A model generated the notes under the pieces. It was not told the origin of the DNA. It made no database searches and saw only the letters and a list, made by a program, of their open reading frames with translations. This document shows positions 1 to 64,000 of a DNA stretch of 64,000 nucleotides, one piece after another. Position 1 is the first letter of the stretch; every line of letters starts with the position of its first letter. The stretch is from Chrysomallon squamiferum (lineage: Eukaryota > Mollusca > Gastropoda > Neomphalida > Peltospiridae): the NCBI GenBank assembly GCA_012295275.1, contig CM022672.1, forward strand, positions 22,389,128 through 22,453,127, given 5' to 3'. The translations under genes and the position numbers were made by a program.

Positions 1-1404
1 GAAGATATGAAAGAAAGAAGGGAGATTTAGAATTATCAGAATAAAAAAATAAAAGTTGAAAAACATGTTTACTCAGCAATAGCCGGAATGGTAATGATCC
101 TTTCAATAGAGAGATGTATTTAAAAACCAGTTTAAGCATTTCATTTCACTTCATTGAAAAGAAATTCTAATATTGCGCAGATATTTTATTAATATTTAAT
201 TTATTTAATGGTATTTGAACCTTGTCTCTTCTTTGCGTGATCGAAGTTAATATATTATGGTGTTACAATGTAAAATTGTTTAATACTGAGTTACAGTAAA
301 AACAAACAAACAAACAAATAAACAAATAAATCCCGCATAAAAAAAGAAATTATTTCTTTCCTCCGCTATTATTATTCATTTCTTTCCTTCTGTTCAAAAT
401 CCGAATGCTAAACTTATCTGTCATATAAATTGGCATGTGATTACGATAATAAAGACAAAATAATAAAGCTGAATTAATTAAACTAATTAAATTAAATATT
501 AACTGTACATAAATAACTGACCTTAATTAAATTTATGTTTTTACTGTTGATAGGAATCTAATTGGCGAAATCACAATAAAATTTAGCTTCGATGAAGAGG
601 TACTCTAATTGCAGCCGCAGTCGAGAAAATATAATTTTTATTTATTGATTACCAATAAGAGAAAAGAATCATGCATAACGGTGAAAAATAACAACAAAAT
701 ATTATGGTTACGTTCATTTTTCCGATTCGGGCAATTTATGTCGTTTCTTTATTGTGAAATGTAACTTTATGGGATTTATCTATCCTTGCAACATTAAATT
801 CAAGATAGACAACTCTTTCGGCAATCACCGTATTAATTAATTAATTCGCCGTGGTAGTGTAATACATTTTAAATATCCCATTTTTCTAGTACTGGTACCC
901 AATACATTTTTGAAAACCTTGGATCCATAACCGCGCTTGATTTTCAGTTTTTTAAGTATTTAGAAATGTCACATAATAATAATTCAATGGTATGGCTCCG
1001 CGCAGCTAAATATTGAATTATCTCCCATGTCTCTAAATCACTATGCAGTACTATATATTAAAAATAAATAAAATTAATATAAAATGCAAATTAAATTTTT
1101 GCATGATATATATTTATAAAAAGGTGTCACTACTATTTTAAAAATACTGAATATTAATTAATGAATTTCAAATATTCTTTGAAATTTATCCGGGCTCTTG
1201 ATGTCCGAAAATTCGATTGTGTAACTGTATTATCAATACAAATGGGTGTCCAATGACTTTTAACTCTGCTTTTAACAATGACTTTTAACATCCATGGCCG
1301 TAACTTCATTGAGGCAAATGAGGCAAATGCCTCATACCGAAATTGACAATTTTTTATTATTTATCTTTTCGTTTCATTTTATTTATTATTAAATATTTTT
1401 TTTA

Positions 1405-1461
<57 letters not shown>

Positions 1462-2518
1462 ACAAAGATTTATTTTAAAAATATAAAATATAAATCTCTA
1501 TTCTGATAGAAACGATATTCACTGAATGGTTTCGTTTATGTCTACGATTACCGTTTGAAGTCTATTGACATGGATGCGATGAAAGACATAACTGACTTCA
1601 AAGACATCAGTTTCTGCGTCATTTCTTAAAGAGTATAGTTACGGCCATGGCATCTATAACAATTTCACCTTATGGCACAATATATGTCGATACTCAACAA
1701 ACCCTTTAAAATAAATCACTTCTTTATCATTAAACATCATAATTAGCATTATCATCATCATTAGTAGTAGTAGTAGTACAATTGATTTAATTTGTATCCA
1801 ACAAACATCTGGCTATATATGGAAAAAAAAAAAAAAAAGTAAGTTGGCGATCCCTGATTTAAATAAATAAAGAAAGTCAAATAGAATCCTTTATTATGAT
1901 AAAATTGTAATTTTGTTTCATATACGACGAATCAAAACTTTATGTAGAGTAAGTTATGCTCCAAATAGCATCCTCGATCTTTACAAAAAAACAACAACCA
2001 TGTCTTCATTCATTTTAAACCAAAAGTAAATAATTATATTGAATCCTACAGGTCAACACAATGCAATATTGCTTACTTCTTTTATTTAATGTATATATTA
2101 ATATATATATAATTCCTTGTAAACTTTTATTTAAAAAAAAAAAATAATGATAACAGTAATAATAAACTCACATTATATGCTTTTCCTCTGTTAACGAAGA
2201 AACAGACTAAATTATTATATTTTACATATCTTATTTTATTTTATATTATTTAGTTGTTGCTTATGCTATTATTATTGTTTTATTTCGTTCTTTTCACAAT
2301 GTCCGTTCTCGCGCCTCCTTCAGAATTAGTTTTGCAGTGTTTATATTTTTTAAATTTTTCCAGAACAAAAACGTTTTAGTGCCTTAGTACATATATTTCT
2401 CAAATGATTCTCATTCGCTATTTTTCTTTTCCTTTTCTAGAAAATGTTTCGTTTTCTGTTGAAAACTACATTCACAAAATCTTATTTGTGCAGTATATTA
2501 TCAAAATGATCTGATTCG

Positions 2519-2588
2519 GCGCTAGGGATCGTAAACATACCATTATGTTTATCAACGTGAAACACTTCTTTTCGCATTACCCTAGCGC
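2519..2588. repeat. Nested palindrome (foldback element or hairpin)
   Basis: GCGCTAGGG at 2519-2527 has its perfect reverse complement at 2580-2588. Inside it, TAAACATA at 2532-2539 pairs with TATGTTTA at 2544-2551 around a 4-base loop. This is what a small foldback element or structured regulatory site looks like. Family and function are unknown. Confidence 0.4.
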
Positions 2589-3056
2589 TCACTGTCTCAG
2601 TGACAACATATTTAGTGTATAAATTTGTACTTTACTTTGAACGACATAGTACGAATGTTATAATTTATCGCTAATTTATTGCAGTCGTATTTTGTAAATA
2701 GATAGGATTTATGCTAATTAAAACAAAGTTATAAAGCAGGAGTTTCTTTTAGACCTTTTCTTTATTAAAAAAAAATATATATAAACGACTAGCTAGCTGT
2801 ATTTACAGTATCCAGACCTAAGTAATGTATCTTAGAGCCGATTTCTTCTATTCTGTTTGTTAGTTATACAGTACATTACGTTAAAATAAAATAAAAATGG
2901 AATAAATAGTGCAAAGGTGATATAAAACAAAGCTAAAATATGGCTGAGATAAACATACTAACAGCATAACAGGCCTGAAATTTCGGTAAGGGGTGACTTT
3001 TAACTTAACGGCCTAGTCACAGGAAACAGAACTCGTTCGTTAAGTGAGGAAACACA

Positions 3057-3060
<4 letters not shown>

Positions 3061-3103
<43 letters not shown>

Positions 3104-3192
3104 TTTAAATTGAAATGAAATTACATTACCATGTACAGAACATTTAAATTTAATTAATTTTTATGTTAAGATTGTGTTTTTGAAATATAATC

Positions 3193-3243
<51 letters not shown>

Positions 3244-3250
3244 TATTATT
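3061..3250. repeat. (CA)n and (ATT)n microsatellites upstream of the esterase gene
   Basis: A pure (CA)n run occupies 3061-3101 and an almost pure (ATT)n run occupies 3198-3250. Similar triplet and dinucleotide tracts recur through the window and characterise this genome. Confidence 0.9.
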
Positions 3251-3516
3251 TTTGTATTATCAAGAAATTCGATTCTATACCCAATTCTGGTACTAAAATG
3301 CAGCCGTGAACGTTTTTGTTTTTCTAGCCTCGCACGTATAGTCTGAAACGTCTGTGTCAGAACGAGACAAATATTGTTTTAAAACACGACTGGTATTCAA
3401 TCGTTAGTTGCCTGCTTTTGTTAAAGCATAGAAGTAGAAAGCGTAGCATATATATTGCCAAGTTTGATCATATTTGCAGACAGCAATATGTCATGTTGGA
3501 TAGCAGTAAACATAAA

Positions 3517-6500
3517 ATGGACTTTGCTACAGTGAAAATGGATAAGTTAATCAGTTTCTTACAGAATCTGACACAGCAACAGGTGACAATGGTATGTAAC
3601 TAAATTGAACATCGAATATTTGTAAACTGGTTTTCATTAGTGAATTAGTATTGGTATTTTGTAAATAAAGTAAATAAATTTAATTGACGTTAATTATTTT
3701 TGGATACTTCACATAAAAATTAAAGGCCAGTGAACAATGAGCTTGTCATTAGACATGCATATTTTTCACATGTTTACCACATTAGTTGTTGATTCTGGTT
3801 TGTTGATAAATAAATAATTTAATCATTTTAAATTATAAATGGTATTCACTCTACTGAGATTGATTAGATAATTATTATGTTGGCAATCTTTGGATTATCT
3901 ATTTTCCACTCTGTACTGAAATAAGAATATATGGATGAAACATTTGGGGGAATAACCATTGCGATTTTTAAAAATTTTGTTCTGTTAATTCTTGGTAGAG
4001 AATCAATTACTCTTTATTGTCAAAATCTTTTGCTTATAATTTTAGTTCAGGGAGTGGGTTACTCTTTGATGCAGCCAACTGCATTATTTCTAACTTCAGT
4101 AACAGCTTCACAATTTATTGTATGCTTACAATCAGTGGAAAGGTGCATCTAAAAATTATCTGACTAATAACTGAACCTAATATTATTTTTGTCTATTTAC
4201 AACTGACATACCTCAATTCCCCAAAAATTTGATTTATAAATGTGCACATTTTATTATATCTATATTTTCAGGAATATTTTCCAAATAATAAACATAATTA
4301 AGATAATTTTGAAAATAAAACATGTAACAAATCAGGTACAAATTAATACATTTCTAAAGCTGGATAAATGATTGTCAAGCTGCTTACATTTAATTAAAAA
4401 GACAAAATCATACATAATGAGTAATTAAATAATAAAGTGCTACATCTTTTATTTATTATTTTCATCTTTATGTATTATCTTCATTTAAGGGGATTAAATC
4501 TTTCAGTCTATTAAATAATTTAAACGTAAAATATTTCACACATTTTTAAAACTTTATAGATGGATAAATAAAATAAATAAACAAATCATGTTAATGTGTA
4601 ATGGAAGTTTACTTGATTGTTTATGTGACATTGTCTAACATGATCAGTATAATCTAACTTACAGAAAAACATACAGTTTAGCTTATTTTAATTACTAATT
4701 ACTTGACTTATATTCTGTAGGAGTTTCATTACAGGCATTTAGTTACTGTTATTTATTTATTTATTTATTTTCCTGACAGTATTTTTCAACTGTATTAGAA
4801 GCATATCATAATCCACCAATAAAAAACTTCAAACTGTATACGTGGAAATCAATGAAAATAGCAGAGACTTCTGTATCTTAACTATTTGACATATTTGTAC
4901 AGAATTACCCTGTGGCCATGGTTATATAACAATGTCCTCTGATATGACCTGTCTTACGGTGTGTATTGTTAGGGAAATGAAATGGGTCAACTTCAATCCT
5001 TATATCAGTACTCGTTGGGGGGGGGGTAACTTATGACTAAGCAGTATTTTCCTGTTACATCTAATTCGTATGTAAACAGATTTAAGTGAATTAAATTTAA
5101 AGATTTGTTCTATAGGGATTTTGCATATTAATTCTACAAATACTCTCATTAATTAAAACTGCTATTAGTATAATATTTTTTATAGTAACCATTCTTCATA
5201 AAATAAATAATATTACTGTGTTGTGTTTTTTAAATTATTTTATTTAAATTTTGTAAGTGATAAATGTATCTGCCTTTCAGAATAATGGGAATAACTTTTC
5301 TTTCTTTTTTTAATCTTGTTATTTTCATTTATATTTATATTATTGAACCTCTAATACTTAATTATATTTTAACTGTGAAATATAGTGTAGATTTATTTAA
5401 ATAATGTTTTCACCTTTGTTTGAACTTTCATTACTGTCTAAAAAGTAAATTTATTAAATAATAGGTTGATTAATGAGAAATTACATTATGGCACATATGA
5501 AGTAAGCAAGTAGGCTGTTGGACAAGAGCGCAATTTTTTTATGCTGCTGTATCATAGTTGTACAACTGACCTAGATTCATATTTACTTTTTCCATTAGAT
5601 CAAGAATAATCAAAGATATTCATGAAACAAGAATATTAAATATCACTGATTTAACTGTATGATACCTGTACTTGTATACAAATTACTTTTAAATTATCTA
5701 TTAAAAAAAATATAAAATAAAGTATTTTGTAGTGTAATTGTTTCATTAAATTAGTTATAAATAGATCTTATTTTCTTCTCAATTTGATATTATTAAATGT
5801 CAGGTGATCATTGACCTGTGCTTCTTAAAATAAGAATAAACATCTGTCAAAAGTTTATTCATTTTCAGTGAACACAAAAGAATCAATATACTTCTACCTT
5901 CACTTCAGACAAAGGAGTAATATATTAGCATAACGTTCACCATTTTCCAATGATTTACATATACGCATGCACACACACATACACACTTAAGACATTTATG
6001 TACATACATATCTACACGCATACATGCATACAGTAATTCAGTATCTATATCTCTGATCTGAGGTATGACTGGAGATAGGATCAGTCCTTCTTAATGCATT
6101 CATTGGACAATTATCTGTAGCAAACAATTATTAATAACACATTGCTATATCTGCTGTCTAATAATAATAATTGATTCCATATTGCTAATAGTGGGATATA
6201 ACCCACAGTATGTTGTTGTTATTATTATTAATTTTATTATTACTATTATTTTTTTTATTTTTTTATTTTGGCTTTAGAATTTTTATTCATTTTTATCTAC
6301 TGAATTCAATTTTATTTTTATTTTTTCTCATTTAATTCTTTATTTGATATTCTAAATATATATATATATATATATATATATTAAACTTTCATCCAAAAAT
6401 TCAGATATCCAGATCATCTCAAATACTAATATGAATGATAAATGGTTTGGTACATGTCCAAAAATCCTGTGACCTTCACCCAGTAATCATTAATATTAAA

Positions 6501-7989
6501 ATGTATTGAAGTATTGTTAAATTACAAAAAAAAACTTTAAAATTATTCGTTCTTGTATTCTAACAATAACAGTAACTAACTGCTTTTTATAAGGTTTTCG
6601 TAATACATGCATTTCTTTATCCAGCTTTTGTTACATAAGCATATCAGACAGACTTTTGCATTACACATAACACTGTGTAAAGTCCTTGTTATGCTGACGT
6701 CTGTTCAATAATCTTAGACGTCATGAATATTTCATAATGACTCTTATAAAACTGACCGTAATGTTGTTCATCAAATATCAATATTAATTGATAGTACAGT
6801 AAAGAATATTTTAACTAAGTTTTAGTAAATAATGCAGGTATGTATTAAGGATTTCATTTCAGTTTCATAAATATTTTTATGATCATGATCATAATGTTGT
6901 TGTTATAATTTTTTTTTTTAATATGTATGTTATTTTCTGTTTGCAGTGTTTTATTTCTTTCCTTTTTTAAATTTCTCATATTACTTTATTATTCTTTCTT
7001 TCAGAGTATTGTGATAACTGTTGCTGTGGGTGCCATTACTGTGCTTCTGATTCTGTTTTTTGGAGTATGGAAAATAAAAGCAAAAGGTTTGTAGTAACTG
7101 CTATCTGAATTTGAAGTAACTTTTAACTGCTGACTCAGTATATAAATTAAATATGTACTGTAGTTTTAAATACATCCCATCAAAATTTGGCTGTTTATTT
7201 TCTGTCACACTCACAGTATATTAATTTTAAATTTTATTTATTGATTAATCTTGTGGAATTTTCTTTCTCTTGTATTAAAGCATTGCTGAAAATAATACTG
7301 ATCATATGAGAGCTTTTATGAAACAAAATTTTATAATTCATTTATTGCCTATACTCTTTTCTTTTGAATCATATTTAACTAAAGTATAATTCTGTTAATA
7401 AATTTCATGTATGTTCAGAGGTTAAAGTTATATGTTAGTAAAAATGTTTGAGGCTTGCATTATTAAGTACAAGCATGTAGATTCTTTAGAAATATAAAGT
7501 AGAATTATTATTTTTAGTTTCAGATATATTTACATAGTTTTAAGATCATTGTTATTATTATTATTATTTTTTTTTTTTTTCCTTTTTCTCTATAACTAAA
7601 GTTCTGCCTAGCAGGAATGAACAGCTAAACAAATATCGCTTTAGAAAGAGAGAAAAACTAATGTTTTATGGAAGAAAAATGTTGCGGAAGGTAATAACAT
7701 TTTTAGTATTATTTCATTTTCATTTAAATTAAAAACAGCTAAATGCAAATTATTAAACATATCGTTTTTAAGATAATATTTAATGTTCAATTTCTTTTGA
7801 CATTCACATTTTGAATATAAATATGTTTCTATGTGTGTGTGTAGTGTATTTGTGTTTATCTGTTATAACAAAAATTTTTATATATGTATGATTATAGGTG
7901 CGAAGTTTCACCAGAAACACTATAGGAACTGGTCAGTCATTTGGTAGAAGAAAATACAATAGCAAACAAATGATGCTGCGAATTAAAAG
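3517..7989 (+). CDS. PNPLA6: PNPLA6/7 exons 1-4: N-terminal anchor and basic membrane-proximal segment
   Basis: Exon 1 encodes a 25-residue lead that joins in phase 0 to exon 2 (7005-7086). Exon 2 is almost entirely a hydrophobic segment ending in VWKIKAK, the single transmembrane anchor. Exon 3 (7602-7690) carries [16 protein letters not shown], matching the vertebrate motif YRFRKRDKVLFYGRK that follows the anchor. The exon 3 acceptor is the CTAAAG ending at 7601, not the CAG ten bases later, because only the former keeps frame. Exon 4 (7898-7989) is a basic linker. Intron 1 is 3.4 kb, the longest of this gene. Confidence 0.85.
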
Positions 7990-10900
7990 GTAAATTAATT
8001 TCATAAATATTCCTTCAGGATCTTTTACAGTGCAAAGGATATACACTATATCATCACAAATACAATAGAACAAAAAACTGAATTAATAATATGTATGTAT
8101 ATTTATAGGTATTCATGTGTTTAAATTATTCGTATTATTCAAGATTAACCTGAAACAACAGTAGCATTTACTCTGGGTATTATATATTTTTAATGCTGCA
8201 GTATGTTATGTAAAAACTTTATAAAGATATTTTCTTCTCACCAGTAATAATGTTTCTTAATTTACAATAATTAGAAACGTCTGTTTTTATTTTTTTATTA
8301 ATTTTTCTTCTTCTTCGTTGTATTATTATTATTATCACTATTTTTCTTCTTTCTTTCTTTCTTCAGGTTTTTACAAAGACATAAAGATGCAAGTCCACAG
8401 TTACGAGTAAAAGAACCACCACAGTCATTTCTGGAAGCTGACTGGTCAGATATTGAAGAAATGGACAGCAGATTGCCACCTGAAGTTCTCTACATGCTAA
8501 AGAGTGTCAGGCAAATAAGAAAATAATATAAATTTTTAATTTTAACTTACTTTATCTGCTGTGTATGAAATAAATTCTGAATCTGTCCCAATGTAATGTA
8601 AATTTAGTTTCTTTGCCATAATTTTTGTACTTAGTAAACTTTATTTGGTCATAAATATTTATAATATATATTTTATTTTTGAAATAAGAACACATGGTAC
8701 ACTGATCGAGTGCTTTATAAATTTTATTCATCTCATTTTTACAGAGTTTTTGGTCATCTTGAAAAACCTTTCTTCCTTGAGCTATGTAGGTTCATGGAAT
8801 CCATGTTTATTACGGCAGGAAATTATCTTTTTAAAATTGGTGATTTGGATGACAGCATCTACGTTCTGCAGAGCGGACGAGTTGATGTCTACATCACAGA
8901 AAGTGTATGTTTCATGTAATTCTCTTTCTATAAAAATCTTAGTAAACAGTGTTACATTCTGTCCTGGGAAAATAATTTTTTTTATTTTATTTGGTGCAGA
9001 ATTAGTTATAAAGAAAGGTATATAGATAATTATCATTTTGAAGCACTGCTGAGACAGAAAAAGAAACATCTTGAAAACATTGGTTGTATTTAGCTTCAAA
9101 AACAATTATCATTTATCACTATGTTTTAGAACAAAAAGAGGCAGTAGTTTTCATTTTCAGATTAAAATTTTTATTACCGATCACCAAAAACATTACAAAA
9201 AGTCTCAGTTTAATTGTCTTTTTATTGAAAAATATATTTCTTTGTGTAACACATACATATACATAAATTATTTGAAGATATTAATATTGTGTTTTGATTT
9301 TTTATAACCTGTTTTAGGATGGCAGTCAGCATTTGGTGAAAGAAGTGAGCACAGGAGACAGTATTCATAGTTTACTTAGTATACTGGATGTCCTCACAGT
9401 AAGTGAGATCTGTTATTTATTTTAACAAATTAAAAAATTAGAAAGTACAAGCTATTGTTTTCATCAATAGAATATCACACACTTTGGACATAAACGAAAT
9501 TTTTGATATTAAAGAATGAAATTAATTGAAAATAAAATATGTTAGCACCAGCTGTTGTCTAAATCCATTGTGATGTTATATTTATTGTTGTTAGTTATAA
9601 TGTGACAATATTTTAATATCTCTTGCACAAGACTTTTTTTTCCAATTATTTTAAAAATGACTGTATGCTATAATTTTTTCTTTATTTCAGGGTCATCCAG
9701 CACCATATAAAACAGTTTCTGCAAAAGCAGTAGTTGATTCCATTATTCTTAGGTATTTTTAATACTTTTTATATATTAAGCAATTTGCATTTGAAATGTT
9801 TTTGTCTCACATATAATATAATGTTATTATCTCCTAAATGAAGTACCTTCTTGATTTCTAGAAACATTATGTATTTAAAGTTTCAGTATGTAAACCATAT
9901 TATTTAAATTTATTTTGTTGAAAACAGATTTGTGTTCTTAAAATTTTACTTCTTAGGTTAATTATTTATTTATAACAGAAAATATTAAAGCTAAATGATT
10001 TTCTATTATTCCTGTTAGTTTTTCATATATGTCATTTATCTTTAAGTACTTAAAAAATCAGTGTTGAATCATAAAACTTTGAGCTGTAAAATCAGAAACT
10101 GATGGAAAGAAATTCCATAGTCTCTGCCATTTTACAATCAGCTGAATTTATTATCATCTAAATTATTTACTATGATATTTCTTGTGTTGTGCATTGTAGG
10201 CTTCCAGCTCATGCGTTTCGATCAATGTTTGAACGTTTTCCTGAATCAACAGTTCGTGTTGTACAGGTATTTATAACATCTTATATAGATGTATGTATTC
10301 TTAAGCTTTTTTTATGACATGTATTTACCATTTTAATAGTCTTCAGTCAATGAACTATTTCACAGACATTTGTATTGTTTAAATTAAAAATATAGATAAT
10401 TTGGACAAGGATTTTGTGAGTCTAGGTTTTCTGCCTATCTCAGTCACTGAATTAATGTGATGAAAATAAATTAGATGAAAGAGATTGAGCACAATAATCT
10501 TATCAGTCCAGGTAACTCTGGGTAGTAGCTAATCTGTGTTCCAGTTTTACTACATTTTTTGTCTGTTAGCATTACTGAATTGCAGAGCTGTAATTTCAAC
10601 AATTCTATATACATAAAAAATAAATAAATGAACAGTAATTTTTTTATGTTATTAAAAATTTATTTAAATTTTAATATATACTTATTGCCATCTGTAAGAT
10701 AAACTAATTTCACAGGACCAAAAGTTTAATCATGTTTGCATATTTAATTAGAACATAAATGGTGCTTGGCAGAGTTCTCTCCCATCTTTCATAGATTAAT
10801 GTTGAAATTATGAGAAATACATAATTCATTAACCTATATAAAACTAAAGTAGTGAAATATTTATTTACCACCATCCAATTTCACATTTCATTTTTAGATA

Positions 10901-13900
10901 TACTTATTTTTGTACAATTGTTGTTTCATCATATATCTATTTTAGTGATGAATTACAATTTTATATTAAATTTAATATTCATTTAATTATTTTTTTCAGT
11001 TAATATGTTTGGGGAGTAATCATTTTAATTGTAATTTTTAGTATGCACCTTTCTACATATATATTTTTCAGTAGGATGATTTTTAACAGTTTTAACCTAT
11101 CAATTATTTTGTTTCAGATTATTATGATACGTTTACAAAGAGTGACATTCATGGCTCTACACAATTACCTTGGTTTAAGCAGTGAACTCATAAAGCCTGT
11201 ACGTACAACGTTTTGTTTCTGAAGTATAATCATTTCTTAACATGCTTTTATTTTCATTCTTCATCATCTGATCATAGCATTAGTAAATGCTTGTATATAC
11301 AGATTTTATTTTTGATCTCCATTCGCATTTAATTTGCTTATATTTGTTTCTTCAGCAGCTGATCCCAGAGCCTTTAATACAGTGTTTGATTTTTGATGTA
11401 CAGTCACCTTTAGTTTGCTTATATTTTTCTTCTTCATCAGCTAATCATAGGATTCATAGATCCTGTACATACAGTGTTTTCTTTTTGATGAACAGTCATA
11501 TTTAATTTGCTTATATATTTTGTTTTCATCAGCTAATCATATAATTAATAAAGCCTGTACATACAATGTTTTCTTTATGATGAACAGTCATATTTATCTT
11601 GCTTTTTTCTTTCTTTATCAGAAGATTCATTTAGAATTAAACTGCAATTTATGCATGGTCATTGAACAAAATATGTTGATGTGGTGGGTGGTGCTGAATT
11701 AAACCTAGGAGTCTGTTGAGAATAAATGAATAATAATTTAATTTTCTTAAAAGGTTTCTTTTAAATTTATTACAGGGGGCCCAGAAATATTTTAATTTGG
11801 CTTTGGGGTTGGGGAGCAAAACAGTCTGGTATGTAATAAAGTATGCAAGTGATCAGACATATGCTGTCTATTAGACATTGAAACAAGCTATGCCAACATC
11901 ACAAATTAAGTTGGAAATTATGTTATATGATGTGACAACATAAGCATACATGCTTATTTTCATCTATAAAGCAATTAATTATTTTATTGAACATCTATCA
12001 TTATCAGCTTGGGCAAAGGCTAACATTATGTATGCAGTCATTCAGTGGGCTTTTAAGATTACTATGTCATCAGAATCCAGTATGTCATTTTTCAGACTTA
12101 CCCATGCTTCAAAATTATATAAGTTCATCTTGCATTATAATTATTCTTAATTTTTCTTTAAACAAAAATAATAATAATGATAAAAATTAATAATTATAAC
12201 TAAAAGAACAAAAAGAAATCAGCAAAGACACTTCTGTTGGAATTTTATACAGAGAACTATTTTATGCAAAAATCATAGTTACAGTTTCTAAGATATTTGT
12301 TTTCAAGACAAGAGATACATAAATGTGTTAAAGGATTTCTATCCTAACAGAAGACAGATTTGTGATTAATAAATTAAGAGATCAAATTTGATGTAAAATT
12401 AAAGAAAATCTCAAGAAATAACAGGCAGTTTGTTACAGCAGTTTTCTACTTTCAAACTGGGATCAGTTTCTCCGAATTATAGATTGTTGATGTTTAAAGT
12501 TGTTTACAATGTTGTGCATTTTAATGTAGGTAAAACCTTCTTTTAAGAAGAATATTTCAATTCAGATGATCACACCCCAAGGAAGTCCTCAGAAGACACA
12601 TCGCAATACTCAGTCTGCATCTGATGAGGTTTTCGTGGAGTCAGAAGTGAGGAAAGCATCACAATCCAGAAATCCTTCTGACCAGCGTAAGTGTAATAAG
12701 TTAACTGACATGAATAAAGTGGTCAGTTTTTATTGTAATTGTCAAAATGTTCCTTCAGAGTTTGCATTTCAGTATGTAAAATATCTGGAATATTCTTTTT
12801 TTTTCTTTCTTTTTTTCAAGAAGTATACATACAAATAGCCAGTGTATATTTTGAATACTCCCTTGTTACTGGTTGTGTATATGAAGTGGTGAATTACACA
12901 TTATAATTTTTCAAAAATGTTGTTTTAATTTTCAGATATCTAAAAGTAAAATATGTCCTTTTTTTAAAATGTGTTCTGTTGTTGCACATACAAATAGCAT
13001 ATTGTTTGTGGATACCTACTTTTATTTAGTGATATAATACATTAAAATGACAAGTTTAAAAATACATATGTATGCTACCACAATTTCATTTATTAAAAAA
13101 TGTATAAAAAAAAGATAATAATTAAAATAATAATGATAATACAACCAACAGACGGCTGAGCAAGTAAGTGGAAAATTCTGTTTTCTCAAATTTATCAGGT
13201 ATGTTACCAAGTTCAACATTTAATACTTTTTTATTAATATTTAGAGAATATCTCCATTTAAATATTTATTAAAAAAAAATAAAACATTCTTTTCTAACAT
13301 TAATACACTACAAAAAAAAAAAAAATTTATGTTCAGAAATATATATTTTATTTTTAATTTTAAGAATATATTTGTTTCATGCAATATGTGTTCAAATTTA
13401 AACATTTAAAATTATTTTAAATTGATAATATTAAAAATACTGTGAAAAAAGAAGAAAATAGAAATATTAATCATTAGATGCTTAATTATTTTGTTTCTTA
13501 GCACCAATAGAAAAGAAATACAGGCAAGCAAGAGCTGCTATTTGTCTCAAACAATAAATTCAAACAAATTCAGCAAGTAGAATAACTGATGAATTTTAAT
13601 AACATTACAAATAATGTACAGTATTTGTTTTCAGCTAAACTTAAACACAGTGTCGCTACAGATGTCCATCCATCTGACTTTGAATCTGCCTGTCTGACAG
13701 CCAGACTGCCACAAGAACAGACCACTGCTGTTCTGTCATCTTCACCAGTGCTCAAACAGGTTAAATAAACATAGTCATACATATTGTAATATAAAAAAAA
13801 AAAAAAAAAAAAAAAACGATTTTTCTAGTATATATGCTAATCATGTCACTATAACAAACTTACATGTAAACAAAGTTTAATAATTCCTTAACCAAAAACC

Positions 13901-14878
13901 ATAGTGAGCATGACACTGAGCAAAACTTAATATATTCAAATTAAACAAAATATACACATGCCTGGTACATAACAGGATGCAGATGATTTGTGGCCAAAAC
14001 AAAACAACAAATGGCCAGTTGTTAATAATGGTCATTCGCAGCATCACACACCAAACATTTGTTTAAAAAATTAATCTTTAATATTGGTGAAAATCTTTAT
14101 ACTGTAACATTTTGCTAGATAATCACAATATCTGAAAAAAGTTTTTAATTAATATGCTGTACATTTTGATTTAAACAAGCCCTATGTTTATATGAATGAA
14201 TTTTGTCAAGCTGACTGCCATCAGTCTCTGTGGTAGCTTCAAGCTACTGTTACTAACCTGGCAATTTTATTTTTATTATAAATTATTATTTTTATTTTTA
14301 TTTTACATTTTTAACCTCTTTTTTTGACATTTTTATTTTATTCCATTTTTTTTTAGACCTTTCTTTTGCTTCTTTTTCGCTTTTTTGTTTTTAATTTCTG
14401 AAATGTTATTTTTTTTCAAAAATATTCTCTTAATTAACTATGTTAGCCTATTTTCCTTCAGATTTTCTTGATTAATACTTAAATACATAAATTAAAAAAT
14501 TAAGAATTAACCATTAACATCTTACAGTAAACCCAATTTGCAGATGTTATTATTATTTTTATTTTTTTCTTCTGTTCTCTTGTTATTCCTTAAAGATGTT
14601 ATGTTAATAAAATCCATGTAAATAAGGATTATTTGCAACTTTGCTTCTATGGCTTGCGACAAAACTGAAGTGAATTATGAAATAATCAATTGATGTGTAT
14701 GTTTTAAGGCTGGAGATGAAGCTGGTATAAGTATTGGCATTAAAAGATCCAAGAAGTTTTCAGACAATGTTAGCCAGATGTCTGCCTTCACTAATGACCA
14801 ACTTCTGGAGATGGCTCAGAAAGATCTCATTGAAATTCTTGGTCTAAAGGTTTTTAGTTTATTTAATTAACTTTTTTT

Positions 14879-14916
<38 letters not shown>

Positions 14917-17900
14917 GTGTTTTTTAATTCTTTTGGTTTTTAGTTTTAGCAGTGTGTGTGTGTTCTGTGGGTTCATCAGAAACATTTCAAACGTGACTTG
15001 TTTTTGTTCTTCTTTATTTTAAAAGTTTAATTTTTATACCTTTAATCTTCCAAAAAAAAAAATATATTTTCAAAAATTAATTTTCTTTGTTTCTATATGG
15101 GATTTCATATGTGTTTGTTTTATGTGTGTGTGGGTGTATTTTTGTTTTTCTGCTTCTGCATTATATTCTTTTTCATATCAATTTTTATTTAATTTATTAA
15201 TTTCCTGTGATCTTTCAGAATCCAAAACTGTTACAAGGCCGATTACACCTTAAACATTATAAAGCTGGCAATGTCCTTTGTGAGCAGGGACAACAGGTAA
15301 CTTTTCTAAAAACAGTCATGGGCAGACTGGGTCACATTTACTTTTTGAATGGCATGGCTAATTTCAGAAGGAAACTAATGTTTATTAGTATTGTGGTCTG
15401 CCTGATGACTAACTTCTCAAAAAATGTTGCCCGTGTCTCATTAAAACATTAGAACACCAAATATTTTTGTTTTTCATTATTGCCTAGACTCTTGATGGTT
15501 AAGAAATGATATAATAATTTACACGTAACTTTAATTTATTAATTTACTTTAGATGTAAGATGTTTTAAATCTAGAAGCATCCCATACTTTGTGTGTTTTG
15601 GTCACACCACTTTTCAGGAACTTTATTTGTCGTTTAAAAACATTCATTTTAAGACTGAAGTTGTTGGTTTGAAGTGAAAAGTATAATTATTTCTTTGTGC
15701 CATTTTGTTTTTTTATCTTTTATCTTTTATTTATTATCTTTATCTTTATCTTTATCTTTATCTTTATCTTTATTTTTGTGCAGGATGCTTCACTCATATT
15801 TGTTGTGTCTGGGTCACTTCAGAAATTACAGCAGGTTGTAGGAGAGAAAGACAGAGAGGTAAGAATTGTCTGCAGTGAAATCTCAGGACCCTTAGTCTGT
15901 TCCAATCACTACACTACAGCTAATTTATTAACATCCACAAGCAGTGGTGTTATCATATTACTATTATAGAATCAGTCCTAAATTATATGTATATACTGTT
16001 TATTTTTTTATAATAGGGACAAATAATATTTTGTCCTGCTTTTTTTATATTGCCATAATTGTGTTTTATAAAAATAAATAAAAACAAATTTTTCTTTTTT
16101 CTCTTTCAGGCTATAGTATTTACAGCTAATCCCGGTGATCTTGTAGGAAGTTTAGCTGTGTTGACAGGGGAACCATCACTTTTCACTGTACGATGCAAGA
16201 CTGATGCTAGAGTGGCTTCTATGAATAAACTGGAATTTTACTCGTAAGTTCATCAGTATCAACTTTAGTGGCTTTTTTAATTGAAAAATAAATACAACAA
16301 AGCATTTTTGTTGTTAATTAAGAATGTCTGAACATTTACATTACAGTTGTCGACAGTTTTTAGAAGTGCTGAACCTTTAAAAATTATTAATGCATATTTT
16401 TAATAAATATTAAAAGTCAAAGGTTCAAAAATGTTGATGTTATCTATCATTTGTGCTAAACTTTTATTAATGCTGATTAGCATTGGTTTAAGATTTGCAT
16501 TATAGTTGTAAACAGTTTTATGAAAGCTGATTCTTGTAAACATATTAATGAACATTATTATTGCTGAACATTTATGAATTATATGATTAATTAAAGGCTG
16601 AAAATTCTGATTTATCCATCAGTTGTTGATAATTTATGTTCACTGAAATTAATTTAATTTTAAACACTCACATTAAAAGAACATTTCTGAATCAGGATTT
16701 TTGAGTCAGATAATGAATGTTTTAGGTACGTGTTGTTTATAAGAAATTAAAACTAAAATGTGAGGATCATTATTTCTAAAGCCGAATTTTTTAGCAAGAT
16801 AATGAATGATGTACATAAATATTGATTATGAGAAAATAAAACAAAAATTTGTATTTTCAGTCAGATCATGAATGTAGTACATGTTGTTTATCAGGAATTA
16901 AAACAAAAATTTGTATTTTTGAGTCTGATAATGACTGCTGTACATACATGTTTTTTTTTGAGGAATTAAAACTAAAATTTGTTCAGGATAATGAGTGAGG
17001 AACCCAACATTGTGCTGAACGTGGCCCACACAGCTGTCAGGCGAATGACTGCCTTTGTGAGACAGATTGACTTTGCACTTGACTGGCAGATGGCTGATGC
17101 AGGCAAAGCTATTTTCAGGTATTTTCATTACTCAGACTTTTTCATACTCTTGGAACTATAACTAGAATGGGCAAAAAGTTGCTGAAATCCCTTAAATTTG
17201 TACAGAACCCAGTTTGAAGAACCCTGCTCTGTACCATACATGTTTTTTACTGGTTGTCCATCTTTACTAACTGTCTATTTTTTATTACTCTGTATCATAT
17301 CTGTTTTCTTATTTGCCAATCATTAATTTGTGCAGCCATTTTTAACTTGATGATAGAAAGAGTTTTCCTGCCTGTGTTGTAGACAAGGAGATGACTCTGA
17401 GTGTATATACATTGTTCTCACTGGTCGTCTGAGGTCTGTGATAACGAGAACAGGAGGAAAGAAGGAGCTGGTAGGAGAATATGGTCGAGGAGAACTTGTT
17501 GGGATTGTTGAGGTTCTCACGCAGACAGAGCGAGCTACAACTGTGATGGCTGTCAGGTATGTTTCAGAGTGACTCAACACATAACATCACATCACCATTA
17601 TTGCTCAAGTCCTTAAATATACTCAAAAAGTCCATATATTTCTGTTTGAGATTTTGTGTGTGCACCATGGGATGAGTGAATTTATACTTTTATCAGAATG
17701 TTCTGTCTGGTTTTTTTTAAGGCTCACTAAAACAATAACAAAAAACATGATATCTTTAATTGTTAATATAGTTACCATTCTTCTCTATGACTTTTTCCAT
17801 TTGTTAGTGAGGTTTTTAATGCTACATTCATAAAATTCCTTAGGTTTAGAAGTGATAAAGGAAAAATGGACAGAATTTTTATTACAACCTGATAGACACA

Positions 17901-20900
17901 ATCCCCAGTAAGTTAATAGTACATATTTTGCCAAGCTATTTTATGGATGTCTTGGTACTAACTTAATAATAAAAACTTGAAAGTCTTTAAATCTTTTAAA
18001 AGTTTATTTTGTAAGCAAATATTCTGATACAAATGATATCCTCAACTGAATAGTTAAGACTAAAATATTACTTTATTCAAGTATATGATTTGACTTTTCT
18101 CTCTTAAATGACCTTCAATTCATCTATCCATCTATCTATTTATCTGTTTATCTATATATATAAATATATATATTTATATATATCTTTGCTGAGTCCACTT
18201 TCTTATATATTTCAGGTCATCTATATCTATAGTTAATAAGTATTTTATTTTAATTAAAAAGCTTTATTTATGTGTATGCTATATTACAGAGATACTGAAC
18301 TTGCCAAAATGCCTTCAGGACTGCTGAATCTGATCAAGCGGAAATACCCATACATTGTGACCAGACTGATTCACTTGTTAGGGCAGAGGATTCTGGGTAG
18401 TCTGCAGAATCGAAGCACTGTCACAGAGAAGCCCAATGTTGAAAACCGAGCTGTGACAGCCAACTTGGCCACTGTTGCCGTCCTCCCAGTGTCTGATGAT
18501 GTACCTCTGATGAGTTTTACTTTAGAACTTCAGCATGCGTTGAGTGCTATAGGTAATTATATATAATGTGTGTGTATATGTTTTTATTTGTGTGTTTGTG
18601 TTTATATGAGCACATGTACACATGTTTATGTATAAAATTATGTATGTGAATGAGTGTGTGCATATGTGTACATATATCTGAGAGTGTGCGTGTGTGTAAA
18701 CTATATTCTTGTTGCCTGATTTCACTAAATATTAAATGTGATAAGATCGCATACATATTTGTTATTTTGTTCTTAATTCAAAATACTACAAACATTGTTA
18801 CGATTCTTTGGAAAACCAAAATAGGAGCTGAAATTTGTTTCTTTGAAATTATTATTTCAATCATACTTAAAGAAACTATAAAGAAATTATTTTTCTTATG
18901 GCATTTATTTGAGAATTGATATTTTTTTTAAATGCTTATATTGTTGATATTTTATATTTATTGTTCATTTATTTTAGGAACAACAACACGACTGACCAGT
19001 GAAATTGTGAGAAAAAGACTGGGAACTGCTGCACTAGACACGTTTGTATTACTATATTACATAAAAAGAAACCCATAATCTTTATTTATTTAGTTATTTA
19101 TAAAACAGGTATTACTTTCAATGTTATTTATGTATTTCAATGTTATTCAAATAATTTCAGCATAAAAAGATATCAGTTTCATGCATTTTAGTTTAATTTA
19201 ACCTGCAGTTTTTTTCAGTAAAATAATTTATTGAAGAATGTAAATAAAATTACTTTCTTTACCACCAACACTGATAAATTTACACACACACATGAATGAA
19301 ATTACATTTACAAGCTTATCACTGCTTATGCACTAACACTGAATTTTTCTGGATTAGTGATAGGCTCAGATTTCTGATAACTTACTGTTGCTGTGTATAT
19401 GTGTTTTCAGTGTGAATGAATTTCGGTTGTTCAGCTGGCTGGGTCAGCAGGAGGATATTCACCGGATGGTTCTGTACCAGTGTGATATGACTCTTACCAA
19501 GTGGACCAAAAACTGCATCAGGCAGGCTGACTGTATTCTCATTGTGGGTCTGGGAGACAATGAGCCAACTGTTGGAGAGGTATAACATGATAGTTTATTT
19601 AACCTGCAGTTAACATTTATTTACATTCACTGTTCTGTTTGACACATAAACATATAGATGAATACACAGACACAAACGCATACATAGGAGAGGTATAGCA
19701 TGATAGTTTATTTGATTTGCAATTAATTTTTAATCCATTAACCTTTCAGTTTGACACATAAACATGTAGACAAATTTGTGGATGCAAATACACTCATGCA
19801 TACATGGAGAGAGAAAAAAATTTATGCAATAAGGCTTATTGTTCTTTACAGCTAAAAAGCTAGACTAAGGCTGAGAATGTATCTTGTGTAATTTAATTTA
19901 ATATTCCAGACTTACACTGTTTTCATCTGTTAATGCTATGGTTTTAATTTAAAATATATAAAGATAATGCAGGTGAACAAATTAATATTTGCTTAATTTG
20001 AGCATCTAATAATGATTCAAACAAAAATGTTTTAAACTATTTGTTTAAACTATAGATTGAAAATCAAATGGAGAAGATTGCTGTGAGAGCTCAGAAAGAG
20101 CTGGTTCTGCTTCACAGACAGGACTCGGATAAACCTCGTAACACAATTGAGTGGCTTAACGCCAGAGGCTGGTGTTCATCACACCACCACATCCGATGTC
20201 CACCTCGAGTTTTTAGCAAGAGATCAATAACTAAACAGGTAGGTCATTGTGATGATAACATCTCCATTAGATCATTCTTTATTCTTTATGTTTTGCATGT
20301 TTTTATTCATATATTGCAAAATGTCTTTGTAAGCTATGTAATTGTTAAATATAATTGTCAAATTTGAGAGGGTTTTGTTATCATGTTAATTTGAATGTTG
20401 AATGTGACCATTTTACTCAACATAAAACTCCAAAAACTTTTAAACTTAAATAAGTTTGTTATATTATAAAATAAATATTCCATAGCCATTCTGCTTCTTC
20501 AGATTTGTTTTTAATGTTGAATCATATTTGCATATTTAACCAAACATAGTTTGTTTGTCTGGTTACTGTTCTCATGTTTGTAAATTAAAATTTCAAAGCA
20601 TGCATTACTGAAAATGATATTAATTTAAAGATTGATAATCTGTGTGTATATTTTTATTTGCTGTTCTTCGTAGCTGGAGACATATGACAAACTTTTTGAA
20701 AATAAGCCAGACAGGTTTTCAGACTTCTCACGGTTGGCTCGTTTTCTGACAGGAACATCAATTGGCTTGGTTCTAGGAGGAGGTGGAGCTAGGTAACACT
20801 CACAGCATCTTCTGTAGTAAATTAAGAGAAAACCTACTTGATATGTGATTGTCTATTCACAAACAGTAATTACAAATTCACATCCTTTCCTTCAGAGAAT

Positions 20901-23900
20901 TTAATTTTTCTTCAGAGACAATTTATATATATTGTACTTAGGTTTGTTTTGGGTTTTGGGGTTTTTTTATTAAAGAAACCAGAAAGAGATCACAGAGGTT
21001 GATATGTGTTTTATCTTTCTTCATTAGATAAATGGTTAAGCTAACAAAACAATTATAATAGTGGTAGAAAAAACCAGAATTCGTTTGGAAAGAACTTTGA
21101 CAGAATTTTTAAAAAGTAATTGTGGGCATATTAAAAATTAGTAATTAAAAATCAGAATTTATTTGGCAAGTTCTTCAGAAGTCAGGAAAATCCCCAAACA
21201 ATTACAGAATTTCAAAACAGTAATTGTATGCACATTAAAATATTTAATGGACCATACACAATTCCAGGCTTCTAAAGATGGATTACGGTTAAAGTGTTCC
21301 ATCCATGCCAGTGTTTATTCCTGTGTCACCAAAGCAGTATTTTAATTACAATTTATATATAGGTTTTTTTTCAGAAGGTTAATTAATTTTGTAGTTTTCT
21401 ATCCTTGTCATTGTTCAGTCCTATAGTATGACAGCAGCATTTTTCATGTTTTTTATATGTATATGTTTTTATAGAGGTCTAGCCCACGTTGGGATGGTAA
21501 AGGCAATCACTGAGGCTGGGATACCTATTGACATGGTTGGTGGGACGAGTATGGGAGCTTTTATTGGTGCTCTGTGGTGTGAGGAACAGAACTTCCCTCG
21601 TTTCACTCAGCGAGCAAGAGAATGGGCCTTTGTAAGAATTTGTAATATAGAGTATTTTTATCACAATTTAAAATTTATTATAATATTAATTCTAGTTAAA
21701 AAGAAAAGAATAGACTGCTGTGTAACAAATATATAGATTATATATATATATATATTTTTTTTCTACTGGAGTTTGGCCAAGTAAAGTCATTGTTGCAGAG
21801 AATTAATAACTACAGCAAAGATGACAGCATTTAGTTTTAATTAGGCAGACTGTAATCTCATTTTAAGGATGTAACATGGTGTTAAAATTAATGATAAAGT
21901 TGGATTTTTTTTTTTTTATTGTACAAATCCACTTATGTTCTTACTCAATAAAATTGTGCAAATAGGTTTGTCAAATATTCCTAGCATTTCTGAAAAATAT
22001 ATTTATTTTATATGACTTCAGGGAATGAAATCATTGTGGAAAACTGTTATGGACATGACATACCCAATCACATCAATGTTCACAGGTAATTTAGATCTTC
22101 TTTTTGCTTTGACATTTTTAATGCATTGTAATTATAATTAAATTCCAACATTTGCTAAAATCTTAATCAAAATTAATATTACTTAACAGGTATTTGAACA
22201 ATCACAAAAACAATTTTAAGTATAAGAAATAATGAAAAAAATAAATTATAAAATCAAAATATGAAAGTAATACATATCTGAAAGAAAGCTAATGAACAAA
22301 TGATGTTTTTATATATTGTATGTATTGATTAAAAAATAATCATAATAATAAATATCACTGTCAAAGAATGTGAGCTTTTCAATAATGTAAATCCTGAAAC
22401 TTTTGTCAGATTAACTTTCAAATGTTAACTTCAACAAAAACTAATGTTCATGAACAAATAAAATTTTAGGTGGAGCTTTCAATGACTGTATTGAACAAGT
22501 GTTCCAAGACACACAGATAGAAGATCTCTGGATTCCTTATTTTTGTATCACAACAGACATTTCTGACTCATCTATGCGTGTACACACAAGTGGTAATTTC
22601 CAGTTTTTTTTAATCTTTGTGTCTGGGCACACACCAGTATATGTCTGTGAATGTGTACATTGTAGGCAAGTGTGTGTGTGCGTCGTGTTTGGTGGTGTAT
22701 TTTATATTTTAATAGTATTTTCTCTTCATAAGTAAATCAATTTATTATATAACTTTTGTTCTTTTCTCGTGAGTTTATTTATGAATTTCACTGCAGATCT
22801 TGTTAAAGGAATTAAAATTTTAAAAACACTGTACTTTATTAATTTAACTGCTGTCATGGATACAGCATGCATGACATATATACTTGAACTTTCATTGGAA
22901 GTAGGTACATGAAACTGTAGATTCTTTATCAAGATTTTATTTTAAAAAAATGATTTGCTGTATAAATAAAAGGCTTATTTACTTGTTTGACTGATAAAAC
23001 TGCTCTTTGTAAACAGGTAATCTATGGAGGTATGTGCGAGCAAGCATGTCTCTCTCTGGTTACTTGCCCCCTCTCTGTGATCCCATTGATGGGCACCTGC
23101 TTCTGGATGGAGGCTATGTGAACAACCTACCAGGCATGAGTTTTCATTTGATTTTTATCTTTTTCTATTTCTGTACATAAAGTGAGACCCAGTAAAGTTT
23201 TAATTATAAATATTAAAATATTTTTAAATAAGATCACGATAAAAGGAAACTGTGTCTGGTTTTAATTATAATACTTTATTATTAGCAAAGATTGTTTGGT
23301 ATGATCAAATGAGAACAATCATTTTCAGTAACAAATATCTCAAATGATTGGGATTTTTTTTTTTTGACAATCTTTGCTGATAATAAAGTTAATATTATTG
23401 CTTGTATTTCAAGAAAAAGAAACATTAATAACTTTTATAGCTAGCTGGTTAGTAATTTTTGTTTTTAAAAAATCTGTAGTTTTCACAGAATATCACTATT
23501 AATTGATACAAAATTAATGTTTTTAGTGAAATATCTCTTTTTTAAAAAAACCTATGGTTTTCACAGACTATAACTATTAATAAATATAACATTAACTAAT
23601 GTAAATATTTTTAATGAAATATCCATTTTTAAAAAAAGTCTGTGATTTTAACAGAATATACTATTAATTGATATAACGGGGGTTAAAAAAATGTGATGCA
23701 TAACAGACATATCACAAACCATTTCAGCTGATGTATGTAGAGACATGGGAGCCCAGACAGTGCTGGCTGTGGATGTTGGTAGTCAGGATCAAACTTGTCT
23801 CACAAACTATGGAGATAAAATCTCTGGTTGGTGGTTGCTGTGGAAAAGATTTAATCCATGGTCAGACCCTGTCAGAGTAAGCCTTATTTTGTCTTGTATG

Positions 23901-26900
23901 TTATCTTGTATGCAGTATTTCTCCTAATACTGAAAGTGTAATATAAAGTGATATATATATATATATATATATGTGTATGTATGTACTGGTTCATTTCTGA
24001 ATTTACAGCTCAAATATTTATTTGTTGATAGGGCCCTATCATTTTGATATATATTTATCCAGCTTTGAAGTTAGAGCTCCTATATTTATTTATTTGTTGA
24101 CAGGCTTAGACAACAGTTTTGGTAAACTTACACATCTTGTGATGCATTTGAATTTACAACTGATATATTTATTTGTTTACCACTTTCTGACAACTGATAT
24201 CAATAGTTACACAACAGTTTTCATAAAGAGATACATCTGATTCTAGTACTGAATTTTTACCTAAGATGTTTAATTTTCACAGGTTCCTGACCTAACAGTT
24301 TACATCTAAAATGTGGGTTTTTTCTGGCTTCCTGACATAGCAGTAAACATCTGTCATTTATCTACAGTTTTTGTAATATTTTCATCTAAAATACTGACAT
24401 AACAGTAAACATCTATCACTTTAACAACATTTTTTAATACTGTTTTACAAATAAAATGTTTGGTTTTTTTTTCCCATGTAGCTGACAGAATAATAAACAA
24501 CTATCATTTATAAACATTTTTAAAATGTTCTTGTGTTTTACCAGGTTTCTGACATAACATAAACATCTATCAGCAGCAGTTTTTAAAATTTAGTTTTTTC
24601 CAGGTTCTTGACATAACTGTAAACCATCTATCATTATAAACCGTTTTTACGATGTTTACATCTAAAATGTTGTTTTTGTTTGTTTTGTGATTTCACCTAT
24701 TTGTTGTTGGTTTTTTTGTTTGTTTTTTGTGGGTTTTTTGGGGGGTTGTTGTTTTTTTCTCGTTTTTCCAGGTTCTGTCATTACAGTAAATATCTGTCAT
24801 CAGTTATAAACTTATTTTGTTTCCTTTTTTTTTTTATAAATTTCACATCTAAAACGTTGTTATTTTTCTCAAAGTTCCTAACACAACAGTAAACATCTAT
24901 CATTTAACAACAGTTCTTTTTAAATAAATTTAAGATCTAAAATATTGTTGTTGTTTTTCCCAGGTTCCCGACATGACAGAGATTCAGTCCCGTCTTGCCT
25001 ATGTGTCATGTGTGAAAATGCTGGAAGTGGTGAAGAACAGTGATTACTGTGAATATGTCAGGCCGCCCATTGACAAGTATGGAACTCTGCAGTTTGGTTT
25101 CTATGATGAAATATATGTAAGTGAATGCATATTAATGAAATAGCTCATAGTTTATCATAGATTTCCTTCAAATGTGAATGGGGTTGAATAGATACGTGTT
25201 GCTATTATTTGATTTTTTTTTTGTAAATTTTAGTGTTAATGAATGAATAATAAATGTTAAAGGAAAGATTGTACCTGTATAATGATGTGAGAGAGGACTC
25301 CCATTATGACACTCCATATCTGTTCTTGGTGATTAGTAATATGTATTCTTGTGTATGCTGTCTTCCTTAAACATGAATTTATTTACTATAAGCAAATTCC
25401 ACATTATTTTCCTTTTTATTATTTTTTTTTTTTTTTTTTTTTTTTTTTAATGATGTATTTATCATTTGTTTGTTGTTATTATGTATCTTTTTAGTTTTTT
25501 CTTCTTTTTTATTTTGACAAATTCAGAGTGATTCTGGTGTAAAAAAAAAAAAAAAAGCACTAACTTGACGGGCAATTTTTTTTTTTTTTTTTATTTAATT
25601 TGTAGGATGTAGGTTATAACCATGGTAAGACACTCTTCCAGGGTTGGAAGAAAGGTGGAGTCATTGAAAAACTGTTCACTGAGAGGGCTAAAGATGACAG
25701 CTCAAAAACAACACAGAAACAGGTAGATAACCTATTTGTTTGTGTGTGTGTGTAACAAAACCTGTCCATGAGGACCAATTATAAGAGCATACAGAGTGAG
25801 TGAGAGACAGAATGTATGTGTGTGTTTATGTGTATAAACCTCAAAAGCAGTACTGAATAAGTGAAAGAGAGAGAAAGAGAAAGTGTGTATATGTTTCAAT
25901 ATATGTAATAAATTAATGTTCGTGGAAGTTCGTGTCATTTATTTGGATAAAATAATCATTTATCCAAAATTTTGTAATGTTTAAAAGCCTAAAAGATGAA
26001 TTTAATCATTTTTGCCTGAGAGGTTTTTTATTGTTTTGTTTTTTTAAATATTTGTTTGTATTTTTTGTCTTGGTTTTGTTTTTCTGTTACCTTTTGCCAA
26101 CCAGCATTTAAATGTTTTCTATTCTGACTGATTATTTTTATTTTTGTTATTTTTTCATTTTCTTAATTGTTCTTTTTCTTTTTTTTCACTTTTTTTTCTC
26201 TCCTATTTCTACAGATAAATGTTCCTGTGATGGCTTACTTCACTGACCTAGCTGAGCTGGTGTCGAAGATTGACAAACCGAAACCTTTTTTCTATCTTAA
26301 CAACGAAGAAAATGATACTGACGGTGAATGACTAATAAACCATGAATAACTTTTCATAATTAAATAATCAGAATTAAGACTTGGTTAGAATAGACTGTGA
26401 TACTGTAGCAATATATTTTACTGTTTTATATTATCAAGACAAATGAATTTGTTTCAATATGAATAAGTTAATCTCATGAAAATAGTGGTCACAATTTAGA
26501 TATCTCTGTAATAATCACATATTCATTGGTTAAATTTATTACAGATTTATAACAGAATTTTCAGTTTATCAACGTTTTCACTAGTTAATACATTGGTACT
26601 TAAAATTTATATCAATATATGGCATTGCATTATTTTTATTCTGCAAACAGATGAAGAGTACGAGTATGAGGAGGAGTCTGAAGATATGGATGCTCTGGAG
26701 GAGGTGGATGAAGAGAAGGAGTTTGTGAAGTTTGAAAATAAAGAAAGTGAAGACATAGTGGAAGCCAACCCAGCCAATTCAAGCAGCTCTGATTATTACC
26801 ATTCAGAGCCCATCCCTGAAACAGCCAAAATAGAGGTTGGTTTATCATGTTGATTTTATCTGTAACCATTCAGAGCCCAAACCTGAACCAGCCAAAATAG

Positions 26901-27367
26901 AGGTTGGTTTATTTAGTTTATAACCATTCAGAGCCAATCCTCAGAACAGCCAAAATAGAATTTTGTTTATTTAGAATGTAACCATTCAGAGCTGATATTT
27001 TAAAGAAAGAAAATGATTTTCACCACCCAAAATCAATACTGCAAACAGCCAAAATAGGGGTATGATTACCATTCAGTCACTTAAATGTAACTGACATTTT
27101 ACATTTTTGTTGTTTTTTTTCACAAAAATTGATCTGATAAAAATATTTCTTTATTGATCTTTTTTTTTTTAAATTAATATTTATTAATCTTTTTTTCTAT
27201 TTTATTTTTAATTTTAATTATTTTTTTTATTTTTGAAATTAATTTATTTATATATTTGTTTTCTTACTATAAATATATCTATGTAATCTTTAATGTTTCT
27301 TTTAACTGATTTTTATATATATTTTTTTTTTTCACAGAGATTGAGAAATGTTCCATTGACAGATTAA
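3517..27367 (+). CDS. PNPLA6: Neuropathy target esterase / patatin-like phospholipase domain protein 6/7 (33 exons, complete)
   Basis: This is a lysophospholipase of the NTE / swiss cheese family, which deacylates lysophosphatidylcholine and phosphatidylcholine at the ER. Exons: 3517-3591, 7005-7086, 7602-7690, 7898-7989, 8367-8510, 8745-8904, 9318-9398, 9691-9752, 10200-10266, 11118-11198, 12530-12686, 13635-13759, 14709-14849, 15219-15296, 15784-15858, 16110-16243, 16987-17118, 17383-17556, 18290-18552, 18978-19041, 19411-19579, 20056-20238, 20674-20792, 21475-21631, 22022-22085, 22470-22592, 23017-23133, 23728-23876, 24964-25116, 25606-25722, 26215-26323, 26651-26835, 27338-27367. All phases close, giving 3,951 nt or 1,316 residues, close to human PNPLA6. 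Order: membrane anchor (about 26-47), three cNMP-binding-like domains (about 165-290, 460-570, 575-690), patatin domain (about 905-1075) with GGGGARG, Ser941 in GTSMG and Asp1061 in DGG. The Ser-Asp spacing of 120 equals the human one as I recall it. The 3517 ATG (AAAATGG) has a better context than the in-frame ATG at 3493. Invertebrates usually have one gene for the vertebrate PNPLA6/PNPLA7 pair, so the symbol is shared. Confidence 0.95.
8367..11198 (+). CDS. PNPLA6: PNPLA6/7 exons 5-10: first cyclic-nucleotide-binding-like domain
   Basis: Exon 5 ends in [13 protein letters not shown], the conserved lead into the first domain. Exon 6 (8745-8904) has [14 protein letters not shown] and [14 protein letters not shown]. 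Exons 7-9 give the [14 protein letters not shown] loop and the rest of the barrel. Exon 10 (11118-11198) has the helix [20 protein letters not shown], nearly as in vertebrates. In this family the domains fold like cAMP sites but nucleotide binding is doubtful. The fly protein has been described as a non-canonical PKA regulatory subunit. Exon 5 is followed by a GC donor. Confidence 0.9.
8511..8744 (+). other. PNPLA6: GC-AG intron in PNPLA6/7
   Basis: The exon must end at GTCAG (8510) to join the next exon as VRVFGHLEK in frame. The intron starts with gcaaat rather than gt and ends in ttttacag. Reading through the boundary meets an in-frame TAA at once, and no GT donor nearby restores the conserved residues. 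GC-AG introns are a known minor class handled by the major spliceosome and often have a strong AG before the donor, as here. Confidence 0.85.
11191..11640 (+). repeat. About five degenerate 90-bp tandem repeats spanning the exon 10 donor
   Basis: The end of exon 10 plus its donor (AAAGCCT then gtacgtac) and following intron are repeated with drift. Clear copies have donors at 11465 (ATCCT|gtacatac) and 11557 (AAGCCT|gtacatac), 92 bp apart. Each later copy also contains an acceptor-like ttcttcatcag or ttttcatcag exactly 24 nt before its donor. The first full unit starts inside the real exon. Confidence 0.75.
12530..14849 (+). CDS. PNPLA6: PNPLA6/7 exons 11-13: disordered linker between the first two binding domains
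   Basis: Exons 12530-12686, 13635-13759 and 14709-14849 encode a Ser/Gln/Lys-rich stretch of about 140 residues. It ends in [18 protein letters not shown], which matches the conserved helix before the second cyclic-nucleotide-like domain (vertebrate form AAKQELAKLMRIED). This linker is the most variable part of the family, so these boundaries rest mainly on splice consensus and frame closure. Confidence 0.8.
15219..16243 (+). CDS. PNPLA6: PNPLA6/7 exons 14-16: second cyclic-nucleotide-binding-like domain
   Basis: Exon 14 (15219-15296) gives [18 protein letters not shown]. Exon 15 (15784-15858) gives [14 protein letters not shown]. Exon 16 (16110-16243) gives [21 protein letters not shown], the phosphate-cassette region of this domain. 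The order and spacing agree with the vertebrate proteins. The acceptor of exon 15 is preceded by a hexanucleotide microsatellite that supplies its polypyrimidine tract. Confidence 0.9.
15735..15783 (+). repeat. (TTTATC)n microsatellite acting as polypyrimidine tract of exon 15
   Basis: Six or so copies of a TTTATC unit run from 15735 to 15774 and are followed directly by ttttgtgcag and the exon at 15784. The repeat is the only pyrimidine-rich stretch in front of this acceptor, so its length probably sets acceptor strength. Confidence 0.7.
16690..16995 (+). repeat. Degenerate 62-63-bp tandem repeats spanning the exon 17 acceptor
   Basis: About five copies of a unit with a GAATTAAAACTAAAATTTG-like core and a TCAGATAATGA-like core lead up to the true acceptor at 16986. 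A decoy acceptor, ttttcag before TCAGATCATGAATG, lies at 16860, two periods upstream. The exon start GATAATGAGTG is itself the last, partial unit. Confidence 0.65.
16987..18552 (+). CDS. PNPLA6: PNPLA6/7 exons 17-19: third cyclic-nucleotide-binding-like domain
   Basis: Exon 17 (16987-17118) encodes [20 protein letters not shown]. Exon 18 (17383-17556) encodes [18 protein letters not shown] and [22 protein letters not shown], the best preserved phosphate-binding-like cassette of the three domains. Exon 19 (18290-18552), the largest exon, encodes [21 protein letters not shown] and [14 protein letters not shown]-type sequence leading into the region before the esterase domain. All match PNPLA6/7 closely. 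Confidence 0.93.
18978..20238 (+). CDS. PNPLA6: PNPLA6/7 exons 20-22: conserved region before the esterase domain
   Basis: Exons 18978-19041, 19411-19579 and 20056-20238 encode [54 protein letters not shown] and [21 protein letters not shown]. These line up residue for residue with the vertebrate segment between the third binding-like domain and the patatin domain. The 19579 donor is duplicated 113 bp downstream. Confidence 0.93.
19574..19800 (+). repeat. 113-bp tandem duplication carrying the exon 21 donor
   Basis: GGAGAG|gtataacatgatag at the true donor (exon end 19579) recurs as GGAGAG|gtatagcatgatag at 19687, and the following gacacataaacat block recurs at the same spacing. The second copy is a complete decoy donor. 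Confidence 0.8.
20674..23876 (+). CDS. PNPLA6: PNPLA6/7 exons 23-28: patatin catalytic domain
   Basis: This is the Ser/Asp-dyad phospholipase core. The oxyanion-hole loop GGGGARG (about residues 911-917) is split by the 20793-21474 intron. The nucleophile Ser941 lies in [12 protein letters not shown] (exon 21475-21631). [14 protein letters not shown] is in exon 22470-22592. The catalytic Asp1061 lies in [14 protein letters not shown], whose last residues are split by a GC-AG intron after 23133. Exon 23728-23876 gives [16 protein letters not shown] and [13 protein letters not shown]. Both catalytic residues are intact, so an active enzyme is expected. Confidence 0.95.
23134..23727 (+). other. 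PNPLA6: Second GC-AG intron in PNPLA6/7, with a hairpin inside
   Basis: The exon ends CTACCAG at 23133 and the intron begins gcatgag. The next exon starts CTGATG at 23728, giving the conserved NLPAD in frame. The intron also contains a 23-bp inverted repeat (23273-23295 with 23367-23389, 22 of 23 positions pairing) and, from about 23450, roughly three degenerate 90-100-bp tandem units with a TTTTCACAGAATAT core. Confidence 0.85.
24281..24975 (+). repeat. About eight degenerate tandem repeats carrying decoy acceptors before exon 29
   Basis: The true junction cccag|GTTCCCGACATGACA (24963/24964) is preceded by a string of look-alikes such as ccaggtttctgacataaca, ccaggttcttgacataact and caaagttcctaacacaaca. 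Most are followed by an AAACATCTATCATTTA-like block, and many by a CATCTAAAATGTT-like block. Units are roughly 70-130 bp. The exon start is the last member of the array. Confidence 0.8.
24964..27367 (+). CDS. PNPLA6: PNPLA6/7 exons 29-33: C-terminal region and acidic tail
   Basis: Exon 24964-25116 encodes [18 protein letters not shown] and [13 protein letters not shown]. Exon 25606-25722 encodes [14 protein letters not shown]. Exon 26215-26323 encodes [14 protein letters not shown]. Exon 26651-26835 is a Glu/Asp-rich tail starting [14 protein letters not shown]. The last coding exon (27338-27367) supplies RLRNVPLTD and a TAA. The vertebrate proteins end in a similar acidic then short basic tail. 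The 26835 donor is duplicated downstream. Confidence 0.9.
26799..27060 (+). repeat. 58-67-bp tandem repeats copying the end of exon 32 and its donor
   Basis: The exon end, from CCATTCAGAGCCC through AGCCAAAATAGAG|gttggt, recurs at 26866 with a full decoy donor at 26903. It recurs again at 26924 and 26982 with decayed donors. Not splicing at 26835 runs into an in-frame TGA within six codons. Confidence 0.85.
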
Positions 27368-29060
27368 GAATCTTACTAAGTTCCACTATATCAAAGACAA
27401 AATTATTTGGTGCACACCTAAAACTTATCACAGTTTGAGTGAGGGCCTGAAAGCAGCCTGCATGGTTTGAAATCATTATTCACTGCTTCACAGACCTGGA
27501 AGTTTTGTAAAGAGAACTAAGCTTAAAATTAATATGACTTCATAATTCATAACAAGTTTACATGTTTGCCTATAGAAGATTGATTATATAAATTATATTT
27601 AAAAATTAATTTTTATTACTTCTGTGGTTCAGGCCAGTTTTTCATTCTGCAGTACAGAAATAAGATAAATACTAACTTTTGTTATGTGCTTTTGACGAAT
27701 CACTTCTGTGTGAAAATATGTTGTTGTTTTTTTGTAGTATATTAATATAAAATGTGTGATATGTGTATAATCACTTCTGTGTGAAAATATGTGGGGTTTT
27801 TTGTAGTATATTAATATGAAATGTGTGATATATACGTATAATTATATATGATCTGTGGTTTTCATAAGACATAACTATTTAGTGTGTAACATATGGATTG
27901 TGGTACACACTCAATTATGGATGGTTAAAAGCGATCTATGATTGTAACAGAATGTCTCAATTATGAACATAATTATACATACTACTAATTTTTTTTTTAG
28001 TTATTTACTTCTGTGTGTGTGCGTGTGTGTGGATATATATGAACATGTGGACTACATTGATTGTTAGCACAAAATAAATATTAGACATTTGCATTGTTAC
28101 TTAAGTTGATTTATCTTTTTATCTCAAACACATGTATATACATCTATAAGAAACCTTTTTCAATAAGACAAATATACATTCTTACATATATACATATAAT
28201 TTTTTTTTTTTTCAAGTTGTTTTTTGTCAGTGATATATATATATATATTAAAGAACATGGATGAAAGAATACCCAGGAAGAGATATCAGTTTTAATTTAC
28301 ATTGTGTAGAAAGTAACATGTAAAAACTGCGACCAAGCACAGGAAAACCTGAGCTAATTTATGGCACTAACTTGTTTAGTTGTGGCTCAGGCCTTTTTTT
28401 CTAAAACAATGACAGTAACTGGTTTACATGGCTCAATGGCCTGGTTTTTTCAAATTAACACCTCATGTTTTCAGTTAACATTCATGTTTAGAGCATGCAA
28501 GTGTTGTATGTTTGCAGATGTCCACATGTTGGAATTAATTATCAGACATGTTTGATTGATAATTAGGAAAAAAAAGAGTTGTTATTAGGAATGTCAGTGA
28601 AACATTTTTATGGTTTCTTTTTTCTTCGTCTTCTTCCTTTTTTCTTCATTTCCCATTACTGAAAAAGCAAACAGCTTTAAATGTTAAATTGGTAACTTGC
28701 TGCTGTTTTACTTTAAGGTAAATTTAAATGTTAATTTAAGATAATTTGCTTTAATTTTTTTCTTTTTATGAATAATGCTTTAAGTGGGTTTTTTCAAGTG
28801 TTACTTTTGCTTTTAATGTTTATTTAAGGGTAATTTGCTTTAACAAGGGGAAGTCAGATTATTCTCTCTATTATGTTTATTTGTGTAAAAACATTCCTAA
28901 ACATATTTTTTTCAGGCACGACATCGTAAACTATAAGTTTATAAGTTAGATCTTAATGCAGTATGTATCAGTGTGTTGTAAAGTTATTGAAGCTGAATGT
29001 TGTATCTATGAAAACAGCTTTTTAAATAAATATTTAGTCACAGTAAAAATATATGTAGAT
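27368..29060 (+). other. Probable 3' UTR of PNPLA6/7
   Basis: Non-coding sequence after the TAA. Candidate AATAAA hexamers lie at 28073-28078 and 29025-29030; which is used cannot be told. A two-copy tandem repeat of about 70 bp (unit begins ATCACTTCTGTGTGAAAATATG) lies at about 27700-27840. Confidence 0.45.
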
Positions 29061-32000
29061 AACAATCATGCTAAAATTAATTTTGTTTCAGTAGATTTTT
29101 TTAGCAAATTGTGCATTTTTCATTAGAATGTATCAATTTATTAAAATTTATTTTAATTCATGTAATTGCTAAATATACCTTTTAAAACTGTTCGTAAAAA
29201 GATGAATAATTACGTTATCATTCAAAAAGTAACAAAAGAAACCTTGTAAAAGATAAATTTATTTTACTCTTGTGGGTTTTTTGGGGGAGCAGTTAGTTTT
29301 TGTAATTTGAACTTTTTGTTATGTATATTTATGTATAATTGTTATTTGTTTTTATGTAAGCCATGTGTTTGTTGCATTGTTAAAAATAATTCTGTTTAAC
29401 TTTTTAATATGTATGTGATAAAAAAAAATTGGGAAACTGGGATTGTTCAATAGACTCTTTTAATAACATGCTATTTTAATCAAGGTTTTTGTGAAGAGGA
29501 GTTTGAAGATGTTTTTTGTTTTTGGGGGTATCTGATAGGGGTTTCATGTTGGGTTTTTTACTTCATGTTTAATATGAAAACAATTAATTAGTAATGATTA
29601 ACAAATTGGCCCTTTTAACTACAATAGTTTTAGAATAATCAGCTTTTTAATTATAATATTTTTTTTATTATTTATTGTTAATAAGTGACCTTTTATGGGG
29701 TTTCTGTATTTTGTTTTATTTGTTTTGATTTTTGTATTCTCAGGTTCATTTGTTACATTACAGTGTAGGTTTGTTATTCTGAGCATTCATCTGGAGATGG
29801 AGAATCTTTTTTACTAAACGTTGTTTGTTTATTTTTATTATTATTAAATTGTTTGTTTTTTCCCCCATAAATTACTGCTGTTAACAATGTAAAAAGCTTT
29901 TTGATCTGTACATGAGTCAAGCACTACATGAAACAGAACAGAATCTGTGATAATTGTTTGCATATAATTCACACAATTAAGTATTATATATGCATATCAT
30001 TGCTGTTTCTTTCATTAACTGTATTACAAAAAATGTGCCTTATCTTTTATTTTTTTTTTTTTTTATTATTATTTATCATCAGATTTTTTCTGGGGTTTTC
30101 TCTTGTTTTATTATTATTTGCTTCCTTTGTTACTTGAATTGTACTGTTATTTATTTTCTTCAAAATTCTTGAACAGACATTCAGCAAGAGGAATGGTACA
30201 GAAAACATAAGCACAGGATTTTGGATAATAAACAAGAGTTAATATTCTGATGTTTACATTTGTATAAAATTTAATATAATAATTATAATTGAAATGTTCC
30301 TCTATAGATCAAAAAAAAGAAGAAATTGCTGTCACAATATATTGATTAGATTTTATCAAAAAAAACACACATGATGCATTTTAATGTTTGCTTGAAGCAA
30401 CATGTTCACTAATTACAACCAGAACGTGTTTTTTTAACATATGTGTGTGCATATATATGGTTCTTGTTTATCAAGGAACAAAATAGATGTGTAACTGATA
30501 TCTATTTGCAAATAACATAATTTAATTGAATATTTCTTTCACTTTATTTTTTTTTCTTTTTATTATTTTTTTTCTTATCTGTCAATTTACAATTAAATGT
30601 TATATATGTAAATAATAACTGTTTTAATGGGATCATTTCCAAAATAATGTCACAGGCTGAGCCTAGATTGAAAATGTTCTCTTTAGGTAGCTGGGGATTT
30701 GTTTTGTTTTGTTGTTTTTGGTGATTTTTTTGTTGACTTGTTTTTGTTTTTTGAGGAACTTTGAGGATTTTTTTTTTTTTTTTTTTTTTTTGTCGTCAGA
30801 CTATAATAACTCTGAGATAAATTTAATTGAAAACATAAATCATGCAGGTTCAATTGCTGTTAATTTGAAAAATATGTAATCTATAATGTCATTTTACTAT
30901 CGAGTATTATTTAGTTGTTGTTGTACAAAAACTGAGCAGAGGTGTGTGCATGCATGTGTGACTGGGTTCATCTAAATTATCTGTTAAAATCCAAATAATT
31001 CTAATTCTTATTTGTAATTGTAACAAGTGTTAACTAGTTAGAATTATTTAGATTGTCAAAATTCAGTTAAAATTAGTCCCCACAAAAATAAAATCTCAGT
31101 TTTAGTTCAGTTATAAATGTGATGATCCTGTTAATCAAACCTTCTCTACAGCTGTGTTTTTGAACAGATACTCCCTCTATGATTCTTTTGTTTCTAATTA
31201 TTATACACAACATGCAAAAAGAAATGTATTATAATTTTGTTACTTTGATCCATATTTCAACAAAATGGTCAAAGTCATTAAAAACAAAACAAAGGACATC
31301 AAATGTTTGATTATTAGATTTATTTCTGATCTTCATGTCCCAAAAAACAACAAAAAAAATGTTATTGTTCATGTTTATTTTCTTTCTAAACTCCATACCA
31401 TGAAAGTTATTTATAGAAATATTTAATAATATAGTGCCATACTTTACTATTGCATTTTTGCGTTATGATATTGCCATATTCATACTGTAAAGTTGTTACA
31501 TTTGTACTACATGTATTGACTTTATTGAATAGAGGTTTGTAACATCAAATGTAATTGAATTGTAATTGATCGAATGCAGTCATCATGTCAGTCATTTATG
31601 TATGAAAACTATTAAATACAGCAGCAATTCAGTTACGACAGAATACATATTATTTCCATTACAGCTGCAGTTACATTTACACTGATACTGTAATTTGTTA
31701 CACAGTTGCGAATTACAGTCATATTGGACCACAAACATGGTTTGGACCTGTGTGTTTGTGCACTGGAGCATTTGTGAGAATGAGATCTAAATCTGAACAT
31801 AATTTTTTTTTCTTTCCAGTATGTCATGAATACTTTGTATGTTTTATGGCAGAAATGATGTGCTCAAACAATTATTAAAATCAACATTTGCACTATATTT
31901 TTATTTATGGTGGTCATAATTATTTAAAACTTGTATTACTATTAACAGTTTTTCTTTATTTCTGTATGTATTGTTTATATTCTACATCTGTGAAACATAA

Positions 32001-32600
32001 GGAATGCTTAAGTAGTAAAGCGTTTATTTGACAAGAATGTCATTTCTGGTACCAACTTGATCAGTGCAGACAAGAATGAGCTCTGATATTTCATGGAAAC
32101 TTACTAATTGGTTTGATAATGGCTTACGTATTTTTGTGTTTAACTGGAAGCTGTGATATATTAACCATGATTTTAGTCCAGTATACTATCTAGTTTATAT
32201 TCTTTGTCTCTGAAGTGAGCTGTTGCAAGCGTGATAGTTGTGTGAATCTCTGCAAAAAAAAAAAAAAAAAAAAAAAAACACTTGAATGGTTATGTTTTTA
32301 TGTTTTATATTATTAGAATTACAATACCTGAGGTATGCAACAAAAACGATATGTGTGTATATTATCTCAGTGATTATGATTTGTGCTTTATCAATGCAAT
32401 ATCTTCTTTTTGTATGTCAATGCTTACTGAAATAAACTATATCTATTTTAGACTGACATCTGTTTTCTTTTTATATTACATAGACCAACTTATAAAATTG
32501 GATTGTTCTCAAAACGTTTTTTTTATTTAAATTGCTACTTAAGTAAAGATATATGTGAGTAACAGGGCCTCAAGAGAAATTTTGCAAAGGTTTTTCTCAA
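29061..32600. other. AT-rich intergenic or extended 3' UTR, no gene seen
   Basis: Low-complexity DNA with many poly(T) and poly(A) runs, including poly(A) at about 32253-32278. The short open frames here have low-complexity or unrecognised translations. Nothing supports a gene. Confidence 0.5.
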
Positions 32601-34100
32601 AATACTAATAAAAAGAAGTAAGTGCAGTGGGAAAAGTACAGTGGTATTTGTGTGTGTGAATGTAAGTGTATGTCAGGCTGAGAGTAGTACAAAGTGACTG
32701 TTCTCGAGGCAGATTTGGATGTTGCATGGTTGCTGTGGGGCCTTTCTTAGCTCTTGGGCCCTGAAACAAAGTACTAGTTGGACACCTTATCCTACACCCT
32801 GGTGAATAACATTCAGTACGACTAACTGCTGCACATCTTTCAAAAACACAGTTTGAATCCTACTTTTGGACTAAAGCATCAAGTGCTTTTATTTTTACGC
32901 AGTGAATTGTCTGTAGATGCTACCTCTTGTAAAACAGAAAAACAGCCAAATCTCTATGTAATGAATCCCAATAAAATTGCCATCCCGTTTGTCACTCCAA
33001 AAAGGCTTCAGCAGCTGTCTGTATCTACTGCAGGCATGAGCAACCTTTTTCGAGAAGCTTATTTGTCATACAGTTTATAACAACACAGGTCAATGTTTAG
33101 TGCACACTTAATTATCTGCCCATTACCTGGATAAAAAAAAAATGGTATGATCCCACATTGTTCTATATTGTATGACTACTGGCAATAAATAAATGAAAGA
33201 AAGGCTTATAATCATTTATGCATTTTTTTTCATCCAGATAACTTGATCACTTAAGTAAGTTTCAGGAGGTAGCCTACAGCATCTAAGAACTGAAGGGGTG
33301 TCTTGACTCTCTGCTGCAGTTGATGCTTGAGTCTAACTAGTCTGTTTTCCATCAGTAGTCAAGAGGAAAGGGTGGCCATCAGCAGTCACTGTCCATTCTC
33401 CAGTAAGGTCCATGTTGGATTTTGTCAGGGGAAGTGCAGGGATCTGCTTCTGTCGATGTCTGTACAGTGCACTGCTCAAATTTCAAAACATGTTTCCTTC
33501 AAAGTCCTTATCCTTTTTAAGTGCAACATCTCCATATAATTGGAGTAACCATGAACTCATGCTGCCCACCGGAGTTGTGATTAGTTAGCAGTGAGACGCA
33601 GCCAAGACTAGTTGATCATTCCCCACACAGGGGTGCCCAGCTTACTTACTGCTTGACTGCTTTCCAAATTATATTACTGTTGACAATATGACTAGTGACC
33701 ATATGACTTTTTGGAGGATACCTATTCAAGAAGCAGTGGTTGCAGAGTTCTGGTGGTGCCCAGGGCAAAGACTCAAGTATAAGACCTAGTACTGAGATAT
33801 ATTATGAGAAAGGAAGATATTTTGAATATGTCAACACAGATGAAACATAAAATAAACGCTTTATTTGATTAAAATATAAATCAACCAAATTTATTAAGTT
33901 CTTTTCCCCAAAAGTATCCTCCCACCTATTAGATGCCCGAGGCCACCGCCCCTTCGCCCCCCCCCTCTGCACAATACTGTCAAGAATTTTATTGTTTTGA
34001 CATATTAATACCTCCTCGTCAAGACATACATATATTTCAGTAACTATAAAAATGTTACGTAACTCTACAAACAAACAACATGATTCCCTCCCAATTCATG
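32600..34100. other. More complex, less AT-rich intergenic block, possible old repeat
   Basis: Base composition and complexity differ from the flanks, including a C-run region at about 33940-33965. No protein family was recognised, including in the 90-residue minus-strand open frame at 33802-34074. It may be the remains of interspersed repeats. Confidence 0.3.
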
Positions 34101-34859
34101 TATTTTGTATTGCAACATATAACAAGTTAATGTTTTCCCGAAAATACTGACAAAAGAATCTTAAATATAACCACTATGTTGGCAGCATCCATGTCTGTGC
34201 TGCCCACCGTGTCAGCGGTCTCCATTGCCTAGACCGTCTAATAATTTATGCATAATTTATGTTAATTATTTTAATACATGGCGTCATATTAAACCACGTG
34301 AAAACAATAACGTTGCCGCAATGCGCCTCTTAGTCTGTTTTCGACAACAAAAAAAAAAAATGTAATTATGAAGAATAAGAAAAACTGTAGCCTTTTTTTT
34401 TTTTTTTTTATTATATCCTTTGACTAAGAATTATGTTTTTAAAAACTATTGTAAATCAGTATAAATGTTTCTTTCATAGTCAGCTCTACGCTGGATGTTC
34501 AAGAGTCGGAAATGGAAATAATTTATTCATCCTCACCCCAAATGGAAAAACCAAGAATGTATAAATTATATATCAATGTCTAGAAATAAAAATGTATGTT
34601 ATCATAAACCCATAAATTATTATTTTAGCTTTTAATTACAGTGATATGTGGAATACATTTCATTAATGCACGATGAAGATCCTTTATTCGAAACTCGGAA
34701 ATTCTAAACTTTTTGGAGCAGCCGAGATTGCGATATGTCATAGTTTTCTGATAGATTATGTATAAATTTATTAATATTATATAAAATACCTGTGGAGTAT
34801 CTCTCCACGCTGTATCCAAAATACCAATGAAATGAGTTTTCTGTTCAGAAAATCCGAAA

Positions 34860-34899
<40 letters not shown>

Positions 34900-35488
34900 G
34901 TTAAAATAAATAAATAAATAAAATTTGAAATTATAAACATTCCGGGTCACAAGCATTTCGGACAAGGGATTTTCAACCTGTATTTAATTCCTCAGCAGAC
35001 TTAGAACATATACGACATTTTGCAGCTGAGTTGAATCCGAAGTTTCATTTAAAGTTATTATTGATTTATGATGTGAAAGAGATTAAAACGTGAAAAAAAA
35101 ACGGACAAACAAAGTGTTTGTGTGTGTATGTCATGTGTATCTGTCAGTCAGTAACTGCCATTAAGCCACATAAATCAGATGTTAACATGAAGTACTGATA
35201 CCGCCTGTAGAGTGTAGGTACAACTGAAAACGAGAAAATTTAAAACCTTTTTTCTTTTTTTCTTCTCTTTTTCAACTAACCTTATTTTGTTTTTTGTTTT
35301 TTAATTTTTGAAATATATATATATATATATTTTAATATAATATTTGCATATATGAATAAATATATAATAATTTTTCCAAACATTTTTTATTATTTGCATA
35401 CATGCGCATTTAAATATTACGATAATTAATTTTTTTATTTTATTCTTCATAATTTTGGTTTTATTTGTTTTATATTTTCTGCATAATG

Positions 35489-35566
<78 letters not shown>

Positions 35567-35840
35567 ACATTCTGGCCAACTAGATGAATTAAAGATTAAA
35601 ACAAATTATGAGGCTTAAAATAATCAATGACCATAACATTGTCTGCTTATTTACACTATATGACTTCAGTAACCTAAAACATATAAATTTTAAGTTTTCC
35701 TCCGCAATAATGTCTAAAATATGTATTATTTTTGTTTTCTATTGTTTATAAGCTAGCTTAAAGAAATAAAGACATAAAAATTAATATCTAGTTTGTATTT
35801 TAATTAACTACAGCTTTCGACATTAAAACTTTTAAGGTAG

Positions 35841-35883
<43 letters not shown>

Positions 35884-36030
35884 TTTTTTTTTTATATATA
35901 TATTTTTTTACTATATTTACATTTATTATAATAAATTTTGTTATTATTATTATTTATTTGTTTTACTTGTTTATATTTATTATAATAAATTAAATTTATT
36001 GCATTAAATTAATTTTTCTACTTACATTTC

Positions 36031-36065
<35 letters not shown>

Positions 36066-36401
36066 AGTAGAAGAAGAAAAGAAATCCAAATCCAGCTGCA
36101 ACTTAGCAAATTAATCTACTATCTAGTCATTCAATTGTTGACGTCGTTTATATATCGAGACATCGGACATCAATCACAGCAACGATACCATAATGTTTAC
36201 GTAATGTTTTCTATTTCTGTAAAGTTTAAACAGAATTTATAATGACTTATTCATATTTACACTTTCAAAATATTCATTAAAACGTTTGCTGAAGGTAGAT
36301 CAGTTATTTTATCTTGTAATATTATGCTTGTTGATTTATCTAAATAGTTAAAAATAATATAAAATAAATCCCAATTATAAATACACACATGTATCGTTCC
36401 G

Positions 36402-36454
<53 letters not shown>

Positions 36455-37415
36455 CTCGTTCATTAGTTTAGGCTATAACAGTTCAAGTTTAGCTAAGGTG
36501 TTCAAGTCACGAAATTTACTCAACCGGAATCGTGAACAAACTACCCAGACACGAGAAAAAAATAAAAAAGAAGTTCATCCTAATTTCTATTGCTGACGAT
36601 GTTATTTATGACGGGCATAAGGAAGTTAACTTAGCAGATGTCTGCTTGTTACAAAGAGTGTAGAATAGTAATATATTTTTCAAAGGAACAGTTATTAAAG
36701 CAAGCATAGTAAATATATGTGCAAATCTAGGGTTTGACAAAATATCTTTTCAGCGACATTTTTGAAATTATTTTGTCGTATGTATCGTACTAGTAATATT
36801 ACTAAACTAAAAATGGAGACTGAAGTAAAGATCGTTGTTAAGGACGATTCCATTTTCACAAGATCAGAAAAGGAATTAATTGAAAAAATATAAATTAAAA
36901 TAAAGTAAGTTAAATTTCATATCGCAGGTTAGCCATCATCCCTTTGAGTGGAGTGGTGACGGAAGTATTTATTTTATTGTTTCTTTTTTGGTTTTGATCT
37001 TTTTGTTATTAGTTTTGCTTCTTTTTTTAACGTCTTCTTCTTTTTCTTTTTTTTTTTTTTTTTTTTGGTGGGGTAGTTTTAATAATAGTGATATTAAAAA
37101 AAGGAAAAAAAAAAAGAAATTTATATAGGTATGTGTAGGTGTGTATTTGTATATAATAAATTGTGTGTGTGTATATTTTAAAATGTGCAGCGTGAGAGAC
37201 ATGATAGGAGCTCTTCCTGAATAATTATACCGGTAATAATAATAACAAAACGAAGATGAAGGTTTAATTATAATAAAAAATATACAATTTAGGATAAATT
37301 AATTTATTATAATATTTCAATGACAAACATCAACATCATGTTCCCATAAATATTCTTTAATTGTAAATATTACATATATTCCAGCTTTTATTTATTTATT
37401 TATATTTTGTTTCAG
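34101..37415. other. Intergenic region and probable CHPF promoter or 5' intron
   Basis: Contains (AAT)n at about 34862-34896, (CA)n then (GA)n at about 35492-35562, (ATTT)n at about 35850-35885, poly(A) at about 36033-36063 and (ATT)n at about 36410-36453. A CRE-like TGACGTCG sits at 36139-36146. A 45-bp copy of CHPF coding sequence lies at 37315-37360. The upstream non-coding exon of CHPF and its promoter are expected somewhere here but could not be placed. Confidence 0.4.
37315..37360 (+). repeat. Decayed local copy of a CHPF coding segment
   Basis: TTTCAATGACAAACATCAAC at 37315 and the following CATCATGTTCCCATAAATA match the coding sequence at 37856-37900 (which encodes FSDKHQRHVPINTL) with only a handful of differences, mostly G-to-A and C-to-T. 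It lies about 540 bp upstream, before the first coding exon, in the same orientation. Confidence 0.85.
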
Positions 37416-37457
37416 AAAATCTTACCAACAATTATGTATGAAAACTGATGGTAAACA
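37416..37457 (+). other. CHPF: 5' UTR part of the first coding exon of CHPF
   Basis: A good acceptor, tttgtttcag, ends at 37415, so the exon holding the start codon probably begins at 37416 and is spliced to an unseen upstream non-coding exon. The ATG at 37458 is preceded by AAACA. Confidence 0.5.
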
Positions 37458-40183
37458 ATGCATATAAAAGGGGTTATAAGATATTTACATCCACTGATGC
37501 CTGCTTTCATTGGCCTATGTTTTGGCATCACATTCAAACTGATGTATGTACCCTACAGTTATTACAGCTGCAAAACATACATTACCGGAGAGAGCTATAC
37601 AGATATGGGCAGATTTCAAGAAACTAGGGTTCGGGATAGAGCTGTTAAGCTCCTCAAGGAGCCAGATCGACCAAAATATGCCTCAGTTGAATTAGGAATA
37701 AGAAAGAAACTATTTGTTGCAGTTCTGACATCAAAAGAAACCTTTCATATGTTCTGCATGGCTTTCAAGACAACTGTTCATCGTCATGTGTCGAAGATGA
37801 TGTTTTTCAGCAACAGTAAAATAGAAAATGTTCCTCAAGGGGTATCTGTTGTAATTTTCAGTGACAAACATCAGCGTCATGTTCCCATAAATACTCTAAA
37901 ATATTTATCAAAACATTACACAAACCAGTTTGATTATTATATGTTTGTGACTGATCAGACATACATTCAAGCAGTGAGGTTGTTTGAACTTGTCAGCAGT
38001 ATCAGTGTCAGTCAGCATGTGCATCTAGGTGCAACCAAAATCTCAGAAAGAGGAGAAAAGTACTGCTCTCCCGAAGGAGGAGTGATTTTATCTCAAGTAA
38101 GAACTTCTTCAGTGACTGGCTGATAAATTATGATTTTAATGGATATTTTCAGTAATCATTATCTGAGTTTGAATCTTACTGTACTAAAGTGTAAACTGCA
38201 ATAACATTAGCTGATAAAGTAGTATTTTCAGTCTTGAATCTTTTTTGCAAATTGTTTAAGAGGGAAGACTGTACATAATAAGACAGAAAAAAAAAAAGGT
38301 TATAAGTATATTTTGAAAAGGCACCAAAATTATTATATTTAAAAAAAAAAAAAAAAAAAAATTTTCATTACATTTTTTTCAAACTTGCTAAATATGTCAT
38401 AACATTTTTTGTTGATTTTGTGTTTATAATACTGTACTTTTTTTTTTTTTTTTTTTTTTTTCTCTCTTTGTTATTTATCATATCTTTTAGGATCAAATTT
38501 GCAAAATTTACCCTTAATAGAAAATAACTAAAATAATAATGTATAATAAAATATGTACTACTACAAATATATTTTCTTTTATCAGTCCCTGCTGTCTCAA
38601 GTGGTTTCACAAACTAATAGGTGTGCCAGAAAGTTCAGTGATAATCTCGGGATGTGTTTATTAATAACAACAGGAAGAAACTGCCAGGGTGTGGCCCAGG
38701 TAAATTTTTATTTTTTTATTTTTATTTATTTATTTTTTCTCTCTTCTTCCTTGTTGTTTTTATTTTCTTAATATTAAAATAAAAAGTAAATAGTGCTTTA
38801 TTGTTGTTTTTTCTTTGCTTTTTTATTAATGAAAAGGTTTATGAAATATTTATATAGAAAATACATGGTGTTTTTTCCTATTTTTTCTTATCATTTTTAA
38901 GTTAAGAGTGTGTGAAAATGTGTGTGTGTGTAATACAGGATTTCACTGTATAGACAATGCATATATTTGAATACAGATTAAATCATACATAAGAGAATGC
39001 CACATTAAATTTGTAAGCTCTTTCAACTTATTTTTATTTTCATTTTGAAGGGAAAAGTATTTGGGCATTACAGAATTGAAAACTTTGATTTTGAATACAG
39101 ATTAAATCATACATAAGAGAATGCCTCATTAAATTTGTAAGCTCTTTCAAGTTATTTTTATTTTCATTTTGAAGGGAAAAGTATTTGGGCATTACAGAAT
39201 TGAAAACTTTGATTTTGAAAGGGACATTGACAGGTTGAGAAAAAATGAAAATTTTAACAACTCCATATCAGTTTACCCAATACCAGATGAAACTAACTTC
39301 TACAAGCTATACAGGTAGCCATTTTATTTTGTTATGTAGTATTCATTACATTACGACCATAATATTAGTTGTATATATTAAATTATTGAACAATATATAA
39401 GAAAGCAAGATAGCTGAATGAGTAAGTAAACACTATAGCAGCCTTTTCCAAATATACTATAAGTAAATCCAGCATTTTGCTACCTAGAACAACACCAAAT
39501 TGAAGTATGTTTCAGTTATATAAAATGTGTACTGATTTGAATTGCATGTAATAAAATTTTATCTTTCTATTATTTATTTATTTTTATATATATTTATTTT
39601 TTCTTGTTGTATTTGTTACAGATATTTTTGCAAAGTTGAACTGAATCGGACAAAAATGGAGATAGAACGTATCCAAGAAGATATTTTTTACATGAGCAGT
39701 TATTTACCTGGTGGCAGAGACAGCATAAGTTGGCCTCTAGGTACATTTTTATTTTGTTTTGCTGAATGATCATTATAAAGTGAATTTCATTTTTTTTTTT
39801 TTCTTCAAGAATAAATATAGAAAAACAAAACAATAACTTGCCATTATTTCACAAACGAAAATTTCTATTGAAGCATAGGAATGTTTCTGTATATCTTCCC
39901 ACTGTCAAAACTGCTTACTCTACATCAAAAGTGATGGGAGAGTTACAGTGATCAGTTAGTTCAGAAGCAAAAACAAATATATATGTGTTATTCTATCATT
40001 ACCATATTTATTGCAGGGGTTCCTGAACCATACAAACCAAAGACTCGTTTTGATGTTATTCGTTGGACTTACTTCACTGAAACACACATCTTTTTCAAAG
40101 ATGATGTAACTAATGTGGAGGAACTGAAAGGTAGATAGATACACACTAACTTTGTTTATGTGTATATTTGTGAATTGTGTTTT

Positions 40184-40218
<35 letters not shown>

Positions 40219-41561
40219 AAGAGAGACAGGCTACATAATTACTGGTAAAAGAATATGTGCTGAAATCTAATAACTTACAATTTAATAATTTAGTTTTGTA
40301 TGTTAATATTATCTCTAAATATTAACATGAAATTGAAATAATAAAATCAGTCAGCCAGTGATATTCAGATTTTTATTTGGTAAGATGCTTGATTTAGAAA
40401 AGTGAAAGAAAAGTAACAAAATTCTGTGTTTCATATTTGTATTTTATTTAAAAATGTACTTTTATTTTGAAGATGTTGATAAAGAAGATACCCGGAAAGT
40501 CATCAGACTGTCAGTGGATCATTTAAATCAGAAATACAAAAACAAGGTTTCTTTACTCTAGACTCATAAATGGATACCGCCGCTTTGATCCTCAGCGAGG
40601 TATGGAGTACATCCTGGATATTGCGCTGAATGACACGACAGATCAGAACAAACAAGTAGAAAAAAGAATTCAGATAGTGCGACCTCTTGGTCATGTAGAC
40701 ATTGTACCTATGCCAGAAACAAGAAAAAACACAACAGTCAATTTGATTCTGCCTCTATCAGATGATGATGAACATGGATTGGATAATTTTCTCAGATCTT
40801 ATACGAAAATCTGTCAACAAAAAAATGACAAAACTAACCTGCTGATTGTTTTAATTTATAGGTATGGTGGTAATATGACTGATGTCTTTTCAGTTTTGAA
40901 ATCAACAGTTTCATATTATGAAAGATTATGCAAAAATGGAGCAAAGATTTCATGGACCCCTCTGTACACCAATTCATCGTACATTTCTGAATTTGCTATC
41001 ATGGATGTTGTTTCACAGAAATTCTCTGAAGATGATCTACTGCTCATGTGCAGTGTGGGTATGGAATTAGCAACAGAATACTTGAACAGAGTTCGAATTA
41101 ACTCAATTCAAGAATGGCAGGTGTTTTTTCCAGTTGGGTTTTGGCAGTATAAGCCAAACCTTGTATACAGTCACAAACCATATCCAAAAACTGTAGAAAT
41201 AAAACCCAGGACAGGTCACTATGACATCCATTCTTTTGAACACTGCAGTTTCTACAAGTCAGATTATACTGCTGCTGTAAAAGTGCTGTATCCATATGAT
41301 ACACAGACACACAGTCTCTATGACATGTTTGTCAAATACAAGAAAGTTCATGTATTCAGGGCTATTGAACCAGATCTCAGACATCGGTACAAATCATTCA
41401 AATGTGCATCCTCAATGCCAGAACCGATGTACGAGAGGTGTAAGAAACGGCGGTCAGAAGGACTGGCCACTCGTGGTCAGCTGGCTAAATTAGTGTTTGA
41501 AAAGCAGTTAAAGGAGGAACAACATCAATTGGAAATGTTGAAGAATAAAAAAACAAGATGA
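37458..41561 (+). CDS. CHPF: Chondroitin polymerizing factor-like (CHPF/CHPF2) Golgi protein, with an apparent frameshift
   Basis: A type II membrane protein of the chondroitin synthase family, a partner needed with chondroitin synthase to polymerise the GlcA-GalNAc backbone in the Golgi. Coding exons: 37458-38096, 38586-38699, 39175-39314, 39622-39740, 40017-40130, 40473-41561 (the last interrupted, see 40559), about 737 residues against about 775 in human CHPF. Signal anchor at about residues 12-31. Recognised blocks: ASVELGIRKKLFVAVLTS, KYCSPEGGVILS, RLINGYRRFDPQRGMEYILD, EWQVFFPVGFWQY, CSFYKSDYTAA and the C-terminal GLATRGQLAKLVFEKQ. The DDD-type site of chondroitin synthases is replaced by FVTDQTY (about 163-169) and the DVD-type site by SVGME (about 570), as expected for a catalytically weak CHPF rather than CHSY. 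CHPF and CHPF2 cannot be told apart here. Confidence 0.9.
38967..39218 (+). repeat. 124-bp tandem duplication copying the CHPF exon 3 acceptor
   Basis: Two nearly identical 124-bp copies, with the acceptor cattttgaag|GGAAAAGTATTTGG at 39050/39051 and again at 39174/39175. Only the second leads into an open exon. The first copy reads GKVFGHYRIENFDFE and then meets an in-frame TAA inside the next copy. Few differences separate the copies, so the duplication is recent. Confidence 0.92.
40473..40561 (+). other. CHPF: Frame break in CHPF: in-frame TAG before the conserved RLINGYRRFDP block
   Basis: The exon opens in phase 1 at 40473 and reads DVDKEDTRKVIRLSVDHLNQ and so on to a TAG at 40559-40561. 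The conserved block starts at AGA 40560, one base out of frame. Both sides match CHPF, so one extra base or two missing bases lie between about 40540 and 40560. The 15-nt gap starting gtttct and ending ctag cannot be an intron because removing it does not restore frame. Confidence 0.8.
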
Positions 41562-43156
41562 ATGTTTGTCAGATGAAATTAAATAAATTAAGATCAATGG
41601 TTTGTGTGGTGCATGCGTTCTTAATTACCCTTTTCTGTCAAGTGAAATGATTATGGATTAAGATGCCCACTGGAGGAATGTGTTTTGTTTTCATGTTACA
41701 TAATATGATGTCATCTAACTAAACATGATAGTTGGATACTACCAATATGCATGTTGCCAAGATAGTGACAACAAATGTCATATTCACTGCTGTCAGAATT
41801 TTTTGTGGAAGATATGCAGACAGAAGTCTATAAAATACATATGAAGTCAGTAGTGAGTAAATCCACTGATACTCAAGATATTTGTAGTACTTGTGATTTT
41901 TTATTGAAATGCAAGTCCAGTCTACTTAGTCATTTTCAAAATACCTTTAATGTGTGTCTATATATATATTTTCAGCACTGTTTTATTTATTTTTAAGAAA
42001 ACTGGTTATATTTTTAATTATTCATTAGCATTTTTTTTGTATCTCTTATAAAAGGAAATACCTTAATACTGATGCATTTAAAAGATTCAGTGCCTTGTTT
42101 CATTATATTTCATAATAAACAGTGCCATGCTAATAGATAAATTACAATTATTTTATTTTTATACGTAGATGACCAAGCTTTAAAGATTTTCTTTTGTTGT
42201 TGTGTTTTTGTTTTTATGAGGATGTCATAATGCCTAACTACTGTTACCTTATTCTTTGTATTTTTTAAGTTTCTATAATATTCTATTTATTCAAAGTAAG
42301 ATAAGGATAATGGGTTGTTTTGCCTATAAAGTTTAATGGTTTCTACATTGTGTTTCAGTTACATGCAATACATTTTGCTAAGCTTTGACTAAATATATAT
42401 ATTTGTTTTGCTTGTTTCTTTTTGATTATATATTTAAAACTAGAAAGTAAATTTTAGAAGTTGACCAATAAGGGTTTTTTCAAAATCTATTAACCCAAAA
42501 GTCATGAAAATTAACTTGTAGGTATTTATCCTACAAATACCAAAAATATATTGTTTTGTAAGTAATTTTTGTAATTTGTTAAATATTTGCAACTGTTATA
42601 ATGGCATTTTTAATTAAAACAAGAAAGTCATTGTTTTTGTGCATCTGTATATATTTTATGTTAACAAATTTTAATATTAAAGATTATTAAAAGTTGTGTT
42701 TGATACTCTTTTAAATTAATTTAGTTTTTTTTTTTTTGGGGGTTAAGCTGTCAAATAGCTGTTGTTATTGTTTGACAACAAACAATCTACTATTTAAATC
42801 ATATAATGAAGAGGCAGAACAACACTGCCTGTTATAAAACTAGTCTTGGACCACCAGCTGGAACATGAAATAACCCAATGAATAGCACTTTATTTATATT
42901 ATTCAAAATTTTTAACGGCCTATTCCAGTGTGTTGATAGTAAAAGGAAAATTTTATTTAAAAAGTTTATCTAATAATAATTGTTAAGAAGAAACACTCAT
43001 ACTGATAGAAATCGAAGTTCATTTTGAAATTAAAATATTTATTATATGTTGATATATATTCACAGTAAAACAAAACAAAACATTTTTGGAAGTCAAATAT
43101 AAGGTGTCTTGATCCATTTACTTAATTCTTCAGCTTTTGTTAAAATAATTTTATTT

Positions 43157-43193
<37 letters not shown>

Positions 43194-44230
43194 TTTTGTT
43201 GTTGTTGTTTTTTTTGCTTTAAAGCCACATTGTCTTGGCAAGGAAAATTTAAAGGCTGGTTTTAGAGTGTCAGACATATTTTATAATAACGTAATGTATT
43301 TTTGCACTATCTAAGACAAGTTCTTTGTTAATTTTGTAATTAAAGCATATATTGTAAAAAAAAAGTATATCTTAAATTTGAAATAGTCTTATTGTGTATA
43401 CTTCACATTTAAAAACAAAATACAATTACAGAATCCTCATGTCAACATAAACAACAAAATCACTAACCAACAGGGAAAATTATTAAAATAAAACAGTTTT
43501 ATTGCATATTTATGCACAATAGTAAATAAATATTAAAAAGCAAAATATAATTTGTAAATTATATATATTTATTTATGTATAATTAAAACAATCTTAACAA
43601 CATAAATATATTATGAAGACCAAGACAATACATACATTTTTTTTTTTGCTTTTTGTAAATAATATATATAAACATTTCAGATTTTTAAATATAATGTAAA
43701 TATAAAACAAAATAAATTATAACATATATCACAAGTGTAAATTATATTGTCCAAATGATAAATATAATAAAAAAAAATAAAAAATTAAGCATTCTGAGCA
43801 TACTCTTAATATTGTTAACAATGATGACATATCCAGTATTGGAACAGAAAGATAAGCTTTGATTACTGCCTGGTTTTTTTAACTTCTTTTTTTTTAAAAA
43901 TTATTTAAAATTATAATCTTTTTGTGGGGTTTTATTATCAAAACAACAGAAAGATAAGCTTTGATTAATGCCAGTTTTTTTTCTTCCTTTTTTTAAAATT
44001 ATTTAAAAATTATAATCTTTTTGTGGGGTTTTATTATCAAAACAACATGGTAAATAATATAAAAAATTCACAAAGATCTATAATAATGTTATAAAAAATA
44101 CTTTTAAATATATGTGTACATATGATTTTATAAATATATTAAAATTATAAATATATATTTGTAGAAAGTGCATAAAAATGCAACTAAAAATAAATTTTGG
44201 TTAATTTTCCTTCATCAGTAATTTGGTATT
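41562..44230. other. Convergent 3' UTR region between CHPF and the microexon gene
   Basis: AT-rich, no coding potential. Plus-strand AATAAA hexamers at 41582-41587 (just after the CHPF stop) and 42114-42119 are candidate CHPF poly(A) signals. An (ATTT)n tract lies at about 43155-43195. The minus-strand gene must end here too. Confidence 0.55.
43843..44046 (-). repeat. 102-bp tandem duplication containing the likely poly(A) signal of the minus-strand gene
   Basis: Two copies of a unit starting AACAGAAAGATAAGCTTTGAT, 102 bp apart. Each contains GTGGGGTTTTATTATC, which on the minus strand carries AATAAA (at 44030-44035 and 43931-43936). These lie about 200 and 300 nt past the stop codon at 44231-44233. 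Repeat is certain, poly(A) use is inferred. Confidence 0.6.
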
Positions 44231-47200
44231 TTAGCACATTTCTTTTTCTTTCAGTTTACGGGCTCGATTTTTCTCCACATATTTTTGTTTCAGAAGCTTA
44301 AGAAGATTCTAAAAGAAGAAGAAAAAGAAGAAGTAATATTAGTTTGTTACAAAATTCAGTTTAATAAAAGACTTAGTTTTTTAATTTATTATTTTTATAA
44401 CAATATCTGAATCAGGAATATGGACTGTAAAACAAAAGAGCCTCATTTCAAGAAAGAAAGAAATCCATATGGCCAATATGATTTATAATTGGGATTTCAA
44501 AAATAATTCATCAAGAATAAAAATCCATTTGAATGGCGATACTGATAATTAAAACAATTACAGTTTGCATTTATTATTTAATAAATTCCAATATGAAAAT
44601 ATCACACCAAAACTCACAGGATAGGCACTGGTACATTTATAATTAATTAACTTGAGTCACTAAGTCAGTACATAAGTTTTAAAGACAGCTGACTTGAAAA
44701 GAGAACTTCACAACAAATTACTATAAATTTTTATCACAAAATTATAATTCTTTTTGTGATCTTGATGAACAGATTTATATTTACAGATTATTTAATTTAA
44801 TAGAAATAAAAAATAAGCAATTGTTCACCTTAGGTACTGATTTCTTGCCAGGTTTTTCAGCTGCTTCTTGGAGATCAGGAAGACTTATACCTTTTGCTAA
44901 TAGCTCATCTTCAGATATTTCGATAACTACGGAGCCTCTTTCTGCATCATTTTCCTAAATAATTCCAAACAGATTAAGTGAAGGAAAAAGAATGAATTTA
45001 TAAATGAGTCATTAAGATCACTGATATTATTTTTTTTTAACATTTAGTAAGAAAAAAAAAACATTACCAAATTAATAAAAGCCATTAAAAAAGGTTAAGT
45101 TTCATGAAGCTAAAAATAAAAAAATAAAAATAATTTAACTTTTTTCAGTGTTTAATGCAAAAATTTGTTAATTTGTTATTAATGTTTCATTAGGACAGCC
45201 AATACATCTGTTTAGCCCCAAAGGATTTAGCATTCTGACAAATAAAAGCAAAGTTCACATTTTTACAAAAATAATTTTAATATACATGCATACAATGTCA
45301 CTACTGAGGAAATCTTTGTCAGTTTCATTTATGAATCTATTTCTTACTTCATAAATAATAAAGATTTTTTATCACTCAGTCAGCTCCAAGTAATAAATTT
45401 GTTTCTGATTTTCATTACTGTTGTTAACATATATGGCAAGAACATCAAACGATCTTACTGTATATAACTGTAAGCTCTATAAAAGGCTCTGTTAGAAACA
45501 TACCTGCCTGCCTGTGATTTGCATAGATTCTAAGTAGCACCACCATTCTGTTAATTATTTCATATGTTGGTTTATTCATTGACTAATCACAAATACAAGC
45601 TTTTTTTCTCATATAATCTATAGACCCCCTACACACACACAACATTTAAGGCATACTGTTTTGCAATGATAGTAAATTATTTGTTTAATTATAAAAGACT
45701 TCAACTAATTAAATATTATATTATTCATTTAACTTACACATTTTGTTTTCAGGCAAGAAGACCAAGAATTATCATTTTCATCATAATGCACTGTTTTTTT
45801 CCCTTGCTAGAATTTCGGAAAAAATTAATATGTCAGTACTTCTAGAGCATTTAACATTAAACATTTTAAAAAGTATAATTGTGTCATTTCTTGTGCTAAA
45901 TGTGGATTCATCTTTCATTATATGATAAATATAAATGTGAAAAAGAAATTGGGTTTATAGAGGAAAAATACACACAGCAATGGCTTATTACTTGCTTCAT
46001 GCGTTATCTAAAGGTTGAAATCTGAAATGGATTTGACTTTATTAAATAAAGATGAACAAATTCTCATTAAATATCTAAATATACTCAATTATTTTATTTT
46101 GCTGTACTACATAAATCATAACATACTGTGATTTAAAAATAATAATAATACACAGGTATGATTCATCTGTGTATATTACTAGTAGATGTAGGAGTAGCAG
46201 CAGTAGTATTAGTATTATTATAGTATTAGTATTAATATAGTAATAGTAACAATAGCAGTAACAGTAGTGGTTATTGTAGTAGTAATAGCAGTAGTAATAA
46301 CTGTATTAACAGCACTATACTAGTAAACATTAGTACTAGCAGTAGTAATATCAGTACTAATGACAGTGGTTGTTCTAGCAGTGATAGTTGTATATGTAAC
46401 TGTAGTAGCTGCATTGAAAAGAAAAGTTAACAAGTTATTCCTGCATCCTGAGAACTATATTATGAGTAAACTGTTCTCATATGCATAGTTCAAATCTCCT
46501 TTGTGACTCACTGTCTTAGATTTCTGGTGAACTTTTGGTGATACAGTTTTTTTGGCAGGTTCTGGTTCCGCATTTTCTGTTGTTTCTGATTCAGAGTCTG
46601 GTGCCTTTGTTTTCAAAAATAACAATTAATAAATTCTTTAAAACTAAACCTAAAATGATAATGTTATTACCACTAATAATTTGTTAATTACTAATTAAAT
46701 GCAATATATATGAAAAAATAATAATAACTCAACAGTAACATCTTAAACATCTTACGTTAATATGTTTTTAAGAAAACATGTGAAGAAATGCCTTGTGTTG
46801 TCTCTCAGTGTTTTAAATTTAATTATGATGAATTAGAACTAAGAATTATCTTTCACAAATTTTTTTTTTTTTTTTAATTTAGGGCAAAAAAAGAAAAATT
46901 AATTTGGAGACAAAGAATTTTTGACATAAATTTGAGTTAAATTTTTTTTTTTAAATTGTTATACCTTTTAAAAAAATATTAATAACAGTTTAACTTACAG
47001 CAATGAATTGCCATGAATCATTATCATGTATCAGTTCAACAAAAGGTTTTGTCCTCTGCTCCTTTATCATTACATCTCTATCAATGCCTGAAAATTCATT
47101 TTGGCTTGGTGTCACTATTTCTTCAAGAACACCCTCCTCCATAGCTAATAATCGCCTGGAATGTGGTGGTGGCTGTAACAATAAATGAAATAATAATAAT

Positions 47201-49142
47201 AAAAATAATAATATGTACATGTGTACATACATACAATGTCCCTACTGAGGAAATCTTTGTCAGTTTCATTTATGAATCTATTTCTTATTTCATAAATAAT
47301 AAAGATTTTTAATCCCTCAGTCAGCTCCAGGTAATAAATTTGTTTCTGATTTTCATTACTGTTGTTAATGTATATGGCAAGAACATCAAACTATCTTTCT
47401 GTACATAACTGTATGCTCTATAAAAGGCTCTGTTAGAAACATACTTACCTGCCTGTGATTTGCATAGATTCTAAGTGGCACTACATTCTGTTAATTATTT
47501 TAGACATTGGCTATTCACTGACTAGTCACAAATAAAAGCTTTTTTTAACATAAAATCTATAGGCCCACACCCACCCAAAATTTAAGGCTCACTATTTTGC
47601 AATATCCATGTTTTAATTTGCCTAGGCAAACTTTTAACAGATTCTCCAGACAAATGTCTATCCAACTGAATATCAATATCTGGAAAAACATTAAATTTCA
47701 TTTACAGTCTTAAGGGTAGGTTAAGTGTGAATGATAATGAAAATTAGTTAAAAATGTCAAGGGAAACATTTATCTGTTGTAAAGGACTCTATAAGCTGAA
47801 TATTTGTTTGAACTAGTTATATTAAGTCGAATAAAACTGCATTATTTCAGTCATCACAGTTGCAGTTTGCAGATAAAGAGATAAGAGCTAAAATTTAAAT
47901 CCTTTCTCAAAAACAATCTGTTGAATAAAACATCTATACATAAAAATAAAAGAGATTGACTTATAATAATATCACATCAAAACTCTGTTCAGGGGATTAA
48001 GAACCTGCTGAGGGTACTGTATACATTAATAAAAAAGAATAGTATTTAATTTTTTTTTTTTTTAAGTCAAACCCGAAATACTTTTATTTTGCAATGTATA
48101 ATTAATAAAACAGAAAACCTAAAAATCAAAACATGCAAGTCAGTTATAAAGAGCAGCTTGTAAATTAAACAGAAAAAAAATAACAAACAACACTAAAGTA
48201 AAAAAGTAGTATAAACTGTATTATACGCAATCAAAGAACAAAAGAGAAAAAATATACATATAAAAAACAAAACAAAAGTAAAACAGTAATTTTAAACAGA
48301 CTGTGGATATTTATTCCACCTACATTTCGTCCACCAAACATTCATCCACTGATTAACTTTGGTAATTTGTTCATAAACCAGATTTATTAAATTATGGTTG
48401 ACTCAGTATTTTTTATAAACATTAATGTTTCATCCAAGATCAGAATAAATTTACGTACATTTTGTTCATGCACAAAATAAACATTATTTATTAATTTTGT
48501 TCATGTTATAATAATAAAATAAAACATTATTATTATTATTAATATTTATTATTATTATTCCATATTTTTACAGAGACAATACTCAGAATATGAAATATAT
48601 TGCTCTCTGTGCATTGCTATATGCTACATGTTAACAGAGTAAAAACCAAGTGGACAGAATGAATGGTGGACGAATCATCTCTGAACAAAATGTTTAGATA
48701 ATAAACCTATTACAGAGTTGTTTATTTAATTTTGATTTTAGTTGTTAGGATTCTTTGTTCAAAACTTGCAACATTCAGTATAACTGCATGTTTTTGGAGA
48801 AAGCTAAAGATCAAACTGTGATTCATAGACAGAATTCTCAATCATCTTACTATGAGTAGTTACTTATGATGACCAGTAACCCAGTGATTGCTTCATGATC
48901 CCTATGCTATTCATTAATATCTGTGAGGAAAACAAAGTATTCAAGTGGACAGAATGTAAGTGGACAAAATATACGATTGATGAACTGTCTAGAAAATAAA
49001 ATTCCCCACTCACAGAAGCTTTTACTTTCACATACTCTAGGTGAGGCTTATTGTCTAAAATTTTTATCATAGGCACTTTCACATATTTCTTTTCTTCCTT
49101 TTTCTTATCTGCAATGTCTTTACAGATAAGTCTGCTTCTAAA
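44231..49142 (-). CDS. C-terminal exons of the microexon gene
   Basis: Exons 49014-49142 (LICKDIADKKKEEKKYVKV, then VKVKAS), 46999-47172 (PPPHSRRLLAMEEGVLEEIV and KPFVELIHDNDSWQFIA), 46512-46604 (APDSESETTENAEPEPAKK), 44829-44954 (VVIEISEDELLAKGISLPDL) and 44231-44308 (ends KEKEMC, TAA). All join in phase 0. The HDNDSWQFIA and EDELLAKGISLPDL segments are less repetitive than the rest and are the best handles for a homology search. I recognise none of them. Confidence 0.85.
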
Positions 49143-52100
49143 CTAAAGGGAAAAAAAATAAATCAAACGATTCAGAAGATTAATTCAATGGTGTGAAATT
49201 AAATTTAATCAGACAAATGTATGTTGATGCCTTCTTTCAGAAAATTCTGTTAGTTATCCTTGAGAAACTCTGGAATAATGCAGTGAATGTAATATTTTAA
49301 ACTATTTCTTCTCACAATATGAAAATATGAAAAGAAAAGAAATAAAAATCTATTCTTTTACTATATCAAATATCCACAAATGTTACGTTGTTGTATTTCT
49401 CCTTATTATTTTATTTGTTATAAGGTTACTACTGTTTTATTAAATTATCACTGGATGCATATATAATCATCAATAATAATAAAAATGCAAAAGCAAACAT
49501 GAAATGAAACTTGTAAAAGTTATAAGCTGAATAACACAAAACAACATCTGGATTTTATACTGAGAGAGTTTTTAAATTAGAAGAAATATATTATCTTTAT
49601 AAGAATCACATACTGGTATAATAGAAAATTTTAAATACTATGTTTTATTGTTAAATATAAATATTAAGCGATGTGAAATATATCTATTATTCTTCCTTTT
49701 GGAACTAAAAATAGTCTTTAATATAAAAATGGAAAATTACTAGTTTAATAACCATATTAGCCAAGCACAATTAACTTAAGAAAACATAACACTTACAAGA
49801 TCATTACCCATATGAGCATCTGAACCACTGTAATTAAATGCTGGATTTTTTAATCTAGCTTCTGACTGCTGCAGATCCATTTTTACTCTACCATCTGCAA
49901 CTTCTGAACCACACCCTTGTTGGAGCCTGTGTCCTCCTTCCTGAACGATATCTGTTCTGTTTTTCCATTTATTCATAGCAGTGTAGCAAGGCAAATTTGA
50001 ATATCTGTTTGTTCTCTTGCCCTCTGGATGCAGTGAACCAGGTAATTCTTTGTCATGAATTATATGAGAAATATTTTGCTGGCTGAACCTTACTGACTTT
50101 TTTTCTTCTGGTTCAAAAGGAAGAGTCCTTTCACTGAGATGATCCATCATTCTGTTCCTGTTTGCAACAGGTGATATTAAAGGATCGATTTCACATCTGA
50201 CTTTCAGCTCTTGTCTCTTATTAGCTACTCTATGCTTTTTAGGAGAACCAAAATCCTTCTTAGGGTGAATTCTGACACCGCCAAATTCGTCATTGTAGTT
50301 ATCTGACTTCTCTGCCTTTATTGCATTCCAGAACAGCTGTCGAATTTCATCAGCTTGGAGTACTGCCTCTTGTTGTGTTAAAGGTCTTTTGTGTGGACTA
50401 TCTTGTCTTGTCCTCTCACTTTCCTCAGTGTTATCCAATGATAAACAACTTCTATTCTGCACAGACTCACTTAAATTCTGATTTTCTGATTTTATTTTAA
50501 GTGATTGTGGACTTTTCTCTTTCTTCATTTTATACAGCAGTTTCTCATCTGGTAACTGGTTTTTTTCCCAGGTGTTTGGAGATAAATATATAATTTCAGC
50601 ACCTGGTCCCTTTCTTGATTTTCTGGGTGATTTTCTTTTACTTTCTTTGTCTGGTGATCTTTTTGATCCACCTGGTGATTTACCTTCAGTGTCTAGTGAT
50701 TCTCTTGATCTACCTGGTGATTTATTTTCAATATCTGGTGATTTTCTTGATCTACCTGGCGATTTACTTTCAATGTCTGGAGATCTTCTTGATCTATGTG
50801 GTGATTTGCTTTCAGTATCAGGGGATCTTCTTGATCTATGTGGTGATTTGCTTTCAGTTTCAGGGGATCTTCTTGATCTCTGTGGTGATTTACTTTCAGT
50901 TTCAGGGGATCTTCTTGATCTATGTGGTGATTTACTTTCAGTGTCAGGGGATCTTCTTGATCTATGTGGTGATTTACTTTCAGTGTCAGGGGATCTTCTT
51001 GATCTATGTGGTGATTTACTTTCAGTGTCAGGGGATTTTCTTGATCTATGTGGTGATTTACTTTCAGTGTCAGGGGATCTTCTCGATCTATGTGGTGATT
51101 TACTTTCAGTGTCAGGGGATCTTCTTGATCTATGTGGTGATTTACTTTCAGTGTCAGGGGATCTTCTTGATCTACCTGGTGATTTACACATAATATCATT
51201 ATCCTCAATAATGTTCTCATACCCATCTACTGACTGTTTTGATTGTTTGGATTTCTCTGTGTTGACACCAAACATTTCTCTGTCTTTTTCTTCAAGCTCT
51301 TTCTTAAACATTTTTACTTTTCTGTCCAATCTTTCAATATCACCCACAAGAGGATCATCTGGTTTCAATATACGTCTTGCCGTAAACTGAAAGAAAATGT
51401 TTCTTTTTGTTTCACAACTGTTAATGAATTAAATTAGTTTCAAAATCAGGACAGGAAAGCATTATCACTAGTTTTCATAAGCAACCTTTTTTGAAATGAA
51501 AAAGAAAAATCATCTCCGTATTTGTAATATAGATTAGTTAGCAACATATCACTTGCAATTCGATTAATAAAAAAAGTGAAATTATTCCTTTCACAGGAGG
51601 TGAAATAAACTGTGATATTTGTTTTCAATAATTATATTGAAATGAAACTATTAAAAATTTTTAAAAAATTAGTTAGTGTTTTTTTTTTTTTTCTACTATT
51701 TCTAATACCTACTAAAGTAACCAGTATTGAGGATAATTTATTAGATCTTCTTTCTCTTTTTTGGGGTCCTTGGAATATAAAGTTAAAAAAAAAAAAAAAG
51801 AAGAAAAAAGACTGTCAACAGTTATTTTTGTTGCTTACTTCAACTGGTATTTCTGATGTACTCACAGTGGCATCAGTTGAAAAAAATAACTGAAAGAAAC
51901 AATACAAATTAAGAAAATAAAAAAACTTTTTCACTGCTTAAGAATATATATTGCGTGAGTGCCTATGTATGTATTTGTGTGTGTATATACATGCATGTGA
52001 GCATGTGTGTGTTTTGTGTGTGTGTTACAGATATGTGTAAAAAGGTGTATATGTATAAATTGTTTGTGTATGAATTATATATCCGAAAAATAATAATTCA

Positions 52101-54510
52101 TATTACTGATAAACCTTTAATGTTGCTATAATCTATTACATCTGTTGTTCCATAAAAAGTATTGTTTAAAAATATGTAACTTTGAAACTACACCAGCATA
52201 TAAATTATTATGTAAATAAAATTAGTAAATTTAGTAATATTTATACTGTTGACCATCAATTTCATGAACTAATATGGGTGAGCACTGGTCTTGATAATGT
52301 ATACATCTGTAAACATTAACCCTAAAATGTACCCAAATATTAAACATTATTACACATAACATCTATGTAATATAATAATACAAAAACAATATACAGACAT
52401 AAAGACAGTATTTATATGGAAAGAAAAATGTAGGTTAGGTTGGGTGACACATGTTAGATTAAGATGATTATGGGTGCAACAGCAAAACGTACTCTCACCT
52501 GGATGGAAAGCAAGTTGAGAGAGGGCTGCTGTGAATAATGGGACTTTAGGAAGTGGGAAATGGTGGTATGTTCAAATGTTGAGATTTTTCCAGATTTGGT
52601 CATGAAATAAGGGTCATCAGTGTTTTTGTTCATCACAAGAATTCAATACCAAAGAAATAAATTTATTTTTATTACACTTTATCTAAAATGAACCAACAGA
52701 GGCCCACCCATATACAATTTTAAAAGCAATTTTTAAAGCAAACCTTTTCACCAGAAGCATCTCTGTCACTTGGCTTTCTGGAAAACGATCGCTATAAAAA
52801 ATTTAAAAAAAATAAATAAAAATTAATTAATTTTAAATTGTATTGAATGTTTTCTTGTTTGTTTTTTAAATCATATTTAGACAATTATTTGATTTTAATA
52901 GGTGTCAAAATAGAGTTCAGTGAGAGACATTAGATGATGCAAAACTATTTAATAAAATATGTTGAGAAATCTTCTTACATCTCTTGCTTTTTCGTTTCTT
53001 GCTTTGGAACTTGATCTCTTTGAATAAACCTGTTAAAAGAAAAAAAAAAAAAAAAAAAAGAAAAAAGGTTTTTGGAACTGCTTTGATTTGTGACTAAATA
53101 CATGATGTCATGAATAGTTTCATATAAGACAAATAAGATTTTGATGTGAAATGTCAAACACACTTTATGTATAGCTATATGAAGACAGACACAAACAATT
53201 TATATATATATAAATTATGTATCAAACACTTTTTTACATATATCTGTATAAAATAACATCCATGCACATTTATGTATAGGTTTATATATGTATGCATGCT
53301 GCCAAATGCACACGAACATACACACACACAAACAAAAACACATATACCCCTACAAACACTCACATATGCATGCACATATTACATTAACTCACATCAGTAA
53401 AACTTTGCCTGTCAAGTGACAGAGAACTGGATATCCTAGATGGGGTTTTCTGCAGAATGTGAAATAAGCAAATAATGACTTAATGCCTACACAAAGTCTT
53501 AATGACAGTAACATTCCTTAATTAAGATAAAGCATTTTACAAACTTTTTTAAATAAAAAATTATGACTTTAAAAGGTATTGGTAGTTGTGTAATAATTTT
53601 TTTATTTATTTATTTTTTTATATGTTTTTTTAATTTTATTTTTAAGTTTTACTATTATTAACAGATAGCAAGTATTATGTTTACAGCCATTTTCCATACT
53701 TCTTGTGTACTCATCACATCTTAAGCAGAAAAATAAAAATTAATTTATTCAATAGATTTAGAATTTTTGCCAAATTTTTATTATTCATTCTGGCTTAGTT
53801 ACATTTATCATCAAATTCATTTTGCCATTTCTAAAATTAATCTGACATCATGAGTACAGGAAAAGAAAGGGAAAATGGCAGTCTTCCAGTTTTTTTTACA
53901 TTATTGTTGCATTTTAATTATTAGCAAACATTTTTCTCCAAAATTCAATAAAACCTTCTCTTGGAAGTAAAATTTTGAAAAAATTTCCATTGTATTTATT
54001 TATTTATATATAAATAAATAGTCTTTTTTAATTATATTTAAATAGATATATGTAAACTATTCTGAGATATAAATTATATAATTGTATTTATTTTACCTAT
54101 AATATCCCTTACCTCTCTTTTTCTGCCCTGCCTTGTTTTGGTTTTCAGAGGAATTATCTGGAATAGCATGAAAAATAATATAAAAATGACATAAAATTAA
54201 CATCATTTTGAAATTTCTATCATATTCATATTTAGGTTAAACTCTGAATGCAAATAAATGAATATGTCTGTCTATCAGCATAGAATTTTTATTTTATTTA
54301 AAAAAAAAAATATATTTATATTTTAAACAAACAAAGAGGTATTGGAAATGAAGTGCATGGTGGGCACTGTTTCACAATCTATTTATATCTTTTAATATTT
54401 TCTTGAAATCTTACCTCAATGTCACTAGTTTGCTCACTGGGTGTTTTCGATCGTATTACCTACATAAGTTAATAAACAAATTGTATGCCAGTCTCTGTCT
54501 ATATATATGT

Positions 54511-54562
<52 letters not shown>

Positions 54563-55895
54563 TATGAACACTACTTTTAAATAATTTTGTATTAAGTCTT
54601 AAATGTATGGATATATGTAAGTGGATGGACATGAATATTACAGGAAAACACAAGTCACTGGAAATTTTTCAAACTCACATCAATAATGTCTTCACTATCC
54701 ACAGACAATGCACTTAGTACCACTGCAGGAATTCTCTGATAAAAAAATTAACTCAAATATTTGGTTTATTTTACTTAATTTTTATTTTATTTTATTTTTT
54801 TTAAATTAATTTTTTTACATTTTTTTAAAATAACATGTATCATGGAACTTAAACAATTCCTCTAATAAATCTACTTATTTTGATAACAGATAATTTACAA
54901 TAAATTATAGTCATTTTCTTCTGATACATATCCAATTAAATTAAATATAATAAATTACCAAGAGATAATCTATATATAAATATATGCTTACTTCTGATTT
55001 TCTGCTGTGCTTTGATTTAGTTTTCAGAGGACTTATCTGAAAACAAAATGAAACTTCAATGCACAGATATATATATATGACATCAATAATAAAAAGAAAT
55101 TGTGGACTACAGAGAGTTCTGTATGAAGCAGACACCCAAATTAAAACATTGGGTTTAACTTTTTGCTTTTCTGATTCTCTGAATATTTTCTTTTTGCCTT
55201 TTTGATAAGTGATCTCTGTAGAAACAACCATAAAAATTATTATTAATAAACTTATATTGGAAAACAACAGAACAATAGCTTGTCTATTAATAGACAGGTA
55301 AAAAAAAAGTGAGACACAGAAATACATCCTTCATTTTCAGAATAAAATCTTCTTTAATATTCACAAATTTTATAGATGCTATAATTTTATCTCTTTCATT
55401 TCCTGCCTGTCTATTTATCTGTCTCTGTCTGTGTTCGTGTGCATGCAGTGGTGCAAATCATTTGTACCTTACTGTAAATAAACGTATTGAGTACCTAAGG
55501 TGAGCAATAGCTTATTATCCACATGACCTGCTAGAAATAATATGTGCATGATTTAAAATAAATAAATAAAAAGGTCTTGTATTAAATTATATTTTTTGGT
55601 TTTTGATTTTTGATTTTACTTACTTCACATTTTTTGCCATGCTTTGTTTTAGTTTTCTGTGGACTCTTCTGAAATGTCATACATGCATATATAAATACAT
55701 TTGTTCAATCAGTCATAATGACTGAAGAGAGTTAGTTACAAGTTTTGCTTCACAATATTTATCTTTCAAAACTTATGCAAGATAAAGTATTTTCCACTGG
55801 CCATAATCTCCTAATATTATAATACGTTTATGAGGTTATTATTTTTTTTTTCTCGTTATATTAATAGATAAACTGTCCCCGACTGGAAACTATAA

Positions 55896-55928
<33 letters not shown>

Positions 55929-58673
55929 TGTGTGTGTGTTTATATACATATCCATCCATCCATCCATATGTGTATATATATATATATATATATATGTATC
56001 TATGTATACAAACACATTCATACATGCATATATGTGCATATACATAAAAATATACACACATAAACATATACATCTTATTTTTGAAAATATGATGTCCCAA
56101 TAACTTTACTAACCTTTTGCTTGCTACTTCGTTTTTTTTTGGGTACCAATGGAATTATCTGAAAAAGTTTGATACAGAAAGAAATAATAAGAATAATTGT
56201 TCAGCATCAATCAATAAATATTTGGAATTTCTGTGTCCTTCTGTACAAAAAAGTATCAGTTCAAGACAGTGGTATGGTTTCTTTTAATGTGCGTGTTTTA
56301 ACATCCTCCTAATTTTATAATATTTTTATTTAGTTTATTATGTTTTTTGCTATTTTTATTTATAGAAGGTAGATAGACATATATAGATAGAAAGATACAG
56401 AGATCAAAAAACAAATTTCATCAGCAGGTCTACTTGTATGAAACTATATCATAAAGCAGATAACTATGTTTTCATTACCAGTTCAGAACATTGAGTAAGA
56501 TTAAAAATCTGTGTATTTTTCTTAAAACAAATTTCCCAGAAATAAATTCAAAGAACCATATGAAAATTAATATTATATTAAGCATGTTTTTGTTTTTTTA
56601 AATTTTATGTACATGTATTTACAACATGTATTTTCTTTCTTACCTCAACTTCACTAATTATGCCACTTGATGTTGCAGATGGTATTTTCTACAGAAATGA
56701 ATATGAAAAAAATATTTGCAGTACATTTCAGTCCAATAACCTGAATAAGTGAATTATAAGTTACTTTAAAGGGTCAAGGATGCAACATAAATATCATTAT
56801 GTTTGTTGTAGACAAAATTATATGAAAATATAAAATTAACAGGAGATAAATAAAGATTTAAAAGTCTGTCAAGAAATAGCTGACTCATATTAACAATACA
56901 AGCTCATAAGAAACAAACATAGCAGATGATCTCTTTCCATTACTTACATTCTTATGATGGCCATGCTTCTCTGTAGATTTCTGATGTGGAGATTTTGATG
57001 GAAAGCTCTGAATTAAAAATAAGATGTACCAGATATAATTTGATTTTGTTAATGAAATTTTAAGCTTAAATGAAAAGTTTACTGTAGCTTAACATGACTG
57101 GTCCCATTATACTTAGTCTTACAAATGATAGCTATGATCAATCCACCTGTGACCGAAACTAAGTGGTACAGCTTGATATTTACTGCCATACTGATTTTTG
57201 TAATTATGAACTAAGATAAATATAATACAGATTATTTGTAATACCTAATAATGCCAGGATAACACAGCTAGTTGTGTGGTTAGTGGTAAAAGGTTGGGGA
57301 GGGGATATCTATTGTCATAATAATTTTCATATTTATGAACTTATATATATATATATAAATGAACATTTGTAATGACTCCATAACTTTATAAACTCAAGGA
57401 ACTGTAAAATCCAATATATATATATATATATATCTTGAGCACCTTTCTAGAAGCTTCTTCATTCACATCCCGAATGAGACTTACAAATGAAGCTGAACTT
57501 GGTGTTACAGAATTTGAAGGCTGCTAAAGTTCAAACAAAACATAGTTTGTGAATAATAAGTAATCTGAAGTTGAAAACATTTTACATTAGCTACATTATA
57601 TGTGATTTACATACAGTCTTACTGTTAGTTTAACAAATTCTTACTGATTAAGATTTTTTCAATCTATAACAATATTTTAATTATTAATATAAAATCTTAA
57701 TCCAAATTCATCTATAATTTATTCTTAATTTGCATGTACTGACAAGAGAGTCTTACAATTTGTTCTGTTGTCGTTAATTTTTTTAAAGTTATTTTTAAAT
57801 GTACAGTTTTATCCTACAAGGAAAACTAGTCAATATGTAATATATATATTGTTAGTTCAGTGATCCCAGAATATCTGTTACTCACAGTATCACCATGACC
57901 TTCTCGTTTTAGTGATTTAGAAAGCTGTTGCTTCAAAATCAGTGCCTGCAAAGTAAATAAAAGAAATTACTCTTGAATATTTTATTTAATCTTAAAAGAC
58001 AACACATAACTGATAAACAGTTTGGGCTCCTGCATCTCATAGCCCAAGGCTTTCTGATGCTTTAATATGGTACTGTTAAATCTGTGTGATAATTATTTCC
58101 ATAATTACTGCAATCATACTTAGCTGCATTTATTCAACAAGTCTAGAAGACTATAAATTAATGAATGTTTTCTAATATATTCTTATATACATTTCTCCTA
58201 AGATGTTTTTCAACATCTTAAATTTTATAAAGATGTTTGTAAGTTTCCTTTGCAATATAATTACAATAAATATTAACTGTATCATAATTTATACATGTTT
58301 TTTTTTTCTTTTCTTCATACCTGCAGCTCTTGAGTAAGCCTCTCAATTTCTTCATTAGATGGTGTTTTGGCAGTTTTTTTCTGGAAGAGTTAGAAGTAAA
58401 ATCTATCAATTATCACTAGTGACACCATATTCAGTGAATAATTTATGTGCATTTTCTTTTGCCTTTTTATTAAATAATGTCTGAGAAAAGAAACGTTTAT
58501 TTTTTACTGCTTAACATTCTTGCATCTTTGCCTGTAAGGTGACCATTTATCATAGTTATCCACTATTTTAATATATATCCTAACATCTTTTGGAAATATA
58601 TAGAAGTTAATATATTATTTCAATCAAAACCTATGATTCAACCCTATTCTACAGTGTGTTTGTGTGTTTTGTT

Positions 58674-58709
<36 letters not shown>

Positions 58710-60809
58710 TCTGTGTGTATGTGTATAATTTAATGTTAAAATCAGAACATTACTTACATCAAAATCTGATGATTTAGAGTGACCTCTCTGCAAAAGTTCA
58801 AACATAACAAGAAATACAAGGATTAAGATATTTATCATTATTATTATTATTATTATTAATTTATTTCCTTTTGATTTGTTTGCTTTTTGAGGGTATTTTC
58901 ATTTTTTTTCTTTCTTATTATCATTTTACAAAACTGTAAACATTTAACTGATATCATATTGTTATTGATCAGCAATCTAGTTTACTAGACATATCTATTT
59001 AGTGAAATTATATCATATATGACTACATTTGATACTTACTTCTTCACTACGTCCCTTCCTTCCAATATCTTTAGGTCGCTTTCTGATTATCTGCTCAGTA
59101 AATAAATATATATATTTTTTATCTACATTGTATAAAGCAATAAATATCAGTAAAAACTGTGAATAAATAAGTAACATGTATTTCAAAGATATGGACAGCC
59201 GAACACTAAACATTTTTTTAAATAATAAATTAGAATGTATTTACTATGCTGACAAAGATCAAGGCAAATTAAATTATCTTCCTAATTTTCCAACTTAGCC
59301 AAGAAATACAAAATTTAAGGTCTCATATTTCCAGTTTTAAATCCAATTAAGACTACCTGAATTATTGCTGAAGATTCCTGTTTATTAGAAGACAGACATA
59401 TTGCACAGATATGCCACATATGCCTGCCACTTTATAGAATGCTGAGAGTGACATTTTTGTTTTTGTGTTATTTAAGAATGGCTAGCAACCACAGGTTTAT
59501 TCAAAGCAATATAAATTGTTAGTTTATTTCAAAATTTACCTTCCCTTCACTTCCACTTCTGACTAACATTTTAGAGCTTGATGATTTGACAGCTGATCTC
59601 TACAAAGTCAGTATAAAATCAAGTATAATTCATTCAACCCCCCACCGAAAACGAGAATAATTTAAAAAAAATAATAAAATAAAATAAAAATTATTAATAA
59701 TTTAGAGTTCCATTCATTTAAAAAAAATAAAAAAATAAATAAACTTAATATTTTTTATTTGACTGTAGTTTTGTGCTTAACTTTTTTTTTTCTCTCATCT
59801 AATCTTAAAAAAAATAACATTCTAATACCTAATCTAATTTTTTTTAAAATAAAAATAAAGTCTCGTTGAAGAAAATAATTACATGTATTATCACAACATT
59901 ATAATCATAGTTACTCACACTTTCATGCCCTCTTTTGGATTCAGAACTAGGTATCTACAAAATATAATGAAAACATTTTCACAAGGGCTATCCAATAACA
60001 TATATAGCTTTAAACAAAATGAGTGTGCTTCAAATTTTATATTTAAACCTACAGACAGGTTGCTTGATTGATTGATTGACTAATAGATACATAGATATAA
60101 ATGTTTTAAGATTTTAAAAATTACAGCCTTTTTAAAAATGTTCACCTAATGTATAGAGTAAAACCTGTTTTCTGTCATGCTCATCCAAAAAATTTGATTT
60201 AAACATACCAAATTTGGTAGGATAGCAAAGTACGAGCACCAGAAGTTCTTAAGGATTTTACCACTATTCACATCTTCAGCAAGGACCTTTGGTTTGACTG
60301 TATAAAATAACCCGTCATGGGAAGGAAGAATTTTTAACACATGCTACCATGGCATCCTGCCTATGATGCTGTGGTCTCAGGGGTGACATCATATACATTT
60401 GGAATTTGACATAATAAGTAGTTTTAACTGTTAAACTTAATCTTCTGCCTGTAATTTTTTTACCATTAAGCCATACTTGTTACTTCAGCTAGTTCTGTGT
60501 ATAAATGCATAGCATAAGAAACAAACAAAAAACGTATATAAAATACAATAATGTAAATACAGAAACAATATCTCTACTATCAACAGACAGTCATAACTAG
60601 ACTGTGACTCACATCTAATTCATCTTCTTCTTTAAGTTCCTACAAAAACAAACAAATTAAATATAAACAATCAAGATGTATATCAGAGAAACTGTTTTAC
60701 TTTCAAATAAATATGTTATCATTAGAAAATACAGAATGCTGATGTTCAGTTTTATGGGAAGGAAATAATCCAACAAAGGCAACTCATTATTACTTAACAT
60801 ACTGAATAC

Positions 60810-60853
<44 letters not shown>

Positions 60854-62009
60854 TTTTATTTAAAGATAATGAAAAATAAAAAGTACATTTATTAAATGTA
60901 CATTTACAGAATGAACTCTAAGATACATCAAGATACATCAAGTATTTTATAAATGGTATCTGGTTATACCTTCTAGATACACATATTTATCATTTCTTAG
61001 CCATTTTAACTTATTAAGAAATTTTCATGATGTCAAGAATTAACAAGTATCTAGACATATATTTTGTTTGCCATAAATAAGTTTATTTTTTTAACCTTCC
61101 ATAATAACTATATCTATAATTAATATATTTTACTCACAGTGGAATCAGCAGCATCTTTTTCCTGTGCTTCAACAGTAGATTTCTGTAATTACAACAAATG
61201 ATCATTTCTTTTTATTTTTTTTTTTTTTTTTTAACTTCTCTTTGATACTTCTATTATTATTTCCTATTTTATTTTGTCAAACTATTTAATAACAAAAAAA
61301 AAGTGTGGAAATTAAAATTATCAATCTATTATGCTATTCCACTCTACAAAATAGACTTTTAATATCTTAATTTTGCCTTCTTTTTGTGAATAAAACAGTT
61401 TTATTTAAAATTACATACTCATACAAAAACAAAAACAAAAAATGGAGTTATAAATTCACTTAATATATATTTACATATTTCCAAATGATTTAAAATGCTA
61501 ATCTTCAGTAAATATCTATTTATAACATAAATATATTTGGATTACAGACTATTGATGTTTTTAAAAATGTAAAAATAAACTCACATCATCTTCTTGAGAA
61601 TGCTTCCTGAAAAACCGTGATGCAAAGGATCCTGGTGATCTAGAGGTGGATCCCTTTAAAAGTTAAAATATTTGAAATAGTAAATCAACATGAGCAACAT
61701 GATTGATTATAGTAAAGTAAAGTTTTAAGACACAGTTTATTTTTAATTTTGTATAAAATTCTATGAGCATTAGAAAAACATGTTTCTATTTTAAATCGTT
61801 CAGTAAATATAAATGTATGCAGCATTCTAATCATTACTCATATTATTTCATTAAACATATTTTCCATTCATATTAGCTTTCACATAACTTGTGATTATTC
61901 TGACAGCCAAAATAATTTTAGTTTCTGTGTGATTAATTTATGATTAATTATTCAGTGTTAACACTCAAAATGAGGTACATTCAGTTTTTAAATTTATTCT
62001 CTTCATGCA

Positions 62010-62051
<42 letters not shown>

Positions 62052-62297
62052 AAAAGAAATCTAAGAAGTGAAAAAACTGTTTATAAAAATATATGATTGA
62101 ATTCTATTTAAGCTTAGAATAATGCTTTTTCAAATTTTTTCAAATTTAACACTAACAACTCACATCATCTGAGGTATCCTGCTTCCCAAAGAGTCTGGAA
62201 CCAAACCGCTTCAATCTTGGTGATTCAGATTTCTGACTGTCCTGCCAAAAATATTTAAATATTCTGACTTTTTCTCAAACAGGCAGTGAATCATCAT

Positions 62298-62334
<37 letters not shown>

Positions 62335-63980
62335 TTTACAGGTTATTATTTTTTTTTTCTAGTCCTAACATATGCTTTCTAAAGAGTCTTTTCAAAAGTT
62401 AAATTGTTTTTTAAATGACAAAATATTTTCACCAAATGTTAAACAGACATACAAGAAGCTAGATTTAAATAACTGAAAAACACAAAAAGTTCTTAAATCA
62501 AAAAAGAAATTATTATTTTTTTTTTAAAAGATGGTCTAATTCATTTAGTTTAACTTTACATTTCTCTCAACTTTATTTTGGTCACTTAATCATTATTTTA
62601 TTTGTTCCTTGTCAAAAAAAAAAATATAAAGATTTATGCAAGTACTGCTGTAACTTTTTTCTGAACACAACTTACATCTTTATCCTTTTTTTCTGATACT
62701 CTTGGCAACTGGAAAACAGATGACTTTTTCTGTGACATCTGTAATAACAAAATGAAGAAAAAGAAGAACATAGAAATTAGTCTCCCTTATGGTTTTTTCT
62801 AAACTATATCAAATAAGACGATATTTGTAAACAGTTCCCCATTCTAAATTATAGGTTCCAGCATGCAAAATTTGAACTTTTTTTAAATATAGAAACCAAA
62901 ATAATTTCTTTTACAAAATTTAAATGGGCTAAAAATCGTAAGCACTTTGCTCAGAGTTCAATTTTAAAAACTGCACAAGGTGTTTTGGTTAACTGTATCT
63001 AGATCAAACTATAGGAATCTGCTCAGTTTCTATTTTATTTTTAAATTTTTATTTTGCCCATCAATCAGCTTTACTGGAAACTTAATCTTAAACATTGAAA
63101 CTGGACCAAATACACTCTGTCTGACTCGTTTTATTATTATTTACATTACATACATTGCTGTCAGAATCAGACTGTCTTCGATTTGGTGACTCCGATCGGG
63201 ATCTCTGAAAAGAATCAAAAACAAATTAGTCGTAAGAAAAATTACAGGAATAACTAAGAATTTTTAAATATTAAATTTTGCCTTCTAGAATTTTTAACCA
63301 GTTAAAGAATTTTGATGTCATGTGAAAAAATGGCTTCAAAGATGCATACAAAAAAACTGTTTAAACATTTAACTAATTTTGGATGTTAAATAATAATGTA
63401 GAACTGTTAACAGGTGTATGGTAAATAAAAAAAACTATGCTTAATCCAGTTAAAAATAAATAATTTTGTGCAATGCAGAATATTCTATTTTTTTGGCATC
63501 AAAGAAATGGTTTTAAATATATCTTTATAACTGATTAGTAAAGTTTATTAAAGCATACATCATGGACTTTCTTATGATGCCTGCGACTTGATGGTGCTGA
63601 CCGTGATCGCTGTAAAAATAAATATTTTATTTTAAACATTAAGCAATCTGTCTAAATCATTTAAATGTTCAACTGATAACTTGAATAATAAATGCTGCAT
63701 TTTAATTATTTGAATGTTTCATAATCAACTGTCATCTCCTATAAAATATTTTTTGATAAATTAAAATATTAAAAATATGCTTTTTATGCTAACTTTAGTT
63801 TTGTTTTAACGAAGAAAATTTCCTTAAATCTTGTGACATGAACATATTACCTAACTATGTGGCTTTAATTTGGGTCTAAAGAGAACATTCTAGGAATACA
63901 TAATTATATACATTTATATCTGAATGGCTACTCACTTCTTTTGTTCGAGTTTGTGAAGAAGCAGAATGATCAGATGATGC
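44231..63980 (-). CDS. Unrecognised Ser/Lys/Arg-rich protein built from phase-0 microexons (3' part; 5' end outside window)
   Basis: I do not recognise this gene. From the right edge, 33 exons are visible, about 1,196 residues, ending at TAA 44231-44233: 27 microexons (51839-63980), then 49797-51386, 49014-49142, 46999-47172, 46512-46604, 44829-44954 and 44231-44308. Each internal exon is a multiple of three and all 32 introns are phase 0 with good donors (mostly gtgagt or gtaagt). The protein is largely disordered. Exceptions are short predicted coiled segments, for example EEIERLTQELQALILKQQ across exons 58321 and 57886, and IERLDRKVKMFKKELEEKDR at the start of the large exon. The C-terminus (NLLKLLKQKYVEKNRARKLK) is basic and helical. 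No signal peptide, membrane segment or enzyme motif is visible. It converges with CHPF. Confidence 0.85.
45285..45680. repeat. Copy A of a ~380-bp direct repeat in introns of the microexon gene
   Basis: The block starting TACAATGTCACTACTGAGG near 45293 and ending TACTGTTTTGCAAT near 45667 is highly similar, in the same orientation, to 47233-47605. The two copies flank exons 46512-46604 and 46999-47172, about 1.94 kb apart. Confidence 0.9.
46171..46420. repeat. Degenerate AGT/AGC trinucleotide repeat in an intron
   Basis: About 250 bp dominated by AGT, AGC, ATT and ACT triplets on the plus strand, strongly diverged from a pure triplet array, ending about 90 bp before the donor side of exon 46512-46604. 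Confidence 0.7.
47225..47610. repeat. Copy B of the ~380-bp direct repeat
   Basis: Starts TACAATGTCCCTACTGAGG near 47233 and ends CACTATTTTGCAAT near 47604. It shares long exact stretches with copy A, such as the GGCTCTGTTAGAAACATAC region. Either an interspersed element inserted twice or a segment duplicated within the gene. Confidence 0.9.
49797..51386 (-). CDS. Large 1,590-nt exon: coiled start, thirteen KSP/RS repeats, basic disordered tail
   Basis: It encodes 530 residues in phase 0. It begins FTARRILKPDDPLVGDIERL and a short charged coil ending REMFG. Thirteen 14-residue repeats with consensus KSPHRSRRSPDTES follow (minus strand, about 51185 down to 50640), then a KRKSPRKSRKGP cluster. 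The remaining 270 or so residues are Ser/Lys/Asn-rich. KSVRF at 50085-50099 fits the RVxF docking motif for protein phosphatase 1. The SP and RS dipeptides are typical targets of proline-directed and SR kinases. The donor at the left edge is gtaagt; the acceptor is tttctttcag. Antisense open frames over the repeat are shadows. Confidence 0.9.
50640..51185 (-). repeat. 13 x 42-bp coding tandem repeat
   Basis: Thirteen 14-residue units, first KSPGRSRRSPDTES, core units KSPHRSRRSPDTES, with the last three (toward the C-terminus) more divergent (KSPGRSRKSPDIEN, KSPGRSRESLDTEG, KSPGGSKRSPDKES). Central units are nearly identical at the DNA level, indicating recent expansion or homogenisation, while the edges have drifted. 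Confidence 0.95.
51839..63980 (-). CDS. Array of 27 symmetric phase-0 microexons
   Basis: In transcript order: 63936-63980, 63559-63609, 63154-63204, 62676-62738, 62164-62241, 61585-61653, 61138-61182, 60613-60639, 59919-59954, 59540-59599, 59040-59090, 58758-58787, 58321-58380, 57886-57945, 57443-57523, 56948-57007, 56644-56688, 56114-56158, 55624-55668, 54992-55036, 54679-54735, 54415-54459, 54113-54157, 53393-53449, 52979-53029, 52744-52791, 51839-51889. Sizes are 27-81 nt, the commonest 45 nt. Each has its own acceptor and donor. Modules tend to start with R, K or I plus S/P (RSRSESPN, KSPQKTKT, IIPLKTKT) and end in E, D, S or T. Intron lengths are roughly 190-950 nt. Individual exons could be alternative; their consistent frame argues against chance. 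Confidence 0.85.
52499..52543 (-). CDS. Candidate extra microexon with two possible acceptors
   Basis: On the minus strand SHYSQQPSLNLLSIQ is followed by a donor gtgaga. The acceptor cctaaag gives a 45-nt exon; an alternative acceptor attcacag gives a 30-nt exon (52499-52528). Both are phase 0 and fit the array. The composition is less basic than its neighbours, so it may be an alternative or chance exon. It would sit between the 52744 and 51839 exons. Confidence 0.45.
54516..62333. repeat. Dinucleotide and trinucleotide microsatellites between microexons
   Basis: Intronic tracts: (GT)n at about 54518-54560, (GT)n at about 55898-55939 followed by (AT)n at about 55975-55995, (GT)n at about 58675-58708, (AAT)n at about 60812-60852, (AT)n at about 62015-62047 and (CA)n at about 62302-62333. 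They lie within introns of the microexon array. None is coding. Confidence 0.85.
55160..55215 (-). pseudogene. Probable dead or poison microexon
   Basis: Minus strand: acceptor gtttctacag, then a Lys/Ser-rich reading RSLIKKAKRKYSENQKSK, composition just like the working modules, then AAAAAgttaaac. A proper 57-nt phase-0 exon would need AAG|GT; one base seems lost, leaving 56 nt and a weak donor. If spliced in, it shifts the frame. It lies between exons 55624 and 54992. Confidence 0.5.
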
Positions 63981-64000
63981 CTGTAAAATAATGATTTGGA

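Follow-up and report, generated by a model that had tools for sequence, protein, structure and literature searches.

A run of frame-neutral microexons in the predicted tail of a putative membrane protein from the gastropod Chrysomallon squamiferum

Described exon arrays and the locus in Chrysomallon squamiferum

The micro-exon genes (MEGs) of schistosomes contain symmetric exons of 6–36 bp, which account for about 80 per cent of the coding region (PMC5825161). In another account, exon sizes span 3–81 (or 6–81) bp with 15 bp predominating, and the longest protein has 189 residues (PMC10526429). MEG products carry signal peptides, and the genes are described as apparently restricted to platyhelminths (PMC4350168). 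Exon duplication in a disordered region is reported for the PEVK segment of titin (PMC6469411), and the fibrillar collagens, the best-known copied exon array, possess arrays of 45- and 54-bp exons (PMC4450265). Neuronal microexons measure about 30 nt or less (PMC7821500). Among human exons, 42–46 per cent are symmetric, depending on the disorder class (PMC4838654). Among the papers listed for consecutive or arrayed microexons, titles and the beginnings of abstracts pointed to no array of the kind described below, which leaves its absence in print unproven.

The window analysed here is a stretch of 64,000 nt of the C. squamiferum genome. Its minus strand carries 27 consecutive microexons between positions 63980 and 51839, of 27–78 nt (median 51 nt), all of them multiples of three and in phase 0. 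An initial annotation of this DNA had already proposed the 27 exons; their number and their divisibility by three hold, but the largest is of 78 nt and not 81 nt. It had also taken schistosome MEGs for the nearest parallel in architecture, and we agree: both show runs of short, symmetric, frame-neutral exons and a loosely constrained sequence, and the predicted start here, judged by inspection, may correspond to the signal peptide of MEG products. Yet MEGs encode short secreted or anchored proteins, whereas our model reaches 1543 residues, and the microexons (1398 nt in total) represent 30 per cent of the 1543-codon CDS instead of about 80 per cent. Likewise, MEG exons are mostly of 15 bp, whereas in this mollusc the median is 51 nt and three of the 27 exons are of 36 nt or less. 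That the gene is a MEG proper, belonging to a homologous family, can be given hardly any credence. Its symmetric short exons do lie within the widest MEG size range (3–81 bp; PMC10526429) and its product would begin like a signal peptide, but, besides the differences in exon size, coding share and protein length, the array stands behind a predicted transmembrane helix, and MEGs are apparently confined to platyhelminths (PMC4350168).

With titin PEVK, the locus has in common many short exons, a repetitive region that looks disordered, probable growth by duplication and a length determined by exon number. It differs in the absence of a PEVK composition and of any Ig or Fn3 domain detected by Pfam in the stretches submitted, and in that it would encode a membrane protein with Ser/Lys/Arg-rich modules. 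The likeness to fibrillar collagen consists in dozens of short frame-neutral exons produced by repeated copying; unlike collagen exons, whose lengths follow the Gly-X-Y unit, exons 1–27 contain no Gly-X-Y and vary from 27 to 78 nt. Neuronal microexons, which are usually isolated, are similarly very short and frame-preserving, but no more than two of the 27 exons here (27 and 30 nt) are that short. The locus contributes, from a mollusc, a MEG-like, frame-neutral microexon array in a predicted membrane-protein tail, and its paralogues possess different numbers of such exons. Automated annotation could readily go wrong on arrays of this sort.

Our preferred reading, to which we assign a probability of roughly 0.7, is that the gene represents an apparently unrecognised family of single-pass membrane proteins, and that its microexon array grew by copying of an ancestral 0-0 exon located in a disordered tail.

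Gene model and reality of the microexons

The coding model on the minus strand comprises 34 exons from 63980 to 44231, with AG acceptors and GT donors at the microexons, no break of the reading frame and a TAA stop at 44231. All coordinates below refer to this strand. The gene model alone places microexons 1 (63936–63980, 45 nt, ASSDHSASSQTRTKE), 2 (63559–63609, 51 nt), 3 (63154–63204, 51 nt), 5 (62164–62241, 78 nt), 7 (61138–61182, 45 nt), 10 (59540–59599, 60 nt), 11 (59040–59090, 51 nt), 13 (58321–58380, 60 nt) and 26 (52744–52791, 48 nt); microexon 13 would supply, as judged by eye, the opening half of a likely helix extending into microexon 14. The scan/codon score described below joins the model for microexons 4 (62676–62738, 63 nt), 8 (60613–60639, the smallest with 27 nt), 9 (59919–59954, 36 nt), 12 (58758–58787, 30 nt), 14 (57886–57945, 60 nt), 16 (56948–57007, 60 nt), 25 (52979–53029, 51 nt) and 27 (51839–51889, 51 nt). 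Microexon 6 (61585–61653, 69 nt), a possible copy of microexon 5, is backed by the model and a pair alignment, and microexon 15 (57443–57520, 78 nt as modelled) by the model and the scans.

Seven larger coding exons follow microexon 27, all of them in phase 0. Exon 28 (49797–51386, 1590 nt), characterized by the model, the repeat finder and site counts, has a coiled-coil-like start and KSP-type repeats; the latter two methods delimit within it about 13 tandem repeats of 42 nt (14-residue KSP units) at 50637–51187. Exons 29 (49014–49142, 129 nt), 30 (46999–47172, 174 nt), 31 (46512–46604, 93 nt), 32 (45738–45806, 69 nt), 33 (44829–44954, 126 nt) and 34 (44231–44308, the last coding exon, ending in TAA) come from the gene model. 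Each of the 33 introns separating these exons is in phase 0. The initial annotation had counted 32 such introns and six larger exons; the uniform phase stands, the two counts do not.

It had also expected the run to continue past the window edge. The microexons begin at 63980 and the exon before them is of 225 nt, although phase 0 persists over three further introns. Extension to the right, where the 5′ end was to be sought, revealed six coding exons on the same strand in the upstream DNA of the same genome (extended window coordinates): 69620–69438, 69198–69071, 68875–68597, 68405–68335, 65452–65360 and 64647–64423, the last being the 225-nt juxtamembrane exon immediately 5′ of microexon 1. 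For the third of these, whose unusual acceptor follows a run of A, the reading frame guided the choice. With the 34 exons of the window, they yield the 1543-residue model, which includes a signal-peptide-like start, an ectodomain and a transmembrane helix, and in which the intron phases are, in order, 2, 1, 1 and then 0 in 36 introns.

A mechanical scan of the array with a strict splice consensus returned 20 acceptor–donor pairs 24–84 nt apart. Eighteen of these were multiples of three, 17 of the 18 being open in frame 0; in the controls, multiples of three amounted to 1/3 in the rest of the gene, 3/16 elsewhere on the minus strand and 5/21 on the plus strand. The binomial P of 2e-7 serves as a guide only, as some pairs share a site. 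Thirteen of the 20 pairs coincide with modelled exons. Of the remaining five multiple-of-three pairs, three represent variants of modelled exons, a stop-containing one overlaps exon 24, and the last (52528–52499) is unmodelled. Generic splice weights proved too strict for C. squamiferum DNA. A codon score trained on the other exons gave the microexons 266 bits in frame 0 versus 27 and −157 bits in the two other frames; frame 0 was positive in all 27 and the top frame in 25.

A permissive scan allowing any phase detected no further phase-0 exon outside the modelled ones, which speaks against hidden additional phase-0 exons in the gaps of the array. It did return eight new candidates of other phase classes, with scores of about 15.4–21.2, the best of which (21.2) is comparable to the weakest modelled exons (20.6). 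Two weak stretches, one of about 21 nt near 59380 noticed by eye and that at 52528–52499 from the strict scan, were kept out of the model.

Repeat finding and flank comparison also brought out an exon-like stretch at 58406–58480, with an AG acceptor and 24 codons followed by a stop, and a second stop-bearing stretch at 55141–55215 that resembles it over about 40 nt. Both are candidates for a dead copy or an alternative last exon. Their presence inside the array, together with the 14 of 27 modelled microexons that miss the strict consensus, would fit an artefact, in which pieces of AT-rich intronic DNA were taken for exons by eye, or a pseudogene. We consider this very improbable, as the mechanical scan and the codon score favour real exons, the frame is unbroken across 34 exons and paralogous exons show a deficit of gaps (see below). 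By sequence, the microexon array is confirmed as real.

Exon copying and the uniform phase

Microexons 17–24 fall into families of equal length. Family X consists of microexons 17 (56644–56688) and 22 (54415–54459), of 45 nt; family Y of 18 (56114–56158), 19 (55624–55668), 20 (54992–55036) and 23 (54113–54157), also of 45 nt; and family Z of 21 (54679–54735) and 24 (53393–53449), of 57 nt. All were placed by the gene model and pair alignment, with the scan/codon score in addition for 17, 20, 21, 23 and 24. The repeat finder independently groups 18, 19, 20 and 23, at 66–82 per cent identity to the reference copy. Along the gene, the families are arranged in the order X-YYY-Z-X-Y-Z, which suggests copying of blocks. 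For six of the eight within-family pairs, none of 300 codon shuffles reached the observed alignment score; for pair 18/20, 2/300 did so, and pair 18/19 is not among the 22 best-scoring of the 351 exon pairs. Pair 2/17, which lies outside the three families, also gave 0/300 (one of 351 pairs). Pairs 5/6 and 2/3 are weaker copy candidates.

The microexons also tend to share a start. From the first codon, the motif reads K/R/I, S/I, P, S, K/R (15/27), S/T (16/27), S/P/K, S/T (15/27). None of 3000 shuffles attained the degree of order seen over residues one to nine, and the same was true when one exon per family was kept. When each family was left out in turn, the motif score was above zero in 19 of the 27 microexons and significant (P<0.05) in 13; microexons 1, 5, 7, 8, 9, 12, 14 and 27 do not fit the motif. 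In large exons 28–33, the six tested, all scores were below zero. The ends are acidic: the last residue is D or E in 17 of 27 microexons versus 4.2 expected, and 33 acidic residues occupy the last three positions versus two in the first three, with 12.5 expected in each. This crowding at exon ends persists with the last residue removed.

Many of the microexons therefore look like copies of one ancestral symmetric exon. Introns flanking the copied exons, however, are no more similar than those of unrelated pairs; duplication of whole introns is rejected on this ground, and copying is deduced from the exons themselves. The dN/dS ratios among the copies in the array are mixed, with too few sites, and pair 17/22 has dN above dS. 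A copy of a 0-0 exon keeps the 0-0 phase, so intron phases in the array are not independent draws; the initial annotation had called the uniform phase far from chance on the premise of independence. Nor is the uniform phase 0 a property of the region, since 14 introns of the neighbouring genes, read by eye, are distributed 6/4/4 over phases 0/1/2 (one ambiguous intron of the chondroitin polymerising factor gene was excluded, and some exons of the neuropathy-target-esterase-like gene were left unread).

Under the copying scenario, an ancestral 0-0 exon would have been situated in the disordered tail, where copies would harm neither frame nor fold and could accumulate for that reason. Copying may have proceeded exon by exon or in blocks, for example X-Y-Z or a 45- plus a 51-nt exon, and the accumulated copies would have diverged fast. 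As each module would tend to begin basic/Ser-(Pro) and to finish acidic, the tail would become a chain of charged, phosphorylatable linkers with proline-directed phosphosites. Tail length and the number of kinase or docking sites would then change through gain and loss of exons, and possibly through exon skipping.

Whether skipping is the very point of the array, with exons omitted in many combinations to generate many tail isoforms, is a possible but doubtful proposition. As the initial annotation rightly pointed out, any subset of modules can be joined cleanly, all 27 being multiples of three in phase 0, and they tend to a common charge pattern. Alternative in-frame donors exist in two exons. 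In microexon 15, a donor at 57485 (GTAAGT), stronger than the modelled one at 57443 (GTGCTC), would give an exon of 36 nt, and the exon may end there; in microexon 27, an additional in-frame donor follows the first 24 nt (exon 51889–51866). G is the last exon base at 9/33 introns here versus 9/14 in the neighbouring genes (read by eye; P 0.02), and its relative rarity could ease regulated inclusion. However, the intronic part of the donor is often strong (GTGAGT or GTAAGT at 19/33 introns), duplication alone accounts for frame-neutrality, and the fact that all combinations are in frame is no evidence of their being made. The locus makes it possible to test whether such arrays are a by-product of symmetric-exon copying in disordered regions or were selected for splicing diversity.

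The encoded protein, its paralogues and the neighbouring genes

The predicted protein begins with MLIALLLLCSLIDT, and its N-terminal MLIALLLLCSLIDTPDGKP looks like a signal peptide; four paralogues have a comparable hydrophobic start, as judged by inspection, hydropathy and position. The eight Cys of the ectodomain lie between residues 23 and 102 and are followed by an acidic stalk. The sole strong hydrophobic segment covers residues 229–247 (mean hydropathy 2.95, the runner-up reaching 1.24), which places a transmembrane segment near 227–250 and leaves a tail of 1293 residues (251–1543) that contains the microexons. We infer a single-pass membrane protein of type I topology with a cytoplasmic tail. 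The portion of the protein for which the window codes (1218 residues) falls on the disordered side of the charge–hydropathy plot, a crude test, and the tail looks disordered by composition. The 466 microexon residues include S 95, K 60, R 43, E 36, P 23 and V 18, so that the earlier description of a disordered Ser/Lys/Arg-rich protein is borne out by composition.

The gene had been called unrecognised, and the searches left it so. Searches of a protein database with C-terminal parts of the tail found no match at E 0.1 among 7993 best-sharing candidates, nor at E 1 among 789 candidates in a second search; for comparison, a query from the neighbouring chondroitin polymerising factor (CHPF) gene matched 64 proteins. 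Pfam and PDB gave no significant match for the stretches submitted. Matches to the known domains PUA (E 0.086) and TRP (E 0.0098), to DUF7748 in two family members (E 0.007) and to MSCRAMM adhesins over the KSP repeats (E 0.0016) were rejected as below curated cut-offs or composition-like. An ectodomain of the LRR N/C-cap type was considered, and Pfam returned no LRR profile; against PDB, the best match of the ectodomain was a Toll-like receptor at E 0.41 with one sequence, and no match was obtained at E 1 with an eight-sequence profile. This putative membrane-protein family has apparently gone unrecognised.

A search of the same genome with the N-terminal part (assembly of 404.6 Mb in 22 contigs, counts being lower bounds) located seven or more paralogues: they lie on contigs C8, C4 (three loci), C1, C11 and C10, the last being the weakest (E 8e-4). 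In the ectodomains of the eight loci, this gene included, all eight Cys are kept (sequences trimmed and joined by eye). A script found the phase-0 transmembrane exon in six of the seven paralogues, the exception being that on C10. After the juxtamembrane exon, the three genes on C4 (C4a, C4b and C4c) have seven, six and ten phase-0 exons of 33–51 nt, respectively. These genes also have a coil exon that resembles, by eye, the start of exon 28. Behind it lie a 45-nt and a 51-nt exon in C4a and likewise in C4b, and in C4c the series 51-45-51-45-51 plus a 44-nt copy that is out of frame. The C8b locus contains two microexon-like stretches in about 20 kb past the juxtamembrane exon, one of them without a clean phase-0 donor. 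In an automatic scan of 30 kb, the regions on C1, C11 and C10 showed mainly larger exon candidates. D or E ends 17 of 25 exons (C4 microexons plus the two C8b stretches), and many of this set, several C4 microexons among them, score low on the start motif of the array (mean z 0.8).

Eight exons compared between C4a and C4b contain four gap runs versus 23.5 expected from the gap frequency in six introns, two of the four being single-base runs, not multiples of three, within one exon alignment. This gap deficit supports coding constraint. At the level of sequence, exons are not more alike (identity 0.873) than introns (0.907), and dN/dS in the C4 microexons is about 0.44–0.61; the constraint on sequence is therefore weak.

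The array could also be always fully spliced, as a disordered spacer or a multi-site kinase substrate, in the manner of titin PEVK, with an exon number that changes only over evolution. We give such constitutive tuning of length a little less than an even chance. The paralogues differ in exon number, the composition is on the disordered side, and S/T-P sites are enriched in the microexons (11 versus 5.9 expected, P 0.016) and in exons 28–34 (34 versus 9.5 expected, mostly from the KSP repeats). However, this role is deduced indirectly, the excess of S/T-P in the microexons is modest, and no clear enrichment emerged for the other kinds of site examined in them.

A broader reading is that mollusc cell-surface receptors of this kind diversify the intracellular tail and not the ectodomain, with swappable microexons subject to gain and loss among paralogues and to selective inclusion in transcripts, so as to provide many signalling tails per gene; we regard it as speculative and unlikely. 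It is improbable that these genes form a rapidly evolving, immune-type receptor family in which tail diversity matters for signalling. The three related genes on C4, the total of eight or more loci, loosely constrained tails and a Cys-rich ectodomain would fit such a family, but nothing significant was found in Pfam or PDB and the ectodomains retain all eight Cys.

Downstream, the CHPF gene adjoins tail to tail. Its long last exon matches Pfam CHGN (E 2.8e-90) and, in PDB, chondroitin sulfate synthase 2 (E 4.6e-53). The closest protein is from Haliotis (53 per cent), and the best 19 or so of the 64 proteins are mostly from gastropods. In a tree of 25 of the 64, the sequence is placed beside gastropods on a long branch with a support of 91/95, which is under the mark set by the tool for a firm fork. 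This one gene points to a gastropod-like mollusc, against the cephalopod origin that composition had suggested. Further left lies the neuropathy-target-esterase-like (NTE) gene, with the NTE P-loop, cNMP-binding and patatin domains; the analysis took in part of the window's annotation, and its left half for the neighbouring genes. About 43 kb upstream, the same genome carries an array of 54-nt Gly-X-Y exons, which provided a positive control for the exon scan.

Exon copying in the C4 paralogues and the array

The three array-gene paralogues on contig C4 of the same genome carry a second juxtamembrane-like exon within their own arrays (stretch L023, C4:5978312-5978545, with counterparts in L019 and L022), and copying therefore reached larger exons too. 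The tandem repeat proper to one of them, C4a, lies downstream (KSSHRLKYRDEQDVKILPE; L018, C4:6341378-6340332) and is unlike the KSP repeat of the array gene.

Within the array in the window, two minus-strand exon-like stretches (window 55215-55141 and 58480-58406) resemble each other; in both, an acceptor is followed by 24 codons and then a stop. They represent either dead copies or alternative last exons. Two introns of the array gene harbour copies of a 261-nt repeat (window 45283-45543 and 47224-47484; 94 per cent identity), which is possibly a mobile element.

Neighbouring genes

Upstream of the array gene, on the minus strand, lies a fibrillar-collagen-like gene that has 54-nt exons of phase 0 (L006-L007, at about 103512-113259 when the window numbering is continued upstream). 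Between the two sits an ATF6-like bZIP gene (L004, about 77676-83327, same numbering).

On the downstream side, comparison with the Haliotis protein indicated that the frame of the CHPF-like gene is interrupted at window 40543-40548 (+), between QKYKN and FLYSRLINGYRRF; either the assembly is wrong here or the gene's frame is genuinely broken. The same gene contains a 124-nt tandem duplication (window 38966-39219, +; copies 98 per cent alike) spanning a portion of a CHPF exon and that exon's upstream flank.
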